Source of the DNA: Agrobacterium salinitolerans
Lineage (GTDB): Bacteria > Pseudomonadota > Alphaproteobacteria > Rhizobiales > Rhizobiaceae
Direction of reading: 5' to 3'
Assembly: GCF_002008225.1 (NCBI RefSeq)
Contig: NZ_MRDH01000006.1
Coordinates: forward strand, 124,001-188,000
DNA: 64,000 bases
Shown: in pieces, positions 1-64,000 of the stretch
Layout: each line of letters begins with the position of its first letter
How positions within the stretch are numbered: the first letter of the stretch is position 1
Position numbers and translations under genes: made by a program
The notes under the pieces: model-generated
What the model was told of the DNA's origin: nothing
Seen by the model: only the letters and a program-made list of their open reading frames with translations
Databases searched by the model: none

Positions 1-7
1 GCATAAG

Positions 8-1333
8 ATGGACAAGCCTGTCTTTGGATGGCGACGGAACGGCGACGATCTCTCGTTGTCCGACGTTCACTCCTCGATCCGCATCAAACCGAATGCCGGG
101 ACGTTTCGGCGCGCCATGGCCTTTTTCGGCCCCGGCTATCTTGTCGCGGTCGGTTATATGGATCCCGGCAACTGGGCGACGTCGCTCGCCGGTGGTTCGA
201 AATTCGGCTACACGCTGCTGACGGTGGCGCTGATGTCGAACATCATGGCCGTTGTCCTTCAGTCGCTCTGTGCCCGTCTTGCGATCGGTTCCGGGCGCGA
301 TCTGGCGCAGGCCTGTCGCGATGCCTATCCGAAACCTGTGGCGATGGTGCTGTGGCTGCTGGCCGAAATCGCCATCATCGCGACCGATATTGCCGAGGTC
401 ATCGGTACGGCGATCGGTCTCAACCTGATTTTCGGCATTCCGCTGGAGCTGGGCGTCCTCATCACCGCGCTTGATGTCTTCCTGATCCTTTACCTGCAAA
501 GGCTTGGCTTCCGCTGGGTGGAAGCGCTTGTCATCACGCTGCTCGGCGTCATCGCGGTGTGTTTCGCCATCCAGCTGGCGTTGGCCGATCCAGACTGGGG
601 CCAGGTGATCCGCGGTTTTGCGCCGACGACCGACATCGTGACCAACCCCGACATGCTCTATCTGGCGCTCGGCATTCTCGGCGCGACTGTCATGCCGCAC
701 AATCTCTACCTGCATTCCGGCATCGTGCAGACCCGCGAAATCGGCAAAACAATTGCGCAGAAACGCGAGGCGTTGAAATTCGCCACGCTCGATTCCACCA
801 TCGCGCTGACATTCGCCCTCGTCATCAATGCCGCGATCCTCATTCTCGCGGCGGCGACCTTCAACAAGGCGGGGCAGACCAATGTCGCCGAACTTGGAGA
901 GGCGCATAATCTGCTCGCACCGCTGCTCGGCCTTGCCATTGCGCCGACGCTGTTCGGCGTGGCGCTTTTATGCTGCGGTATCAATTCCACCGTCACGGCA
1001 ACGCTTGCGGGCCAGATCGTGATGGAGGGTTTCCTCAAGATGCGGCTCGCCCCCTGGCTGCGCCGCCTCATCACCCGCGCCATCGCCATCATCCCCGCCG
1101 CCGGCGTCACCATTCTCTATGGCGACAGCGGCACGGGCGAACTGTTGATCCTGACGCAGGTGGTCTTAAGCCTGCAACTCTCCTTTGCCGTCTTCCCGCT
1201 CGTGATGTTCACCGCCGACCGGACGAAGATGGGCGAATTGCGTTCGCCACTCTGGCTCTCGGCCTTTGCATGGTTGATCGCACTGGTGATTGCGGCGCTG
1301 AATGTGAAGCTGCTGGTGGATTTTATGGGGTGA
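8..1333 (+). CDS. mntH: Nramp-family divalent metal (Mn2+/H+) transporter
   Basis: A 441-residue integral membrane protein of the Nramp family, which imports Mn2+ (and less well Fe2+) with protons across the inner membrane. The two family signatures are present: DPGN at residues 52-55 in the first helix and MPHN at 229-232 in the sixth; both supply metal ligands in known structures. About eleven hydrophobic segments follow a polar N-terminus of roughly 35 residues, and the length is normal for bacterial MntH. Only seven bases precede the start inside the window, so the promoter and any Mur or Fur site lie outside. The next genes point the other way, so it ends its transcription unit. Confidence 0.95.
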
Positions 1334-1392
1334 GGTTGAAAGCGGGCATCGCGGCAACGTGTCTCTAATTCACGTCTTCTGAATGTGTGCAC

Positions 1393-2010
1393 TTATAGTA
1401 TACGTACTTTAGGTGAATCTTTGGAGTCTGGACCACCCTCAAGTTCCGGTTCAAACCGGTGGATTCGGTCTGACAAATAGTATAGTGAGAAAAAAGTAAC
1501 GGATATCAAATTAAATAAAATAAAGAGAATTATGTATAGTGATATCCATGGAAATATGTTTCCTATCTTAACTTCCGTTACTGTGACCTCTTTTATTATC
1601 GATATCGGCTTTTTAAGGTATGTCGAGAAGAGGCTTACCGTAAAAAGCAATATGCTCGTAAATGCAAGGTACCCAAATTGTAGAGATAGGAATTGACGCC
1701 TTGTCGGATTGTTAGTTGTACTTTTGCCTAGGATTTTGATTTTGTCGCCCGGCATTTCTCTGTCGAGTGAAGCTATGGGAAATGCGGACACCGCGGTTAA
1801 GGCGGCAATGTAAAACCCTGCAAGCGCACCTAATAGAGGAACCAGCAATGAAAGAAGGCCGTCAGAACTGAGAAGGCCGGTTGATGGATAGTAAAAGAAA
1901 CGCAGCAAAAATATGGCCGTAGCGGCTGCCAGCGGCATTATGAAGTCAATAAGCAATTTTGTTGGGTGCCATACCCTTAGATAGAGAAGCGGCCCTACTA
2001 AATTTTTCAT
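1393..2010 (-). CDS. Multi-pass membrane protein of an unknown two-gene module
   Basis: I do not recognise the family. The 205-residue product has about four hydrophobic helices (two within residues 20-75, one near 110-130, one near 150-175) and a polar, charged C-terminal tail, so it is an inner-membrane protein. Its start overlaps the stop of the upstream gene (2007-2930) by four bases, so the two are cotranscribed and probably translationally coupled. Base composition is visibly richer in A and T than mntH and nrdJ on either side, and codon choice includes many TTT, ATA and AAA codons. This suggests horizontal transfer. A soluble protein coupled to a membrane protein is a common layout for phage-defence pairs, but this is inference only. 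Confidence 0.75.
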   Translation of the reverse strand: MKNLVGPLLYLRVWHPTKLLIDFIMPLAAATAIFLLRFFYYPSTGLLSSDGLLSLLVPLLGALAGFYIAALTAVSAFPIASLDREMPGDKIKILGKSTTNNPTRRQFLSLQFGYLAFTSILLFTVSLFSTYLKKPISIIKEVTVTEVKIGNIFPWISLYIILFILFNLISVTFFSLYYLSDRIHRFEPELEGGPDSKDSPKVRIL

Positions 2011-2930
2011 TTGATATACTTCAACATAGCTGAATGAAGTTCAGACTGTATTTTTTCTGAACATTGTGGCAACGGTGTGCTAACACCTATTCTCTCTACG
2101 CGCCCAAACAATACGTCTCCAACATCGGCACGGGCAGTGCCAAGTGCAACAGTTTTTGTTTGCTTGTTCGCGTTCACCCATCGAACACGCATATCGTAGT
2201 ATTTCTTGTTGTTCGCGAATATCTTTATTTTATTTAATAAGTCAGTGGCCATATTTCCTGTTGGGCGACCAGATATTTTTATAACTGTCGTGGTTTTTTT
2301 CTCCTGAAGTCCCGCAATTTGGTCGAAGCCACCAGTGGCTTCGTACTTTGTCACCTCGACTTCAGTTAAATATCCGCCTGATGACAGAGACTTACTCAAT
2401 TGCTCACTCTGTTTTACAACGAGAGTTGGAACAGGCCATGTTTTCTGTTCATTCTTATTCTGGTTTTGAAATTTATAGGAACTAGCGTTTTTGAACGCGC
2501 TTCGCAGGAATGGCTCAAGCAAAGTCCGACCAATGCCAGGAACGTCTTCTAGTATCGCAGGATATAGCCCGTTTATGGCATTGGCTTTAAGCCCGAACAT
2601 TAGGTGAGCGGAGATAGCGACGCCTTCTCCATCTAATTTGGGTTCGGATCGAAGTGTTCCTTTTTCCAAGTTAGCGAAAACTGGATCGGCCCCCCTTTTG
2701 TCAGCGTATGTTATGAGCAACGTTGCAGTATTGGTTTGAAAATCAACGTTGATGTCATTCAGCCTCACAGCCGCTTGCTCATTGTCTATGAGTTTTACGA
2801 AACCCTCTTTTCGGTTTTCATCTTCCAGTGATCTCAGGATTCCGTCGAGGGGGATATCTTTTATGCCCTCGTGATGCGGCTTCAAAATTGTATCGAAAAA
2901 AAGGATATTTCTAACTGAAGCTTCAAGCAT
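2007..2930 (-). CDS. Soluble protein of unknown function, first gene of a two-gene module
   Basis: A 307-residue protein without signal peptide or membrane helix; I recognise no domain. The first 130 residues look like mixed alpha/beta structure, a central segment (about 135-165) is basic and polar, and the last 100 residues carry alternating beta-like segments. Only one cysteine is near the C-terminus. The gene is AT-rich compared with its neighbours and is followed by a membrane protein gene with a four-base overlap. It lies between mntH and nrdJ, both ordinary core genes, so the pair looks like a small insertion in the core genome. The start at 2930 has only a weak Shine-Dalgarno (CAGGA about 10 bases upstream), so a slightly different start cannot be excluded. 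Confidence 0.75.
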   Translation of the reverse strand: MLEASVRNILFFDTILKPHHEGIKDIPLDGILRSLEDENRKEGFVKLIDNEQAAVRLNDINVDFQTNTATLLITYADKRGADPVFANLEKGTLRSEPKLDGEGVAISAHLMFGLKANAINGLYPAILEDVPGIGRTLLEPFLRSAFKNASSYKFQNQNKNEQKTWPVPTLVVKQSEQLSKSLSSGGYLTEVEVTKYEATGGFDQIAGLQEKKTTTVIKISGRPTGNMATDLLNKIKIFANNKKYYDMRVRWVNANKQTKTVALGTARADVGDVLFGRVERIGVSTPLPQCSEKIQSELHSAMLKYIK

Positions 2931-2993
2931 CTATACAGCATCCTGAAATTGCATATTTCTTCATTATTGCCATAGGGTTGCGTCCATTCAAAC

Positions 2994-3021
2994 AAAAAAG
3001 GGCCGCGACGCGGCCCTTTCC
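2994..3021 (-). terminator. Rho-independent terminator of nrdJ
   Basis: On the minus strand a seven-base-pair GC stem (GGGCCGC / GCGGCCC, three-base loop) is followed directly by a T run, 15 bases after the nrdJ stop codon. Confidence 0.9.
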
Positions 3022-3035
3022 AAATGTTTTTTTAG

Positions 3036-6000
3036 TTAAGAGCAACCGCTCGTCGCACCACAAGTATCGCACTTCTCGCAAGTGCCGTTCCGCACCATTG
3101 TGAAGTTCTGGCATTCCGAGCACATGTTGCCCGTGTAGCCCTGTGCAATCGAGCGCATGCGGCGTTCGTTTTCGACCTTCTTGGCCTCCGTCTTGGCCGA
3201 GGCAGCGTCTGCGGCGGCCTTGTCGGAGAAGAGGGCGGTGGCGGTCTGCTGGGCTTCCTGGACGACCTCGTCGATCACTTCTTCGGCGATTTCTTCGGCC
3301 AGTTCCTTGGCGCGCTCTTCATAGTCCCGCTTGAAGGAGACGATTTCGGAGGTTGCGATGGAGACCGTTGGTTCCAGCTTGCGGGCGGCGGAGCCTGCAA
3401 AGGAGGTGACGTTGGCCGAGGCGCGGGCAGGGGTTGCCGTTGCCGAACCCTTGGGTTCGGAGGCGGCGCGTTCGCCCTCGTTGCTGGAAACCAGCGTCGG
3501 CTTGTAACCGCGTGTCCAGCCGGTGGAGAGCAGGTTGGTCTTGCCTTCCTGGATGCCCTTGCCGAGTGCCGTGTTGGAGAAGTCAGACGTATCGACATGA
3601 GCGAGGTCGTGACGGCCGAGATAGGAGACGGCGAGTTCGCGGAACACGTAGTCGAGGATCGAGGTGGCGTTCTTGATCGCGTCATTGCCCTGCACCATGC
3701 CGGCCGGTTCGAACTTGGTGAAGGTGAATGCCTCCACATATTCTTCCAGCGGCACGCCATATTGCAGGCCGAGCGAAATGGCGATGGCGAAGTTGTTCAT
3801 CATCGCACGGAAAGCCGCGCCTTCCTTGTGCATATCGATGAAGATTTCGCCGATGCGGCCGTCACCGAATTCACCGGTGCGCAGATAGACCTTGTGACCG
3901 CCCACAGTTGCCTTCTGGGTGTAACCCTGACGGCGGTTCGGCAGCTTTTCACGCTCGCGCGAGACACGCTCGATGACCCGTTCGACGATCTTTTCGGTGA
4001 TCGTCACGGCCTGCTGTGCGGCGGGCTGCTGGATCAGCTCTTCGATCAGGTCTTCTTCGTCCTCGTCTTCCACCAGCGAAGCATTGAGCGGCTGGGAAAG
4101 CTTGGAGCCATCGCGGTAAAGGGCGTTGGCCTTCAGCGCCAGCTTCCAGGACAGCATGTAGGCTGCGCCGCAATCTTCCACCGTCGCATCGTTCGGCATG
4201 TTGATCGTCTTGGAGATCGCGCCGGAGATGAAGGGCTGAGCCGCCGCCATCATGCGGATATGCGATTCGACCGAGAGGTAACGTTTGCCGATCTTGCCGC
4301 AGGGGTTGGCGCAATCGAAGACGGGCAGGTGCTCGTTCTTGAGGAACGGTGCGCCTTCCAGCGTCATCGCGCCGCAGACGTGCACGTTCGCCGCTTCGAT
4401 GTCCTTTTTGCCGAAGCCGAGGTGCTCGAGCAGGTTGAAGCTCATGTCGGAGAGCTGCTCGTCGGAAACTTTCAGCGTTTCCTTGAGGAAGTCGGCGCCG
4501 AGCGTCCACTGGTTGAAGACGAATTTGATGTCGAAGGCGCTCTTCAGCGCGCCGTTGACGGCTTCGATCTTCTCATCGGTGAAGCCCTTGGCCTTCAGCG
4601 TCGAGGGGTTGATGGCCGGCGCCTGGTTGAGATTGCCATGGCCGACGGCATAGGCCTCGATCTCGGCGATCTGGCTTTCGGAATAACCGAGCGAACGCAG
4701 CGCCTCCGGAACAGCCCGGTTGATGATCTTGAAGTAACCGCCACCGGCGAGCTTCTTGAATTTCACCAGCGCGAAGTCCGGCTCGATACCGGTCGTGTCG
4801 CAATCCATGACGAGGCCGATCGTGCCTGTTGGCGCGATAACGGTCGTCTGGGCGTTGCGATAGCCGTGCTTTTCGCCAAGTTCCAGCGCCTTGTCCCAGG
4901 CGGCTGTCGCGTGGGTGATCAGGTCCTGATCCGTGCAATCGGCATGAATAAGCGCGACCGGATTGACCGACAGGCCCTCATAACCATCCGACAGGCCATG
5001 GGCGGCGCGGCGGTGGTTGCGGATGACGCGCAGCATGTTGTCGCGGTTCGGCGCAAAGCTCGGGAACGGGCCAAGCTCGCCGGCCATTTCAGCCGAGGTT
5101 GCGTAGGAAACGCCGGTCATGATGGCGGTCAGTGCACCGGCAATGGCGCGGCCTTCGTCGCTGTCATAGGGAATGCCGGAGGACATCAAGAGACCGCCGA
5201 TATTGGCGTAACCGAGGCCGAGCGTCCGGTATTCATAGGAGCGTTCGGCAATCTGGCGCGACGGGAACTGCGCCATCATGACCGAGACTTCGAGAACGAC
5301 GGTCCACAGGCGAACGGCATGTTCGTAATCGGCGATGTCGATGCGCTTCGTCTTGGCATCCTTGAACTGCAGCAGGTTCAGCGAGGCAAGGTTGCAGGCC
5401 GTGTCGTCAAGGAACATATATTCCGAGCACGGATTGGAAGCGCGGATCGGGCCTTCGGCCGGCGAGGTGTGCCAGTCGTTCATGGTGGTGTTGAAGTGCA
5501 GGCCCGGATCGGCGGATGCCCAGGCGGCGTGGGAAATTTTTTCCCAGAGATCGCGGGCCTTCAGCGTCTTCATGACCTTGCCGTCCTTGCGGGCGGTCAG
5601 GTTCCAGTCACCGTCATTTTCGACAGCGCGCAGGAAGTCATCCTTCAGCGAGACGGAGTTGTTGGAGTTCTGGCCTGATACCGTGAGGTAGGCTTCCGAA
5701 TCCCAGTCCGTGTCATAGGTCTTGAACTGGATGTCCTTGTAACCCTGCTCGGCGAACTGAATGACGCGCTTGACGTAGTTTTCCGGCACCATGTCCTTCT
5801 TGGCAGCGCGGATTTCGCGCTTCAGGGCAGGGTTCTTGGCCGGGTCGAAGCAATCGCCATTGTCGGCCTCGCAGTTGACGCAGGCCTTCATGATCGCCTT
5901 CAGGTGCTTGGCGACGATCTTGGAACCGGTGACGAGAGCGGCAACCTTCTGCTCCTCGTTCACCTTCCAGTCGATATAGGCTTCGATATCGGGATGGTCG

Positions 6001-6854
6001 GCATCAACGACCACCATCTTGGCCGCACGACGGGTCGTGCCGCCGGACTTGATGGCGCCGGCTGCGCGGTCGCCGATCTTGAGAAAGCTCATCAGGCCGG
6101 AGGATTTGCCGCCGCCGGAAAGCTTTTCGCCTTCGCCGCGCAGATAGGAGAAGTTGGAGCCGGTGCCGGAGCCGTATTTGAACAGGCGCGCTTCACGCAC
6201 CCACAGGTCCATGATGCCGCCTTCATTAACGAGGTCGTCCTCAACGGACTGGATGAAGCAGGCATGCGGCTGCGGATGTTCGTAAGCGGATTTGGACTTG
6301 GTCAGCTTGCCCGTGAAGGGGTCGACATAGAAGTGGCCCTGGCCGGGGCCATCGATACCATAGGCCCAGTGCAGGCCGGTGTTGAACCATTGTGGGGAGT
6401 TCGGGGCAACACGCTGGGTTGCGAGCATATAGGCAAGCTCGTCGCGGAAGGCCAGCGCATCTTCTTCGGACGAGAAATATTTGCCCTTCCAGCCCCAATA
6501 GGCCCAGGTGCCGGCCAGACGGTCGAAAACCTGGCGCGCATCGGTCTCGGAGCCGAAACGTTCGGCTTCCGGCACGTCCTTCAGCGCCTTTTCATCGGCA
6601 ACGGAGCGCCACAGGAAGGAAGGAACGTCGTTTTCCTCGACCTTCTTCAGGAACTTCGGCACGCCGGCCTTGCGGAAATATTTCTGCGCCAGAACGTCGG
6701 TCGCAACCTGGCTGAACTGCGCGGGAACGTCGATGTCCGCCAGACGGAACACGATGGATCCATCCGGGTTCTTGATTTCACTGACGGCCTTGCGGAAGTC
6801 GATCTCCGCATAAGGCGATTGGCCGGGCTTCGTGAAGCGGCGTTCAATGCGCAT
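3036..6854 (-). CDS. nrdJ: Adenosylcobalamin-dependent (class II) ribonucleotide reductase
   Basis: A 1272-residue class II ribonucleotide reductase, the usual length of the large alphaproteobacterial NrdJ. It reduces ribonucleotides to deoxyribonucleotides with a thiyl radical generated through coenzyme B12. Visible signatures: the radical motif NPCSE near residue 475 with the following ACNLASLNL cysteine near 488, the first redox cysteine in HACFIQ near 200, and PTGTIG near 675. The C-terminus is cysteine-rich (a CxxC, then CEKCDTC, then the terminal CS), typical of the tail that passes reducing equivalents and binds zinc. Agrobacteria depend on this enzyme for DNA synthesis. The upstream region is long (about 665 bases) and holds candidate NrdR boxes; I see no B12 riboswitch box. 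Confidence 0.96.
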
Positions 6855-7008
6855 GGGTTTGTGTCCTCGTCCATTGGGCGCCCGGTGAAGGGCGCAAAAA
6901 TCCGTTCCAGCCGTGCGATGCCTTCGCGCAGCCGGGTTTTGCCGATCTGATAGAGATGCTCATCCTTGGATGTCATCCCTGTATCTCGTGTTTAAGATGG
7001 CTGCAAGC

Positions 7009-7024
7009 CTACTATATATAGTAT
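7009..7024. promoter_or_regulatory. Candidate NrdR box upstream of nrdJ
   Basis: The core CTATATATAG (7012-7021) fits the core of the NrdR consensus, and the palindrome is perfect over ten bases. It lies about 155 bases upstream of the nrdJ start. NrdR is the ATP-cone repressor of ribonucleotide reductase genes. The flanks match the consensus less well than the core. Confidence 0.45.
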
Positions 7025-7254
7025 TAACACATTCTTGCTGCCAGTCCCCGCCTCATGTTTTTGGCGGTTCCACAAGGCGCAGAAAAACCACCGGCGAGCC
7101 GCCCCTTCATGGCCGGGACGCCGTTTGGACATGCGCGCTGAAGATGGAGAAGAACCGGCCTCGTTACTTTCCGGTCCGTTGCCGCCGCAACATAAGTGTC
7201 ACTTTCCTCTCGCGGCACAGATTCGTCAAGCCATAGATTGAAACCCATTTTTAA

Positions 7255-7270
7255 CCACAAGATATTGTGT
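7255..7270. promoter_or_regulatory. Second candidate NrdR box
   Basis: CCACAAGATATTGTGT fits the 16-base NrdR consensus (ACACwAtATaTwGTGT) at nearly all positions, with inverted CACAA/TTGTG arms. It is 400 bases upstream of nrdJ, far from the other box (246 bases), which is unlike the usual pair spaced by about three helical turns. Confidence 0.45.
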
Positions 7271-7462
7271 GGAGTGCCTGTGGAAAACGGGGATAGGAAA
7301 AGCTAGTAGAAAAATCAGTGACTTGGCGGGAAGGTTTGAAGCTTGCGCGAGGCTGGTTTCCGCAACGGAAAGGTAAAACCCTGCATTTCCGGGGTGAGGC
7401 ATAATGGCGACACTGCGGTTTTTCCGTGTTTTCCGCAGCTTTCAAAAAAGACGTTTCTCCAC

Positions 7463-7488
7463 AAAAAACCGCCCACGAAGGGGCGGCT
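7463..7488 (-). terminator. Rho-independent terminator of gpt
   Basis: Minus-strand hairpin with CCGCCC/GGGCGG arms and a six-base loop, then six T residues, about 30 bases after the gpt stop codon. Confidence 0.85.
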
Positions 7489-7519
7489 TTTCATGTGCGA
7501 TTTTGAATGAGGGCAGCAA

Positions 7520-8017
7520 TCAGCCGCGCGATCCCTTGGCGATCGGCTCCTGATAGGTGAAGCCCATGTCCCAGGGAAAATAAATCCAGGTGTCCTGGCT
7601 CACTTCAGTGACGAAAGTGTCAATGGTCGGCACGCCCTTCGGCTTGGCGTAAACGCAGGCAAAATGCGCCTTCGGCAACATTTCGCGTACTTCCAGCGCC
7701 GTCTTGCCGGTGTCGGTCAGATCGTCGACAACAAGCACGCCTTCGCCGGCGTCGCTCGTCAGCTCGGGGGCCACGCCCTTCAGGAGAACCGTGTCGCCCT
7801 GGTTGACATAGTCATGACGGGTGGCGATGCAGACCGTGTCGATCATGCGGATGTTGAGCTCGCGCGAAATGATCGCCGCCGGAACGAGGCCGCCGCGGGT
7901 GATGCAGACGATTGCCCGGAACTCTTTGTCGAGACCGGCAAGACGCCAGGCAAGCGCACGGGCGTCGCGGTGGAACTGGTCCCAGGAAACGGGAAAGGCT
8001 TTATCGGGAAGGGACAT
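7520..8017 (-). CDS. gpt: Xanthine (guanine/hypoxanthine) phosphoribosyltransferase
   Basis: A 165-residue type I phosphoribosyltransferase that salvages xanthine and related purines using PRPP. The PRPP-binding motif is the [14 protein letters not shown] segment about two thirds along, and ITRGGLVPA near residue 40 matches the family loop. I chose the start giving [12 protein letters not shown], which gives the usual length of this enzyme in rhizobia; an upstream in-frame start would add 20 atypical residues. It is followed by its own terminator, so it is probably monocistronic. Confidence 0.93.
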
Positions 8018-8112
8018 GTCGTCTACCATCTGGTCAAAATTGTCGATGGCTTTGGCTAATAGCCGCAAGACCGGCAAAAAGGCAAGAGTTCCGCAAAAAG
8101 GTGAGTGCGGGA

Positions 8113-8260
8113 GATTGCGGCTTGGTTCTTCTCCCCACGGGGGAGAAGGTGGCCCGAAGGGCCGGATGAAGGGGCAACGGTAGAGATATGCGGAGGGCTT
8201 GCCCCCTCATCCCGCTGCCGCGGACTTCTCCCCGGCGGGGAGAAGAACCAAGCGGCAATC
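8113..8260. repeat. Rhizobial intergenic palindromic mosaic element
   Basis: Long imperfect inverted repeat: the arm at 8113-8136 is repeated inverted at 8237-8260 with one mismatch type, and each arm contains its own smaller palindrome built on TTCTCCCC/GGGGAGAA. The layout (outer arms, GGCCGGATGA-type inner segment) is that of the RIME-like repeats scattered through Rhizobiaceae genomes. It fills most of the gpt-usp gap. Confidence 0.75.
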
Positions 8261-8308
8261 GCCCGCTTCATGTCGGATGTTGAGGGGGTATCCGCGCCCC
8301 ATCCATTT

Positions 8309-9154
8309 TCAACGCGACAGCAGCGTCATCGCCGTCATGGAATCGAGCAGTGTACGGGTGACGCCGCCAAACAGCAGTTCCCACCAGCGGGAATGGCCGT
8401 AAGCACCCATGACCAGAAGGTCGATGCTGTTATCCGATAGACGGTTTTCGATAGCCGCCTGTGGTGAGATGCCGGCGATCTTTTCCTGCGAGGTGACCGT
8501 GACGTTGACACCGTGGCGGGCAAGCGTGGCGGCGAGTTCCGCACCGGCAAGGCCTGATGACTGCGTTTCGCTTTCCGCCTGATCAACGGAGAAAATTTCG
8601 ACGCTGTCGGCCGCTTTGAGGAAGGGCAGGGCGTCGAAGGTGGCGCGGGTCGCCTCGCGCGAGCCGTTCCAGGCAATCAGGACGCGCTTGATCGGTTTGG
8701 CAACGGTCAGCACATGCGGCACGAGGAGAACGGGGCGGCCGCTTTCATAAAGGAAACCGTCAATATCCGAGCGGCTGTCCGATAGCGCCGAGGAACTGCT
8801 CTGGCGCGCGATAATGAGGTCGGCGCAGCGGGCGCTGTCGATGGCGGAGGCGGAAGCGTAACCGACCGAGGTGACGAAGCTGCGCCATTCATGCGAGATG
8901 CCGTTGGCCGACAGCGTGCGCTCGAAAAGCGCGCCGACATCGGTGGTTTCCTTGTGCGCTACGTCCTGCAGCGCCTGCACGGTGGCGGGGTCGGGAATTT
9001 CCATCGGCGCGACCAGCGGAACGGCCGCCAGCGTTTCCATGTGAAGGCCGATCACATGCGAGGAAAACTGGTCGGCAAGGCTCACCACGAATTCGCCGAG
9101 CTTCTGTGTGTTCGAAACATTGTCGACCACTGCCAGTATCGTCTTGTAACCCAT
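8309..9154 (-). CDS. Universal stress protein with two UspA domains
   Basis: A 281-residue cytoplasmic protein of two tandem Usp domains (about 1-140 and 150-281). The first opens with the typical MGYKTILAVVDN strand. The second contains RVLIAWNGSREATRA and ends with the family motif DLLVMGAYGHSRWWELLFGGVTR; the G-x-x-G-x(9)-G(S/T)-like ATP loop is partly conserved. The start at 9154 has a strong purine-rich site (GAGGAGAGAGAAA). Tandem Usp proteins of this kind respond to oxygen limitation and stationary phase in related bacteria; the specific role here is unknown. Confidence 0.9.
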   Translation of the reverse strand: MGYKTILAVVDNVSNTQKLGEFVVSLADQFSSHVIGLHMETLAAVPLVAPMEIPDPATVQALQDVAHKETTDVGALFERTLSANGISHEWRSFVTSVGYASASAIDSARCADLIIARQSSSSALSDSRSDIDGFLYESGRPVLLVPHVLTVAKPIKRVLIAWNGSREATRATFDALPFLKAADSVEIFSVDQAESETQSSGLAGAELAATLARHGVNVTVTSQEKIAGISPQAAIENRLSDNSIDLLVMGAYGHSRWWELLFGGVTRTLLDSMTAMTLLSR

Positions 9155-9256
9155 TTTCTCTCTCCTCGGTGACATCTGGTTGCTGTGCGCAGAATGGCCG
9201 TCTTTGCCGATGGCCACCTTGATTTTGGTCAACTCGACGCCTTTGAAATTTCTCCC

Positions 9257-10048
9257 TCAGGCGGTTGCATCGCCCTTGCTTGCGGCCAGCTGTTTTTCCT
9301 GGCCGATCGCTTCGATCATGGCGGCAACCGCGTCTGCTGCTGCCTTCAATACGCCAGCGTCGCGGGCGCGCACGACGATTTCGGTTGAGAAGCGCTGCCC
9401 GTCATATTTCGGATAGGAGCCGATGCTGGTTTCGGGATGGGCCTTTTGGATGGCTGTCAGCGGCGTGCCGATATCGCCTTCGCCATAGGGCGAGCGCACC
9501 GCCTGCGACATGACCTTGGCGCCGGTGCGCAGGGTTGGCATGACATTGTCCAGCATGGCCTGAAACACCTGCGGCACGCCGGCCATGACATAGACATTGC
9601 CGATGACAAAGCCGGGAGCGACGGAAACGGGATTGGCGATATGGGCCGCACCTCTCGGCATGCGCGCCATGCGCTTCCTCGCCTCGGTGAACTCCATCTC
9701 GCGGACGCGATACATATCACCCAGCAGGCGCAGCGCCTCGGTATCGTGCTCGCAGGGCAGGCCGAACGCCGCAGAGACCGCATCTGCCGTGATGTCGTCA
9801 TGGGTCGGGCCGATGCCGCCCGAGGTGAAGACATAATCATAGCGGCTGCGCAGTGCGTTCAGTGCTTCCACGATCGCTTCCTCCTCGTCGGAGACGATGC
9901 GTACTTCCTTCAGGTCGATGCCGGACATGGTGAGGACATCCGCGAGGTGGCCGATATTCTTGTCTTTGGTGCGGCCCGAAAGCAGTTCGTCGCCAATGGC
10001 GAGCATGGCGGCGGTCACGACGGATTGAGCGGAGGAGGGATTGGACAT
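9257..10048 (-). CDS. MoaB/CinA-fold competence-damage-inducible-type protein
   Basis: About 263 residues. The N-terminal 170 residues are a molybdopterin-binding fold: AAMLAIGDELLSGRTKDKN near the start and TSGGIGPTHDDIT near residue 80 are the two signature segments shared by MoaB, MoeA and CinA. The C-terminal nicotinamide-nucleotide amidase domain of full CinA is absent, so this is the short COG1058 type found in many proteobacteria. Three in-frame starts are possible (GTG 10072, ATG 10063, ATG 10048); none has a clear ribosome site and I list the innermost. It could process molybdopterin or NAD-repair intermediates; the sequence does not decide. Confidence 0.85.
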   Translation of the reverse strand: MSNPSSAQSVVTAAMLAIGDELLSGRTKDKNIGHLADVLTMSGIDLKEVRIVSDEEEAIVEALNALRSRYDYVFTSGGIGPTHDDITADAVSAAFGLPCEHDTEALRLLGDMYRVREMEFTEARKRMARMPRGAAHIANPVSVAPGFVIGNVYVMAGVPQVFQAMLDNVMPTLRTGAKVMSQAVRSPYGEGDIGTPLTAIQKAHPETSIGSYPKYDGQRFSTEIVVRARDAGVLKAAADAVAAMIEAIGQEKQLAASKGDATA

Positions 10049-10326
10049 GATTGCACTCGTCATCTGTTTCACCCGACGTTAACGCCGCGCCAGCGCGAAT
10101 GCAAAGCGGTTTTGAAGAAACGCAGAAGGGGGATTGGTTGACGATGACTCGGAGCGTTCACTCATCGTGAACAGTGCGTATGCCAATCCCCGGCTGGCGG
10201 CAGACCGATCCGTCCGCTACCTTTTTGTCATACGCTTTTTACAGGTCAAAGCCGATGATCATCGAGTTTTTAAAGAAGCTTGTCGCCGGTACGCCGGAAA
10301 CAGTTCCAGCAAAGGAAACGAAGAGA

Positions 10327-10926
10327 ATGACGAAGGTTCTGGTACTTTATTACTCCTCTTACGGCCATATCGAGAAAATGGCTTATGCGGTTGCCGAGGG
10401 CGTGAAGTCCACCGGCGCGGAAGCCGTGGTGAAGCGCGTTCCCGAACTCGTTCCGGAAGAAGTTGCAAAGTCCTCCCATTTCAAGCTGGATCAGCCGGCC
10501 CCGGTGGCGACGGTGGACGAACTGGCGGATTACGACGCCATCATCGTCGGCGCCGGCACACGTTTTGGCACGGTCGCCTCGCAGATGCGCAATTTCTGGG
10601 ACCAGACAGGCGGCCTGTGGTTCAGTGGCAAGCTGGTCGGCAAGGTCGGCTCGGCCTTCACGTCGTCCGCCACCCAGCATGGTGGCCAGGAATCCACCAT
10701 TCTCGGCTTTATCCCTACCTTCCTGCACCACGGCATGGCCGTTGTCGGCCTGCCCTATGCTTTCCAGGGCCAGATGGGCGTCGATGAAATCAAGGGCGGT
10801 TCGCCCTATGGCGCCTCCACCATCACCGATGGCGACGGTTCGCGCCAGCCTTCCGAAATCGAGCTGGAAGCCGCTCGTTATCAGGGTGCCCATGTCGCCA
10901 AGCTGGCGGCCAAGCTTTCTGCCTGA
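10327..10926 (+). CDS. wrbA: NAD(P)H:quinone oxidoreductase, flavodoxin-like
   Basis: A 199-residue WrbA, an FMN enzyme that reduces quinones by two electrons and protects against oxidative stress. The protein begins [19 protein letters not shown], the flavodoxin phosphate loop; [20 protein letters not shown] and the [12 protein letters not shown] segment are typical WrbA FMN and active-site loops. The start is preceded by AAAGGA at good spacing. The frame is open upstream to an ATG at 10255 that would add 24 residues, but these are not part of the family. A strong terminator follows. Confidence 0.95.
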
Positions 10927-10950
10927 TGGGATGATGTGTTGAAACAGAAA

Positions 10951-10976
10951 TGCGGCCCAAAAGGCCGCATTTTTTA
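10951..10976 (+). terminator. Terminator of wrbA
   Basis: TGCGGCC / GGCCGCA stem with a four- to five-base loop followed by six T residues, 25 bases after wrbA. Confidence 0.92.
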
Positions 10977-11027
10977 TGCCGGAACGTCAAGTCGCCGGTT
11001 CTGTCGGAGACAGATTTTTGAGGTCGC

Positions 11028-11117
11028 TCAAATCGGTGGGTTGACCATGAAAAGGCAGCTTGCGACCACGAAGCCGATCATCGAGATTTCCAGAAAACCG
11101 TTCAATCCGTCACGCAT
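11028..11117 (-). CDS. 29-residue single-helix membrane microprotein
   Basis: The minus strand encodes MRDGLNGFLEISMIGFVV followed by a hydrophobic stretch and a short NPPI tail. An AGGAGG ribosome site stands nine bases upstream of the ATG at 11117, one of the best in the window. Residues 9-25 form one likely transmembrane helix with a single cysteine. It is far shorter than usual annotation limits. I recognise no family. It may pair functionally with the similar microprotein at 11247-11336. Confidence 0.6.
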   Translation of the reverse strand: MRDGLNGFLEISMIGFVVASCLFMVNPPI

Positions 11118-11246
11118 TCCAACCATCCTCCTGTCGAGTGAAAAGAGAACGGGCAAAGCTTATCGCGGTTCCATAACGAAAGAATGAAATTCAGCAAATT
11201 CCCAAATCCAGCCTCTCCGCCGTCCGACGGAGGGCGTTTTCACGCT

Positions 11247-11336
11247 TCAGCCAGTGACGACGAAAGCGACCACGAGGTGGCCGAGAAGGCCGATCGCCAG
11301 GCAGGAGAGGAGAAAAATGAACAGGGCTTTTTTCAT
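11247..11336 (-). CDS. Second 29-residue single-helix membrane microprotein
   Basis: The minus strand encodes MKKALFIFLLSCLAIGLL followed by GHLVVAFVVTG and a stop. It is a two-lysine N-terminus followed by a continuous hydrophobic helix, so either a membrane microprotein or a bare signal-anchor. The ribosome site is moderate (CCGGAA). Same strand, same length and same single-helix design as the gene at 11028-11117, about 130 bases downstream. No family recognised. Confidence 0.5.
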   Translation of the reverse strand: MKKALFIFLLSCLAIGLLGHLVVAFVVTG

Positions 11337-11438
11337 ATTTCCGGAAGCTTCCATCTGTTGCGATCCATCGAACCTGTCTTTTTGAAAACGCAGCGCTTCT
11401 GGCGGCATTTATAGTCTGCGGCCCCAGTTATTTCGACG

Positions 11439-11684
11439 TCAGGCCTTGATATCGAGGCCCGCTTCGATTGCGGCTGCGATGAAGGCCTTGCGCGCATCCT
11501 CGGGCTTTTTCCGGCCTGCATCGACGGCGGCGCAGATCAGCAGCGCCTTGTCCAGCGCATCGCCGTCTTCTATCGGCCAGTCCTCGATCAGCGCCCAGGA
11601 GGCGGCCTGCGTGGTGTCGATGCTCGTGTAATCGCCCGGCGTTTCGAACGCGATCAGGACGGGTTTCTGCCAGCGCGTATTCAT
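11439..11684 (-). CDS. DUF982 family protein
   Basis: An 81-residue small acidic protein typical of rhizobia: MNTRWQKPVLIAFETPGDY opening, a WALIEDWP segment and a helical alanine-rich C-terminus with ARKAFIAAAIEAG. This matches the DUF982 family, present in many paralogues in Rhizobiaceae and of unknown function. The start has a modest GATAGG site. It stands alone between small membrane protein genes. Confidence 0.8.
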   Translation of the reverse strand: MNTRWQKPVLIAFETPGDYTSIDTTQAASWALIEDWPIEDGDALDKALLICAAVDAGRKKPEDARKAFIAAAIEAGLDIKA

Positions 11685-11778
11685 CGCCTATCCATCGTGG
11701 TTGTTGCGCCCGGCTCTAAACCAAGCGGTCAGGATGCGCAATCCCGTTGCGGATGCGTTTCTGCCGGTTACGGTGCGG

Positions 11779-12084
11779 TCAGTCGTCGCGCCCGAACAGC
11801 CATTCGCGGATGATGCGGCGGTCGATGAGTTCCAGCGAGCGGTCCGGCGCGATGCGGTAGGTTTCCACCGCTCTCGTGCTGCCGTCGATGCGGAACTCAT
11901 GGGTGAAAGTGCTGCCGATTGGCGATTTCGTCAGTTTGGTTCGCGGCTGGCCCCTGTAGATGATGCTGCCGGGGATGGGTTCGACATAGGGCGCGGGGCC
12001 GAGATAGGCGGCCGGCCCGGCCGTGGTGCATCCGGCAAGCGCCAGTGCAAGCGCGATAGCGGCCGACGATACGAGCGTTTTCAT
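11779..12084 (-). CDS. Small outer-membrane-type lipoprotein
   Basis: A 101-residue precursor with a clear lipoprotein signal: positively charged start, hydrophobic ALALALAG and the lipobox cysteine at residue 19. After processing a Pro/Tyr-rich linker (about 25-45) leads into a small beta-like domain containing THEFRIDGSTRAVETYRI. The ribosome site GGGAGGACAGG is strong. Function unknown; the next gene upstream is another tiny membrane protein in the same direction. Confidence 0.75.
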   Translation of the reverse strand: MKTLVSSAAIALALALAGCTTAGPAAYLGPAPYVEPIPGSIIYRGQPRTKLTKSPIGSTFTHEFRIDGSTRAVETYRIAPDRSLELIDRRIIREWLFGRDD

Positions 12085-12167
12085 CCTGTCCTCCCAAGTG
12101 CGTCTGTGAAAACGATGTCGAGGCGCGACGGTTCCCGGCGGCAGAGGGGCGGAGACGATTTTCCCGA

Positions 12168-12272
12168 CTATTTGCTCTTCGGTTTCTGAATGTCGCGCGC
12201 GACCCAGCGAAAGAAAAAATAGACGAGGAGGCCAAAGATGAAAAGCGGGATGAGGTTCGCAAAACCGGACAT
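12168..12272 (-). CDS. 34-residue membrane microprotein
   Basis: Encodes MSGFANLIPLFIFGLLVYFF followed by RWVARDIQKPKSK: one transmembrane helix (about 7-22) and a basic, lysine-rich C-terminal tail, topology probably N-out. A GGAGGGAGAAACGAG stretch lies upstream, at longer than ideal spacing. It ends about 80 bases before the lipoprotein gene in the same direction, so the two may share a transcript. No family recognised. Confidence 0.5.
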   Translation of the reverse strand: MSGFANLIPLFIFGLLVYFFFRWVARDIQKPKSK

Positions 12273-12407
12273 GTGATGCTCGTTTCTCCCTCCCGGTCCG
12301 GGGTCTAGCCGGAGTGAAACCGGCAATGCAAGCGAAAGGCAGGAGATAGCCGGTAAAATATCCGTGTGCCTGCGAAGGTGAAGGGGATATGAGGGGCTGT
12401 TGGGAGG

Positions 12408-12461
12408 GGCGGGAGAGATCCGGCGCACTGCCAGTGATGCCGGATCTCTCCGTCTCCCGCC
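12408..12461. repeat. Very strong intergenic hairpin
   Basis: Nested palindrome: arms of 13 bases (12412-12424 with 12439-12451) pair perfectly, an inner CACTG/CAGTG pair closes the loop, and outer GGCGGGAGA (12408-12416) can alternatively pair with 12453-12461. No T run follows on either side. It may be a repeat unit, an RNA structure or a bidirectional barrier. Confidence 0.6.
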
Positions 12462-12794
12462 AGTTTCAGGGGACGGGTGACTGGCATTAATATGACGGAC
12501 AACCGTCAATAGACATAGGCCGAGAAATCACCTCGGATAAATCGCTGCTTTGGTCATCCCGGTGAAGGCCGGCCCGCCACAGCTCCTGAGGGCTTTTGTG
12601 GCGACCTAACTTGGCGGAGAATTATTTCCCGAGACGGAGCGGCAAGGCAGCATTTCAGAATTTCCGGTGTAACCCGTTGAAACTGAAGAGGATGCGTTTC
12701 CACCCTTATGCTGCCGGCTATAGAGAGAAGGGAACTTTTTGCGCGTTTCATCATTCAAACATGCAGGACATATGCCAATAGTGGAGGGTTACAC
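12462..12794. other. Intergenic region before the DUF3309 gene
   Basis: About 330 bases in which I see no gene. It contains a small TGACGG/CCGTCA hairpin (12492-12507). A GGAAC motif at 12730 could be part of a stress sigma (EcfG-type) promoter, but the matching CGTT at the right distance is not present. Confidence 0.4.
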
Positions 12795-12947
12795 ATGCTC
12801 GGCACCATCCTCGTCATCCTTCTCATTCTTTTTCTCATCGGCGCACTGCCAAGCTGGGGTTACCATAATTATGGCTACGGCCCGTCAGGCGGTCTCGGAC
12901 TGGTTCTGGTCATCGTCCTGATCCTGGTTCTGCTTGGGCGAATCTGA
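12795..12947 (+). CDS. DUF3309 small membrane protein
   Basis: A 50-residue protein of two hydrophobic helices (about 2-17 and 33-48) joined by a Tyr/Gly-rich turn, LPSWGYHNYGYGPSGG. This is the DUF3309 pattern, common in alphaproteobacteria and often expressed under stress; no biochemical function is known. The ribosome site GGAGGG is well placed. A strong terminator follows at 12974. Confidence 0.85.
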   Translation: MLGTILVILLILFLIGALPSWGYHNYGYGPSGGLGLVLVIVLILVLLGRI

Positions 12948-12973
12948 CCTTCCGGCACAGCAAATGCAGCATC

Positions 12974-13014
12974 GCCCGCAACGGCGCAAACGCGCCGGGT
13001 GCGGGCTTTGTTTG
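12974..13014 (+). terminator. Terminator after the DUF3309 gene
   Basis: Long hairpin with GCCCGCA..GGCGC and GCGCC..TGCGGGC arms and an AAAC loop, followed by TTTGTTTG. Confidence 0.85.
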
Positions 13015-13186
13015 TTCCGAAATATGCAGCGGATACGAAAAGCTTCATAATCTTAAGCGCTTAGGAGTTCGGCTGCTGTGGTGTGCCGGTCCGGCCCGAA
13101 AAAACACCACATTCGGAACGAACCCTCTTGCGCCCATAATGGATTCGTTCTAAATGCCCGCCATCGCTTGATTGATGAGCGTGTGA

Positions 13187-13260
13187 GGCCTCGTGGCGGA
13201 GTGGTGACGCAGAGGACTGCAAATCCTTGTACCCCGGTTCAATTCCGGGCGAGGCCTCCA
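13187..13260 (+). tRNA. tRNA-Cys (anticodon GCA)
   Basis: A complete 74-nucleotide tRNA: acceptor stem GGCCTCG pairs with CGAGGCC, discriminator T, encoded CCA; anticodon GCA at 13219-13221 in a CTGCAAA loop; T arm CCCCGG-TTCAATT-CCGGG. A possible promoter (TTGCGC at 13128 and TAAATG, 17-base spacer) lies upstream. Its 3' part from the anticodon loop onward is repeated at 29610-29657, so this tRNA is the integration site of the following element and stays intact. Confidence 0.97.
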
Positions 13261-13264
13261 AAAA
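13217..13264 (+). repeat. attL: 48-bp direct repeat inside tRNA-Cys
   Basis: Identical over 48 bases to 29610-29657. It starts at the base before the TGCAAA of the anticodon loop and runs five A residues past the CC of the CCA end. This copy belongs to the intact tRNA gene. Confidence 0.95.
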
Positions 13265-13389
13265 TTTCACCTTATAAAACAAGCGCTTGCAGTCGAAACT
13301 TCAATTTTTTTGTAGGGTTTCGTGTCGCGGTGTGTTGCGACCCGTTTCCCCGTGATTGCGGGCGCTTCCTTCTAGTCACGGCGAATCCA

Positions 13390-13408
13390 TGCAACATGAG
13401 TTGCGACA
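13390..13408 (+). promoter_or_regulatory. Candidate integrase arm-type site, left end
   Basis: TGCAACATGAGTTGCGACA is matched in the same orientation at 29551-29568 (TGCAACATAATTGCGACA), close to the other att repeat. Shared motifs near both element ends are expected for integrase arm-binding sites. Confidence 0.45.
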
Positions 13409-13422
13409 TGGAGAACCGCGTT

Positions 13423-13614
13423 ATGAGAGACAGAAGTGAAATATTTCACTGGAATAAGGCGGCGATTCGCCTGGCCGCCGACATAGCGAAAGAGAAGGGC
13501 GTTATCGTCAAACTCAATCGCGACGGATCAATTCACGTCACACCTTTACAAGACGATGCTGTGGAGGAGATGCGCACTTTCATTGCATCTCAAGCGTTGC
13601 CTGAGGCGTGGTGA
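13423..13614 (+). CDS. Small phage-type protein of unknown function
   Basis: A 63-residue protein starting MRDRSEIFHWNKAAIRLAAD, with a helical first half and a short KLNRDGSIHVTP beta hairpin. The ATG at 13423 has GGAG nine bases upstream; in-frame ATGs at 13396 and 13408 are less well supported. It is the first gene inside the left end of the element, downstream of the candidate arm site. It resembles the next gene in its IAKEKGVIVK / IAKQCGVIVE segment, so the two small proteins may be distant relatives. Confidence 0.6.
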   Translation: MRDRSEIFHWNKAAIRLAADIAKEKGVIVKLNRDGSIHVTPLQDDAVEEMRTFIASQALPEAW

Positions 13615-13647
13615 CTGTTCAGCGGACGAATACCTGATTGAAGCGGT

Positions 13648-14109
13648 ATGGATGTTGGAATGACAACCAAGGCGTTGGTGACGAAATCAGAGCTTCTGAG
13701 GATGGCCAAAATTGCGAAGCAGTGTGGCGTTATCGTAGAGCAAGAGTACAAGGGCGTGATCGTTCGCGTTGCGCCAATCGACGCTGGAAGCGTAAAGCCG
13801 GCGAAGACGGAGCCTCGCTGGGCACCGGCTGAAGATGCGCCGCCGCCGCCCATACAACCTCCACTGAACAGGTACGAGGAAGCGGTGATGAAGACTCTCG
13901 CAGCAATCGGACCGAACGCAAAACTGCGCTACACCCAGCTACGGTCATTTGGGCCAGCGACGGAAGAAAAACTCTTGGCGCGCGGATACATAGATGTAAT
14001 TCGACCAGCCGGGGGAAGGTTGAAGGACGAGGTCGTTTGCCTCACCGAAAAAGGTTTTGATGACTGGCAAAAGCACCGCGATCACATCAGCAGCCATCCT
14101 TACTTATAG
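13648..14109 (+). CDS. Hypothetical element protein with possible winged-helix C-terminus
   Basis: A 153-residue protein. Residues 5-50 (KALVTKSELLRMAKIAKQCG, then IVRVAPID) resemble the preceding small protein; a Pro-rich linker (PPPPIQPP near residue 67-74) joins this to a C-terminal domain of about 75 residues whose pattern (YEEAVMKTLAAIG, TEEKLLARGYIDV, VCLTEKGFDDW) looks like a winged helix. Its stop overlaps the end of the convergent gene 14104-14430 by six bases. No family recognised. Confidence 0.65.
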   Translation: MDVGMTTKALVTKSELLRMAKIAKQCGVIVEQEYKGVIVRVAPIDAGSVKPAKTEPRWAPAEDAPPPPIQPPLNRYEEAVMKTLAAIGPNAKLRYTQLRSFGPATEEKLLARGYIDVIRPAGGRLKDEVVCLTEKGFDDWQKHRDHISSHPYL

Positions 14110-14430
14110 GCTGGTGCCGTCATCCTGACACCCGCTCCGATCTCGCATCATCTTACTCGCGATGCTGTTGCCAGACCCATCGAATTTCAAATCACCGCTG
14201 TACGGCCGCCACTCGTCCTCAGAATGGCAGCAATCCTGCTCGTCGCCGTTCTGGTCAGTTTCTTCTGGTTCCCGCTCATCGTCATCTTCCCGGTCGCCCG
14301 CCGCCGGGTCACTGTCCGCCAAATAGGGTTCCATGTTCTCGTCACCGTCGAGAAGATCCAGCAGGGCAACAAGTTCCTCAATCTTGGCTTCCAAGCGAGC
14401 GCGAGTGAATTCGATCTCAGTCCGGTTCAT
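14104..14430 (-). CDS. Acidic hypothetical protein of the left operon
   Basis: A 108-residue protein with an N-terminal helix (residues 1-28, ARLEAKIEELVALLDLLDG) followed by a highly acidic, low-complexity region rich in D, E and N (about 30-80). Its start overlaps the stop of 14427-14639 (ATGA). Acidic, disordered phage proteins often act as DNA mimics or inhibitors, but nothing in this sequence proves it. Confidence 0.65.
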   Translation of the reverse strand: MNRTEIEFTRARLEAKIEELVALLDLLDGDENMEPYLADSDPAAGDREDDDEREPEETDQNGDEQDCCHSEDEWRPYSGDLKFDGSGNSIASKMMRDRSGCQDDGTSL

Positions 14431-14639
14431 GTTGCCTCCCTCCGACTTTCGGCTGCAGGGGCCACCATCGCGAACGCGGCGTTATCTGAATGCTGGATGT
14501 GAACGCGCCACGTCATGCCGTGGATCTTCTGCATCGCTTGCGCGAGCTCGGTCGCTAGGCGATCAACTTCGGAAATCAGATCCTTCCCGCCATCCAACTG
14601 GCGGGAAATGTCGGGGTGAATTGCCGCAGCGATCTTCAT
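14427..14639 (-). CDS. Small hypothetical protein of the left operon
   Basis: A 70-residue, mainly helical protein (ISEVDRLATELAQAMQKIHG) with a short beta-like MTWRVHIQHSD segment. It overlaps both neighbours by ATGA, so it is the middle gene of a translationally coupled trio. The segment LATELAQAM..W.V.I is similar in layout to the C-terminal part of the upstream gene product (LSWELSEALSRYQNGAFQAV), hinting at a shared small domain. Confidence 0.6.
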   Translation of the reverse strand: MKIAAAIHPDISRQLDGGKDLISEVDRLATELAQAMQKIHGMTWRVHIQHSDNAAFAMVAPAAESRREAT

Positions 14640-15139
14640 GCCTTTGCCCTCAGATCGAACACGCCGACCTTAGTCAGCATGACAGTGTGACCGGCCGAGG
14701 CGGAGGGCAGAACCACCGCTTGAAAAGCGCCGTTCTGATACCGGCTCAAGGCTTCGGAAAGCTCCCACGAGAGGCGCTCGACATGATCAACCGGCAATTC
14801 GTCGCGAGTTTCCCTCATAGGGAAGGAAGCAAACCCGTTAAACGAGGGCGGAATCGGAGGCATTACGTGAGCAGACCATTTCGCGTTGTCGCAGTCCGCG
14901 AGTGTGTCCGAAAGCTCTTTCATCAGACGGCGCGCCTTGGTCCACGGATGTTCCTCGGTGCCGGGAATGGTAAGCTTGGTGTAAACGCCGTGCTTGTTGG
15001 CGGTAACCTGGTCAATCATCAGATTGGGATTAGCACGGATGATTTTCCCAGCTTCTTCGAGGGTGGCGTCGAGCCGCTTCTTCGGGGATTGCGCTTCAGC
15101 GGGCATGGCTTCGCCAGCGGCCGGAATCGTATTCGGCAT
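14636..15139 (-). CDS. Hypothetical protein, first gene of the left operon
   Basis: A 167-residue protein starting MPNTIPAAGEAMPAEAQSPK, with an AAAGGGA ribosome site nine bases upstream. It contains two similar helix-strand units (about 60-95 and 120-150: LMKELSDTLADCDNAKWSAHV and LSWELSEALSRYQNGAFQAV). I recognise no family. It is divergent from the XRE regulator gene and is probably controlled by the operators between them. Confidence 0.65.
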   Translation of the reverse strand: MPNTIPAAGEAMPAEAQSPKKRLDATLEEAGKIIRANPNLMIDQVTANKHGVYTKLTIPGTEEHPWTKARRLMKELSDTLADCDNAKWSAHVMPPIPPSFNGFASFPMRETRDELPVDHVERLSWELSEALSRYQNGAFQAVVLPSASAGHTVMLTKVGVFDLRAKA

Positions 15140-15171
15140 GATACATTTCCCTTTGTTTATGAGCATTTTCT

Positions 15172-15229
15172 GTTTATACGTAAACCATAACGGTTAACCA
15201 AGGTCAACAGTAAATGTTTACGTGTAAGC
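15172..15229. promoter_or_regulatory. Divergent control region with repeated GTTTA-N4-TAA palindromes
   Basis: GTTTATACGTAAAC (15172-15185) and GTTTACGTGTAAGC (15216-15229) share the inverted half-sites GTTTA and TAAAC/TAAGC with a four-base centre; a third half-site GTTTATATA lies at 15237. They sit between the start of the leftward trio and the XRE regulator gene, the expected place for operators of that regulator. Confidence 0.55.
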
Positions 15230-15266
15230 AAAAATTGTTTATATAGAGGCATGCCAAGAGGGACTG

Positions 15267-15509
15267 ATGTTGAGAGCAAATCAAATCCGGGCCGCGCGAG
15301 CCCTGTTAAACTGGTCGCAATCGGAGCTTGTCGAGAAGTCGGGCTTATCGCTGACGACGATCCGTCGCATGGAGGACGATAAGATCGGGCCAGAAAGAAG
15401 TTCGGCTGGCAATGTCGCCACCGTGACGAGGATCATCGAAGACGCTGGCGTCACCTTCTTGAGCGACGGTGAAGTGGTCGAAGGTGGCCCAGGCGTGAGG
15501 ATGTCATGA
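15267..15509 (+). CDS. XRE-family helix-turn-helix regulator
   Basis: An 80-residue DNA-binding protein. Residues 5-40 (RAARALLNWSQSELVEKSGL followed by SLTTIRRMEDDKIGPERS) are a classic Cro/C1-type helix-turn-helix. The C-terminus, TVTRIIEDAGVTFLSDG followed by VEGGPGVRM, is the common short tail of small rhizobial XRE proteins. AGAGGGA precedes the ATG. It overlaps the next gene by ATGA, so the regulator and the membrane protein form one operon. It probably represses its own promoter and the divergent trio. Confidence 0.85.
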   Translation: MLRANQIRAARALLNWSQSELVEKSGLSLTTIRRMEDDKIGPERSSAGNVATVTRIIEDAGVTFLSDGEVVEGGPGVRMS

Positions 15510-15943
15510 ACGGACTTTGGCAAAACTCGATAGCTACCGTCGGCGTGGTTAGTGGCTTGCTTTCAATTATCGCCATGATTGCTCCTTTCCCCGTTAGAGA
15601 GAGTAGAGTCGCGATCGGTCTATACGTGATTGTCGTCGCAATTCTGGCCACGTTTGCTACTCATTTCTCAAGCCGATTGACACGGATTGAGGAAGTTTCG
15701 CGGGTAGCGGATCAGATGGTGAAGGAAAGACAAGTGAACTACACCCATCGAGCATTTGTACTCGCCAGCTTGTCCTTTTTGGAGAAGAACAAGGATCTTT
15801 TTCCGGACACCTACGACCGAGCAAAAAAGCTCTGCGAAACGTTCCGATGCGGTGATCCCGAGGCCTCGTTGGAGATGATCGAACTGTCCTATACGATGGC
15901 GGGCATTGTCAGGGGACTTGGGACAATGTCGTCATCCAAGTAA
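15506..15943 (+). CDS. Two-helix membrane protein coupled to the XRE regulator
   Basis: A 145-residue protein with two N-terminal transmembrane helices (about 8-27 and 34-53) and a soluble helical domain of 90 residues rich in charged positions. No known family. Because it overlaps the regulator gene by ATGA, its level is tied to that of the repressor. Possible roles are superinfection exclusion or a membrane toxin controlled by the repressor; both are inference. Confidence 0.65.
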   Translation: MNGLWQNSIATVGVVSGLLSIIAMIAPFPVRESRVAIGLYVIVVAILATFATHFSSRLTRIEEVSRVADQMVKERQVNYTHRAFVLASLSFLEKNKDLFPDTYDRAKKLCETFRCGDPEASLEMIELSYTMAGIVRGLGTMSSSK

Positions 15944-15995
15944 GCGGTAGTGAGAAACCCGCTTGTCGCTACCAGTTGACCCCGGAGGTTATCTA

Positions 15996-16301
15996 ATGGG
16001 CGTGCGTAGAACGCCGACGTTTCCGCCTGACACTTGGCCGCCGAGGATGATGGCCGACATGGCAGCTGCTTATTGTGGCGAGCGTCACGTCGAAGATTTT
16101 CTCGAGCGGGTAGGTACCTCTTATCCGCAGCCGCGAGTCATCGAGACTGCTCGGCGCAAGTTTTGGTATCGTGTCGATTTGGACCGAGCCATGAGCATCG
16201 GTGCTGCTGAATCTGGTCCTAGTATGGGAGCGATTTTCCGCGCGAAGATGCAGGAGAAGAAGCGTTCGGCGGCGAAAGCAAAGCTGAACGACGAGGTCTG
16301 A
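15996..16301 (+). CDS. Excisionase-like winged-helix protein
   Basis: A 101-residue protein. The segment TWPPRMMADMAAAYCGERHV, then EDFLERVGTSYPQPRV and KFWYRVDLDRAM, follows the layout of a winged-helix excisionase or AlpA-type DNA-binding domain that is frequent in rhizobial prophages. A perfect GGAGG lies seven bases before the ATG at 15996; a TTG 33 bases upstream in the same frame is less likely. It lies next to the second recombinase gene and could be its recombination directionality factor. Confidence 0.6.
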   Translation: MGVRRTPTFPPDTWPPRMMADMAAAYCGERHVEDFLERVGTSYPQPRVIETARRKFWYRVDLDRAMSIGAAESGPSMGAIFRAKMQEKKRSAAKAKLNDEV

Positions 16302-16321
16302 CGCCATCTTTCAGGGTGTTC

Positions 16322-16364
16322 GCATGACACGAATACCTCTGCACGTGCATGACACACATACCTC
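16322..16364 (+). repeat. Two 18-bp direct repeats upstream of the second recombinase
   Basis: GCATGACACGAATACCTC (16322-16339) and GCATGACACACATACCTC (16347-16364) differ at two positions and are 25 bases apart. They lie 76-118 bases before the recombinase start, a likely place for recombinase binding or operator sites. Confidence 0.55.
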
Positions 16365-16439
16365 GGGGCACCTGCACCATACAGGCACCCGAGCCCCAAA
16401 ATGTGCCGGTGGGGCACGCTATGAAAAGGAGAGCATTGA

Positions 16440-17417
16440 ATGTCCGCATTGACGTTGATCTCCTCACAGCCGGGAATAGAGGCTGTCTCCGATCTCTCTG
16501 TCTCCGATCTCTCTGACGCTGCGCTCGACTACGGCCGCGCTGCGCTATCCAGCAACACCATGCGGGCCTACAGAAGCGACTGGCAGGATTTTCAGGACTG
16601 GTGTGCGGCTCGCGACCGATCGCATCAGCCGGCCACCCCTGCGACCGTGGCCAACTATGCATCGTCTCTGGCCGAGGCTGGGAAGAAGGTGCCCACAATC
16701 GCCCGCAAGTTGGCCGCCATTCGCTTCTTTCACCGCGGCGCTGGCCTGGATAACCCGACCGATAATGCGGGCGTGGCGGCCATCCTGAAGGGCATACGCC
16801 GCACAGTGGGCACAGCGGCCCGCCAGAAGGCTCCAGCAACGGTTGACGTCATTCATGCCATGATGGCGCGGATCAACGCTGACAGCCTCCAGGGCAAGCG
16901 TGATAGGGCATTGCTGTTGCTTGGCTTCGCTGGCGCCTTCCGTCGATCGGAGCTTGTGGCTATCACTGTCGAGGATCTGACGTTCAGCGAAGAAGGCGTG
17001 GACGTGTTCTTGCCGAAATCGAAGACCGACCAGGAGGCGAAGGGCCAGTCGGTAGCCATCCTGAACGGCAAGGCTCTGAAACCCGCTGACAGGCTCAAGG
17101 AGTGGCTTCAGGCGGCGGGGATAAGCTCGGGCCCTATCTTCCGCCGCTTCAATCGGGGTGACCGCCTGACGGCCGAGACGCTGACGGATCAAGCCGTGGC
17201 GCTGATCGTGAAGAAATATGCCGACGCGGCCGGCCTCGATGTGGCGAGCCTATCCGGTCACTCGCTGCGCGCTGGCTTTGTTACCTCGGCGGCAGAGAAC
17301 CGGGCGAGCATATCGCGCATCATGGAAGTGACCCGGCATCGCGACCCGCGCACCGTGGAAACCTATGTGCGCCGAGCGGACCGGTTCAAGGATCATGCGG
17401 GGGATGGGTTCCTATGA
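16440..17417 (+). CDS. Second tyrosine recombinase (XerC/D-like, short form)
   Basis: A 325-residue tyrosine recombinase with SAM-like core-binding domain (about 25-125) and catalytic domain. The catalytic set is complete: R168 (GAFRRSEL), H274 and R277 (GHSLRAGF), H300 and nucleophile Y309 (TYVRRAD). It lacks the arm-binding domain of phage integrases, like cassette- or Xer-type recombinases. A 15-bp in-frame duplication near the start repeats VSDLS (16485-16514). The ribosome site AAGGAGAG is strong. It overlaps the PIN-domain gene by four bases. The element already has its own integrase at the right end, so this one probably moved with the cargo cassette. Confidence 0.9.
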
Positions 17418-18001
17418 AGACGTTCACCTTTGATACAAACTGCTTGATTGCCCTGTCCGACGAAACCCGCTCTGAACATGGTGACGTTCTGAAGCTCGTG
17501 GAGGCCAGCAAGAAAGGCCTGATCAGCGTTGCCATGGTGGCGTCCAGCGCCGCAGAGCGGCAGTTGTCGGGCGAATACCTCGGCAACATCGCAGGATTCA
17601 AGCAGAGGATGGCCGATCTGAACTTAGACCACGTCGAGCTTCTGCGGCCAATCGGTACCTACGGCATGACATTCCATGATCATGCTATCTATCCAGATGA
17701 TGCGCAGATGGCATTGCAAACGCAGATATTCGAGACCCTTTTTCCAACCACCCCAGCTAGTTGGCCGGATCATGCCGCTGATCTCGGCCAGAGCACCGAA
17801 GATACTGAAACACCAGCCGGCGTAAAGTGGCGGAACAAATTCCTCGACGCCCAAGGGATGTGGGGGCATATCAACTACGGTCGAGACGTCTTCGTCACGT
17901 CCGATGCAAACTTTGCCCGCCGCTTCAAGGCCCGCGAGGAGTTCAAGCGTGTCGTCATCGCGACCCCAAGCGAGGCCGTCGAGATGTTGACCACTGCATG
18001 A
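17414..18001 (+). CDS. PIN-domain protein coupled to the recombinase
   Basis: A 195-residue protein with PIN-type ribonuclease features: strand-acid start [11 protein letters not shown] with D7, an acidic residue in the second helix ([10 protein letters not shown] near 48), and the C-terminal [12 protein letters not shown] with D164, the position where PIN nucleases keep their last metal-binding acids. The sequence between is longer than in VapC toxins and holds an unrecognised insertion (about 80-150). Its ATG overlaps the recombinase stop (ATGA). No antitoxin-sized gene is adjacent, so it is not a standard VapBC pair. Confidence 0.75.
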
Positions 18002-18016
18002 AAACCTTGGAGAAAA

Positions 18017-18034
18017 CGTCCGGAACTCCGGACG
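18017..18034 (+). terminator. Possible terminator after the PIN gene
   Basis: Perfect CGTCCGGA / TCCGGACG palindrome 15 bases after the stop. No T run follows, so it may instead be a protein-binding site. Confidence 0.35.
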
Positions 18035-18153
18035 AATTTCGCACTCCGCCAAACTCCAAATTTCTGCCATTTGCTGCCAATTGGCTGAGCCCATATGTTG
18101 ACATTTGTTGACGGCTTGCTCGCGATAAGGGTGATTATCGATAGCAAGTTGGA

Positions 18154-18507
18154 TCAAGATTCCGGAAGTTCCGCAGCCGTTGGCGGAACTATGGAGTACC
18201 AGTTGAACTGAAAGACGGCTTCTCTGTCTGCATTGAGGTCGGCAGAGAGTATTAAACCGGTGCCAGGCAATCCCGTTTTCTTGTTCACGACAAGAACGGT
18301 GAGGGGTGGGAGCCCGTTTTCGTCACACCAGTACATCAGGTGCCCGAGTTGCCTATCCAAAACGCCAGACCCCTTATAGCCTAGGCGGTCTGCGACCATC
18401 TGGTACGTTAGAATCTCTCGGCGATGGGCTGCGCCAATTAGAATTAGGTAGATTTGTACCGCTCTGGTTCTGGTCGTGGAATTGGTAGCAAAATACGAAA
18501 TCGGCAC
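18154..18507 (-). CDS. Small protein with alkyltransferase-like layout
   Basis: A 117-residue protein. I chose the GTG at 18507 because AGAGGA stands seven bases upstream; a TTG at 18555 would add 16 residues. The central part, EILTYQMVADRLGYKGSG, then VLDRQLGHLMYWCDENGLPP and LTVLVVNKKTGLPGTGL, follows the order of the C-terminal domain of O6-alkylguanine-DNA alkyltransferases and their ATL relatives (winged helix, then PPL..VV....G.PG.G), but the PCHRV cysteine motif is not present. It could therefore be a DNA-lesion or modified-base binding protein. It sits in the cargo cassette beside a nuclease. Confidence 0.65.
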   Translation of the reverse strand: MPISYFATNSTTRTRAVQIYLILIGAAHRREILTYQMVADRLGYKGSGVLDRQLGHLMYWCDENGLPPLTVLVVNKKTGLPGTGLILSADLNADREAVFQFNWYSIVPPTAAELPES

Positions 18508-18568
18508 TATCGAATCCTCTAGTTGTCCTGAGACGTCATGCGGGCCTAACTGCAAGAGGCCAGGGCGG

Positions 18569-19093
18569 TTAAAGCGAGCGCAGATCCTTCACGAGCCTTC
18601 TCCCAAGAACAGCTGTTTCTAACCACAGATCAATTTCGCCGCGTATTACGCGGGCTACGCCTTCTGGGCCCAGATCGTCATATGCCCCTACCTGCATATC
18701 GGCTACCGTTGTTCTAATACCAATCACACGGGTGTAGAACTTCGCAAGCGGGCCGGTGATTTGCCCAAGCGTGCCAATATTCCCCATGTTTGCTGTGAAA
18801 ATCGGGAAAGGGTCTCTCGCTTGCTCTTGATCAGAAAGCCAGCCCTCCACTTTGGGGATCGTGCCTTCGGTAGCTTGCTTGAATAGCATTTCAGCGACCG
18901 GGACCCAGCCTCGGTGATCGACAATGTCTATGTAGGCCTCAATTTCAGCAGCTATGGCGAAAGCGATTGACTGGCGACGGTGGGTAATTTCATGGCGACG
19001 CTGAAGGTGTTGGCCGAACAACGCGGCGCCGGCACCGATCAAGGCACCAACAAAGCCAGTAACGGCAGGTAGCACCTGCAGCCAAACACTCAT
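18569..19093 (-). CDS. Membrane-anchored protein of the cargo cassette
   Basis: A 174-residue protein with one N-terminal transmembrane helix (about 6-28, TGFVGALIGAGAALFGQHLQ) followed by a basic stop-transfer segment and a helical cytoplasmic domain (AFAIAAEIEAYIDIVDHRGW). The start at 19093 has GGAG six bases upstream; a TTG at 19105 is less likely. This N-anchor plus helical domain design is common for unnamed proteins near restriction and defence genes. Same direction as the nuclease gene upstream and the alkyltransferase-like gene downstream, so the three are probably one operon. Confidence 0.65.
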   Translation of the reverse strand: MSVWLQVLPAVTGFVGALIGAGAALFGQHLQRRHEITHRRQSIAFAIAAEIEAYIDIVDHRGWVPVAEMLFKQATEGTIPKVEGWLSDQEQARDPFPIFTANMGNIGTLGQITGPLAKFYTRVIGIRTTVADMQVGAYDDLGPEGVARVIRGEIDLWLETAVLGRRLVKDLRSL

Positions 19094-19138
19094 TACGTTC
19101 TCCAAGATTACGCGTGCCAGGTGGTGTCTGTCAGACCC

Positions 19139-20191
19139 TTAATCGATGTACTTCTTTGCCGTCGCTCTGAGCCTGTCAGAATGCTCATAGATTTGATCAA
19201 GGCTGTCGATGATGAGCCGCTCTTCCGCCTCACCATCGAAGAGGCCAATGTATTTGATCGATCGATTGAAGTGTAAGCGTGCCAGGGGCTTACGGTTATT
19301 GTTGTCGATCAATACGCCGCAATAGGATTTCTGGTCGCGCATGACCACGCGGGCAGGACTTATGGTATCTCGCACGATTGCTTTCACAATCATGTAGCCT
19401 TCCCGTTCTTCTTCCGTCGTGACGATTTCCGGCTCGTCTTCCACAGGAGCGTCGATCTTCTCGATGACTTCTTCCGTGTCCGCCAGGGCGCTGGAGAGCC
19501 TGCTCTTAACGGTGTCCATAATCACTTCGCGAAACGCGGTCCTAACCACGCCGGTAAGCATTTCTCGTACCTGAGCCGTCATCCGGCCCTCATAGACTCC
19601 AGCAGACACGATCCGCACAAATTCCTCGGAGGGCTCTTCAATCAGCTTGGAAATGACCTGCTTGATTCCCGAGGTGTATTTGAGACGCTCGGCCGTTGCG
19701 AGTATGGCATCCACGTCGAAGGCGGACTTCTCAAACTTCCTAAGCTCGGTGACGATGCCCGCATTGAAATCGGTCACATCGAAGACAAAGAAGGGACGGG
19801 TATCGAGTTTATTTGGCGCTTCCAGATCCGTGTAGAAATTGAAGGTTCGCCCGTTCGTCAAGATGGCGAATTTCGCATTCGTAACGCTAAAATAGCGGTA
19901 CAGTTGATCGAGATGCTTTTTATCCAGAGCCACTGATATGGGTTTGCACTCGATCAGTATGCGCACCTCGTTGTCGATCTTGATCGCGTAATCGACCTTT
20001 TCACCCTTTTTGCCCACAGCATCCGCAGTGAACTCGGGAACAACTTCGGAGGGGTCGAAAACATCATAGCCAAGCGATCGCAAGAAAGGCAACACGACGG
20101 CGGTCTTGACCGCTTCCTCGGTGGCCATCGTGCTGGAATGCGATTTCACCCGCTCAGCGATTGCGCGCAAGCTTTCTTCGATCGTGCTCAT
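19139..20191 (-). CDS. HsdR N-terminal type (PD-(D/E)xK) nuclease-like protein
   Basis: A 350-residue protein. Its first 150 residues match the stand-alone version of the type I restriction enzyme R-protein N-terminal domain: TEEAVKTAVVLPFLRSLGYD, then KVDYAIKID and RILIECKP, giving the nuclease triad D67, E81, K83. The region after 150 is helical, and the last 80 residues (residues 270-350, ARVVMRDQKSYCGVLIDNNN and following) form a separate beta-rich domain. No helicase or methyltransferase partner is present. GGGGGAACAC before the ATG at 20191 supports this start. It is the first gene of a leftward three-gene cargo operon and the strongest sign of a defence role. Confidence 0.8.
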   Translation of the reverse strand: MSTIEESLRAIAERVKSHSSTMATEEAVKTAVVLPFLRSLGYDVFDPSEVVPEFTADAVGKKGEKVDYAIKIDNEVRILIECKPISVALDKKHLDQLYRYFSVTNAKFAILTNGRTFNFYTDLEAPNKLDTRPFFVFDVTDFNAGIVTELRKFEKSAFDVDAILATAERLKYTSGIKQVISKLIEEPSEEFVRIVSAGVYEGRMTAQVREMLTGVVRTAFREVIMDTVKSRLSSALADTEEVIEKIDAPVEDEPEIVTTEEEREGYMIVKAIVRDTISPARVVMRDQKSYCGVLIDNNNRKPLARLHFNRSIKYIGLFDGEAEERLIIDSLDQIYEHSDRLRATAKKYID

Positions 20192-20225
20192 GTGTTCCCC
20201 CTGCCGAGCCATAATCAAAGTAAAG

Positions 20226-20286
20226 TTGCTTAACAGATTGATTCCGTCAATCTGGCGTTGTCATCAATTTCACGACTTGCTTAACA
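20226..20286 (+). repeat. 10-bp direct repeat flanking the cassette/phage junction
   Basis: TTGCTTAACA occurs at 20226-20235 and 20277-20286. Between them GATTGA-N5-TCAATC forms a hairpin. This is exactly where the cargo operon meets the 5'-truncated phage gene, so it may mark an old recombination point or the nuclease promoter. Confidence 0.4.
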
Positions 20287-20289
20287 AGG

Positions 20290-21141
20290 GCAGGGCTGAC
20301 TGGTAGCGATAACGGTCATTCTCACGATGAAAAGCTGAAGCGCGTTGCGACGGCAATCGATCGCCTTGCAGCCGGTGAGACACCCGAACAGATCAAGGCC
20401 GGGCCGCGGCCTGAATACGATCCGACGCCGGCGGAGAAGGAAGCCATAGCTGAGTTTATGGAACTTCCGGAAGGCCTGCCGCAATACATTAAGGTGCCTG
20501 ATCTGCCGCAGATGTTGAGGTTTCAGCACCCCCGGCAAGAGGTCGCGTTGGCGGTCGTCATGAAGGCTCTAGGGATCACCGATCAACGTCTATATACCTC
20601 GATGATCTCACAGATCACTAATGCGCTCTCGCGCGGGGAGGAAGCGGAAGTTGCTGAATTGAATGCTGCCATTGCTCTGGTGGCCGGCATCGAGCCCAGA
20701 GACCACCTTGAGGCAATGCTGGCCTTCCAAATGGCCACGGTGCATGTCCTGTCTCTCCGTCACACCAGATCGCTTGTCACCGCTGATCGCGTCGATCTCC
20801 TGGACCTGCATGAGCGTATCGTCAACAAGCTGATGCGGACATTCACAAGCCAGATGGAGGCCCTGCGAAAGCATCGCAATGGCGGCAATCAAAAGGTCGT
20901 TGTCGAGCACGTTTATGTTGGCGAAGGCGGTCAGGCGATCATCGGCAATGTCACCCACGGGGGGCGGGGTAGAAACAAAAAAGGTGCACAATCCCATGGA
21001 CAAGAAGATTTATCCTTACCAGCTCGCGCCGCGGTGCTCGGCCATGTCGAAGCGGACAAAGTGCCAGTGCCAGGCGCCAGCGGAACGCGGGAAGATGGTT
21101 TGCCGGTTCCACGGAGCGCGCGCCGGAGCGCCAAAGGGTAG
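20290..21141 (+). pseudogene. 5'-truncated phage protein gene
   Basis: The frame is open from 20242 and reads as credible protein from about 20299 (KLKRVATAIDRLAAGETPEQ, then IKAGPRPEYDPTPAEKEAIA), but there is no ATG, GTG or TTG until 20458. The protein from that ATG is 227 residues, helical, with the segment KHRNGGNQKVVVEHVYVGEG then GQAIIGNV that I recognise from many alphaproteobacterial phage proteins encoded next to a HGG-APKG protein. So the gene has lost its 5' end at the junction with the cargo cassette. A shortened protein from 20458 may still be made. It overlaps the next gene by about 145 bases. Confidence 0.65.
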
Positions 21142-21265
21142 CAAGAACGGTGCATATAAGCATGGTCGGTTCACCTGCGAAATGATCGAAATCCGCAAGG
21201 AGATTGCCGAGATAGGGCGTCAGCATCGCGACATGATGGCGCTTCTTTCCGGTGGCGGCCGGTAG
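20996..21265 (+). CDS. Cys/His-containing phage protein (HG.R.GAPKG family)
   Basis: An 89-residue protein starting MDKKIYPYQLAPRCSA. Cysteines and the CRFHG motif (a Cys/His cluster at residues 14-40) are followed by ARAGAPKGSKNGAYKHGRFT and a helix. This pattern is a frequent small protein in alphaproteobacterial prophages, found just after the gene it overlaps here. Probably zinc- and nucleic-acid-binding; function unknown. Confidence 0.7.
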   Translation: MDKKIYPYQLAPRCSAMSKRTKCQCQAPAERGKMVCRFHGARAGAPKGSKNGAYKHGRFTCEMIEIRKEIAEIGRQHRDMMALLSGGGR

Positions 21266-21370
21266 CACCTTATCAACACAATTCAACACACAAATTGATG
21301 TTGTTGCGCAAACCTATCATCATCTGTTATATATTCGCCAGCGACCACGGATGAACTGGCGCAAAGGATT

Positions 21371-21402
21371 GGCCGGCCTTCCGAGGTGACGGCCTTTCTT
21401 TT
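21371..21402 (+). terminator. Possible terminator in the 21266-21417 gap
   Basis: GGCCG and CGGCC arms, 14-base loop, followed by TTTCTTTTT. The rest of the gap shows AT-rich repeats of CAACACA but no gene. Confidence 0.4.
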
Positions 21403-21417
21403 TGCCTGGAGCACCAG

Positions 21418-21840
21418 ATGATTACCGAGATCGAGATTGAAGACGTTGGCATGCTTCGTCCCATGAACGCTTTCCAGCTTCACCGAGCCATGAGGATCAA
21501 GGATCGGGGCAATCGTGCTATCGCATTTGCAGCCTTCGGACTCGGCTTGAGTGTCCAGCAATTCAAGAAACTGCCTACACAAAAGCAGCGTGAAATCTGG
21601 GATGCTCATAGCCGCCTCATATCGCCCGCTTCAAGCGCGCCAAGGCGTGAGCGCAGTGAACATGCTTCCAACCCGCCAAAGCCATATACGAGACTGTCAG
21701 AGGCGCAGAAAGCCTACTACGGTAAACAGCTTATCGACATGAAGGCTTCGTTGCCTCGCGGTCATTTCGGTCCATGGCTACGTGAAAAGAGTGGGCTGAC
21801 TGTTAGCCAAGCTCAACGGTATATGCGAATGGCGAGGTGA
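21418..21840 (+). CDS. DUF3102-like phage protein (C-terminal motif)
   Basis: A 140-residue protein. The last 35 residues, LPRGHFGPWLREKSGLTVSQ then AQRYMRMAR, match the (L/H)G.F..W....G.S..TAQRYMR motif of DUF3102 and related phage replication-region proteins; the same motif occurs in the gene at 25821-26333, so the element has two relatives of this domain. The N-terminal half is unrecognised. Confidence 0.65.
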   Translation: MITEIEIEDVGMLRPMNAFQLHRAMRIKDRGNRAIAFAAFGLGLSVQQFKKLPTQKQREIWDAHSRLISPASSAPRRERSEHASNPPKPYTRLSEAQKAYYGKQLIDMKASLPRGHFGPWLREKSGLTVSQAQRYMRMAR

Positions 21841-21903
21841 ATCCCGTTGACAGGCACAACCTGTGATGATGAAAATTCAAGCTTGCGGCTTGGAGGGATA
21901 TGC

Positions 21904-22404
21904 ATGCGCAAATGGGTTCTATCAGCAGTGTTTTTCGTTTCGATCACTGCTCCTGCAATGGCGGGTTTTCAGCAATGGTCAGTGGACACAGAGGACGATC
22001 CTTTCTCTGGCGGTAAGCGTGTAACCGTCGATTTTATGAGCTCCCTTCGGTCGGGCGTGATCGTAATATGTGACACCGCCGAGAAGGGACTTATGTTCCG
22101 AGCAATACCTGGCTTCGCATTCGATACGCGGCTTCAGGGGCTTACTCCCGAGATAGAATTCGCGATCGACGGGGTAAGACTTCTTGGGCAGACCGGAGAG
22201 ACAGGGGCAGTCGGGGATAACTTGGCCGCCGCCCAAGTGATGCTGACGAAAGAGAACGCAGAATCTCTCGTCGCAGCGTTCGCCACTGCCAAGAAGCAGA
22301 TTGCGATTAAGGATGGCATCAGCGACAGACCGCATCTGTTGACTGCCAGAGGATCAACGAAAGCAGGTGCCTCGTTGCTCACTTGTATGAAATTGCAGAA
22401 GTGA
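21904..22404 (+). CDS. Secreted protein of unknown function
   Basis: A 166-residue precursor with a signal peptide (MRKWVLSAVFFVSITAPAMA, cut expected before GFQQW). The mature protein is about 146 residues with two cysteines (ICDT near 60 and LTCM near the end) that could form a disulfide, and mostly beta-like segments. GGAGGGATATGC precedes the ATG. It resembles in style small periplasmic proteins carried by rhizobial prophages; I know no function. It is a possible lysogenic-conversion gene. Confidence 0.6.
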   Translation: MRKWVLSAVFFVSITAPAMAGFQQWSVDTEDDPFSGGKRVTVDFMSSLRSGVIVICDTAEKGLMFRAIPGFAFDTRLQGLTPEIEFAIDGVRLLGQTGETGAVGDNLAAAQVMLTKENAESLVAAFATAKKQIAIKDGISDRPHLLTARGSTKAGASLLTCMKLQK

Positions 22405-22454
22405 AGCCGCAGCACCTTGAAGCTTCGAAGGATCGGTAGCGAGAAGACCAGTTA

Positions 22455-23261
22455 TCAATACCGATCGCGGTGCCAGGAGCCGTTCAGATCGGCCACCATC
22501 TGGTCGTAAGCCGCCATGGACTTTGCCTCGTCGTCGGTAACCTTCGGGGTGCCTACATCCGCGCCGTCGAGGATGGCGAAATACCTTTCCGCCGGCATTC
22601 CAGAGGTCACCACGCCGCGCACGCCATCATAGAGCGGCAGGGCTGCAGCCTGGTCGAGCGGCATGCCTTTCACGCTGTCTTTCATCGTTTGGCGTTCGGC
22701 ATCGGTCATCGCCTGAGGTTCCTTCCGGTTGGCACCGTCACCAATGCGCAGTTCAGAGCCGCCACGCGCGGCCGGGACAACGGCGATATGGTTGCTGCGG
22801 ATACCGCGCTGAATCGCGTCGTAGGCCTCGCCAGAGGGCGATACGCCAGCCGTCCAGTCGAGATCACAGGTGTAGCCCATGGAGAGCTCTCTGGTGCCGT
22901 CCTCGATCTCTCTGATAGTGCCGGCGTCGGCCAGCAGCATGGACACGCGGACAAACTCGCCATCGCGCGCCACTTCGCCGTCGCTCCAGCCCTTTGCCAC
23001 GTCTTTCCAGTTGTTGGCCGACACAGCCTGATTAGGATGCCCCAGCGTCACCGGACGGTGAGCGAAGCTCTGCATCGTGTCGCTGCTAAAAACCTCGTCA
23101 GCGGGCCGGAAAACGCGAACCACGGGCATCTCCGGCTTGCCCACCTCTGAGCCCGCGTAAAGCTGCACATTGTTCGCCCGGGCGACCTTGGCATTGACCG
23201 TGAGATATCCGTCGCGAGTGCGGTGCTGGCCGTCGATCGTCAATTTGTCCTGAAGGTGCAT
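22455..23261 (-). CDS. DUF2213 phage head-maturation type protein
   Basis: A 268-residue protein. It begins with RTRDGYLTVNAKVARANNVQ and contains FRPADEVFSSDTMQSFAHRP, VTLGHPN and ELSMGYTCDLDW, the pattern of DUF2213, a putative prohead protease and scaffold found beside portal and capsid genes. The C-terminus ends with AAYDQMVADLNGSW. Here no portal or capsid gene is adjacent. It is the last gene of a leftward trio (24670 to 22455), separated by about 100 bases from the gene upstream. Confidence 0.75.
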   Translation of the reverse strand: MHLQDKLTIDGQHRTRDGYLTVNAKVARANNVQLYAGSEVGKPEMPVVRVFRPADEVFSSDTMQSFAHRPVTLGHPNQAVSANNWKDVAKGWSDGEVARDGEFVRVSMLLADAGTIREIEDGTRELSMGYTCDLDWTAGVSPSGEAYDAIQRGIRSNHIAVVPAARGGSELRIGDGANRKEPQAMTDAERQTMKDSVKGMPLDQAAALPLYDGVRGVVTSGMPAERYFAILDGADVGTPKVTDDEAKSMAAYDQMVADLNGSWHRDRY

Positions 23262-23360
23262 GTTCAGTTCCTTTCAAGTTGAGCGGTGGCGGGAAGCCCT
23301 CGGGCGGAGACAACCCATCTTCCCGCCACCTCATGCCGACGGTTACCAGTCGCGGGCATA

Positions 23361-24035
23361 TCAATTCTCCGGTGGTTGTTTGTGGGCGTCACGAAGGCGT
23401 TGGACAGAATCCTGATAGGCCTTTTCGGCCGCATCCTTCGGATCATTCCGCCTGATGCCATCGGCCATCACGACCGCAAACGGATCGGTGTTTACGCGCG
23501 CTGCGAGGAGGTCAAAGCGCTCATCGATGTAGGCTTCAGTCTTGCCATCCACAGCGCCGTCACCGCATCGGCGGCGAACGACTTCCCGTTTCACATCGAG
23601 CGCGCTCGCGAAATTGTCAGCGTCAAAAGCGGGGTAGATTTTTTTGGCGATGTCTTTCGTGTCGACAAGGGCAAGCGCGCGACGATGAATTTCACCATCC
23701 TGATCCTGCAGCTTCGCCTTCTTGCTTTCGATTTCGCGATTGATTGCGGCGATCTGGGCGTCTTTCTGCGCGATATCAGCGATATGTCGTTTCCGGGCGT
23801 CCTCGATCTCAGCTTCGATAAGCGCTGCCTCGTCTTCCATAGCCTTGACGAAATATGCCACGTCAGCGTCAGTGAGCAGCTTCAGCGGCTCTTCCTTTCG
23901 GTCGGCCACCGGCTGGCGGTGCCCACGCTGGAGAGCGGCCCAATCCTTGACGAACTCGGCAACCTTTGCCTCAACGCCATCGCTCAGACCGACGCGCTGA
24001 TGAGTGCCATCTTCTTTCTTGCGGTTGAAAAGCAT
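23361..24035 (-). CDS. Coiled-coil protein with a DUF2213-like tail
   Basis: A 224-residue protein starting MLFNRKKEDGTHQRVGLSDG. Residues 65-125 are a charged coiled coil (ALIEAEIEDARKRHIADIAQ). The last 75 residues, REVVRRRCGDGAVDGKTEAY then IDERFDLLAARV and DAAEKAYQDSVQRLRDA, resemble the C-terminal tail of DUF2213 proteins. Together with the downstream DUF2213 gene it may represent a split scaffold/protease unit. Ribosome site GAGGAACC. The start at 24035 is preferred over an in-frame start at 24071 that would overlap the upstream gene. Confidence 0.65.
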   Translation of the reverse strand: MLFNRKKEDGTHQRVGLSDGVEAKVAEFVKDWAALQRGHRQPVADRKEEPLKLLTDADVAYFVKAMEDEAALIEAEIEDARKRHIADIAQKDAQIAAINREIESKKAKLQDQDGEIHRRALALVDTKDIAKKIYPAFDADNFASALDVKREVVRRRCGDGAVDGKTEAYIDERFDLLAARVNTDPFAVVMADGIRRNDPKDAAEKAYQDSVQRLRDAHKQPPEN

Positions 24036-24049
24036 TATGCGGTTCCTCG

Positions 24050-24670
24050 TCAGTAAGCGGCCGGCGGCCACATGAAGCCGTGCACCGAATTTTCGTTCTT
24101 GCGGAATTTCGGAAGACGCACGCCGTCGATCAGGTTCGGAAGCTGGGAATCGTGCTGGACGCCGAATTCAAAACTGGCATCGCGTGCAATCTTCTGGGCG
24201 GAGTAGAGCCACGTGTCGGCGCTCTGGCCAGCATTGGCGCGCTGCAGGCGGTCGCTGTTCTTTGCGAGCCGGTCAAGCAACTGAACGATTGCGGAGGCGT
24301 GCTTCTCGTAAGCCGCCAGATCCTTCACAAGCTGGTCGCGCTCTGCTTTGGCCGCGTCATACTCGGCGGCGCGGGCAGCGGCTGCCTCGTTGCTCTTTGC
24401 GGTCTGGAGAAGCTCACTCAACTGATCGGCGGCGGCGTCCATGCGCTTGCTTCGGAAATTGGCGTCTTCCATTTCCTTGCGGGCTGCCTCGACTTCGGCG
24501 GGGCGCAAGCGGGGATTGAGCGCGCGTTGCTCTGCGGCCTCGCTGGTGGCCTTGGCATCGGCGCTGGTCTGCTGGACTTCCTGAAGTAGCGCGGCAATGG
24601 TCTGGGAGGTCTGTTCGCCTGCGAAAGCATCGGCAATGCGATCATCCAGGCTGGTGGCTTCCTTGCTCAT
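24050..24670 (-). CDS. Helical phage structural-module protein
   Basis: A 206-residue, strongly helical, alanine-rich protein (a long coiled coil at about 20-140, e.g. ATSEAAEQRALNPRLRPAEV) with a Gly/Phe-containing C-terminus ending VHGFMWPPAAY. The AAAGGAGAACC site supports the ATG at 24670. It is the first gene of the leftward head-module remnant. It could be a scaffold or minor head protein; no name is justified. Confidence 0.6.
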   Translation of the reverse strand: MSKEATSLDDRIADAFAGEQTSQTIAALLQEVQQTSADAKATSEAAEQRALNPRLRPAEVEAARKEMEDANFRSKRMDAAADQLSELLQTAKSNEAAAARAAEYDAAKAERDQLVKDLAAYEKHASAIVQLLDRLAKNSDRLQRANAGQSADTWLYSAQKIARDASFEFGVQHDSQLPNLIDGVRLPKFRKNENSVHGFMWPPAAY

Positions 24671-24775
24671 TCGGTTCTCCTTTGTTGAGAACCATAAGAT
24701 CACGCTGAGAGGCTTGGCAGAATTCGAATAATTTGGAAGTCTATGCTAGTTTCTGAGTCTTTTGCGGGGGCGAAA

Positions 24776-25252
24776 ATGGATTTATTTCAGAATTTTATAG
24801 TTTATTGGCCGTTCTCATTGGCGGGAATTTTGATATTTTTTTATGCGATGATTTTGGTGCATAGGAAAATTGATATCGGTGTTGGCCATTCTATTCTTGT
24901 GGTGGCAGGTTTTTTGATAGCGCTCGTTCCATTTGTAACAGTCAAAGTTGGGACTGATGGATCCATCGAGCTGCAGCGCCTTAAGGTTCTTAATGAGGCA
25001 ACTCAAAGTACGGTCGAAGGGGTCGGCGAACTTCAAAAAAGACTTGAGAACTTAGCGTCAGTAACAGAGAAGCGCCTAGATGCCTTGGAAAACCCGAAAC
25101 CTACTGGCACTTTCACTCATACTGGCGTGACGTCGTTACCTACAATCGTCAATCCGCCGAACATCCAGATTCCCGCATTGGACGACCCACAAGCGATATT
25201 GAACACTCTTCAGAGAGATGACTGGCGAAATAACCGACTGCCGATCCATTGA
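24776..25252 (+). CDS. Two-helix membrane protein of unknown function
   Basis: A 158-residue protein with two transmembrane helices (about 8-27 and 37-56), a coiled coil (LKVLNEATQSTVEGVGELQK) and a Pro/Thr-rich C-terminal tail. The coding sequence is AT-rich at its 5' end, unlike the neighbours. It runs against the head-module trio and meets the convergent gene 25253-25615 with no gap. A start at 24743 would add 11 residues. The design recalls holin-like or exclusion proteins, without proof. Confidence 0.6.
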   Translation: MDLFQNFIVYWPFSLAGILIFFYAMILVHRKIDIGVGHSILVVAGFLIALVPFVTVKVGTDGSIELQRLKVLNEATQSTVEGVGELQKRLENLASVTEKRLDALENPKPTGTFTHTGVTSLPTIVNPPNIQIPALDDPQAILNTLQRDDWRNNRLPIH

Positions 25253-25615
25253 TCATCTGGAAGGTCGGCGCCTGATTTCTTCGAGTAGCGCGACAGCGCG
25301 CGATAAATAAACTGCGACCAACGGGTGTGTTCGTTGACCTTGGCGAAGGCGTTCAAGTGTTTCGACTTCCCCGTCTAACTTCATTAGTAGGGCGGGCAGC
25401 GATATTTGGAGCGGAGAATGTCTTTCCGCCTGCCGTCCTATACCGTCTTTGCGGGCCCAAATGCGTATCGTCTTGTCGCTGACTTGGCCGAAGTACATTG
25501 CTGTTTCGATTCTGATGATTTCAGACGGCATCATAGGCACTGGCAGCTTCCGGCCGCCGGCGATGCCACGCTGGATATCGTCGTGATCGAGGAGTGAGGG
25601 CGCGGGGTTGATCAA
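25253..25615 (-). CDS. Putative DNA-binding protein, last gene of the early operon
   Basis: A 120-residue protein. The segment MPSEIIRIETAMYFGQVSDK then TIRIWARKDGIGRQ reads as a winged helix-turn-helix of the excisionase/terminase-small-subunit kind (helix, turn, SDKTIRIWARKDG recognition helix). The C-terminal half is helical. It overlaps the upstream gene by ATGA and is the final member of the leftward coupled chain that starts at 27543. Confidence 0.6.
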   Translation of the reverse strand: MINPAPSLLDHDDIQRGIAGGRKLPVPMMPSEIIRIETAMYFGQVSDKTIRIWARKDGIGRQAERHSPLQISLPALLMKLDGEVETLERLRQGQRTHPLVAVYLSRAVALLEEIRRRPSR

Positions 25616-25824
25616 AAGGCATCCCCGATGATGTTCTCGTGGGCCCAGGCCACATAGCGATCGAGGACGGGGCCGGCATCTTCACCAGTGCACTTGCGAT
25701 AAGCTTCGCGCGTCGGCCGGTCCTGTATCGCCCATAGAAGCGCGTCAGCATCGACAGGGAGCGGATATCCTTCCTCTGGATTGATATCGGGAATACCGTT
25801 TATCGTGACTGGTTCGGCTGTCAT
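25612..25824 (-). CDS. Small protein of the early operon
   Basis: A 70-residue protein (INPEEGYPLPVDADALLWAI, then a helical C-terminus) with ATGA overlaps on both sides. No family recognised; Trp- and acid-rich small proteins of this kind are common in phage early regions. Confidence 0.55.
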   Translation of the reverse strand: MTAEPVTINGIPDINPEEGYPLPVDADALLWAIQDRPTREAYRKCTGEDAGPVLDRYVAWAHENIIGDAF

Positions 25825-26333
25825 GCTGCGCCCTCCAGTTCCTTTGCCAGCCTGGCGCTCTCGACTATTGCTCGTGATCGAATATCGACGGCAAGGTCAT
25901 GCAGTTCGGCGGTCCGCTTGATGATGAAGCGAAGGCCTGCTACCTGAGCAGTATCGACGGCTGCCGCCAACACGTCGAGTTCGTGGCAAACCGCCTCAGC
26001 CTCGGCTTTAAGGGCCAGCGCTTCCCCGAGGTCGTCTCGTGCTTCAAGCACCCGCAAAGCTTCGTTGACTGTCAAATCCGACACGCGTTTCGTTTTTGCC
26101 ATGATCTCCGGCCAGCGCTTTGCAACTCGCATGTAGCGCTGAGCGGTTCGCGATCCGCCTTTGAAGTTTTCCTTTAGCCAGGATTCCCATTCACCATGCG
26201 GCACAAGGGCTTTCGCATCAAGCAACGCTGAGCCGGCTTCCCTCGCGGATTGTGCGGCCGACCGAAGCGCCACGGCTGCCGCCTCATGGGCATCATTCGC
26301 CATCTGAGCGAGAACAGGGAGATGATTGCTCAT
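25821..26333 (-). CDS. DUF3102 family phage protein
   Basis: A 170-residue protein starting MSNHLPVLAQMANDAHEAAA, with AAAGGAG before the ATG. Residues 25-80 (AGSALLDAKALVPHGEWESW, then ENFKGGSRTAQRYMRVAKRW) are the DUF3102 signature, found in phages and plasmids near replication genes. The rest is helical. It overlaps both neighbours by four bases. Function in the family is not established; DNA binding is likely. Confidence 0.8.
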   Translation of the reverse strand: MSNHLPVLAQMANDAHEAAAVALRSAAQSAREAGSALLDAKALVPHGEWESWLKENFKGGSRTAQRYMRVAKRWPEIMAKTKRVSDLTVNEALRVLEARDDLGEALALKAEAEAVCHELDVLAAAVDTAQVAGLRFIIKRTAELHDLAVDIRSRAIVESARLAKELEGAA

Positions 26334-26491
26334 GCCACGCTCCTTTTGAGGGGGATCGGATCGCCGCCGCCTTTCGGCCGAGGGATGTTGTAGATCGTCT
26401 CCATTGCGGCCTTTCGGATAAGCGCAGGCATCGCGTCGATAACATTCGATGGCTTGCTGTCTGCCCACTGAAAGAGATCAAGCTGCTTCAT
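26330..26491 (-). CDS. Very small protein of the early operon
   Basis: A 53-residue protein starting MKQLDLFQWADSKPSNVIDA, an N-terminus (QLDLF) common to small phage proteins that may bind the DNA sliding clamp, since Q-L-x-L-F is the bacterial beta-clamp binding consensus. GCGAGGAC precedes the ATG at 26491. It overlaps both neighbours by ATGA. Confidence 0.55.
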   Translation of the reverse strand: MKQLDLFQWADSKPSNVIDAMPALIRKAAMETIYNIPRPKGGGDPIPLKRSVA

Positions 26492-27176
26492 CTTGTCCTC
26501 GCTTGCTTTTGCACAACGTCCCACTCCTCAATATCGAACGGAAACAGGTCCCCATCCATCAGCGTATTAAGACGACGCTGGAATTCATGCGCAGGGCAAC
26601 CTCGCTGCTGCAAAAATGACCGACCATCTTCAATTGAAGACGGCACTGGGAAAGCACGACTGTCCCTCTGCTTAACCATTCCTTCCTTTTCATAAGCCCC
26701 CATTGATGGTGGTGCCTGTGGCGCTGCCGGTGGCGGTGTTTTTGATTGTAATGGTGATGGTGGTGGTAATGGTGATGGTGTTTCGTTTAGCTTTCATCAG
26801 CTTTACCGTTAGCTTTACCTGTAGGTTTTGTTTCGGTTTCGTTTAGGTTTTCAGGCTGCTTGCGTGGGCGCCCGCCTTTCTTGCCGTTTTCGACTTTCGT
26901 CTGCCGAAGTGCCTCAGACTGGAGACGCAATTCTGCAGTCTTGGAATGCCGCCAAACCCAATCAAACAAGGGTGCTAGCGCGTCACGAATGCCAGCCCAT
27001 TGTTCTCGATCCGCCATGCAGATGCGGCGCAACCGCTCATCATCGGTCGGGAGTTCGCCGTGTTGCCATTGATGGAGACGGAGACGCATATGGCAACCGT
27101 ATTCTTCTGGGCTTAAAGCAGAGGTTTCTGCCAGTTCGTCGCCTATGTAGATTTGCATCCATGGAAGGTGGCTCAT
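26488..27176 (-). pseudogene. DUF1376 replication-type gene broken by one frameshift
   Basis: The start at 27176 gives MSHLPWMQIYIGDELAETSA, a clear DUF1376 domain (residues 1-115; YdaU-like, typical of phage replication regions), then GGRPRKQPENLNETETKPTG, and stops at 26787. Adding one A to the GAAAG run at 26793 would continue as ADEKLNETPSPLPPPSP into the open frame that runs to 26488, giving one protein of about 229 residues with a Pro-rich linker and a C-terminal domain (SSIEDGRSFLQQRGCPAHEF). The downstream frame alone could start at ATG 26703 (71 residues). The restored gene would overlap its neighbours by ATGA at both ends, as all others in this operon do, which supports the frameshift reading. 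Confidence 0.65.
26690..26797 (-). other. Thr/Ile-rich 35-codon frame across the DUF1376 frameshift
   Basis: A third frame starts with ATG at 26797, overlapping the DUF1376 stop, and encodes MKAKRNTITITTTITITI, then a Thr/Gly-rich tail, ending at 26690. It arises from an ACC/ATC/ATT triplet tract. It closely resembles the enterobacterial thr operon leader peptide. Probably fortuitous; see findings. Confidence 0.25.
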
Positions 27177-27361
27177 GCGTTTGCTTGCCTCCACATCCGG
27201 TACTTGTTGGACAGCGCCGCCGCCTCACACGCCTCCAGCGCCGAGAGGCCGAAGCGATCGCGCAGGTTAGGAATAATCGGTGTCGGTGCTGGGTTTTGCT
27301 CGGCAAGCCATTGTGCGGCCTGGATAACTGTTTCGCTGTGTTGATGATCGGCGCCTGTCAT
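27173..27361 (-). CDS. Small protein of the early operon
   Basis: A 62-residue protein: TVIQAAQWLAEQNPAPTPII, PNLRDRFGLSALEACEAAAL then YRMWRQANA. The pattern (W-L, N-L-R-x-x-F-x-L-x-x-x-E-A) reads like a small helix-turn-helix, of the kind often encoded next to DUF1376 genes in rhizobial prophages. ATGA overlaps on both sides. Confidence 0.6.
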   Translation of the reverse strand: MTGADHQHSETVIQAAQWLAEQNPAPTPIIPNLRDRFGLSALEACEAAALSNKYRMWRQANA

Positions 27362-27543
27362 GCTGCCTCCACCAAAAAGTCAATTAGCTTCTGAAGGCTA
27401 GCAACCCATCGACCGCCGACTTTCTTTGCGGGGATCTCGCCCTTCTCAAGAAGGCTGAAGGTGACCCTTGGGGTGCGCCCGATTACTTTAGAAATTTCTT
27501 CTCCACCCCATACGAGGTCAACAACGGCATTTTTCTCGGCCAT
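27358..27543 (-). CDS. AlpA-like small DNA-binding protein, first gene of the leftward operon
   Basis: A 61-residue protein; residues 8-55 (LVWGGEEISKVIGRTPRVTF, SLLEKGEIPAKKVGGRWVAS) are a MerR/AlpA-type winged helix, ending in a short helix. Such proteins act as excisionases or early regulators. It is divergent from the Arc-like regulator across the triple operator and heads a chain of ATGA-overlapping genes. The ribosome site is the GAAAGAAGA stretch just upstream. Confidence 0.75.
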   Translation of the reverse strand: MAEKNAVVDLVWGGEEISKVIGRTPRVTFSLLEKGEIPAKKVGGRWVASLQKLIDFLVEAA

Positions 27544-27575
27544 GGTCTTCTTTCATCTCCGGTGAATTTACGTGA

Positions 27576-27650
27576 TGGCTAGTAGCCACTAGTTAACTAT
27601 GGCTAGTAGCCGCTATTGCGTCAAGCAGAGATTCGTGGCTAGTAGCCACT
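27576..27650. promoter_or_regulatory. Three identical palindromic operators between the early operon and the Arc-like gene
   Basis: TGGCTAGTAGCCACT at 27576-27590 and 27636-27650 and TGGCTAGTAGCCGCT at 27600-27614. Each contains the perfect palindrome GGCTA-G-TAGCC. Starts are 24 and 36 bases apart. The third copy ends on the base before the ATG of the Arc-like gene. A promoter for that gene can be read as TTGCGT (27616) with CTAGTA (27639) 17 bases later, which would put transcription start at or next to the ATG. Confidence 0.8.
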
Positions 27651-28373
27651 ATGAGCAAAAAGCCAGTGATCCAGCCCCAAGACAAATACGTGTTACGAAT
27701 GCCTGATGGTCTGCGCGATAGAATAAAAGCGTACGCCGAAAGACACGGGCGAAGCATGAATGCAGAGATTATCCGAGTTTTGGAGCGAGAGTTTCCGGAG
27801 CAGTGGCCAGTCGATGACCGCTTAATAGAACTTGCAAAAATGCTGAATGTCTTGAGTGCGGGCCGTGGTGATCCTCGGCTTGACGGCTTTATCGATCGGT
27901 TCAAGGAGACCGTGGACGGAATTGTCTCCGGACGAGTGACGGGCGTAGATGCGGAAACAAGGGAGTCTGTCAGAGAACTGTGGGCTGCATACAAGGCCGA
28001 AGCTGACGAAGCAGCGCACGAAGCCTTCAAAGACTCTCAGATGGATTACAGTGACGATGAGTTGGAAGCTCACGAGCTCACAGGGAACTATGAAAAGTAC
28101 GCCGTCCCGCCACCCAAACGGCCGCATCCTGTAGGGGACAGCTTCTATTTGATGGATATCATTCCGCGTGGTCCTCTGTCGGAAATAGCCGAGCGATTGA
28201 GTTCCGGCGACACCGAAGGTGCGGCGGATATCATGCGAAAGATACCAAAGCGCCAAATAGAGGAGCGTTTGAAATTTCACGCATTGTCAAAGTTCGAACA
28301 GGATGAACTTCGCAGTAACCCGGATGCGGGGGCTCCAGAAGAAAATTACGACCCGTTTAAACTCTCGGAGTGA
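27651..28373 (+). CDS. Arc-type ribbon-helix-helix regulator with long C-terminal extension
   Basis: A 240-residue protein. Residues 10-50 (DKYVLRMPDGLRDRIKAYAE, RHGRSMNAEIIRVLEREFPE) are an Arc/MetJ-type ribbon-helix-helix DNA-binding domain, close in pattern to P22 Arc. The next 190 residues are an unrecognised, mainly helical extension, far longer than Arc (53 residues) or Mnt. No Shine-Dalgarno precedes the ATG, which abuts the third operator, so the mRNA is probably leaderless and self-repressed. Only three bases separate it from the integrase gene, so it likely controls integration as well as the divergent early operon. Confidence 0.85.
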   Translation: MSKKPVIQPQDKYVLRMPDGLRDRIKAYAERHGRSMNAEIIRVLEREFPEQWPVDDRLIELAKMLNVLSAGRGDPRLDGFIDRFKETVDGIVSGRVTGVDAETRESVRELWAAYKAEADEAAHEAFKDSQMDYSDDELEAHELTGNYEKYAVPPPKRPHPVGDSFYLMDIIPRGPLSEIAERLSSGDTEGAADIMRKIPKRQIEERLKFHALSKFEQDELRSNPDAGAPEENYDPFKLSE

Positions 28374-28376
28374 GGC

Positions 28377-29549
28377 ATGAGTGTACGCAAGCGCGAATGG
28401 ACAACTCCAAAAGGCGATGCGAAGAGCGCTTGGGTAGTCGACTACTTCGACACTGCCGGGAAGCGCCGGCTGAAAACATTCAAGCTAAAAAAGGAAGCCG
28501 ACCGGTTCGCCGCGACGGCCTCTGTGGAGGTCAGGGAAGGCGTTCACGTCGCTGACAGTGCAAGTGTGACTGTCGAGAAGGCTGGCGCGCTGTGGATCGC
28601 CTCGGGCGAAAGCGCGGGGCTTGAGCGCTCATCGATGGATCAGCGCAAAAGCCACCTGAAGCACCACATCAATCCATTGATTGGCCAGACGCTGTTGTCG
28701 CGCCTCAATGTTCCGGCCGTCAGGGACTTCGAAGACACGATGAGGCAGAACGGCCGATCGCCAGCAATGGTGAAGAAGGTTCTGACCTCGCTCGGCTCGA
28801 TCCTGTCTGATGCGAATGAGCGTGGCCTGGCAACGCGAAATCCAATCCGGGACATCCGATCCAGCCGTAAGGGCCGTGACAGGCGGCAGGAGAAGCGCCA
28901 GAAGGGCAAGCTTGTCGTGGGCGTGGACATACCCACCAGAAGCGAGATTAAGGCGCTCGTGGCCGCTCTGGACGGCAACTGGAGGCCGTTGCTTGTGACG
29001 GCAATCTTCACGGGTATGCGTTCCTCAGAATTGAGGGGCCTGCGGTGGCAGGACGTTAATTTCAAAAAGGCAGAGATCCACGTCAATCAGCGCGCCGACC
29101 AGTTTAAGGAAATCGGCCCGACAAAGTCAGAGGCCGGCGTAAGAACGATCCCTGTGCCCCCTGTCGTCATCGCAGCGCTGAAGGAACATAAGCTCCGCCA
29201 GCCGCCGGGCTTCGAACTAGTCTTTGCCAATCCAGACGGTGAACCTCGGTCACATGCGAACATCGTCAACAAAGGCCTGAAACCAGCGATGATTCGAGCT
29301 GGTGTGACTGTGGGTGAGGGGGATGCCATCGAGGCGAAATATACTGGCCTCCACGCGCTGCGCCACTTCTACGCCTCTTGGCTTATCAACCGAAAGGAAG
29401 ATGGCGGCTTAGGTCTCCCGGTCAAAATGGTGCAGGAGCGCATGGGGCATTCCTCGATCGTGATGACAATGGACACCTACGGGCACCTATTTCCGCGGCT
29501 GGATGATGGGACAGAACTAGCACAAGCCGCGAACATTTTGCTCGATTGA
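28377..29549 (+). CDS. int: Phage-type tyrosine integrase of the element
   Basis: A 390-residue integrase with N-terminal arm-binding domain (about 1-60, WVVDYFDTAGKRRLKTFKLK), SAM-like core-binding domain (65-165) and catalytic domain. Catalytic residues: R215 (TGMRSSELRG), K in TKSEAGVRTIPV, H326 and R329 (HALRHF), H358 (MGHSS) and nucleophile Y368 (TYGHLF). It lies 60 bases from the attR repeat, reading towards it, and follows the Arc-like regulator by three bases. It should catalyse integration at tRNA-Cys. Confidence 0.95.
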   Translation: MSVRKREWTTPKGDAKSAWVVDYFDTAGKRRLKTFKLKKEADRFAATASVEVREGVHVADSASVTVEKAGALWIASGESAGLERSSMDQRKSHLKHHINPLIGQTLLSRLNVPAVRDFEDTMRQNGRSPAMVKKVLTSLGSILSDANERGLATRNPIRDIRSSRKGRDRRQEKRQKGKLVVGVDIPTRSEIKALVAALDGNWRPLLVTAIFTGMRSSELRGLRWQDVNFKKAEIHVNQRADQFKEIGPTKSEAGVRTIPVPPVVIAALKEHKLRQPPGFELVFANPDGEPRSHANIVNKGLKPAMIRAGVTVGEGDAIEAKYTGLHALRHFYASWLINRKEDGGLGLPVKMVQERMGHSSIVMTMDTYGHLFPRLDDGTELAQAANILLD

Positions 29550-29550
29550 T

Positions 29551-29568
29551 TGCAACATAATTGCGACA
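29551..29568 (+). promoter_or_regulatory. Candidate integrase arm-type site, right end
   Basis: TGCAACATAATTGCGACA, nearly identical and in the same orientation as 13390-13408. It begins two bases after the integrase stop codon and 42 bases before the attR repeat. A further TTGCGA follows at 29579. Confidence 0.45.
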
Positions 29569-29609
29569 AACGGGGAAATTGCGATGGTAAATCAATGGCG
29601 GGTGAAAGC

Positions 29610-29657
29610 CTGCAAATCCTTGTACCCCGGTTCAATTCCGGGCGAGGCCTCCAAAAA
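29610..29657 (+). repeat. attR: 48-bp copy of the tRNA-Cys 3' end
   Basis: Perfect copy of 13217-13264. The sequence before it (GGGTGAAAGC) does not continue the tRNA, so this is only the 3' part and is not a functional tRNA gene. Confidence 0.95.
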
Positions 29658-29884
29658 ATTCCACGAACACAATGTTTTCGGTATTTGTGCCCCGCTTCGC
29701 GGTAATTTGCTGTTCCGGAAAACTCCACTGTTTCGCTTTTTCCCGCACATCCTGCTCAGCGCGCTTGAAAGCGTGCGCTTGGGCAATTATGAGATTATCC
29801 AAAGGCGAGGGTGAGCCCCTGCCATTTTGAGCTTTTGGAGCCGAGGCTTCCCGACCGGCATCCTTGAAATTGAGGCGAGACGAT

Positions 29885-30556
29885 ATGATGGATTTCGAAA
29901 CCGCACGCGCCAATATGGTCGACAGCCAGTTGCGTACGACCGACGTGACGTCGCATTCCGTGCTGAAGGCGTTTTTGAGTGTGCCGCGCGAGGCATTCGT
30001 GCCGGCGGGCGTGCGGCAGATTGCCTATGTGGACGAGGACCTGCAGATCTGTCCCGCCCGCGATGGCCGTCCGGCCCGTTATGTCATGAAGACCTCGCCG
30101 CTGGCAAAGCTGCTGCAGCTTTCGGCCGTGTCGAAGGAGGACGTGGTGCTGGAAGTCGGCGGCGGCGCAGGTTATGCGGCTGCCATCCTTTCGCAGCTTG
30201 CCGGTTCGGTGGTTTCGCTTGAAAGCGATGAGGCGCTGGCCGCACAGGCGACCGAGACGCTCGCCTCGCTCGGATATGACAATGTCGCCGTCGTGACAGG
30301 CGATCTCGAAAAGGGCTATGCGGGCGAAGCGCCCTATGACCTCATTTTCATCAACGGCTCGGTGGAAGAAGTGCCGGCGGCACTGATCGACCAGCTGCGC
30401 GACGGCGGACGTCTGGTCGTGGTCGTCGGATATGGTGGCGCCGCAAAGGCCACCGTCTATCGCCGCGATGGCAACAGCACATCGGCAGCCGCTTTCTTCA
30501 ATGCTTCGATCAAGCCGCTGCCGGGTTTTGCCAAGGCGGCCGAATTCGTTTTCTGA
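29885..30556 (+). CDS. Protein-L-isoaspartate O-methyltransferase family protein
   Basis: A 223-residue Pcm-like methyltransferase starting MMDFETARANMVDSQLRTTD. It keeps the family opening (ARANMVDSQLRT), VPREAFVP and the SAM motif VVLEVGGGAGYAAAI near residue 80. It differs from the true Pcm at 53098 and belongs to the rhizobial branch usually found near popZ and valS. The GAGGCGAGACG site precedes the ATG. It is the first chromosomal gene after the element. Whether it repairs isoaspartate or modifies another substrate is not shown by the sequence. Confidence 0.85.
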   Translation: MMDFETARANMVDSQLRTTDVTSHSVLKAFLSVPREAFVPAGVRQIAYVDEDLQICPARDGRPARYVMKTSPLAKLLQLSAVSKEDVVLEVGGGAGYAAAILSQLAGSVVSLESDEALAAQATETLASLGYDNVAVVTGDLEKGYAGEAPYDLIFINGSVEEVPAALIDQLRDGGRLVVVVGYGGAAKATVYRRDGNSTSAAAFFNASIKPLPGFAKAAEFVF

Positions 30557-30582
30557 TCGGCAAAGGATCATCTTCTCTTTTG

Positions 30583-30615
30583 ACGCCGGGGTGACGTTTC
30601 CGCCCCGGCGTTTTT
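30583..30615 (+). terminator. Terminator after the methyltransferase gene
   Basis: CGCCGGGG and CCCCGGCG arms, 11-base loop, then TTTTT. Confidence 0.9.
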
Positions 30616-30945
30616 ATGTTCGGTTTGCCGGCGGGCGCTTCCTTCCGGGCCGCTCTCACAAAGCTGTGCATCATCACGAAACTTGTCGAATCAGTGATTT
30701 AGTTCCTCGCTATGCTGACCTAAACTAAGGGTGATTCGGGGTGTGCGTATTTCTGCCCCGCATGATCCTGCGACAGGGACGGCGAAATGCTCAAGCGCTT
30801 GGCCGGCCATGTTTCAGAGCATCGGTGTGACGATCGATTTCGGTTGTCGAAAACGCGATGTGCAAATTGAACAGGTCAAGGAGCGCTCATCCGGTGTCCG
30901 AGGGATGCGGCAAGGGCGCTCGAAGAGTGGAAACCGGGGATTGAT
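30616..30945 (+). promoter_or_regulatory. popZ upstream region with two GANTC sites
   Basis: 330 bases without a gene. GAATC at 30688 and GATTC at 30733 are 45 bases apart and match the CcrM methylation site GANTC, which with GcrA links promoters to the alphaproteobacterial cell cycle. No tolC gene is present here (see findings). Confidence 0.4.
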
Positions 30946-31950
30946 ATGGCTCAGCCAAGCGTAGCGCGTGAACCGTCCATGGAAGAGATTTTGGCGTCTA
31001 TCCGCCGGATCATCGAAAGCAACGAGACCGGACCTGCCGGTGCGTTTTCCGGGCAGTTGCCGCCGGTCTATGACGATGAAGACGAGGCTGCGAGCGAAGC
31101 GGCCTTCGTGGCGGAGCCCATCAGCCCGCCGGCGCGTGTTCCCCCCGCTGCAAACCAGGCTTTCGGCTCACGGCCTGCGCAGGAGTTTTCGCCGGTTTCC
31201 GAAAAGCCAATGGCTGAAGGGCAGGAAAGCGCCGCCGAAAAGACCATGTCCCTTGCCGATGTTGCCGCCCGTGTGCGTGCCGCTGCAGACCGTAACGCGG
31301 CCATGGGGCCGCAGGCTTTCGCCGCGCAGGCCCGCAGTGGCGCGTCCGAGACCGCGCCGCCGGCTGCTGCGCCGGCTCTATCGCAGCCTTTGTCCGCGAC
31401 GTCTTCGGAACGCGCTGCACCGCAGCGCCCGACGGATGTTCGGCCGCTGATGGCTGCGGCCGCCGCGAGCGTCGGCGAGCAGCCGGCATCCAGCGTGAGC
31501 GAGCAGCCGGTATCTTTTGCCGCCGAGGATCGCGCCGCCGCTGCCGCCATCGAGAGCGCGCCTTCGGCCGAAAACCGCTTCGATCAGCTGTCGCTGCGCG
31601 GTGCCATCGAAACGCCGCTGACAGCGGATCGTTTCGATATGGCGGTGCTGGAACCTGCTGTTGAAAAACATGCATTCGATCTGGCCAAGCCACAGGCAGA
31701 AGACGTGGCGGTTGGTGAGGGCGGCGTGTCGCTCAATCTCCTTTCCGCCGCTGCCGGCGCGCAGATCGCCCGTTCCTTCAGCGAGCTTGCGCAGGTTTTC
31801 GACGGCGTCGAGCGGCGCTCGATCGAGGACATGGCGGCTGAAATGCTGCGCCCGATGCTGCAGGACTGGCTGGAAGACAATCTTCCGACGCTCGTGGAGC
31901 GTCTGGTGCGTGAGGAAATCGAGCGCGTGGCGCGCGGTTCGCGCCGCTAA
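30946..31950 (+). CDS. popZ: Pole-organizing protein PopZ (DUF2497)
   Basis: A 334-residue protein with the PopZ plan: conserved N-terminal helix (MAQPSVAREPSMEEILASIR), a long Pro/Ala/acid-rich disordered linker (about 30-230), and C-terminal helices (MAAEMLRPMLQDWLEDNLPT, LVERLVREEIERVARG) that oligomerise. PopZ forms a hub at the growing pole that tethers replication origins and cell-cycle regulators; in Agrobacterium it marks the growth pole. The gene has its own terminator and long upstream region. Confidence 0.92.
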   Translation: MAQPSVAREPSMEEILASIRRIIESNETGPAGAFSGQLPPVYDDEDEAASEAAFVAEPISPPARVPPAANQAFGSRPAQEFSPVSEKPMAEGQESAAEKTMSLADVAARVRAAADRNAAMGPQAFAAQARSGASETAPPAAAPALSQPLSATSSERAAPQRPTDVRPLMAAAAASVGEQPASSVSEQPVSFAAEDRAAAAAIESAPSAENRFDQLSLRGAIETPLTADRFDMAVLEPAVEKHAFDLAKPQAEDVAVGEGGVSLNLLSAAAGAQIARSFSELAQVFDGVERRSIEDMAAEMLRPMLQDWLEDNLPTLVERLVREEIERVARGSRR

Positions 31951-31999
31951 GTTCTCCTCCGGCCGCACGAGCGATTGCGGCGGATGCTACGAAACAGGG

Positions 32000-32027
32000 G
32001 CCGCTCCGGCATAGGGGCGGCTTTTTT
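32000..32027 (+). terminator. Terminator of popZ
   Basis: GCCGCTCC and GGGGCGGC arms with a GGCATA loop, then six T residues. Confidence 0.9.
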
Positions 32028-32168
32028 GTTGAAGATGAAGGTGTTATGGGGGCATAGTCACCCGTGGGTCCGCTCAATGGTTGGCTCGCGGGCGGGTTTC
32101 TGTTGACTCTCTCCCGTCCATCCTTATTTAAAAAATCCACACAAGAACTCTAAAATTCAGGTCAGGAA

Positions 32169-35012
32169 ATGCTCGAAAAGACCTACGATTCCGCTTCCGT
32201 CGAACCGAAAATCGCCAAAGCCTGGGACGAGGCTAACGCTTTTCGTGCCGGCGCCAACGCCAAACCGGGTGCGGAAACCTTCACCATCGTCATTCCGCCG
32301 CCGAATGTGACCGGCTCCCTGCATATGGGCCACGCGCTCAACAACACGCTGCAGGATATATTGGTCCGCTTCGAGCGCATGCGCGGCAAGGACGTGCTGT
32401 GGCAGCCGGGCATGGACCATGCCGGCATCGCCACGCAGATGGTCGTCGAGCGCAAGCTGATGGAACAGCAGCTTCCGGGCCGCCGCGATATGGGCCGTGA
32501 GGCTTTCGTCGAAAAGGTTTGGGAATGGAAGGCCGAATCCGGTGGCCTCATCTTCAACCAGCTGAAACGTCTCGGCGCCTCCTGCGACTGGTCGCGGGAA
32601 CGCTTTACCATGGATGAAGGCCTCTCCGAAGCGGTTCTCGAAGTTTTCGTCACGCTCTACAAGCAGGGCCTGATCTACAAGGACAAGCGCCTCGTCAACT
32701 GGGATCCGAAGCTGCTGACGGCGATTTCCGACATGGAAGTCGAGCAGATCGAGATGAAGGGCAATCTCTGGCACCTGCGTTACCCGCTGGAAAAGGGCGT
32801 TACCTATCAGTATCCGGTTGCCTTCGACGAAGAGGGCAAGCCCACCGAGTTCGAAACCCGCGATTACATCGTCGTCGCAACGACGCGTCCGGAAACGATG
32901 CTCGGCGATACCGGCATTGCGGTGAACCCGGAAGACGAGCGTTACAGGGGCATCGTCGGCAAGCATGTCATCCTGCCGATCGTCGGACGCAAGATCCCGA
33001 TCGTCGCCGATGACTATGCCGATCCGACGGCCGGCACGGGCGCGGTCAAGATCACGCCTGCGCATGATTTCAACGATTTCGAAGTCGGCAAGCGTTGCGG
33101 CCTGCGCGCCATCAACGTCATGAATATCGACGGCACGATCACCATCAAGGAGAATGAGGATTTCCTTGAAGGCCTCAGCCATCCGGCTGCGCTGCATGGC
33201 GCATGGGACCGTCTGGAAGGGCAGGACCGTTTTACCGCCCGCAGGATCATCGTCGAAATCTTCGAGGAAGCCGGCCTGCTCGACAAGATCGAGCCGCACA
33301 AGCACGTCGTGCCGCATGGCGATCGTGGCGGTGTGCCGATCGAGCCGCGCCTGACCGACCAATGGTGGGTGGACAACAAGACGCTTGCCCAGCCGGCGAT
33401 TGCCTCGGTGCGCGAAGGCCGCACCAATTTCGTGCCGAAGAACTGGGAAAACACCTACTTCCAGTGGATGGAGAACATCCAGCCCTGGTGCATCTCGCGG
33501 CAATTGTGGTGGGGACACCAGATTCCGGCATGGTATGGCCCGGACGGGCAGGTCTTCGTTGAGAAAACCGAGGAAGAGGCGCTTCAGGCGGCCATCCAGC
33601 ATTATATTGCCCATGAAGGTCCATGGAAGGCCTGGGTGGAAGAGAAGCTCGAAAACTTCAAGCCGGGTGAAATCCTAACGCGCGACGAAGACGTGCTCGA
33701 CACCTGGTTCTCGTCGGCGCTCTGGCCGTTCTCGACCCTTGGCTGGCCCGAGCAGACGCCGGAACTGGCGCGTTATTATCCGACCAACGTGCTGGTGACC
33801 GGTTTTGACATCATCCCCTTCTGGGTTGTCCGCATGATGCAGATGGGCCTGCATTTCATGAAGGACGATGCCGGCAACCCGGTCGAGCCCTTCAGCACGG
33901 TCTATATCCATGCGCTGGTTCGCGACAAGAACGGCCAGAAGATGTCGAAGTCCAAGGGCAACGTCATCGATCCGCTGGAACTGATCGATGAATATGGTGC
34001 GGATGCGCTGCGTTTCACGCTGGCCATCATGGCGGCGCAGGGCCGCGACGTGAAGCTCGATCCGGCGCGTATCGCCGGTTATCGCAACTTCGGCACCAAG
34101 CTGTGGAATGCGACCCGTTTTGCCGAGATGAACGGCGTGAAGCGCGATCCGCATTTCCTCGCCGAGACCGCGTCGCTGACGATCAATCGCTGGATCTTGA
34201 CCGAGCTTGCCAATACGGCGCGCGACGTGACGGCGGCGCTTGAGAACTTCCGTTTCAACGACGCCTCCGGAATTCTCTACCGTTTCGTCTGGAACCAGTT
34301 CTGCGACTGGTATCTGGAACTGCTGAAGCCTGTCTTCAGCGGCGAAGACGAAGAAGCGAAGAGGGAATCGCAGGCCTGCGCGGCCTATGTTCTGGACGAG
34401 ATCTACAAGCTGCTGCATCCCTTCATGCCCTTCATGACCGAAGAACTGTGGGCACATACGGCCGGCGAGGGCGAGGAGCGCGACGATCTGCTCTGCCTCA
34501 CCGACTGGCCGGAGCCGGAATTCCGCGACGATGCGGCAGCCGCCGAAATCAACTGGCTGATCGATCTCGTCTCCGGCATTCGCTCCGCGCGCGCGGAGAT
34601 GAACGTGCCGCCGGGCGCTACCGCCTCGCTGGTGGTCGTCGGTGCCAATACCTCCACGGAAGCGCGACTGGACCGCCATGCCGCGGCCATCCGGCGCCTG
34701 GCGCGGGCGGATGAAATCCGCGCTGCCGATGTCGCGCCGAAGGGTTCGGCCCAGATCATCGTCGGTGAGGCCACGGTCTGCCTGCCGCTCGGCAACCTCG
34801 TCGATCTCGCGGCTGAACAGGCCCGGCTCGAAAAGGCGATCGGCAAGGTGGATGCGGAAATGGAACGCATCGACAAGAAGCTGTCGAACGAGAAGTTCGT
34901 GGCCAATGCCGATCCGGAAGTCGTGGCCGCCGAGCGCGAGCGCAAGGCGGAGCTGGAAGTGCAGCTTGCAAGCTTGAGAACAGCGCTTACACGGGTCAGC
35001 GAAGCCGGATAA
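32169..35012 (+). CDS. valS: Valyl-tRNA synthetase
   Basis: A 947-residue class I synthetase that charges tRNA-Val. The HIGH-type motif is HMGH at 52-55 (NVTGSLHMGHAL) and the KMSKS motif is at 591-595. The CP1 editing domain contains TTRPETMLGDT (about 240). The C-terminal 70 residues are the valyl-specific coiled coil (LEKAIGKVDAEMERIDKKLS). Length is normal. An AGGAA site lies just before the ATG, and a terminator follows. Confidence 0.98.
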   Translation: MLEKTYDSASVEPKIAKAWDEANAFRAGANAKPGAETFTIVIPPPNVTGSLHMGHALNNTLQDILVRFERMRGKDVLWQPGMDHAGIATQMVVERKLMEQQLPGRRDMGREAFVEKVWEWKAESGGLIFNQLKRLGASCDWSRERFTMDEGLSEAVLEVFVTLYKQGLIYKDKRLVNWDPKLLTAISDMEVEQIEMKGNLWHLRYPLEKGVTYQYPVAFDEEGKPTEFETRDYIVVATTRPETMLGDTGIAVNPEDERYRGIVGKHVILPIVGRKIPIVADDYADPTAGTGAVKITPAHDFNDFEVGKRCGLRAINVMNIDGTITIKENEDFLEGLSHPAALHGAWDRLEGQDRFTARRIIVEIFEEAGLLDKIEPHKHVVPHGDRGGVPIEPRLTDQWWVDNKTLAQPAIASVREGRTNFVPKNWENTYFQWMENIQPWCISRQLWWGHQIPAWYGPDGQVFVEKTEEEALQAAIQHYIAHEGPWKAWVEEKLENFKPGEILTRDEDVLDTWFSSALWPFSTLGWPEQTPELARYYPTNVLVTGFDIIPFWVVRMMQMGLHFMKDDAGNPVEPFSTVYIHALVRDKNGQKMSKSKGNVIDPLELIDEYGADALRFTLAIMAAQGRDVKLDPARIAGYRNFGTKLWNATRFAEMNGVKRDPHFLAETASLTINRWILTELANTARDVTAALENFRFNDASGILYRFVWNQFCDWYLELLKPVFSGEDEEAKRESQACAAYVLDEIYKLLHPFMPFMTEELWAHTAGEGEERDDLLCLTDWPEPEFRDDAAAAEINWLIDLVSGIRSARAEMNVPPGATASLVVVGANTSTEARLDRHAAAIRRLARADEIRAADVAPKGSAQIIVGEATVCLPLGNLVDLAAEQARLEKAIGKVDAEMERIDKKLSNEKFVANADPEVVAAERERKAELEVQLASLRTALTRVSEAG

Positions 35013-35040
35013 TAGCTGCCTCCGTCATTTACGAATACAA

Positions 35041-35069
35041 AACGCCTCCTCGAAAAGGGGGCGTTTTTT
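35041..35069 (+). terminator. Terminator of valS
   Basis: AACGCCTCC pairs with GGGGGCGTT (one wobble) and is followed by a T run. Confidence 0.9.
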
Positions 35070-35471
35070 GTTTTTGCGGAACAATTCGCCCCGGTTGATT
35101 GCTGCGCCGCAACGACGAATCACGCGGGTTCGAAAGAGCGATTATTTCAGGCCATGCCCGCCCGAAAACCTTTGGAACAGCCAAAAAATCCAACAAAAAC
35201 GGCCTGATAAGTGCGTTTCTTCGGGAAACTCGCAAGTGTGGTTATTTGGCGACAATTCCTGTCTCAAGTGGGAATTTGTTTCATTTTATGTCTGATTGCT
35301 CCAATTGGATTAGAAAAATAACCTAAAATGACTATTTAAGGGCATACGCATAAAATTCTTACGTAAAAAATGGAGAAGTGTCGCGGAACTGTGCCAGTGT
35401 GCGGCAGATTGTCATTTGCCGCGAAGCGCTTCACTCTTTTGACGATCACATTGCCTTGATTGGGGAGAGAG
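35070..35471. other. Intergenic region before the FadL-type gene
   Basis: About 400 bases. I see no gene; short frames here have no ribosome sites. It presumably holds the promoter of the porin gene. AT content rises towards 35300-35350. Confidence 0.5.
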
Positions 35472-36761
35472 ATGGCAAAAACTGCAATTTTTCGCGGCGC
35501 GGTATGTTTCGCAGTCAGCATCGCGGCGGTAACGCCTTCACTGGCCGGCGGCCTTGAGCGTGGCGGTTACAATATCGACCTGCTGTTCGATCCGTCCGAT
35601 TATGTTCTCGACAGTTCCGCAACCTTCGTCGCGCCGCAGCGCAAGGTGGAGAATGCGCGCGACAACCCGGCAAAGAGCGGTCCCTTACCTGCTTCTTGGT
35701 CAAGCACCGCAGACGACTCTGAAAACTTCTGGTCGACCCGCGTCGGTGCCAAGGCGGCAATCGGCGATTTCGGCGACTGCATGTTCGATTATTCGCAGCC
35801 CTGGGGCGCACATCTCAATCCCGGCATCTGGCAGGGATCGAGCTACAATATCGAGACCAAGGTCAAGTCGCACAATTACGCTACCACCTGCCGGGTGAAG
35901 TTCGATCTTGGCAAAGGCGACTTCTCGATCATCGGCGGCGGTTTCTACCAGGAGATCAGCGGTTATAAATACCGTCAGGTTCTCGGGCCGGCCGTTCTGG
36001 GCCTCAATCCGGCCTGGTCCAGCTTCAGCGGCGTTGGCAAACTTGAGATGGAAGGTGATGGCTGGGGCTGGCGCGCCGGCATGGCCTATGAGATTCCAGA
36101 GATCGCCTTCCGTGCGAGCCTTGTTTATAACAGCGCCGTCGATCACGACTTGACCGGCTTCGCCGATGTCAGGGCGATTCCGCAGACGCCGCCGTCCATT
36201 TCTCCGACGCTTGCGAAATACGGCGGCAAGCTCGTGCCGATCTATGGCTCTGTTTCCATGCCAGACAGTATCGAACTCAAGGTGCAATCCGGCATTGCGC
36301 CGGACTGGCTTGCTTTCGGTTCGGTGAAATGGACCGACTGGAGCCAGATTCAGGTCATTCCTTTCTGCGCTGTCGGCACGTCACCTTGCGTTCCCGCTGG
36401 ACAAGACACGTTGAACACGCTCGACCTGTTTTACCGCGATGGCTGGACGATTTCCGGTGGCGTTGGCCACAAGTTCAATGAGCAGTGGAGTGGCGCTGTG
36501 AGCCTGACCTGGGATCGCGGTACATCGACTGTCATCGGCACCCAGACCGACACCTGGACGCTGGGCACGCAGATTGTCTACTCCCCGAACAAGAATATCG
36601 AGTTCAAGATTGCCGGTGCTCTCGGCCTCCTGACCTCCGGCAGCTCTTCCATTAATGGCGGACCGTGCGGTGCCGGGTTCACTTGCGGCAACGAGGTGGG
36701 CTACGACTTCGGCAACGACCTCGTGGCAGCAATCTCCACGGGCGTGAAGGTCAAATTCTGA
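35472..36761 (+). CDS. OmpP1/FadL/TodX-type outer-membrane transporter
   Basis: A 429-residue precursor with signal peptide (cut after PSLAG near residue 22) and the FadL family pattern: ERGGYNIDLLFDPSDYVLDS, repeated amphipathic strands, SFSGVGKLEMEGDGWGWRAG (the FadL D/G-rich turn) and a C-terminal strand ending in aromatic F (VKVKF). Such 14-stranded barrels carry fatty acids or other hydrophobic compounds across the outer membrane. The start follows GGGAGAGAG. Monocistronic, with its own terminator. Confidence 0.9.
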   Translation: MAKTAIFRGAVCFAVSIAAVTPSLAGGLERGGYNIDLLFDPSDYVLDSSATFVAPQRKVENARDNPAKSGPLPASWSSTADDSENFWSTRVGAKAAIGDFGDCMFDYSQPWGAHLNPGIWQGSSYNIETKVKSHNYATTCRVKFDLGKGDFSIIGGGFYQEISGYKYRQVLGPAVLGLNPAWSSFSGVGKLEMEGDGWGWRAGMAYEIPEIAFRASLVYNSAVDHDLTGFADVRAIPQTPPSISPTLAKYGGKLVPIYGSVSMPDSIELKVQSGIAPDWLAFGSVKWTDWSQIQVIPFCAVGTSPCVPAGQDTLNTLDLFYRDGWTISGGVGHKFNEQWSGAVSLTWDRGTSTVIGTQTDTWTLGTQIVYSPNKNIEFKIAGALGLLTSGSSSINGGPCGAGFTCGNEVGYDFGNDLVAAISTGVKVKF

Positions 36762-36790
36762 CAGCATCCTTCCGCAGATGCTAAAATAAA

Positions 36791-36817
36791 GGTCCGGTTT
36801 ACCAGCCGGGCCTTTTT
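36791..36817 (+). terminator. Terminator of the FadL-type gene
   Basis: GGTCCGG and CCGGGCC arms (one wobble) followed by TTTTT, about 30 bases after the stop. Confidence 0.85.
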
Positions 36818-37323
36818 CGTGCGCGACTATGATTCCTGCTCGATAAAATTTTCTAGGCCGAAAGTTTTGTGACGATTTGGCAACACTTTTCTGCAAGCGT
36901 GTGGTCGCGTTGGAATGTGAGCATATCTGTCCATTTCCCGCCACAAACAGGGTGCTTGGCTTATGTTTAGGGACGCGGGAATGGAAGAACATGCAGGCGT
37001 TTGATGTGGTGATGCGCAAGGCCGGAAAGTGAAAACGGGTTTGGATTCAGGGTTTAAGCAAGTAATACGGGAATTACATCCGGCATTCTTGTTCAGGTCT
37101 GACCGGTGGACGGTTAAATGCCGTTATATTGCCGGAAATTATGCCTATATCTGTCTCACTGGAAAATTAGGGCAGTTGCTGCAAAAGACCACCGGTGGTG
37201 CGCTGGAAAGTGCTGCCGGAAAGACGCAGTGTGTTCGAAAAATCGCGACCCGGCGGAGTTCGGCTTTGCAGTATTCCGCAAGTATTGGCTATATGCCGGG
37301 AAGAGTGAGAGAAGTTCGCTGAA
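36818..37323 (+). promoter_or_regulatory. Long exoR upstream region
   Basis: About 500 bases without a convincing gene; one open frame of 97 codons ends just before exoR but has poor codon pattern and no ribosome site. In Sinorhizobium exoR is autoregulated through the ExoS/ChvI system, so ChvI sites may lie here; I cannot define one by eye. Confidence 0.45.
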
Positions 37324-38118
37324 ATGCTGAAATGTGAAGCCAACGTTTTAAAGCCGCTCCTCATGGGCATGTTGCTTGCGTCGCTCGCAATGCCTGCTGC
37401 GGCTTTTGACATCAATGCGGGCGTGACCAAGGAATCCGGCCCCTTCGACCTGTTCAAGTTCGGCTTCAAGGCCTACAAGAACGGCAACAAGGGCGAAGCC
37501 GTCGAGGCCTATCGCTATGCGGCTGAAAAAGGCCATACCGGCTCTCGCTGGGCGCTTGCCAATATGTATGCCTATGGCGACGGCGTTGCCAAGAACGACT
37601 TCGAAGCTTTCAAGATCTACAGCGAAATCGCCAGCCAGGGCGTTGAGCCCGGTTCGGAAGATACCGGCTTTTTTGTCAATGCGCTGCTTTCCCTTGCCGA
37701 TTATTACCGTCACGGCATTCCCGGCAGCCCGGTGAAGATGGACCTGTCGCAGGCCCGCCAGCTTTATTTCCAGGTTGCCTCCACCTTTGGCGTCGCGGAG
37801 GCGCAGTTCCGTCTGGCGGAGATGATTCTCGCCGGCGAGGGCGGTCGCGCCGACGTGCAGCAGGCCAAGAAGTGGCTCAATCAGGCCCGCAAACACGGCC
37901 ATGCCGGCGCGATGTCGATCTTCGGCAACCTGATCTTCCAGGAAGGTCAAACGACGCGGGGGCTGGCCTTCATGACCGCTGCGCTCGACAAATGCGCGGC
38001 GGCGGACTGTACCTGGATACAGAACCTGCAGGAGCAGGCTTTTTCGCTCGCCGGTGAGAAGGATCGCCGCGCGGCAATCGCACTCGCACAGAACATGCAG
38101 TTTAGCGATCCGGATTGA
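37324..38118 (+). CDS. exoR: Periplasmic regulator ExoR of the ChvG/ChvI system
   Basis: A 264-residue protein that I recognise as ExoR, the periplasmic repressor of the ChvG (ExoS)/ChvI two-component system controlling succinoglycan, motility, biofilm and acid-induced virulence. The signal peptide ends AMPAAA before FDINAGVTKESGPFDLFKFG. Sel1-like repeats follow (GHTGSRWALANMYAYGDG, AEAQFRLAEMILAGEGG, GHAGAMSIFGNLIFQEG). In relatives the mature protein binds ChvG and is degraded under acid. A 16-17 bp tandem repeat spans its stop codon. Confidence 0.95.
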   Translation: MLKCEANVLKPLLMGMLLASLAMPAAAFDINAGVTKESGPFDLFKFGFKAYKNGNKGEAVEAYRYAAEKGHTGSRWALANMYAYGDGVAKNDFEAFKIYSEIASQGVEPGSEDTGFFVNALLSLADYYRHGIPGSPVKMDLSQARQLYFQVASTFGVAEAQFRLAEMILAGEGGRADVQQAKKWLNQARKHGHAGAMSIFGNLIFQEGQTTRGLAFMTAALDKCAAADCTWIQNLQEQAFSLAGEKDRRAAIALAQNMQFSDPD

Positions 38119-38158
38119 GAGTTGGCCGGATTGAGAGATGGCCCGGATTGAGAATGGC
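38110..38158 (+). repeat. Three tandem CCGGATTGAGA repeats across the exoR stop
   Basis: Copies at 38110-38125, 38126-38142 and 38143-38158, each about 16-17 bases and starting CCGGATTGAGA. The first contains the exoR stop codon. Confidence 0.85.
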
Positions 38159-38192
38159 GATCAGGGTGGTTTCTTCCGCCTGAAGGGGCCGG

Positions 38193-38990
38193 TCAGCCGA
38201 CTGGATTGAAAGCGAAATAACCGCAGACCGGCACATGGTCGGACGGTTTTTCCCAGGCCCGCACATGTTTTTCGATGCTGACGGATTCCAGCCTGTCCGC
38301 GGCTTCGGCTGACAGCATCAGATGATCGATGCGGATGCCGTTGTTTTTTGGCCATGCGCCAGCCTGATAATCCCAGAAGGAATAAAGTCCTGCTTCATCC
38401 GTCGTCGCCCGCGCGGCATCGGTGAAACCGAGATTCTCCAGCTTGCGGAAGGCTGCGCGTGTTTTCGGCAGGAACAGGGCGTCGCCTTCCCAGACACGAG
38501 GGTCGTGGCAATCGAAGGGTTCGGGAATGACATTATAGTCGCCGGCCAGGATCAGCGGCTCTTCCATTGCAAGGCGATCTTCGGCAAAGCGCTGCAGGCG
38601 CTCCATCCAGGCAAGCTTGTAGGGATATTTCACCGGATCGTCTGGCGGATTGCCGTTCGGCAGGTAAAGCGAGCAGACGCGGATCGCGCCGCCTTCCACG
38701 GAAAACACGCCTTCGATGAAACGGGCCTGTTCATCGGCATCATCGCCCGGCAGGCCACGGTTGACCTCGTCCGGCTTCACCTTCGAGAGCAGCGCGACGC
38801 CGTTAAAACCCTTCTGTCCGTGAGTCTCGACGTGATAACCGAGCGCCTCAATCTCCAGCCGGGGAAAACCCTCGTCAATCGACTTGATTTCCTGAAGGCA
38901 GACGATGTCAGGCGATGAATCCTTCAGCCACTGGCAGAGGTTTTCGATACGCGCCTTGACGCCATTGATGTTCCAGGTGGCAATCTTCAT
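38193..38990 (-). CDS. xthA: Exodeoxyribonuclease III (AP endonuclease)
   Basis: A 265-residue endonuclease/exonuclease/phosphatase-fold enzyme for base-excision repair. It begins MKIATWNINGVKARIENLCQ and has CLQEIK (metal-binding E), LAGDYNVIPEP, and the C-terminal RIDHLMLS and SDHVPV (catalytic D-H pair). Length is normal. The ATG has GGGAAAC upstream. It faces exoR convergently. Confidence 0.95.
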   Translation of the reverse strand: MKIATWNINGVKARIENLCQWLKDSSPDIVCLQEIKSIDEGFPRLEIEALGYHVETHGQKGFNGVALLSKVKPDEVNRGLPGDDADEQARFIEGVFSVEGGAIRVCSLYLPNGNPPDDPVKYPYKLAWMERLQRFAEDRLAMEEPLILAGDYNVIPEPFDCHDPRVWEGDALFLPKTRAAFRKLENLGFTDAARATTDEAGLYSFWDYQAGAWPKNNGIRIDHLMLSAEAADRLESVSIEKHVRAWEKPSDHVPVCGYFAFNPVG

Positions 38991-39085
38991 CGGAGTTTCC
39001 CTTTTGTGGGGGTACTTTTACCCGATGCAAAACCGATTGCCACCGTTTTTGGAAGGTGGTGGCGAGGATGTGGTGGATAGAATCG

Positions 39086-39418
39086 TCAGATCGAGAAGCT
39101 GGTGCCGCAGCCGCAGCTTGCCACGGCATTGGGGTTCTTGATCTGGAAGGACTGGCCCAGAAGATTATCGACGAAGTCGATTTCGGAGCCGGCCATATAG
39201 ATGACCGACATGCTGTCGATCAGCACCTTGGCGTCGCCGCGGGCAATCACGATGTCGTCATCGGTTTTGTCTTCGGCCAGATCGAATTTGTAGGAGAAGC
39301 CCGAGCAGCCGCCGCCTTCCACCGAGACGCGCAGCGCCTGTTTGCCGGCGTCGGCGGCGACGATCTGGGCGATTCGCTTTGCCGCGGCTTCCGAAAGGGT
39401 AATGTCGCTGTTTTCCAT
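39086..39418 (-). CDS. erpA: A-type iron-sulfur cluster insertion protein
   Basis: A 110-residue ErpA/IscA-type carrier with the three conserved cysteines: GGGCSGFSY at about 37-45 and SCGCGTSF near the C-terminus. The opening ITLSEAAAKRIAQIV is typical. It delivers Fe-S clusters to target enzymes. AGGAGGAACGAC upstream gives a strong start. ErpA rather than IscA is suggested by the acid-rich middle; the distinction is not certain. Confidence 0.9.
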   Translation of the reverse strand: MENSDITLSEAAAKRIAQIVAADAGKQALRVSVEGGGCSGFSYKFDLAEDKTDDDIVIARGDAKVLIDSMSVIYMAGSEIDFVDNLLGQSFQIKNPNAVASCGCGTSFSI

Positions 39419-39644
39419 GTCGTTCCTCCTGCCGGGGTCAAGAACCGGAGAGCAATAATCTCGTTGTCACCATTATAAACCGGTCAAATTAACGGTCTAT
39501 AGCCTGTGTGAAGGCGGTCAGCGCGGCGATGATGCTTTGCGCCGACCTCTGCGATAGGTATGAAGGGTAAATGAAAAGGTCAATGGCCGAGGTGAAAAGG
39601 AAGTCACAGTCTAGGTCATGGCGGCGAAGACAACAGGTGGATGC

Positions 39645-40862
39645 ATGATCATAGACCAGCGCGCATTGGGTTTCGGAAGCGGTGAGAGGGCGGTTTTCGC
39701 CTCGGATCCATGGACCACGCGCGGGCGTCTTTTTCCCGAAGAGGGAAGCCTGACGCGTTCCGAATTCCAGCGCGACCGCGACCGCATCGTTCACACGACG
39801 GCCTTTCGCCGCCTGAAGCACAAGACCCAGGTCTTCATCAGCCCTGACGGAGACCACTATCGCACGCGGCTTACCCACACCATCGAGGTGGCGCAGATCG
39901 CCCGTGCGCTCGCCCGTGCGCTGAAGCTGGATGAGGATCTGGCCGAGGGCGTGGCGCTGGTGCATGATTTCGGCCACACGCCCTTCGGCCATACCGGCGA
40001 AGACGCGCTGGATGCGGTGCTGCTCCCCTATGGCGGCTTCGATCATAACGCCCAGTCGCTGCGCATCGTCACCAAGCTGGAGCGCCGTTATGCCGAATAT
40101 GACGGTATCAACCTCACCTGGGAGACGCTGGAAGGTCTCGTCAAACACAATGGTCCGCTGGTGAATGCGAAGGGCGAGGGGATCAAGGGGCCGGTTCCGC
40201 TGCCCATCCTCGAATATTGCGAGCAGCAGGATCTGGAAATCGGCAGCTATGCGAGCCTCGAGGCGCAGGTGGCGGCGATTGCCGATGACATCGCTTATAA
40301 TACCCACGATATCGATGACGGATTGCGTGCCGGCTATCTCACTTTCGAGATGCTGGAAGAGGTGCCATTCCTCAGCGGACTGATGGCGCAGGTGCGGGCG
40401 AAATATCCCGTGCTCGACAAGGAGCGTTTTGCCAATGAGATCATGCGCCGCCAGATCACCCATATGGTCGAGGATGTGATCGGCGTTGCCCAGCAGAATC
40501 TTGCCCGCCTGAAACCACGAAGCGCGGCCGATATCCGCGCCGCCGATTTCACCGTCGCGACCTTCTCGCCGGAAATGGCCGAGACCGACCGGCAGATCAA
40601 GAAGCTGCTGTTCGGCCATATCTACCGCCATCCGGAAATCATGCGCATCCGCGCCGGTGCCACGCAGATCGTTACCGATCTTTTCCACCGTTATATGGAA
40701 GTGCCGGCGGAAATGCAGAGCCATTACTGGGTGGACAGCATTTCCGGCATGAGCGTGGCCGCAAAAGCCCGGCATGTGGGCGACTATCTGGCCGGCATGA
40801 CCGATAGTTATGCACTGCGCGCCCACCAGCGGCTGTTTGACCACACCCCCGATTTGCGATAG
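39645..40862 (+). CDS. dgt: dGTP triphosphohydrolase-like protein
   Basis: A 405-residue HD-domain hydrolase that cleaves dNTPs to nucleoside and triphosphate. The HD motif is complete: [13 protein letters not shown] (H), LVHDFGH (H107, D108) and [12 protein letters not shown] (D). The N-terminal [11 protein letters not shown]-like motif is [12 protein letters not shown]. The ATG at 39645 after AGGTGG gives the usual length; an ATG at 39618 would add nine residues. It lies immediately before argS in the same direction, as in other rhizobia. Confidence 0.93.
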
Positions 40863-40938
40863 GGCAGCGGGCAATCGCGGAGCCGACCCGGTTATGATGG
40901 CCGGACATAAACAGAAGCCCTTCGCGCAGGTTGGAACG

Positions 40939-42696
40939 ATGAACATTTTTGCTGATTTCGATACCAGGATCAAAAACGCGCTCGAGACCCTCGATCTCGT
41001 GAAAGAGAACCGCGAAAAGGTCGATTTCAGTCGAATTACCGTCGAATCCCCGCGCGATCTCAGCCACGGCGATGTTGCAACCAATGCCGCCATGGTGCTG
41101 GCCAAGCCGCTCGGCACCAATCCGCGCGCGCTCGCCGAACTCATCGTGCCCGCGCTTCAGGCGGATAGCGATGTCGACAGCGTCAATGTCGCGGGTCCTG
41201 GTTTCATCAATCTCAAGGTCTCGGTCGGTTACTGGCAGCGTCTTTTGGCAGACATGATCGGGCAGGGCATCGATTTCGGCCGCTCCACCATCGGTTCCGG
41301 CCAGAAGATCAACGTCGAATATGTCTCCGCCAATCCGACAGGCCCGATGCATGTCGGCCATTGCCGTGGCGCCGTTGTGGGCGACACGCTGGCGAACCTG
41401 CTGGCATTCGCAGGCTACGGCGTTACCAAGGAATATTACATCAACGATGCCGGCTCGCAGATCGATGTACTGGCCCGTTCCGTCTTCCTGCGCTACCGCG
41501 AGGCGCTCGGCGAAGATATCGGCACCATTCCGTCCGGTCTTTACCCCGGCGACTACCTCGTTCCCGTCGGCCAGGCGCTGGCGGATGAATATGGCATCAA
41601 GCTGCGCGCCATGCCCGAGGAAAAGTGGATGCCTATCGTCAAGAACAAGGCGATCGACGCGATGATGGCGATGATCCGCGAGGATCTGGCGCTGCTCAAC
41701 GTCCGGCACGACGTGTTCTTCTCGGAGCGCACGCTGCATGAGGGCAATGGCGGTCCGATCCTCTCTGCTATCAATGACCTGACGTTCAAGGGCCATGTCT
41801 ACAAGGGCACCCTGCCGCCACCGAAGGGCGAATTGCCTGACGACTGGGAAGACCGCGAACAGACGCTGTTCCGCTCCACCGAGGTGGGCGACGACATGGA
41901 CCGCGCGCTGATGAAATCGGACGGTTCCTACACCTATTTCGCCGCGGACGTCGCTTATTTCAAGAACAAGTTCGACCGCGGTTTTTCCGAGATGATCTAT
42001 GTGCTCGGCGCCGACCACGGCGGCTACGTGAAGCGGCTGGAAGCGGTCGCGCGCGCCGTCTCCGAAGGCAAATCGAAACTGACGGTGCTGCTGTGCCAGC
42101 TCGTCAAGCTGTTCCGCGATGGTGAGCCGGTGAAGATGTCGAAGCGCTCCGGCGACTTCGTCACGCTGCGCGATGTTGTCGACGAAGTGGGTCGCGACCC
42201 GGTGCGATTCATGATGCTTTATCGGAAGAATTCCGAGCCGCTGGACTTCGATTTCGCGAAAGTGACCGAACAATCGAAGGATAATCCGGTCTTTTACGTG
42301 CAATATGCGCACGCCCGCTCACAGTCGATCTTCCGGCAGGCGCAGGAAGCGTTTCCGGGGCTTTCTCCTTCGGCTGAGGAGATGGCGGCCTCCGTCGCTT
42401 TGATTAGCGATATCAACGAGTTGCAGCTGGTTGCAAAGCTCGCCGAATATCCGCGCCTGATCGAATCGGCGGCTCTTTCGCACGAGCCGCACCGGCTTGC
42501 TTTTTATCTCTATGACCTCGCCAGTTCCTTCCATGGACACTGGAACAAGGGCAAAGACCAGCCGGAATTACGTTTTATTAACGATAAAAACCGAGAATTG
42601 AGCATTGCCAGACTTGGGCTGGTGAATGCTGTCGCAAATGTTTTGAGGTCCGGCCTCACGCTTTTAGGAGCGGACGCACCTGCCGAAATGCGATAA
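40939..42696 (+). CDS. argS: Arginyl-tRNA synthetase
   Basis: A 585-residue class I synthetase. The N-terminal additional domain is present, the HIGH-type motif is HVGH at 138-141 ([12 protein letters not shown]), and the KMSKS-type motif is [13 protein letters not shown]. The C-terminus is the helical anticodon domain ending [23 protein letters not shown] lies before the ATG at 40939. First of a run of cell-envelope and division genes (SPOR, nagZ, scpAB, tatABC) in one direction. Confidence 0.97.
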
Positions 42697-42762
42697 CATA
42701 TCACCATTATTTGCTCACAATACGCTGGCAAGAGCTGCAATGCGTAGATGGTGGAACACGTA

Positions 42763-45700
42763 ATGGTCGAAAAAAAAGTCGCGTATAACCGGGACGCCCG
42801 GTCCGAAGGGTTCGCTGACAACGATCCTCTGGCAGAACTGGCGCGTATCGTCGGCTTCGAAGATCGTCCTTCGCATGCGGGTTCCGAGGCTGCGCCGCGC
42901 GCCGCTTCGCCGGCGACCCGCCGCGAACCGGAATTCAACCTCGAGGACGAGCTTCTGCGGGAGTTCGAAGTCTACGATGCGCCGCATGCCGATCCGGTCG
43001 TTCTTGATCCGGCAAACGATGTTCGCACAGGCATCCATCCCAACGATTTCATGCAGCGTGTCGAGCAGGTTTTCGCCCGCCGCGAGCCCGAGCTTGCGCC
43101 GGCGGATGAACCCGCGCCTGTTGCCGCATCCGCACCGGAGGTGATGGAAGAGCCGCTTCCGGAAGTCGATCAGGCCTATATTCACAACTACGTCGAAACG
43201 ACCGCGCAGGATATTCGTGCGGATTTCCGCGACGACGCCTCCGCGGTGGCGGAAGTTTTCGATGTGCATTCGCGCCAGTCGCGTCCCGCCGAGCCGATGG
43301 TTTACCAGCCCGTCGCCGAGCAGGCTGGGTGGGAAGAGCCGCAGGCAGTGGAACCCGCCGCGACCGAATGGCATGCGATGCCGGAGCTTCCCGCCGATGT
43401 TTCGAGCAACATTCACGCCGATGGTCATTCCTATGCGCCGGAGCCGCAGGCTTTCGATCTCGCCGACGAGGTGGAAATAGCTGTCGCCGAGGAGGCGCCC
43501 GCACCGGTTTCCGTGCGTCCGCCGTCGCATGGCGGCCGGTCCTCGCTGGAATTTTCCAGCCTGCGGCTGCCGCTCGCCAATTTCGGCGCGCGCCGGGATG
43601 TTTCGGCTGTCGATCCGAGGCGGGTTGAGCCACGCTCCGAGCAGCAGCCTGCCGCAGCCCGCATCGAGCCGCAGGTCGAAGTCGATCCCGCGCCTGCCGT
43701 CGTTCAGGCGGTGGAGGCCGCTCCGTCCTTTGCGCCTTCGGTCGCCGAGACCTTCACGCCTGCCGCAGAGCCTATGGCGTTTGAGGTTGCCGAGAAGCCG
43801 GAAGCGAAACATCTGTCGCCGATGGACGAGCTGATTTACGACGTCGCGAAATATTCCATTCCCGGTCGCGGCGAAACACCGCTCGTACAAGATGTTCCCG
43901 CTGCGCAGGCTGCGAAGGTGGAGCCGCCCGTGGTTGCCGCCGCGCCGGTCAAGGCCGCGCCGATTGCCGCTGCTGCGCCTGCGGCACCCGCAGAAGAGCT
44001 GGATTTCACGGATTTCGCCGGCTTCAACGATGATGATTTCGAGCTTGCGCTCGACGATCTCGATCTGGATCTCGATTTGTCTGAAATCGCCGAGGCGGAA
44101 GTTGCACCTGCGCCCGCGCCGCAACCCGTTCGCCAGCAGCCAGCCGCTCCGGTTGCCGTTGCGGCCGCCGCGCCGCAGCCGGTGAGGGAACAGCCCGCGC
44201 CGCAGCCGCGCCCGGCTTCCGTGGCCGCATCTGTGACCGCCGTTCCGGTGCAGCCGCGCCCCGCTGTTGCAGCAGCACCGCAGCCAGTCGCACCGCAGAC
44301 GCTGGAAAGCCTGCCTTTCGATCCTTCGCAGATCGGCGAGACGGAAGAACATCCGGAAACCATCGTCGAAATGGATGTGCCGGAACTGCCGGTCGGTGTT
44401 TTTGAACCCAAGCCGGCCGCGCGCCGTCACGAGGAAGATCTCGATATCGATACCGAGCTTGCGACGCTGTTTGCACCTGCCGTCGCCGGTGGTCTCGACC
44501 GTCACAAACATGGCGACAGTCGCGGCGCCGCCCAGGCGCGTCCTGCGCCGGCTCCGGAAGAGGCCGATGAATTCGAGAGGGCGCTGGAAGAGGATTTCCG
44601 TCGTTCCATGCAGGAGGCTGCGGCTTCCCGTGGCAACGCATCCCGCGACGCCGAGAATACCTATGTGGAGCATCCGGCGGATTATCGTGGTGAGGATGAA
44701 CGCGGCGGTCGCCGCTGGATCATGCCGGTTGCCGCGGCAATCGGTCTGGTGCTGGTCGGTGGCGGCGTGTACGCGCTGGTTTCCGGCGGTTCGTCCAGCA
44801 TGGGTTCGAATGGCGCGCCGGTCATCATCTCCGCCGATAGCGATCCGATGAAGGTCGTTCCGGAAAATCCGGGCGGTCGCGTTGTGCCGAACCAGGACAA
44901 GGCGGTTTATGACCGCGTGGCCGGCGGCGGCGCTGCCGATCCGAAACAGCCGTCGTTGATTTCCAGCAACGAGCAGCCGGTGGATGTGGTGCAGCGTACG
45001 CTGATCCCCGAACAATTGCCGCTGGAAGGCGAAAACGATGCGGATATGGAACCCGCCGGCACGCCGGTTGGCGAAACAGAAGATCCGCGCCTGCTTTCGC
45101 CGGAAGAAAAGGCTGCGCAGAATGAAGGATCTGCTGCAACCGGCGTTTCGCCGCGTAAGGTCCGCACCATGATCGTCAAGCCTGACGGCACGCTGGTTGC
45201 CCAGGAAGTCGAAGCGCCGGCCGCCCAGCCGCCGAAGGCCGACAAGGTTGAGGAGCTTGCAGCACCGCAGACCGCAAAGCCGGGTGAGGGCGCGCCCGCC
45301 GTCATCGCCGCATCGCGGGTCCCGGTCACACCGGAGCAGGCTCAGCCGCAGGCGAACACGCCTGCCGCCACGACACCGGCAGCACAGTCGGCGGCGCCAG
45401 TTCCCTCGGCGCGTCCGTCCTCGCAGCCAGCCAATGTGGTGGCGACTGTGACCAACCAGGGCAATGTCCGCCCCACGAACGCTCCGGCACAGCAGCAGAC
45501 GGCGGCCGCGACGCCGGCGGCGACCAGCACGCCTTCCGCCGGCGGCTACTACATCCAGATCGCCTCGTTGCCGAGCCAGGCGGAAGCCCAGAAGTCCTAC
45601 CAGAACATGTCGGCCAAGTTCGGCTCGGTCATCGGTGGACGCGGCGTCGACATCAAGGCCGCCGAAATCGCTGGCAAGGGCACGTTCTACCGCGTCCGTA

Positions 45701-45783
45701 TCCCGGCCGGTGACAAGAGCGAAGCCGTGGCGCTGTGCGAAAGGTTCCGCTCAGCCGGCGGCAGCTGCCTGGTGGCGCGGTGA
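42763..45783 (+). CDS. Large SPOR-domain, single-pass membrane protein
   Basis: About 1006 residues. The first 640 residues are a Pro/Ala/Glu-rich, probably disordered cytoplasmic region; one transmembrane helix lies near 652-675 (IMPVAAAIGLVLVGGGVYAL); a Pro/Ala-rich periplasmic linker leads to a C-terminal SPOR domain (about 926-1004, GGYYIQIASLPSQAEAQKSY), which binds denuded peptidoglycan at division sites. This is the FtsN/DedD-like plan, but with an exceptionally long cytoplasmic part, as usual in rhizobia. ATG 42763 is preferred over 42748. Confidence 0.88.
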   Translation: MVEKKVAYNRDARSEGFADNDPLAELARIVGFEDRPSHAGSEAAPRAASPATRREPEFNLEDELLREFEVYDAPHADPVVLDPANDVRTGIHPNDFMQRVEQVFARREPELAPADEPAPVAASAPEVMEEPLPEVDQAYIHNYVETTAQDIRADFRDDASAVAEVFDVHSRQSRPAEPMVYQPVAEQAGWEEPQAVEPAATEWHAMPELPADVSSNIHADGHSYAPEPQAFDLADEVEIAVAEEAPAPVSVRPPSHGGRSSLEFSSLRLPLANFGARRDVSAVDPRRVEPRSEQQPAAARIEPQVEVDPAPAVVQAVEAAPSFAPSVAETFTPAAEPMAFEVAEKPEAKHLSPMDELIYDVAKYSIPGRGETPLVQDVPAAQAAKVEPPVVAAAPVKAAPIAAAAPAAPAEELDFTDFAGFNDDDFELALDDLDLDLDLSEIAEAEVAPAPAPQPVRQQPAAPVAVAAAAPQPVREQPAPQPRPASVAASVTAVPVQPRPAVAAAPQPVAPQTLESLPFDPSQIGETEEHPETIVEMDVPELPVGVFEPKPAARRHEEDLDIDTELATLFAPAVAGGLDRHKHGDSRGAAQARPAPAPEEADEFERALEEDFRRSMQEAAASRGNASRDAENTYVEHPADYRGEDERGGRRWIMPVAAAIGLVLVGGGVYALVSGGSSSMGSNGAPVIISADSDPMKVVPENPGGRVVPNQDKAVYDRVAGGGAADPKQPSLISSNEQPVDVVQRTLIPEQLPLEGENDADMEPAGTPVGETEDPRLLSPEEKAAQNEGSAATGVSPRKVRTMIVKPDGTLVAQEVEAPAAQPPKADKVEELAAPQTAKPGEGAPAVIAASRVPVTPEQAQPQANTPAATTPAAQSAAPVPSARPSSQPANVVATVTNQGNVRPTNAPAQQQTAAATPAATSTPSAGGYYIQIASLPSQAEAQKSYQNMSAKFGSVIGGRGVDIKAAEIAGKGTFYRVRIPAGDKSEAVALCERFRSAGGSCLVAR

Positions 45784-45862
45784 TAGTGGCCGGATTGGCT
45801 TAGACAGATCGGGGCTGCCGCGTGAGGCAGCCCTTTTGGATGGCACTCGGCCTTTCCTCACG

Positions 45863-45947
45863 CTCCGCCGTCATCCTCGGGCTTGACCCGAGGACCCATC
45901 GCTCCGGGTTGTGGATTCTCGGGACAAGCCCGAGGATGACGGCGGAG
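45863..45947. repeat. Intergenic inverted repeat (CGTCATCCTCGGGCTTG type)
   Basis: Perfect 23-bp inverted arms at 45863-45885 and 45925-45947 with a further imperfect CCCGAGGA/TCTCGGG inside. This is a widespread Agrobacterium/Rhizobium palindromic repeat; a degraded copy occurs at 52171-52252. Confidence 0.8.
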
Positions 45948-46055
45948 AGGTTATGCGAGGATGGCGGCCGCAGGTCCACCTGACTGTTTTCGCACTCCGA
46001 GAGCACATCCCCTTTTACCCACCCTCCATCTCTTTTCCCTTTGAGCGTGACACCC

Positions 46056-47072
46056 ATGACCGATTGCAAAGCTATGATCCTCGGATGCAGTGGGCTTTCG
46101 CTGACGGCCGACGAGATTGCCCTTTACCGCGATGAACAGCCCTGGGGCTTCATCCTGTTCGGGCGCAATATCGGCGAGCCGCAGCAGATCACCGATCTCG
46201 TCGCCGCCATGCGCGACGCCGTCGGGAGGTCAGATGCGCCGGTTCTGATCGATCAGGAGGGTGGGCGCGTGCAGCGTATCAAGCCACCGATCCTGCAGGC
46301 CTATCCGAACGCCCGCATTCTCGGTGAAATCTATGAGCGCGACCGGGGGGCGGGTCTGCGCGCCGCCTGGCTGATGTCGCGCCTGCATGCCTTCGACCTC
46401 ATGAAATTCGGCATCAATGTCGATTGCCTGCCGGTGCTCGATGTGCCGGTGGAAGGCGCCAGCAATGTCATCGGGAATCGCGCCTATGGCTACACGCCGA
46501 CCATGGTGGCCGAGATGGGGCAAGCAGCGGCGGACGGCCTGAAGGCGGGAGGCATGCTGCCTGTCATGAAACATATGCCGGGCCATGGCCGCGGCATGGT
46601 GGATTCGCACCACGAACTGCCGGTCGTCGATGTGCCGCTCGATGAGCTGGACGCCCATGATTTCGTGCCGTTCCGGGCGCTGAACCGTGAATTGATGGCG
46701 ATGAGCGCGCATCTGGTGTTCAACGCCGTCGACCGTGAGCGCCCGGCGACGACCTCGCCGAAGGTGATCGAGGAGATCATTCGCGGGCGGATCGGCTTCG
46801 ACGGTCTGCTGATGTCCGACGACAGCTCCATGAATGCGCTGAAGGGCCCGCTTGGTGAAAGAGCTGCGAATATTGTTGCGGGCGGCTGCGATATAGTCTT
46901 GCATTGCAACGGTGTGATGGGTGAAATGCTGCAGGTCGTGAAGGAGGTTCCTGTTCTTTCCGGCCGTTCGCTGGAGCGGGTGCGGGCCGTGGAAGCGGGT
47001 TTCCCTGTTGCGGACCCTTCCGACGAAGCGGAGCTGAGAGCCGAATTCAACGCCATGTGGGCCGTTTCCTGA
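46056..47072 (+). CDS. nagZ: Beta-N-acetylhexosaminidase
   Basis: A 338-residue glycoside hydrolase family 3 enzyme of peptidoglycan recycling. Signatures: VLIDQEGGRVQR, the KHMPGHGRGMVDSHHELP loop (acid/base His-Asp), and the nucleophile region LLMSDDSSMNA. It removes GlcNAc from muropeptides in the cytoplasm and so feeds AmpR-type signalling where present. ATG 46056 gives the normal start; a TTG at 46041 is also possible. The ribosome site is weak. Confidence 0.93.
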   Translation: MTDCKAMILGCSGLSLTADEIALYRDEQPWGFILFGRNIGEPQQITDLVAAMRDAVGRSDAPVLIDQEGGRVQRIKPPILQAYPNARILGEIYERDRGAGLRAAWLMSRLHAFDLMKFGINVDCLPVLDVPVEGASNVIGNRAYGYTPTMVAEMGQAAADGLKAGGMLPVMKHMPGHGRGMVDSHHELPVVDVPLDELDAHDFVPFRALNRELMAMSAHLVFNAVDRERPATTSPKVIEEIIRGRIGFDGLLMSDDSSMNALKGPLGERAANIVAGGCDIVLHCNGVMGEMLQVVKEVPVLSGRSLERVRAVEAGFPVADPSDEAELRAEFNAMWAVS

Positions 47073-47130
47073 CAGTCGGGCGGCGGCCCGGTACTCGGGA
47101 CGACAGGCCGGACGCCCGGCGGATGGAACA

Positions 47131-47976
47131 ATGGCCGCAGACAAGTCTCGCAATTCGACACCGATGGACAAGCTCTGGCAGGATGTGACGCCGGAGCGGC
47201 TGACGGGCGAGGCCGGGCTGGTCATCGATGTCGCGGGTTTTGAAGGTCCGCTTGATCTGCTGTTGCATCTTGCCCGCACGCAGAAGGTCGATCTGTCGCG
47301 CATTTCGGTGCTGGCCCTTGCCGAACAATATCTGCAATTCGTGGAAAGCGCGCGCCGCGTCCGCATCGAGCTTGCGGCTGACTATCTCGTCATGGCGGCG
47401 TGGCTCGCCTTCCTGAAATCCAAGCTCCTCATTCCGCAGCAATCCAAGGATGACGGTCCCTCGGGCGAAGAAATGGCCGCCACGCTGGCCTTCCGGCTGA
47501 AGCGCCTGGAGGCGATGCGCGAGGCGGCCGAACGTCTCGTCAACCGCGCCCAGCTCGGCCGCGATGTGTTCGCCCGCGGCGCGCCCGAGCATATTCCGCA
47601 CATCAACCGCTCCGCCTATGAGGCGAGCCTTTATGACTTGCTCAGCGCCTATGCCAATCTGCGGCAGCGGCAGGCGATTACCCAGGTCACGATTGAAAAA
47701 CGGCAGGTCTGGTCGCTTGTCGAGGCGCGTGAGCTTTTGACCAACCTCCTCGGCGATGTCGGGGAATGGACCGTGCTCGACCAATATCTGCTGCAATATG
47801 TACCCGATCCCGCCATGCGGGTGACGGCGATCGCCAGCGCCTTTGCCGCTTCGCTGGAACTGGTGCGCGAGGGATCGCTGCAAATCCGGCAGGAGGGCGC
47901 TTTCCAGCCCATTTATATGCGCCGCGGCACGAGGGATGAGCCCGCGGCCAGTGCCGGGAGGAGCGACAATGACTGA
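47131..47976 (+). CDS. scpA: Segregation and condensation protein A
   Basis: A 281-residue kleisin of the SMC complex. The N-terminal LVIDVAGFEGPLDLLLHLAR and LAEQYLQFVESARRVRIELA are the ScpA signature, and the C-terminal winged helix contains LLGDVGEWTVLDQYLLQYVP. It bridges the SMC heads for chromosome organisation. It overlaps scpB by eight bases. Confidence 0.95.
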   Translation: MAADKSRNSTPMDKLWQDVTPERLTGEAGLVIDVAGFEGPLDLLLHLARTQKVDLSRISVLALAEQYLQFVESARRVRIELAADYLVMAAWLAFLKSKLLIPQQSKDDGPSGEEMAATLAFRLKRLEAMREAAERLVNRAQLGRDVFARGAPEHIPHINRSAYEASLYDLLSAYANLRQRQAITQVTIEKRQVWSLVEARELLTNLLGDVGEWTVLDQYLLQYVPDPAMRVTAIASAFAASLELVREGSLQIRQEGAFQPIYMRRGTRDEPAASAGRSDND

Positions 47977-48703
47977 TGATGAAGAGACCGGCGAGGCGAT
48001 GATCGTAACAGATGGGGTGGGATTCGAACCCACGGTATTTTCCGAACGGCAACTGAAGGAGGCCGAGCGGATCACCGAGGCTTTGGTCTTCGCCTCGTCC
48101 GAGCCGGTCTCCGTGGCTTTCATCGCCGAGCGCCTGCCGCGCGGCATGGATGTCGTTGCCATTCTGCAGCGTCTCAAGGTGCTTTATGCGGAGCGGGGCG
48201 TCAATCTCGTGCAGGTGGGCGGGCAATGGGCCTTCCGCACCGCCGGCGATCTTTCCTTCGTCATCCGCGCTGAGGAAAAGGAGCCGAAGAAGCTGTCGCG
48301 CGCGGCGCTGGAAGTTCTGGCGATTATCGCATATCATCAACCGGTGACACGCGCCGAAATCGAGGAGATTCGCGGCGTGCAGACATCGCGCGGCACGCTC
48401 GATGTGTTGATGGAGGCGGGCTGGGTCAGGTTTCGTGGCCGCAGGCGCACCCCCGGCCGGCCGGTGACGATCGGCACCACGGTGGAGTTTCTCGATCATT
48501 TCGGTCTTGAGGAGTTGCGCGATCTGCCGGGGCTCGAGGAGCTGAAGGGGGCAGGGCTGCTTTCGGGCCGCATTCCCTCCAATTTCGGCGTACCTTTGCC
48601 GATGATGAGTGACGAGCTGCGCGAGGATGAAGATCCGATCACACAGCTGGATCTCGAGGAACTGGGCCTGCTGGCCCCCGGCGGCGGCGATGGCGACGAC
48701 TGA
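47969..48703 (+). CDS. scpB: Segregation and condensation protein B
   Basis: A 244-residue ScpB with two winged helices: EAERITEALVFASSEPVSVA near residue 30 and LEVLAIIAYHQPVTRAEIEE then IRGVQTSRGTLDVLMEAGWV. It binds ScpA as a dimer. GGGAGGAG precedes the ATG. Residues 12-22 (IVTDGVGFEPT) are encoded by a stretch whose complement is a tRNA T-arm-like sequence, an oddity discussed in findings; the N-terminus before about residue 28 is not conserved in the family. Confidence 0.93.
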   Translation: MTDDEETGEAMIVTDGVGFEPTVFSERQLKEAERITEALVFASSEPVSVAFIAERLPRGMDVVAILQRLKVLYAERGVNLVQVGGQWAFRTAGDLSFVIRAEEKEPKKLSRAALEVLAIIAYHQPVTRAEIEEIRGVQTSRGTLDVLMEAGWVRFRGRRRTPGRPVTIGTTVEFLDHFGLEELRDLPGLEELKGAGLLSGRIPSNFGVPLPMMSDELREDEDPITQLDLEELGLLAPGGGDGDD

Positions 48704-48769
48704 TATCGACATCCTGCCGGCGCGGCCACGAAAACTTTATGCGCACTCGCTGTCGAAGGGGTGATTTGT

Positions 48770-48792
48770 CGTTTGAAAAAGCCTTTCAAACG
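48770..48792. promoter_or_regulatory. Palindrome upstream of tatA
   Basis: CGTTTGAAA and TTTCAAACG arms are perfect over nine bases with a five-base spacer, 40 bases before tatA. It could be an operator or an RNA hairpin in the tat leader. Confidence 0.4.
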
Positions 48793-48831
48793 TCTTACAT
48801 CGTCTGAAAGCGAAATTCAGGAGTTTCAGTT

Positions 48832-49038
48832 ATGGGTTCTTTTAGTGTGTGGCATTGGCTCATCGTGCTGGTGATTGTTCTCGTCCTCTTCGGACGCGGC
48901 AAGATTCCGGAATTGATGGGCGATGTCGCAAAGGGCATCAAGAGCTTCAAGAAGGGCATGGCTGACGAAGACCAGACGCCGCCGCCGGCCGATGCCAACA
49001 CGAAGACCGTCGACCACAAGGCTGACGAGATCAAGTAA
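48832..49038 (+). CDS. tatA: Sec-independent translocase subunit TatA
   Basis: A 68-residue TatA: short N-terminal helix ([20 protein letters not shown]), FG hinge, amphipathic helix ([14 protein letters not shown]) and a short acidic tail. It forms the variable-size pore for folded proteins with twin-arginine signals. CAGGAG precedes the ATG. A 158-base spacer with a repeat element separates it from tatB. Confidence 0.96.
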
Positions 49039-49070
49039 GCGGCCTTTCGCCGCTTGGTGTGAGACTGGCG

Positions 49071-49180
49071 CTAGAGCGCCTTGCGTCCTTTTTTGACGCA
49101 CCAAGGACGCTCTGCCACTTGTATGTTGCGCTTCATTCCCGTCGAAAATCGATTCCGATTGTCGGGCCGGAGCGCTAGGG
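49071..49180. repeat. Interspersed repeat in the tatA-tatB spacer
   Basis: Stretch starting CTAGAGCGCCTTGCGTCC, with GCGTC/GACGC and AATCGATTCCGATT palindromes, and ending near GGAGCGCTAGG. I recognise this pattern (AGCGC..GCGTCC..GGACGCTCT..AATCGATTCCGATT) from many Rhizobiaceae intergenic regions. It is transcribed within the tat operon and could act as an RNA structure. Confidence 0.55.
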
Positions 49181-49196
49181 TCTCGGGAGCATATTG

Positions 49197-49934
49197 ATGT
49201 TAGATATCGGCTGGAGCGAGCTGCTGGTGATTGCGGTCGTGTTGATCGTGATCGTCGGGCCTAAAGACTTGCCGCCCATGATCCGCGCTTTCGGCAAAAC
49301 GATGGCTAGCCTTCGCAAGATGGCGGGGGATTTCCGCAGCCAGTTCGATGAGGCCCTCAAAGAAGCCGATATGGACGATGTGCGCCAAACCATCTCCGAT
49401 GTCCGCAATCTAAACCCGACCAATTCGCTACGCGATGCGATGAACCCACTTCGCCAGCTGGGCAACGAGATCAAATCCGATCTCCAGAAGGCGACGGCTG
49501 CGCCGGATGGCCTTTCGTCCACGCCGGCGCCGGCGACAGGGGAGCCGGTCGCGCCGCTGGTCAGCGTGCCTGAGCCGGAAATGAAGCTGCCGGATGCGCC
49601 GCCTGCCGTTGCCGCACCCGCTGCGCCGGTTGCCGCAGCTGTCGCCGCGGAGGAAAAGCCCAAGCGCGCGCGGGCGAAGTCCATTGCGACTGTTGAGGCC
49701 GAAGCGGTTGCCGCCAAGCCGAAACGTGCAGCGCGGAGCAAGGTTGCCTCAGCGCCAGAAACCGCCGCCACCGTGAAAACCAGTGAGCCCGCCGCCTTGA
49801 AGCCCGCCGTGAAGACGGTCACCAAAAAGGCGGCTGCCAGCAAGTCCTCCGCAGACAAGGCGGCCGTGGCCGTGGCCAAGCCGGCTAAAACGGCAAAAAC
49901 CAAGGCTGCAAAGCCCAAAAAGGATGAAGCATGA
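49197..49934 (+). CDS. tatB: Sec-independent translocase subunit TatB
   Basis: A 245-residue TatB: MLDIGWSELLVIAVVLIVIV membrane helix with the E8-type glutamate and GPKDLPP hinge, an amphipathic helix (IRAFGKTMASLRKMAGDFRS), then a long Ala/Lys/Pro-rich tail of about 150 residues, longer than in enterobacteria but usual in rhizobia. Start ATG 49197 or TTG 49194. Overlaps tatC by four bases. Confidence 0.95.
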   Translation: MLDIGWSELLVIAVVLIVIVGPKDLPPMIRAFGKTMASLRKMAGDFRSQFDEALKEADMDDVRQTISDVRNLNPTNSLRDAMNPLRQLGNEIKSDLQKATAAPDGLSSTPAPATGEPVAPLVSVPEPEMKLPDAPPAVAAPAAPVAAAVAAEEKPKRARAKSIATVEAEAVAAKPKRAARSKVASAPETAATVKTSEPAALKPAVKTVTKKAAASKSSADKAAVAVAKPAKTAKTKAAKPKKDEA

Positions 49935-50734
49935 GCGGGGATATCGAGGATAAGCCGCAGCCGCTGATCGAGCACCTCATGGAACTGCGCACGCGGCTGA
50001 TCTGGTCGCTCGGCGCGTTCTTCGTCGCCTTCATCGCCTGTTTCGCCGTTGCCAAACATCTGTTCAACCTGCTGGTCGTTCCCTATAAATGGGCGGTGAT
50101 CTGGGCCGGGCTCGATGTTGCGAAGTCGTCGCTGATCTATACCGCGCCGCAGGAATTCTTCTTCACGCAGATCAAGGTCGCCATGTTTGGCGCCATTGTG
50201 ATTTCCTTCCCGGTGATCGCCTCGCAGCTTTATAAATTCGTGGCGCCCGGCCTTTACAAGAACGAGCGGGCGGCCTTCCTGCCGTTCCTCATCGCTTCGC
50301 CGATCCTTTTCCTCATCGGTGCGGCGCTTGTCTATTTCTTCTTCACGCCCATGGTCATGTGGTTCTTCCTCGCCATGCAGCAATTGCCCGAAGACGGCGA
50401 GGTGGCGATTTCGCTGATGCCGAAGGTGTCGGAGTATCTCAGCCTCATCATGACGCTGGTTCTCTCCTTCGGTCTGGTGTTCCAGCTGCCCGTCGTCACC
50501 ACACTTCTGGCCCGCGTCGGGCTTTTGACCAGCGACTGGCTGCGGCAAAAGCGCAAGTTCGCGATTGTCCTCGCCTTTGTAGTCGCAGCCGTCCTGACGC
50601 CGCCGGACCCCATGTCCCAGATCGGTCTTGCGCTGCCTGCAATCATTCTCTACGAGATTTCCATCTACATGGCTCGACTCGTGGAGAGGAAACGTGCGGC
50701 AGAATCCGCAAGCACGGAGCTGGAGGAGACCTGA
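49931..50734 (+). CDS. tatC: Sec-independent translocase subunit TatC
   Basis: A 267-residue, six-helix membrane protein and twin-arginine receptor. It begins with the conserved PLIEHLMELRTRLIWSL, contains APQEFFFTQIKVAMFGAIVI and the P-loop FPVIASQLYKFVAPGLYKNE. Starts inside the tatB stop (ATGA). Followed by a terminator at 50772. Confidence 0.97.
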   Translation: MSGDIEDKPQPLIEHLMELRTRLIWSLGAFFVAFIACFAVAKHLFNLLVVPYKWAVIWAGLDVAKSSLIYTAPQEFFFTQIKVAMFGAIVISFPVIASQLYKFVAPGLYKNERAAFLPFLIASPILFLIGAALVYFFFTPMVMWFFLAMQQLPEDGEVAISLMPKVSEYLSLIMTLVLSFGLVFQLPVVTTLLARVGLLTSDWLRQKRKFAIVLAFVVAAVLTPPDPMSQIGLALPAIILYEISIYMARLVERKRAAESASTELEET

Positions 50735-50771
50735 TATTCTCGAAGGTCTCGCCGCTCACGACATTTCCTCG

Positions 50772-50795
50772 CGCCGGGCTCATGCCCGGCGTTTT
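50772..50795 (+). terminator. Terminator of the tat operon
   Basis: CGCCGGGC / GCCCGGCG arms with a TCAT loop, followed by TTTT. Confidence 0.85.
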
Positions 50796-50836
50796 GCTGT
50801 AAAACACCGATGATGCAACAACGGTCTGGAACGACG

Positions 50837-52120
50837 ATGCACGACATTAAATGGATACGCGAAAACCCCGAAGCTTTCGATGCGGCGCTTGCACGCCGTG
50901 GCGCAGAGCCCGCCGCCAGCGGCCTGATCGCGCTTGATGAAAAGCGTCGTTCCGTCATCCAGTCCCTGCAGGACATGCAGTCGCGCCGCAACGCCGCCTC
51001 CAAGGAAATCGGCGCTGCGATGGCGCAGAAGAACATGGAGCTGGCGGAAAAGCTGAAAGCCGAAGTCGCCGACATCAAGGAAAACATGCCGCGCGCCGAG
51101 GAGGAGGACCGTCTGGTCACCGCCGAGTTGAACGATGCGCTTTCGCGCCTGCCCAATATGCCCTTCGACGATGTGCCCGATGGCAAGGATGAGCATGACA
51201 ATGTGGTGACCCGCGTCGTCGGCCAGAAGCCCGGCTGGAACCATGAGGCAAAGGAGCACTTCGAGATTGGCGAAGCGCTCGGCTATATGGATTTCGAGCG
51301 TGCCGCCAAGCTATCGGGCGCACGTTTTACCGTGCTGACCAGCCAGCTGGCGCGTCTGGAAAGGGCGCTCGGCCAGTTCATGATCGACCTGCACACCTCG
51401 GAACATGGCTATACCGAAGTTTCCTCGCCGCTAATGGTGCGCGACGAAGCCATGTTCGGCACCGGTCAATTGCCGAAATTCTCCGAGGACCTGTTCAAGA
51501 CCACGGATGGCCGCTGGCTGATTCCGACGGCCGAGGTGACGCTGACCAACCTCGTGTCCGGCGAAATTCTCGATCAGGAGAAGCTGCCGCTACGTTTTAC
51601 CGCGCTGACGCCATCCTTTCGTTCGGAAGCGGGTTCGGCCGGCCGCGACACGCGCGGCATGCTGCGCCAGCACCAGTTCTGGAAATGCGAACTCGTCTCC
51701 ATCACCGATGCGGAAAGTGCGGTCGCCGAACATGAGCGCATGACGGCCTGCGCCGAAGAGGTGTTGAAGCGCCTCGGCCTGCATTTCCGCACCATGACGC
51801 TCTGCACCGGCGACATGGGCTTTGGCGCCCGCAAGACTTACGATCTGGAAGTGTGGCTGCCGGGCCAGAACACCTATCGCGAAATTTCGTCCTGCTCGGT
51901 CTGCGGCGATTTCCAGGCGCGGCGCATGAATGCGCGTTATCGCGGCAAGGAAGACAAGGCGACGAAATTCGTGCACACGCTGAACGGTTCCGGAACAGCT
52001 GTCGGTCGCTGCCTGATCGCGGTTCTCGAAAATTACCTGAACGACGATGGTTCCGTCACAATTCCGGATGTGCTGCTTCCCTATATGGGTGGTCTGACTC
52101 GGATCGAGAAAGCGGCCTGA
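50837..52120 (+). CDS. serS: Seryl-tRNA synthetase
   Basis: A 427-residue class II synthetase. N-terminal tRNA-binding coiled coil (about 28-100), motif 2 [20 protein letters not shown] then FWKCE, and motif 3 near the C-terminus with [18 protein letters not shown]. The ATG at 50837 gives the standard [12 protein letters not shown] start. It heads serS-surE-pcm-nlpD, an order conserved in alphaproteobacteria. Confidence 0.98.
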
Positions 52121-52170
52121 GGGAGCGCAGCGTCGTGCTATTGGAAGGAGAGTCTTCCAATCAGGCCGAC

Positions 52171-52252
52171 GTCGTCCTCGGGACAGGCCCGAGGATCTGC
52201 ACCTATCGATTGATTTCGACGTGATTAGATTCTCTGGACAGGCCTGAGGATG
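52171..52252. repeat. Degraded copy of the CCTCGGG palindromic repeat
   Basis: GTCGTCCTCGGGACAGGCCC and, inverted in part, GGACAGGCCTGAGGATGTCC. It is similar to 45863-45947 but with mismatches, in the serS-surE gap. Confidence 0.55.
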
Positions 52253-52330
52253 TCCATGGGAGAGCTGCACACCTCACTGCCGGTGGGGGGATGCTCCGTC
52301 CTTGAAGATATGAAAAGCGGAGAGAGAACC

Positions 52331-53101
52331 ATGCGGATTTTGCTGACCAATGACGACGGTATCCACGCCGAAGGTCTGGCGGTGCTGGAGCGTATCGCCC
52401 GCACGCTGTCCGACGATGTTTGGATCGTTGCGCCGGAGACAGACCAGAGCGGTCTCGCGCACTCGCTGACCTTGTCCGAACCGCTGCGGTTGCGAAAAGT
52501 TTCCGACAAGCATTTCGCGCTGCGCGGCACGCCGACCGATTGCGTCATCATGGGCATTCGCGAGGTTCTGCCCGAAAAGCCGGATCTGGTTCTTTCCGGC
52601 GTCAATGCTGGCGCCAACATGGCCGATGACGTGACATATTCCGGCACCATTGCCGGCGCCATCGAAGGCACGCTGCAGGGCGTGCGCTCCTTTGCGCTAA
52701 GCCAGGCCTTCAGCCATGCCGAAGGCCGTGTCGTGCCGTGGGAAGTGGCGGAGACCTATGCGCCCGATCTCATCCGCAAGCTAATCGATGTCGATCTGCC
52801 TGATGGCACCTTCCTCAACCTCAACTTCCCCAATTGTGCGCCCAAGGATGTGCAGGGCGTGTCTGTCACCGGGCAGGGCAAGCTCGATTTTGGCCTGACG
52901 GTGGAGGAACGGCAGGACGGTCGCGGTCTTCCCTACTACTGGCTGCGCTTCGGCGAGCGTCTCGGTACCTTCCGCGAAGGCACCGATATCCACGCTTTGA
53001 AACATGGCAAGATTTCCGTCACACCGCTCAAGCTTGACCTGACGGACTACACGGTGAAGGATCGGGTTGCGCAAGCACTTGGATTCGGAGTCGCCGATTG
53101 A
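52331..53101 (+). CDS. surE: 5'/3'-nucleotidase SurE
   Basis: A 256-residue survival protein. It starts [15 protein letters not shown] with the metal-binding D8-D9; [10 protein letters not shown] and [20 protein letters not shown] are the active-site loops. It dephosphorylates nucleoside monophosphates. CGGAGAGAGAACC precedes the ATG. Overlaps pcm by four bases. Confidence 0.97.
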
Positions 53102-53751
53102 AATCCGCAATGGTCGAAAAGGAAGGTTTTGCCGCTCTCGTTCTCCGCTTAAGGGGTGAGGGGATTTCCGATCTCGACCTTCTGACGGCGGTCGAGCAGA
53201 CGCCGCGCTCGAAATTCGTGCCGCCGCAATTTGCGGCCGATGCCTATTCCAGCCGCACGATCCCGATCGACTGCGGCGCCTTCATGGAAGGCGCCGACAT
53301 GGCGGTGAAAATCCTTGCCCGACTGCAGCTGAAACCCGGCCAGCGTGTGCTGGAAATCGGCACGGGCAGCGGTTTCATGACGGCGATCATCGCTCGGCGG
53401 GTCGAACGCGTCTTTTCGCTGGAGCGTTACAGGACGCTGGTGCAGCGGGCGCAGAACTGTCTCGACGATCTCTCCATCCGCAATGTCGTCATCCGTCAGG
53501 CGGATGGCAGCAACGGCCTGGTGGGCGAGGGTACCTTCGACCGAATCGTCTCCACGGCGGCCTTCACCACCATGCCCCGCTTCTTTGCCGAACAGATCGT
53601 TTCAGGCGGCATGATGATCGCCCCGATCATTCTCGAAGACGAGCGTTGCGTGATGACGCGTTTCTCCAAGACCGGCAGCCGCTTCGAGAAGGAAGAACTG
53701 TTCGAGGCGCCTTACCTGCCGCTCAGCACGCATATTGCGCGTCATTTGTGA
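53098..53751 (+). CDS. pcm: Protein-L-isoaspartate O-methyltransferase
   Basis: A 217-residue repair methyltransferase. SAM motif [15 protein letters not shown] near residue 78, [12 protein letters not shown] and [10 protein letters not shown] early. I prefer the TTG start at 53098, because GGAG lies seven bases upstream and it overlaps the surE stop (TTGA); ATG 53110 has no ribosome site. Couples to surE as in many proteobacteria. Confidence 0.94.
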
Positions 53752-54050
53752 CGAAATGAAAATTTTGGAGACATTCCATCTTTGTCTCCTAATGTTCTGA
53801 ATTTCTGCAACTAACTGATTTTTAATATCATTATTGTTCCAACGTGACGCATTCTGTTTTCGTCATGGTTATCGAAGTGTCAAAAAAGCGCCAAGCGGCT
53901 TAACGTTTTAACGGCGTGGTAACACTAACGCGCTTTAATCATAAACATCGACGCATGGTTTTCCCACTTCGGGAAATGGGCCTTGCAAGAAGTGAAATTT
54001 GTGCCGGATCGGTCTCGATGCGGCGGGTTGGCGTCAGTGTAGATCGAGTC
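53752..54050 (+). promoter_or_regulatory. AT-rich region upstream of the NlpD-like gene
   Basis: About 300 bases, lower in GC than the rest. TTAACGTTTTAACGG (53899) resembles TTAA-type CtrA half-sites but lacks the seven-base spacing. No gene seen; the NlpD frame is open here, but codon pattern and start sites favour a later start. Confidence 0.35.
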
Positions 54051-55661
54051 ATGCGTATGAGACATTCGTCTAAAATCGGAAAATCAGTCGCAAAAATGTT
54101 CGCAGCGGCATTGCTGGCAAGCGTCGCAACGGGCTGTAGCTCGGATGCAACGCGGTTCAGCGGCCTCTTTTCCAGTGGACCGGATCAGATGACCACGGCG
54201 TCAATTCCTGCCCGTCAGGGCGGCGGTGCTTACGGGCAGGCCCCGGTGCCGCAGGGCGACATGAATGGCGGTTACGCCTCCGCCGCGCCGCAGGGCGGTT
54301 ATGCCAACCAGAACATGGCGGGCAATTCCTATCCGCAATCGGGCGGTTATGGCGGCGTTCAGCCTTCCATGGCCCGCTCGGCTTCGGCCTCTCCCGTGCA
54401 GCGATCCGAGTTGGCTGCGCCGACAGCTGTGGCAAGCCGCGATCCTTCGACCCGCAGCGAAGCCATGGCCCAGCCTTTCCCATCCGCCCAGCCCAAGGTC
54501 GTGCCGTCTCTTGCAGCGCCCGCCCGGCAGGCTGCCGCTCCCGCGGCCGACAATCTGACCACCGCAACGGTCCGCTCCGACAAGAACGGCTGGCACACGG
54601 ATGGCGCCGCCTCCGTGACCCTGCGTCCCGGCGAAAACATCGCGACGCTCTCCAACCGTTACGGCGTTCCGGAAAAGGAACTGCTGCGCGTCAACGGCCT
54701 GAAGACCGCATCCTCGGCACAGGCCGGCCAGTCGATCATCATTCCGAAGTTCGGTCAGGTCCGCAATGCCGCCAAGGATGCCGCCGGCAATATTGCGCTC
54801 AACCGCAATGGCGACCAGCCGACGCCGCTGCGTAGTCCCGAGGGGAACGTGGCTGTGCTGCCGTCGCAGGCCGCCGCCCGTGACAAGGTTTCCTCCGAAA
54901 CCGGCAAGCTGACGCCGCCCGGCGGCAAGCCGCTGCCGCCCACCGGCGGCTACAAGGTGCAGCCGGGCGACAGCCTGTCCAAGATCGCCCGCGCAAACGG
55001 CGTGTCGGTCGCCGCCCTCAAGGCGGCAAACGGTCTCAGCAACGAAAGCATCCGCGTCGGCCAGACGCTCAACATGCCCGGCGCTTCGACGGATGCCATC
55101 AAGACGGCTTCCGTTCCGGCCAAAGAAGCGGCCAAGCCGGTCGAAACCGCATCCGCCAAGCCTGAGCCCTACAAGGCACCGGCTGCTGCCGCGGCTCCGA
55201 CTGCGCCTGCCGCACCGGCCACCGCCAGTGTCAGCGACATCGAGAAAAAGGCCGACATGGCTTCCGTCGCACCGGAATCCACCGGCATCGGCAAATATCG
55301 CTGGCCGGTTCGCGGCGCGGTCATCAACAATTTCGGCGATAATGTCGAAGGCAGCCGCAACGATGGCATCAACATCTCCGTTCCGGAAGGCACGCCGATC
55401 AAGGCCGCCGAAAACGGTGTGGTCATCTATGCGGGCAACGGCCTGAAGCAGCTCGGCAACACGGTTCTCGTGCGCCATGACGACGGCAAGGTCACCGTTT
55501 ACGGCAACGCCGCCAATCTTGACGTGCAGCGCGGCCAGAAGGTTCAGCGCGGCCAGACCATCGCCACATCGGGCATGACCGGCAGCGCCAAGCGTCCGCA
55601 GGTTCACTTCGAAGTTCGCAAGGATGCGACGCCGGTGAACCCTTCCACTTTCCTTGAATAG
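54051..55661 (+). CDS. NlpD/DipM-like lipoprotein with LysM repeats and degenerate LytM domain
   Basis: About 536 residues. A lipoprotein signal ends at the lipobox cysteine (VATGCSS, C29 from this start). A Gly/Gln/Pro-rich linker precedes two LysM domains (about 200-245, LRPGENIATLSNRYGVPEKE, and 300-345, VQPGDSLSKIARANGVSVAA). The C-terminal M23/LytM domain lacks key catalytic residues: the HxxxD position reads NDGIN and the HxH motif reads QVHFEVR, so it is probably an amidase activator, not an enzyme. Alternative starts are 54018 and 54057. Follows surE-pcm. Confidence 0.88.
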   Translation: MRMRHSSKIGKSVAKMFAAALLASVATGCSSDATRFSGLFSSGPDQMTTASIPARQGGGAYGQAPVPQGDMNGGYASAAPQGGYANQNMAGNSYPQSGGYGGVQPSMARSASASPVQRSELAAPTAVASRDPSTRSEAMAQPFPSAQPKVVPSLAAPARQAAAPAADNLTTATVRSDKNGWHTDGAASVTLRPGENIATLSNRYGVPEKELLRVNGLKTASSAQAGQSIIIPKFGQVRNAAKDAAGNIALNRNGDQPTPLRSPEGNVAVLPSQAAARDKVSSETGKLTPPGGKPLPPTGGYKVQPGDSLSKIARANGVSVAALKAANGLSNESIRVGQTLNMPGASTDAIKTASVPAKEAAKPVETASAKPEPYKAPAAAAAPTAPAAPATASVSDIEKKADMASVAPESTGIGKYRWPVRGAVINNFGDNVEGSRNDGINISVPEGTPIKAAENGVVIYAGNGLKQLGNTVLVRHDDGKVTVYGNAANLDVQRGQKVQRGQTIATSGMTGSAKRPQVHFEVRKDATPVNPSTFLE

Positions 55662-55685
55662 GTATTGCGTCTCAAGGAATGATGA

Positions 55686-55710
55686 AGCCGGGTGATGAGC
55701 CCGGCTTTTT
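55686..55710 (+). terminator. Terminator after the NlpD-like gene
   Basis: AGCCGGG / CCCGGCT arms with a six-base loop and TTTTT. Confidence 0.88.
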
Positions 55711-55756
55711 CATTTTTTGGCTTGATGACGGAGGAGAGGAGGCGGCGGAAACGTCG

Positions 55757-56272
55757 CTACTGCCTCACCAGTCCCACCGTCTTCTCGATGAAATCGGCAA
55801 TGGCGCCGGTATCGTCGAGATCGAAAACGGGCAACGTCGTGTCCGCCACGTCATGATCGGCAGCAATGGCGATTATATGCGGATCGAGCGGCGCGAGCGG
55901 TTCGGTCTTGGCCGCGTCCAGTCGGCGCGCCTCGATCTTCGGCACCGGCTCGTATTTATAACCCTCGATCAGCACGAGATCGCAGGGGGCGAGGCGGGAG
56001 AGGATGTCCTCGAAGGAGGGTTCCGGTTCGCCGCGCAATTCATGCATGATGGCGAAGCGGGTGCCGGAGACGATGGTGACTTCGTGCGCGCCGGCCTGCC
56101 GGTGACGCCAGCTATCCGCCCCGACCTTGTCGATATCGAAATCATGATGGGCGTGCTTGATGGTGGAGACGCGGTAGCCGCGCGCCGTCAGCTCGGTGAC
56201 GATACGGACCGCAAGGCCGGTCTTGCCCGAGTTTTTCCAGCCGGCGATGCCGAAGACCTTTTGTGCCGTCAT
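55757..56272 (-). CDS. mobB: Molybdopterin-guanine dinucleotide biosynthesis adaptor protein
   Basis: A 171-residue P-loop GTPase starting [20 protein letters not shown] (Walker A GWKNSGKT), with [12 protein letters not shown] and LVLIEGYK. It assists MobA in attaching GMP to molybdopterin. Overlaps mobA by ATGA, last gene of the leftward unit. Confidence 0.95.
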
Positions 56273-56895
56273 TGCTCCAGCTTCTCCAGATAGCTGCGCG
56301 CCAGCGCCAGTTCATCCGGCGTGTTGATGTTGAAGAACGGATCGAGGCTGCCCTTTGCCGTTTCCAGCGGCGGGAAGGCCACGCCGATGGTGACGTGCCG
56401 GGCCAGATAGGCGCGGATGCGCCGGTTTTCATCTTTCGTCAGCCAGTCCTCGAGATCATCGGCAAGCGCTACCGGCCACAGCGCAAAAACCGGGTGAAGC
56501 TGGCCGCTGGAGGCGGCGATGACGATTGCATCGTCTGACAGGTGTTCGCAAAGCCGCGCCACGAGATCGTTCGGGAAAAACGGGCTGTCGGCGGGCGCGG
56601 TCAGGAAGTGACTGACCGCGCCCTCACGATGCTGGAAATGGCGCATGCCGGCCAGAATGCCGGCAAGCGGTCCGGCATGGCCGCTCAGCGTATCTCGAAG
56701 CAGCGGCAGGCCGAAACTCTCCGCCCAGCCATTGGCGGCATTGATGGTGACGTCTGACACCTGCCGTGCGATGCGGTTGATGACATGGGAGATGAGGGGC
56801 GTATCGCCCAATTGCACCATCGCCTTGTTGCTGCCCATGCGCCGCGAAAGCCCGCCGGCGAGCACAAGACCTGGTATTTCGAAAGGGGCCGTCAT
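56269..56895 (-). CDS. mobA: Molybdenum cofactor guanylyltransferase
   Basis: A 208-residue nucleotidyltransferase with the [20 protein letters not shown] motif (LAGGxSxRMGxxK), [10 protein letters not shown] and a C-terminal [13 protein letters not shown]. It makes Mo-bis-MGD for the DMSO-reductase type enzymes. Overlaps the MFS gene upstream and mobB downstream by four bases. Confidence 0.95.
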
Positions 56896-58091
56896 TCCCG
56901 CTGTTCCTGCAGCCTTACGACATGGGTGGTGAGGAGGGCGACAAGGCCGGTCGCCAGCATCACCAGAAGAAGCGGCCAGGTTCCGTCCTCCCTGGACAGG
57001 ACCGAGGAGGCGAGCACCGAGAGCGCTGCGCCGCCGCCGATGGTCATCGCGCCGCCGAGGCCGGAGGCGGAGCCGGCCAGATGCGGTTGGACGCTGACCA
57101 TGCCGGCATTGGCGCTCGGCAGTGTCACGCCGTTACCGACGCCGATCAAGGCAAGCGGCACGAAAAACGCATAGGCGCTTTCCGCCCCGGCGGAGATCAG
57201 CAGCATGGTCGTTACGATGCCGGCAATGGCGATGACATTGCCCGACAGCATCATGCGGGTAATGCCGATTTCGCTGGCATAACGACCGGAGATGAAGTTG
57301 CCGAGCATGTAACCGCTGGCCATGAAGAAGAATTGCAGGCCGAGCATGGCCGGGGCGAGCCCGTAAAGCACGCTGCCGACAAAGGGCGCGCCGCCGAGGA
57401 AGGAGAAGAACATGCCGGACGAGAAGGTCGAGGTCAGCGCATAACCCCAGAAGAGCGGAGAGCGCAGAAGTTCCGGCCAGGCGTGAAACTGCTGCGAAAA
57501 GCTCGCCGATTTATTATGGTTGGTTTCACCGAGATCGAACCAGGCGAGCACCAGAATGCCGACGCCGAGCAGGGAGAGGAGGGCGAAGCTCGACTGCCAG
57601 CCGGAAATGTCGTTGAGCAGCCCGCCAACCGTCGGCCCCACCATCGGCACCACGGACATGCCCATGGTCACGTAGCCGATCATCGAGGCTGCCTGTTCCA
57701 TCGGCACCATGTCGCGCACGATGGCGCGCGCCAGCACGAAGCCGGAAACGACTGCTGCCTGCGCAACGCGCCCGATCATGAAGACGGTGATGTTGGGCGC
57801 GAGCATGCAGCCGAGCGTTGCGACGATCATGATGGCGATGCTGGCCAGCATGACCGGGCGGCGCCCGAAAAGATCGGAAAGCGGGCCGATGATGAGCTGC
57901 AGGCAGGCGGTGGCGGCAAGATAACCCGAAACGGCAAATTGCATCACCGCGTAGTCGGTCTCGAAATAAACCGCCATGGCCGCAAGCGAGGGCAGGAACA
58001 CATTCATGCACAGCGCCGCAACGCCGGCGATGACGACCAGCGTGATGATGTGCGGCGGTGTGGTCCTGTCCAGAAAACGGCCGCTGTTCAT
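56892..58091 (-). CDS. Bcr/CflA-type major facilitator efflux transporter
   Basis: A 399-residue, twelve-helix MFS protein. The N-terminal half keeps the Bcr/CflA pattern: [34 protein letters not shown] (MFS motif A) and the ARAIVRDMV motif of the family. Drug or metabolite export is likely. Its stop overlaps mobA, an unusual partner, and only one base separates it from the DMT gene upstream. Confidence 0.9.
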
Positions 58092-58092
58092 A

Positions 58093-59061
58093 TCATTCTC
58101 CAGCCTCGCCCGTTACGGCAGCTTTCGTAACGGAAGCCGGCCGTACCGTGGTCGCGGCGGTTGGGGTGGCGGCCGCGCGCTTGGCCATCTGCGAGCGCTT
58201 GCGCAGGCTTTCGCGGTAGAAGGTGTAGAGGCCCGAACCGATGACGATCAGGGCGCCGACGATGGTATAATTGTCGATTTTTTCATTGAAGAAGAATACG
58301 CCGATCATGAAACCCCAGAGCAGGCTGGTGTAACGGAACGGCGCGACGAAGGAGATTTCGCCCGATCTCATGGCGAGAATGATCGCCTGATAGCCCACCA
58401 GCACCAGGATGGCGGAACCGGCGAGATGTGAGAGGATCATAAAATTCATCGGCTGCCAGCCGCCGAAGGGCACGATCAGCAGGCCGCCCACCGCCATATT
58501 GACGAAAGCGGTGATGACGGTGATGGCGAGCGAGGGCACATCGGCATACATTTTCCGCGTCAGCAGATCGCGCGCGGCGGTGACGGCGAGCGATGCGACG
58601 ACCAGAAGCGCCCCCGGCGTGAAGCCTTCCGGGCCGGGCCTGATGATGACGAGCACGCCGATAAAGCCGACGATGATCGCCATCCAGCGTCGCCAGCCCA
58701 CCGGCTCGCGCAGAAACAGCGCCGCACCCAGCGTCACCACCAGGGGCAGGGACTGCAATATGGCCGAGGCATTGGAAAATCCGATGAGGCCGAGCGCCGT
58801 CAGATAGAGCACGGCCGCAGTCACTTCGCAGATACAGCGCAGGATGATGATGGGGCGCATGAGGGTTTTCAGCGGCCGGAGCGCACCGAAATGGCGGGCG
58901 GCGATGTAGATCAGCACCACCGTTATGATGCCGCGGACGAACATGATCTGGCCGGTGTTGATATAGGGGGTGACGGATTTCGTCAGGGCGTCATTGGCCG
59001 TGAAGCTTGCCATGGCGAGCGCCATGAAAAGGGCGCCGCGCGTATTGTCCGTCAATGCCAT
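58093..59061 (-). CDS. EamA/DMT-family transporter
   Basis: A 322-residue protein of ten helices in two EamA repeats (starts MALTDNTRGALFMALAMASF; second repeat from about 150). The C-terminal tail is basic and Ala/Thr-rich. These carriers export small metabolites. The start at 59061 follows TTTTGGA; an upstream in-frame start would add 36 atypical residues. One base separates it from the MFS gene, so they form one operon with mobA and mobB. Confidence 0.88.
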   Translation of the reverse strand: MALTDNTRGALFMALAMASFTANDALTKSVTPYINTGQIMFVRGIITVVLIYIAARHFGALRPLKTLMRPIIILRCICEVTAAVLYLTALGLIGFSNASAILQSLPLVVTLGAALFLREPVGWRRWMAIIVGFIGVLVIIRPGPEGFTPGALLVVASLAVTAARDLLTRKMYADVPSLAITVITAFVNMAVGGLLIVPFGGWQPMNFMILSHLAGSAILVLVGYQAIILAMRSGEISFVAPFRYTSLLWGFMIGVFFFNEKIDNYTIVGALIVIGSGLYTFYRESLRKRSQMAKRAAATPTAATTVRPASVTKAAVTGEAGE

Positions 59062-59232
59062 TCCAAAATATCCCAGACCATGCGCGGTTTTCCCGGCCGC
59101 CCTTTCGGGGCGATTTGGGCCGCCTTTCGGGCGTGACCACGCATTCCTCCATGCAAAGAGACGTGGCACGCCACAGCCGGCATTTCAACCGTTTATATGG
59201 GTGGGTGGACGAGAAACAGTTTCAGCCTTCGC

Positions 59233-60282
59233 TCAGCCGCCGGTCACGCTCATATGGCGGGAGACGGCAGGCCGGTTGTGGGTGCGGTCGATGATGAAAT
59301 CATGCCCTTTCGGCTTGCGCAGAAGGGCTTCATCGATGGCGCTGGAAAGATAGGCGTCACTGTCGGAGGCGCGCAGCGCGGTGCGCAGGTCGGCGGCGTC
59401 ATCCTGGCCCAGGCACATATAAAGCGTGCCGGTGCATGTGAGGCGGACGCGATTGCAGCTTTCGCAGAAATTATGCGTCATCGGCGTGATGAAGCCGAGC
59501 CGGCCTCCGGTTTCCTTCACCGTCACGTAACGGGCGGGACCGCCGGTCTGGTAATCGCTGTCGATCAGCGTGAAGCTCTTTTCCAGATCGGCACGCAACT
59601 GCGAAAGCGGCAGGTAGCGGTCTGTCCGGTCTTCCTCGATCTCCCCCATCGGCATGGTTTCGATGACCGTCAGGTCCATGCCTCGACCATGGGCAAAACG
59701 CATGAGATCGGGAATCTCGGCGTCGTTGAAGTCCTTCAGCGCCACCGCGTTCAGCTTGACCTTGATGCCCGCGGCCTGGGCGGCGTCGAGCCCCTCCATG
59801 ACGCGGTCGAGATCGCCCCAGCGGGTGATATGGCGGAACTTATCGCGATCGAGCGTATCGAGCGACACGTTGATGCGGCGCACCCCGCAATGGGCAAGCT
59901 CGTCGGCAAATTTGGCGAGCTGTGAGCCGTTTGTCGTCAGCGTCAGCTCTTCCAGCATACCGGTTTCAATGTGGCGGCCAAGGTTTCTCACCAGCGACAT
60001 GATGTTCTTGCGCACCAGCGGTTCACCGCCGGTCAGCCTCAGCTTGCGCACGCCGCGCGTTATGAAGACGGAACAGAGCCGGTCCAGTTCTTCAAGCGTC
60101 AGAAGATCCTTCTTGGGCAGGAAGGTCATGTGCTCGGACATGCAATAGGTACAGCGGAAATCGCAGCGGTCGGTGACCGAGACACGCAGATAGGTGATGG
60201 AGCGACCGAAAGGGTCCACCATCGGTGTGCTGTTTTCCGTCAGGGTTTTCGCCTTTTCAAGCGAACCGGAGAAACCGTTCAC
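59233..60282 (-). CDS. moaA: GTP 3',8-cyclase (molybdenum cofactor biosynthesis A)
   Basis: A 349-residue radical SAM enzyme that starts cofactor synthesis from GTP. First cluster: C40, C44, C47 ([12 protein letters not shown]); second cluster in the C-terminal [25 protein letters not shown] and the C-terminal GG are present. I chose the GTG at 60282, with GGATGGAGAC upstream; a GTG at 60315 is the other choice. It is 171 bases upstream of the DMT-MFS-mobA-mobB unit in the same direction. Confidence 0.95.
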
Positions 60283-60414
60283 GTCTCCATCCTCACTGCC
60301 CCTCGCGCCTGGCACACACGCCGAATGTGTGCTCTATCAGGTGATGTAGTGGCTTGCCTATCGTGAGGCAAGTTCGTAATTCTGACGCATATGACGAGCT
60401 TGCGGAAGTGAAAA

Positions 60415-60783
60415 ATGAGTGATGCCTGGCCTACCGAGCTGCTTGTGTCAAAAGACCGGCGCGAACTGACCGTCTCTTTTGATGACGGCAGCGTTTACCG
60501 TCTCCGAGCCGAGATGCTGCGCGTCCTTTCTCCCTCGGCCGAAGTGCAGGGCCACGGGCCGGGGCAAAAGGTCACGGTGCCCGGAAAACGCGATGTCGCC
60601 ATCCGCTCCATGGTCGCGACCGGCAATTATGCGGTGCGCATCATCTTTGACGATGGCCACGATAGCGGCATCTACACCTGGAAATATCTGAAGGAACTGG
60701 GCGAGACCGGCGATGGGCTGTTTGCGGATTATGAGCGGGAGCTCGCCGAAAAGGGCTTGAGCAGAGAGCCGCGATACCGGTAG
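60415..60783 (+). CDS. DUF971 (gamma-butyrobetaine hydroxylase N-terminal-like) protein
   Basis: A 122-residue protein: WPTELLVSKDRRELTVSFDD, then LRAEMLRVLSPSAEVQGHGP and DDGHDSGIYTWKYLKELG, the DUF971 pattern shared with the N-terminal domain of gamma-butyrobetaine hydroxylases. Stand-alone forms often occur near molybdenum or Fe-S genes, as here beside moaA (divergent). Possibly a cluster or cofactor handling protein. Confidence 0.9.
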   Translation: MSDAWPTELLVSKDRRELTVSFDDGSVYRLRAEMLRVLSPSAEVQGHGPGQKVTVPGKRDVAIRSMVATGNYAVRIIFDDGHDSGIYTWKYLKELGETGDGLFADYERELAEKGLSREPRYR

Positions 60784-60806
60784 ACGGACGCAAGGCCTGC
60801 GGCCCC

Positions 60807-60840
60807 ACCCTCATTCCTGTGACAAGCACACCAATGAGGG
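60807..60840. repeat. Short interspersed palindrome (CCTCATTCCTGTGAC type), copy 1
   Basis: Inverted CCCTCATT/AATGAGGG arms around CCTGTGACAAGCACACC. A second copy lies at 63536-63569. Confidence 0.7.
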
Positions 60841-61002
60841 GAGGAGGACAGCGGCATCCGAGGATCGCATGCCCTGAGCGACAAATAACCCGTTGAATCT
60901 GTGCATCGTCCTTCAGTAAAATCGTTTTCGCTTTTCACGCCGATGCGCTAGGAAGTGAGGGAGGGAACACCCTCGTCTTATCGATTTTCAGCGGGGTGGC
61001 GT

Positions 61003-62814
61003 GTGGCTGTAGAAGCGAACGGGAATGATCTGGCCCAGGTGGTCGTGCTTCTGGCGGCCGGCGTTATCGCTGCGCCGATCTTCAAGCGCATCGGCCTCGG
61101 TTCGGTGCTCGGTTATCTGGCCGCCGGTCTGGTGATCGGGCCTTACGGTCTCGGTTTTTTCTCCGATTCGCAGGCCATTTTGCATATAGCGGAACTCGGC
61201 GTGGTGATGTTCCTGTTCATCATCGGCCTTGAGATGCAACCGTCGCGGCTGTGGTCGATGCGGCAGGATATTTTCGGGCTGGGTGCGCTTCAGGTGCTAG
61301 TCTGCATGGCCGGCCTGACATTGATCGGGGTCGGTCTCGGTTTTCCCGTCATCATGTCGTTCGTTGCCGGCACCGGTTTCGTGCTGACCTCGACGGCCAT
61401 CGTCATGCAGATGCTGCAGGAGCGCAACAGCATGTCGAGCCTGAAAGGGCAGCGTATCATCGCCATTCTGCTGTTTGAGGATCTGGCCATCGTGCCGCTG
61501 CTGGCGCTTGTCGCTTTCCTCGGTTCGGGCGGCGAACACGTCACGGCATCGGAGCGCTGGGCTTCCGTCGGCATCGCGCTTGCTGCCGTCGGTGCGCTCA
61601 TCCTCGCCGGGCGTTATCTGCTCAACCCGTTCTTCCGCCTGCTGGCGGCCTCCGGCGCGCGCGAGGTGATGACGGCCGCCGCGCTGCTGGTGGTGCTGGG
61701 TTCAGCGCTTCTGATGCAGGTCAGCGGCCTTTCCATGGCCATGGGGGCCTTTCTCGCCGGCGTGCTGCTGTCGGAATCCTCCTTCCGCCATCAGCTGGAA
61801 GCGGATATCGAGCCGTTTCGCGGCATTCTGCTCGGCCTGTTTTTCCTCGGTGTCGGCATGGCGATCGATCTTGCCGTCATTGCCTCCAGCTGGCAGCTCG
61901 TGGTCATCAGCGTTGTGGGCTATATGCTGCTCAAGGCCTTCCTGATCTATGGCGTGGCGCGGGCGCTCGGCACCACCCGGCGCGAAAGCCTGGAACGGGC
62001 GGTGCTGATGGCGCAGGGCGGCGAATTCGCCTTCGTGCTCTATTCGGCTGCCGTCAGCGCTGGCATTCTCGACCGGGAGGCGAACGCCATCCTGACGGCG
62101 ACCATCATCATCTCCATGGTGCTGACGCCGCTGATGGTCATCCTGCATGACCGGCTGGTGCCGGCGGCGGTTCCCAATACCGACGATCTCGACGTGCCTG
62201 AAAATGTCGAGGGCAGCATTCTGCTGATCGGCTTCGGCCGTTTCGGCCAGATCGTCAGCCAGCCGCTTCTGGCGCGCGGTTATACGCTGTCGCTGATCGA
62301 CAAGGACGCCGACTTCGTGCGCGATGCGGCGGAATTCGGCTTCAAGGTCTATTATGGCGACGGTTCGCGGGCGGAAATCCTGCATGCCGCCGGTGCCAGC
62401 ACGGCGCGCGCGGTACTTATTTGCGTCGATGACAAGGAAGCTGCTGTGCGGATCGCAGAGATCGTCAAACACGAATTTCCGCTGGTTCCGGTTCTCGCCC
62501 GTGCTTACGACCGCGGCCATGCCATCGATCTGCTGAAAGCCGGCGTCGACTACCAGATCCGCGAGACGCTGGAATCGGCGCTGAATTTCAGCGAGGAAGT
62601 GCTGGGCGCCATGGGCGAGGAGCGGGAAGACGCCGCACGTCTGGTGGAGGAATTCCGCGACCGCGATGAAGAGCGTTTCGCCATGGAAGTCGTCGGCGGC
62701 ATCTATGCCGGCCGTTCGCTGATCCGCGGCAACGCCCAGCCGGCCGATCTCGTGGCCGCCCGCACCGCGCGCGAGCGGGCAGAGCGGGAAAAGGCGGAAG
62801 CCGCAGAGGAATAG
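61003..62814 (+). CDS. Kef/CPA2-type monovalent cation:proton antiporter with TrkA-N domain
   Basis: About 603 residues. Twelve to thirteen membrane helices (residues 8-385; GLGSVLGYLAAGLVIGPYGL and GTGFVLTSTAIVMQML are CPA2 signatures), then a TrkA-N (RCK) NAD-binding domain at about 404 (ILLIGFGRFGQIVSQPLLAR) and a charged helical tail. Likely glutathione- or NAD-gated K+ efflux, YbaL/KefB-like. The GTG at 61003 is preferred over a GTG at 60955, whose ribosome site is too close. Confidence 0.9.
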   Translation: MAVEANGNDLAQVVVLLAAGVIAAPIFKRIGLGSVLGYLAAGLVIGPYGLGFFSDSQAILHIAELGVVMFLFIIGLEMQPSRLWSMRQDIFGLGALQVLVCMAGLTLIGVGLGFPVIMSFVAGTGFVLTSTAIVMQMLQERNSMSSLKGQRIIAILLFEDLAIVPLLALVAFLGSGGEHVTASERWASVGIALAAVGALILAGRYLLNPFFRLLAASGAREVMTAAALLVVLGSALLMQVSGLSMAMGAFLAGVLLSESSFRHQLEADIEPFRGILLGLFFLGVGMAIDLAVIASSWQLVVISVVGYMLLKAFLIYGVARALGTTRRESLERAVLMAQGGEFAFVLYSAAVSAGILDREANAILTATIIISMVLTPLMVILHDRLVPAAVPNTDDLDVPENVEGSILLIGFGRFGQIVSQPLLARGYTLSLIDKDADFVRDAAEFGFKVYYGDGSRAEILHAAGASTARAVLICVDDKEAAVRIAEIVKHEFPLVPVLARAYDRGHAIDLLKAGVDYQIRETLESALNFSEEVLGAMGEEREDAARLVEEFRDRDEERFAMEVVGGIYAGRSLIRGNAQPADLVAARTARERAEREKAEAAEE

Positions 62815-62868
62815 GACGCCCCGGTCTTTCGGCGGCGACAGAGGCAATTGGCAGGGATAGGAACGGAC

Positions 62869-63477
62869 ATGACGATCATTCGCACGGTTGAGGAATTGAA
62901 GGCCATCTATGACGGCACGAGCGAGGCGTCGATCGCCAAGGTGACAGCCGCGCTGACAGCCGAATACCGGCTGATGATCGAAACTTCGCCTTTCCTCGCG
63001 CTGGCAACGGTGGGGCCTGAAGGCATGGACTGTTCACCGCGCGGCGACAAGGGTGGCGTGGTGCGGGTGGCCGATGACAGGACCGTGCTGTTGCCGGACT
63101 GGCGTGGCAACAACCGCATCGATTCGCTTCTGAACATCGTGCGCGACCCACGGGTGGCGCTGATGTTCCTGATCCCCGGTTCCAACACGACCATGCGCAT
63201 CAATGGCCACGCGGTGGTTTCCGTCGATACGGGGTTGTTGCAGAGCTTCGAGATGGATGGCAAACATCCGCGCACCGTCATCGTGGTGACGATAAACGAG
63301 GTCTATTTCCAGTGTGCACGGGCGCTGATGCGCTCCGAACTGTGGAACCCCGCCAATTTCGTCGATGTGGCATCGCTGCCGACGCCCGGCACCATGCTCA
63401 AGGCGGCGAAGGCGGAGTTCGATCAGGAGACTTATGATCGGGAATGGGCGGCGCGGGCGGCAAAGACCATGTGGTGA
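62869..63477 (+). CDS. Pyridoxamine 5'-phosphate oxidase family flavoprotein
   Basis: A 202-residue FMN split-barrel protein (MSMEG_1061-like type): ETSPFLALATVGPEGMDCSP, RGDKGGVVRVADDRTVLLPD and DWRGNNRIDSLLNIVRDPRV are the family core. C-terminal ARALMRSELW and an Ala-rich end. Substrate unknown. AGGAACGGAC precedes the ATG at 62869. Confidence 0.88.
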   Translation: MTIIRTVEELKAIYDGTSEASIAKVTAALTAEYRLMIETSPFLALATVGPEGMDCSPRGDKGGVVRVADDRTVLLPDWRGNNRIDSLLNIVRDPRVALMFLIPGSNTTMRINGHAVVSVDTGLLQSFEMDGKHPRTVIVVTINEVYFQCARALMRSELWNPANFVDVASLPTPGTMLKAAKAEFDQETYDREWAARAAKTMW

Positions 63478-63535
63478 GGCATCAATTGCCGCAGCAACAG
63501 GTTGGCATTTAAAGGGCATGCACTTGCGTAACCCC

Positions 63536-63569
63536 GCCCTCATTCCTGTGACGAGCACAAGAATGAGGG
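63536..63569. repeat. Short interspersed palindrome (CCTCATTCCTGTGAC type), copy 2
   Basis: Nearly identical to 60807-60840; CCCTCATT/AATGAGGG arms. It lies between two convergent genes and could serve as a transcription end. Confidence 0.7.
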
Positions 63570-63600
63570 CGTCAACGGAACGGCTGCTGCCCTCTAATTT

Positions 63601-64000
63601 TCACGTCCGATAAATCAGCCAGTTCTTGCCTGCATAGTTCTTCTGCATGCCGTCCTCGTAATAGACGGAGCGGTTTCGGCCGGTTTCCTTGGCATGATAG
63701 AGCGCGGTGTCTGCATGGCCGTAAAGCTCGCTCGGGTTGCTGGCCTGTGCGGCGGAAGCGAAGCCGAGGGAGATTGTGACCGTGCCGTAGTCGGCGCCTG
63801 ATCTGGAATTGCGGAAGGGCGTGCTTTCCAGCGACAGGCGGATGCGCTCGCACATCACCATCACCTCTTCCGGCGTATTGCCATCCAGAATGATGGCGAA
63901 TTCCTCGCCGCCGCTTCTGGCGACGAAACCATCCTTGCGGACATTGGCGCGGATGACGGAGGCTACGGTGGCGAGGATCTTGTCGCCGACCGGGTGGCCG
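63601..64000 (-). CDS. GGDEF-domain diguanylate cyclase, 3' part
   Basis: The last 132 codons of a gene whose 5' part is outside the window. The visible part starts in GHPVGDKIL, has the active-site loop SGGEEF (a GGEEF motif, compatible with activity) and ends with LYHAKETGRNRSVYYEDGMQ then a short tail. The intact protein should make cyclic di-GMP; its sensory domain cannot be seen. The I-site position is not clear. Confidence 0.93.
   Translation of the reverse strand, partial: GHPVGDKILATVASVIRANVRKDGFVARSGGEEFAIILDGNTPEEVMVMCERIRLSLESTPFRNSRSGADYGTVTISLGFASAAQASNPSELYGHADTALYHAKETGRNRSVYYEDGMQKNYAGKNWLIYRT

What the first reader, a model, noticed from the sequence alone, without database searches (positions are those of the whole stretch)
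16302..20289. Cargo cassette combining a second recombinase, PIN protein, alkyltransferase-like protein, membrane protein and HsdR-N nuclease
Seen: five genes in two facing units, between an excisionase-like gene and a phage gene that has lost its 5' end, with its own complete tyrosine recombinase. Known: stand-alone HsdR-N nucleases and PIN proteins are frequent in anti-phage islands. Inferred: a self-moving defence cassette; the nuclease, the anchored protein and the possible DNA-lesion binder (operon 20191-18154) could be one system that senses modified or damaged phage DNA. I know of no described system with this gene set.
Basis: partly seen in the sequence, partly recalled or inferred. 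Interest (0 to 1): 0.72.

Follow-up and report, generated by a model that had tools for sequence, protein, structure and literature searches.

The report
Patchwork of stray phage defence genes
A bacterial mobile element carries three neighbouring genes that look like one anti-virus system, but elsewhere each was found alone; the smallest belongs to a family with relatives joined to DNA-cutting enzymes, which suggests it reads altered DNA.

Summary

In 297 genomes of the order the nuclease, membrane and ATL-like genes were found in 9, 1 and 5 and met only in the window's own genome. At DNA level, 8 of 38 other genus genomes carry one of the three, none two. Each also occurs singly in viral contigs.

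"Self-moving cassette" is not supported: the recombinase resembles plasmid and Cre-type ones, and no flanking repeat of 18 nt or more was found.

The ATL guess is supported (0 of 200 column shuffles score as well; solved alkyltransferases lead modest structural matches), but the PCHR/PWHR site is missing. Relatives include an HNH fusion, an Mrr neighbour and, more weakly, McrB-like proteins. I read it as an undescribed modified- or damaged-DNA reading module of type IV-like restriction.

The nuclease looks horizontally moved (pS 0.80-0.90; recA 0.23-0.42), yet its protein barely changes (pN 0.023-0.078).

The parts
13187..13260 (+). tRNA-Cys, left end (attachment gene) of the element
   Evidence: ARAGORN
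13217..13268 (+). left copy of the 52-nt repeat (tRNA-Cys 3' part)
   Evidence: the repeat finder D1, 98% identical to 29610-29661, spacing 16393
15963..16301 (+). small phage-type protein just left of the cassette (reader: excisionase-like)
   Evidence: ORF; only PHROG_25900 E 0.017
16322..16364 (+). two 18-nt direct repeats (16 of 18 alike), possible recombinase site
   Evidence: 0 of 200 dinucleotide shuffles reach 16/18
16440..17417 (+). tyrosine recombinase, plasmid/Cre-like
   Evidence: Pfam; plasmid relatives up to 54% over 91% of the protein; phages best 36%, Cre 26%; contexts
17414..18001 (+). PIN-like protein (unproven)
   Evidence: no Pfam hit; relatives 37-46% in Ensifer and in G435 beside homologues of other genes of this element
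18017..18034 (-). terminator-like hairpin after the minus-strand unit
18154..18507 (-). 117-aa alkyltransferase-like (ATL-like) protein without PCHR/PWHR motif
18569..19093 (-). 174-aa protein with one hydrophobic N-terminal stretch; phage accessory gene ('moron')
   Evidence: relatives lie on the opposite strand beside HNH- and terminase-looking genes in L007-L009, L030, L031 (labels are my reading, HNH of L030 confirmed by Pfam)
19139..20191 (-). 350-aa stand-alone HsdR-N nuclease, PHROG 4225, intact D67-(13)-E81-x-K83 and Q96xxxY100
20285..20304 (.). right border of the inserted material
20305..21141 (+). phage gene lacking its 5' end
27651..28373 (+). Arc-type ribbon-helix-helix protein beside the element's integrase
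   Evidence: Pfam
28377..29549 (+). the element's own tyrosine integrase
   Evidence: Pfam
29610..29661 (+). right copy of the tRNA-Cys repeat

Best explanation
The cassette is an accessory patch of a 16.4-kb integrated element, assembled from genes that elsewhere travel singly. SHOWN by sequence: each of the three minus-strand genes occurs without the others elsewhere; HsdR-N has an intact nuclease site and is under very strong purifying selection; the ATL-like domain has relatives joined to or beside restriction nucleases. INFERRED: HsdR-N is made while the element is resident, as in phages where it follows the repressor gene, and cuts incoming DNA (superinfection control); the membrane protein is a separate lysogen-expressed gene; the ATL-like protein binds DNA through an AGT-type helix-turn-helix and reads modified or damaged bases, acting as a stand-alone version of a type IV restriction specificity module. 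It has no nuclease of its own, so it would either lend specificity to a nuclease in trans (HsdR-N is the only candidate next to it) or mask or flag DNA by itself. The recombinase most likely resolves multimers or recombines at the repeats beside it, as on plasmids, rather than moving the cassette. Confidence by step: patchwork of independent genes 0.85; HsdR-N a nuclease against incoming DNA 0.6; ATL-like protein a reader of altered DNA tied to restriction 0.5; HsdR-N and ATL-like protein working as a pair here 0.12.
Confidence: 0.6

Rival explanations
1. One three-gene anti-phage system: a membrane-anchored partner places the HsdR-N nuclease at the injection site and the ATL-like protein supplies recognition of altered DNA.
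For: Co-directional genes with short gaps and a terminator-like hairpin; a membrane-bound nuclease that cuts phage DNA during injection is known (SNIPE, PMC13190303; passages seen); a relative of the ATL-like domain is fused to an HNH nuclease.
Against: No second genome with two of the three genes in 38 other genus genomes at DNA level or in 296 other order genomes; membrane gene present without the others in L007-L009, L030, L031 (L007 looked at again, whose output was cut for the rest); HsdR-N occurs without the others in phages.
Confidence: 0.12
2. HsdR-N is not a defence gene but a mobile household nuclease (repair or recombination), which would explain recA-like constraint; the neighbours are passengers.
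For: Protein change far below that of the membrane gene (HsdR-N pN 0.023-0.078 at pS 0.80-0.90, membrane gene pN 0.122-0.177 at pS 0.72-0.85); copies outside recognisable phage regions in 5 genus genomes, in three different neighbourhoods (L027 and L028 share one, L024 and L026 share neighbours, L025 stands apart).
Against: Patchy presence: 6 of 39 genus and 9 of 297 order genomes; 375 related stretches in viral contigs, often behind a repressor.
Confidence: 0.2
3. The ATL-like protein is a DNA-repair or anti-restriction factor: like ATL it flags bulky lesions for excision repair, or it shields the element's own altered DNA from restriction.
For: ATL proteins bind O6-alkylguanine and contact UvrA/UvrC, and ATL-EndoV fusions exist in archaea (PMC10779285, passages); plasmid and viral habitat suits a protective role.
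Against: PCHR/PWHR site absent; the recognisable fusion or neighbour partners are HNH and Mrr/McrB proteins rather than repair enzymes.
Confidence: 0.2
4. The 4-kb segment is a mobile cassette moved by its own recombinase.
For: Complete recombinase with paired 18-nt repeats beside it; sharp right border inside a phage gene.
Against: No flanking repeat of 18 nt or more and no second copy in 39 genus genomes; recombinase relatives up to 54% on small plasmids, in one of three opened contexts beside ParA, RHH and DUF3102 genes, and Cre among its phage relatives. Chromosomes outside the genus were not searched with it.
Confidence: 0.1

Closest known systems
PHROG 4225 'endonuclease' (phage stand-alone HsdR-N nuclease)
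   Same: Match over residues 11-358 of the 359-residue ORF, E 4.3e-112; same active site; same kind of habitat
   Different: Here detached from repressor and integrase and placed with two unrelated genes
O6-alkylguanine alkyltransferases and ATL proteins (Pfam PF01035; S. pombe ATL 3gx4; E. coli ATL)
   Same: AGT-type helix-turn-helix region by profile and best structural neighbours
   Different: No PF01035 hit; PPLT where PCHR/PWHR would be expected (placement inferred); no lesion binding shown
ATL-EndoV and AGT-EndoV fusions of archaea (PMC10779285, passages)
   Same: Alkyltransferase-type domain joined to a nuclease
   Different: Repair enzymes; here the partner nucleases are HNH, Mrr-adjacent and McrB-type
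EVE-HNH, wH-HNH and McrBC modification-dependent (type IV) restriction (PMC7897488 abstract start in a listing; PMC11037411, PMC7641849, PMC11090510 passages)
   Same: Small specificity module used with HNH, Mrr or McrB effectors
   Different: Different module: unrelated by profile to the DpnI_C winged helix; no EVE, RAMA or DpnI_C match in the ten proteins scanned
SNIPE membrane-bound GIY-YIG nuclease (PMC13190303, passages)
   Same: Membrane anchor plus nuclease as an idea
   Different: One protein with DUF4041 and GIY-YIG; here separate proteins that do not co-occur
Plasmid resolvases and Cre of P1-type phage-plasmids
   Same: Recombinase 16440-17417: 54% to a Methylobacterium plasmid protein, 26% to Cre; paired repeats just upstream
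   Different: Sits in an integrated element that has another integrase; no resolution shown

Membership tests
Alkyltransferase / ATL family (PF01035) | Sequence or profile similarity to the AGT DNA-binding domain | tested here: met
   hhalign A5-A4 probability 69.6%, score 31.9; 0 of 200 column shuffles, reversed 12.5, DpnI_C 8.5; narrower alignments 25.1 and 28.1. But no direct PF01035 hit at E 0.1
Alkyltransferase / ATL family (PF01035) | AGT C-domain fold | tested here: inconclusive
Alkyltransferase / ATL family (PF01035) | P-C/W-H-R active-site motif | tested here: not met
   Motif absent from the window protein and all 17 rows of A5; the 10 AGT rows of A4 all have PCHR
Type IV (modification-dependent) restriction | Specificity module joined to, or encoded with, a nuclease | tested here: inconclusive
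   True of some relatives (HNH fusion, Mrr neighbour, McrB-type); in the window the nuclease next door is not a constant partner
Type IV (modification-dependent) restriction | Cuts modified but not plain DNA | not testable with these tools
   needs enzyme assays
PHROG 4225 HsdR-N nuclease | Full-length match and PD-(D/E)XK site | tested here: met
   4.3e-112; D67, E81, K83, Q96, Y100 in 31 of 31
Type I restriction-modification | HsdR helicase, HsdM and HsdS present | tested here: not met
   no helicase, methylase or specificity subunit among the 20 proteins of 13648-29549 scanned with Pfam; smaller ORFs of the element were not scanned
A conserved three-gene defence system | Genes co-occur in unrelated genomes | tested here: not met
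   1 of 297 order genomes (the own one) has more than one (cut-offs 1e-3, 1e-30, 1e-8); 0 of 38 other genus genomes at DNA level
Recombinase-borne mobile cassette | Flanking recombination sites and a second location or empty site | tested here: inconclusive
   no flanking repeat of 18 nt or more; no other copy in 39 genus genomes; short cores not excluded
VapC-type PIN toxin | PIN family match, conserved acidic residues, neighbouring antitoxin | tested here: inconclusive
   NCBIfam VapC E 0.033 below cut-off; two acidic residues differ in one of two relatives, L005; gene overlaps the recombinase, no antitoxin gene recognised

The most novel reading that the evidence does not exclude
The 117-residue protein represents an undescribed alkyltransferase-derived reader of modified or damaged bases that bacteria and their phages plug into several restriction effectors (HNH, Mrr, McrB-type, probably PD-(D/E)XK), as EVE and winged-helix modules are used; in this element it serves in trans as the specificity subunit of a stand-alone HsdR-N nuclease.
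Probability: 0.3. Interest if true: 0.78.

Novelty: new variant of a known kind. Interest (0 to 1): 0.46.

Why it matters
If the ATL-like family reads altered DNA, alkyltransferase-type domains would join EVE, SRA, winged-helix and McrB N-domains as specificity modules of modification-dependent restriction. That would link a DNA-repair fold to immunity against modified phage genomes and offer new readers for DNA modification mapping. The finding also shows how a row of genes can look like one defence system although its parts travel separately, and it puts forward a mobile nuclease constrained like recA whose function can be tested directly.

Tried and rejected
Rejected: one system (no co-occurrence); self-moving cassette; a possible ATL-like gene after the membrane gene in L007 (DNA similarity stops at the end of the membrane gene); the ATL-profile hit in L192 at E 0.0025 (that ORF reads to me as a RuvC-like nuclease); DpnI-type winged helix for the ATL-like domain. 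Not informative: megablast of 13000-25000 against phages and plasmids found only the tRNA stretch; PADLOC gave only HTH models and, for HsdR-N, a type IIG model (2.1e-8) and weak hits; no solved-structure relatives by sequence for HsdR-N (E 0.01) or the ATL-like protein (E 1), and only xylose isomerase at E 0.07 for the PIN-like one; PIN-like and phage-gene scans of viral contigs found nothing; the scan of viral contigs with the single ATL-like sequence found nothing while the profile found three, so pattern scans miss relatives. The tblastn of the membrane protein against plasmids found nothing. A regular-expression count of integrases near viral HsdR-N genes was too strict to use (2 of 80). 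Promoter scan: 1 site, 2.0 expected. A second AlphaFold job (HsdR-N, alignment A7) never got a place. Paper searches (capped search listings: 20 of 50, 6 of 6, 1 of 1, 15 of 19, 10 of 50, 8 of 255, 8 of 11 papers shown) showed no description of this ATL-like family or of the gene set; word searches inside PMC7641849, PMC11090510, PMC13190303, PMC11037411 and PMC12707154 found no 'alkyltransferase', and in PMC10779285 'restriction' and 'phage' do not occur. Subscription papers are not in that library, so 'undescribed' holds only for these searches.
Full report
Where it lies. The window is from a 4,986,140-base genome (G000, contig 37). tRNA-Cys at 13187-13260 and a 52-nt repeat of its 3' part at 29610-29661 (98%, spacing 16,393) bound an element with an Arc-type regulator and its own tyrosine integrase at 27651-29549. 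The cassette of the finding lies inside this element.

The five genes. All are present at the stated places. The recombinase (16440-17417) has Pfam integrase and SAM-like domains. The PIN-like gene (17414-18001) overlaps it by 4 nt; no family model passes. The minus-strand unit is HsdR-N 19139-20191, a protein with one hydrophobic N-terminal stretch 18569-19093 (read from the letters; no topology program was available), and the ATL-like protein 18154-18507, with gaps of 45 and 61 nt and a perfect 8-bp hairpin with T run behind it. The right border lies between 20284 and 20304: HsdR-N DNA similarity in three genus genomes ends at 20284, and the interrupted phage gene resembles its relative in G036 from 20305 on, that relative having ten more residues and a start codon.

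Do the three minus-strand genes belong together? In 39 genus genomes, eight besides G000 matched the cassette DNA, each with one gene: HsdR-N in G001, G003, G019, G026 and G030, the membrane gene in G014 and G031, and a frame-shifted ATL-like gene in G018. In 297 genomes of the order the ATL-like gene was found in 5 (E 1e-3), HsdR-N in 9 (E 1e-30) and the membrane gene in 1 (E 1e-8); only G000 is in more than one list. The cut-offs differ, so weaker relatives of HsdR-N and of the membrane gene were not counted. Of 80 viral loci with HsdR-N (the best 80 of 375 stretches) none has the membrane gene within the stored flank (at most 4 kb), and the one ATL-profile hit is judged spurious. The plasmid, viral and genus relatives of the membrane and ATL-like genes carry neither of the other two in the stretches read.

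What each gene is elsewhere. HsdR-N: 375 related stretches in viral contigs and 18 phage records. Of five phage regions opened, four have it between repressor and integrase and one between head and tail genes. Of 49 non-redundant viral loci 48 had an upstream ORF, 36 on the same strand; these 48 most often match repressor or regulator families (phrog_4 11 of 48, phrog_8 10, phrog_2328 9; overlaps possible). The membrane gene stands on the opposite strand beside HNH- and terminase-looking genes (L030, L007-L009) or terminase-looking genes (L031; labels are my reading, the HNH of L030 is confirmed by Pfam): a typical place for a lysogen-expressed accessory gene. The ATL-like gene occurs on Enterobacter, Nostoc and Deinococcus plasmids and, in two of three viral contigs, inside what read as structural regions (L103, L105).

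HsdR-N evolves oddly. For the same five genome pairs the nuclease has pS 0.80-0.90 (saturated) where recA has 0.23-0.42, and yet pN is 0.023-0.078 and protein identity 87-96% (recA pN 0.004-0.041). The membrane gene shows pN 0.122-0.177. In L027 and L028, which share flanks of 85-91% DNA identity in the nearer segments, the nuclease segment is only 76% identical (pS 0.89). Both facts point to horizontal movement. The five copies lie in three neighbourhoods: L027/L028 share one, L024/L026 share a nearby gene, L025 stands apart. D67, E81, K83, Q96 and Y100 are unchanged in 31 of 31 sequences. recA as the only control gene is a thin base; more genes should be compared.

What its family is joined to. 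Profile A3, built from six close single-domain members, was run over 5,917 ORFs of all loci then held, with no hit in the reversed set; those loci had been pre-selected by earlier searches, so E-values should be read with that in mind. Hits: a 263-residue fusion with HNH_2 (L106, E 1.7e-23; Pfam); two 439-472-residue proteins with unassigned remainders (L064, L107; about 1e-9); a gene directly before Mrr (L065, 6.2e-9); a gene before an OLD/UvrD pair as in Gabija (L118, 1e-21; the Gabija label is mine); 285-300-residue proteins whose C-terminal part looks to me like PD-(D/E)XK but passes no Pfam cut-off (L063, L113, L120; L121 and L122 only by profile A1); and McrB-type AAA proteins (L108 0.0021, L110 0.23, L111 only by A1), L108 being followed by a McrBC-family gene. 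With A1, 26 of 398 phylum genomes have a match, the own one included. Not all are defensive: L112 sits beside the sigma factor gene.

Recombinase and PIN-like gene. In the plasmid collection the best full-length recombinase relatives are on plasmids of Methylobacterium (54%), Acetobacter, Komagataeibacter and others; two records with higher-identity partial matches were not listed. In one of three opened contexts the gene follows ParA, RHH and DUF3102 genes. The genus has 39%-identical ones in two genomes. In phages 31 records match, best 36%, and Cre of P1-type phages at 26% is among them. Chromosomes outside the genus were not searched. Two 18-nt repeats (16 of 18) lie 76-118 nt before the gene, 0 of 200 shuffles as good, a plausible site. 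Together this suggests a resolvase rather than a cassette integrase. The PIN-like gene has relatives in Ensifer and in G435, there beside homologues of 14104, 14636 and 15267 of this element, so it may be an old part of such elements.

Comparison with the literature (search listings and passages only). Swappable reading modules in type IV enzymes are known: EVE (PMC7897488 abstract start, PMC7641849 passages), winged helix (PMC11037411 passages), McrB N-domains (PMC11090510 passages). Alkyltransferase-type domains joined to endonuclease V are known as repair enzymes (PMC10779285 passages). None of the papers seen describes the family here, and seven capped searches showed none.

Verdict. Observation confirmed; the one-system and self-moving readings are not supported; the ATL guess is largely right and leads to a modular family worth testing.

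Noticed in passing
window 19139-20191; L024-L028: Apparently mobile nuclease with saturated synonymous change but recA-like protein conservation; a household role cannot be excluded.
   Followed up: partly
window 13187-29661: The whole 16.4-kb element is bounded by tRNA-Cys and a 52-nt repeat and has its own integrase; among the genes scanned only a few are recognisably phage (e.g. a DUF2213 protein at 22455-23261).
   Followed up: partly
window 21418-21840 and 25821-26468; L126 4214-4897: Two genes with DUF3102 similarity in the element (the first below Pfam's cut-off); a DUF3102 gene also directly precedes the plasmid recombinase in Methylobacterium sp. FF17.
   Followed up: no
L118 7260-11437: ATL-like gene followed by an OLD-type ATPase/TOPRIM gene and a UvrD helicase gene, a Gabija-like pair.
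   Followed up: no
L107 6813-8231; L064 6969-8288: Fusions of 440-470 residues with the ATL-like domain in front and a remainder that no Pfam model recognises.
   Followed up: no
L120, L121, L122, L113, L063: Proteins of about 300 residues with the domain in front and a PD-(D/E)XK-looking end; in L122 the next gene is an N6/N4 DNA methylase.
   Followed up: no
L061 1-5752 and L060 (G435): A related element with the PIN-like gene (split over two contig ends) and homologues of 14104, 14636 and 15267, but no recombinase found in the corresponding interval.
   Followed up: no
L056 8572-8865 (G036): Relic of the interrupted phage gene in what reads as a glycosyltransferase gene cluster, with an intact start.
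   Followed up: no
L055 2015-2839: ORF with an HNH-looking motif (no Pfam match) just before an ATL-like gene in a Nitrospirales contig.
   Followed up: no
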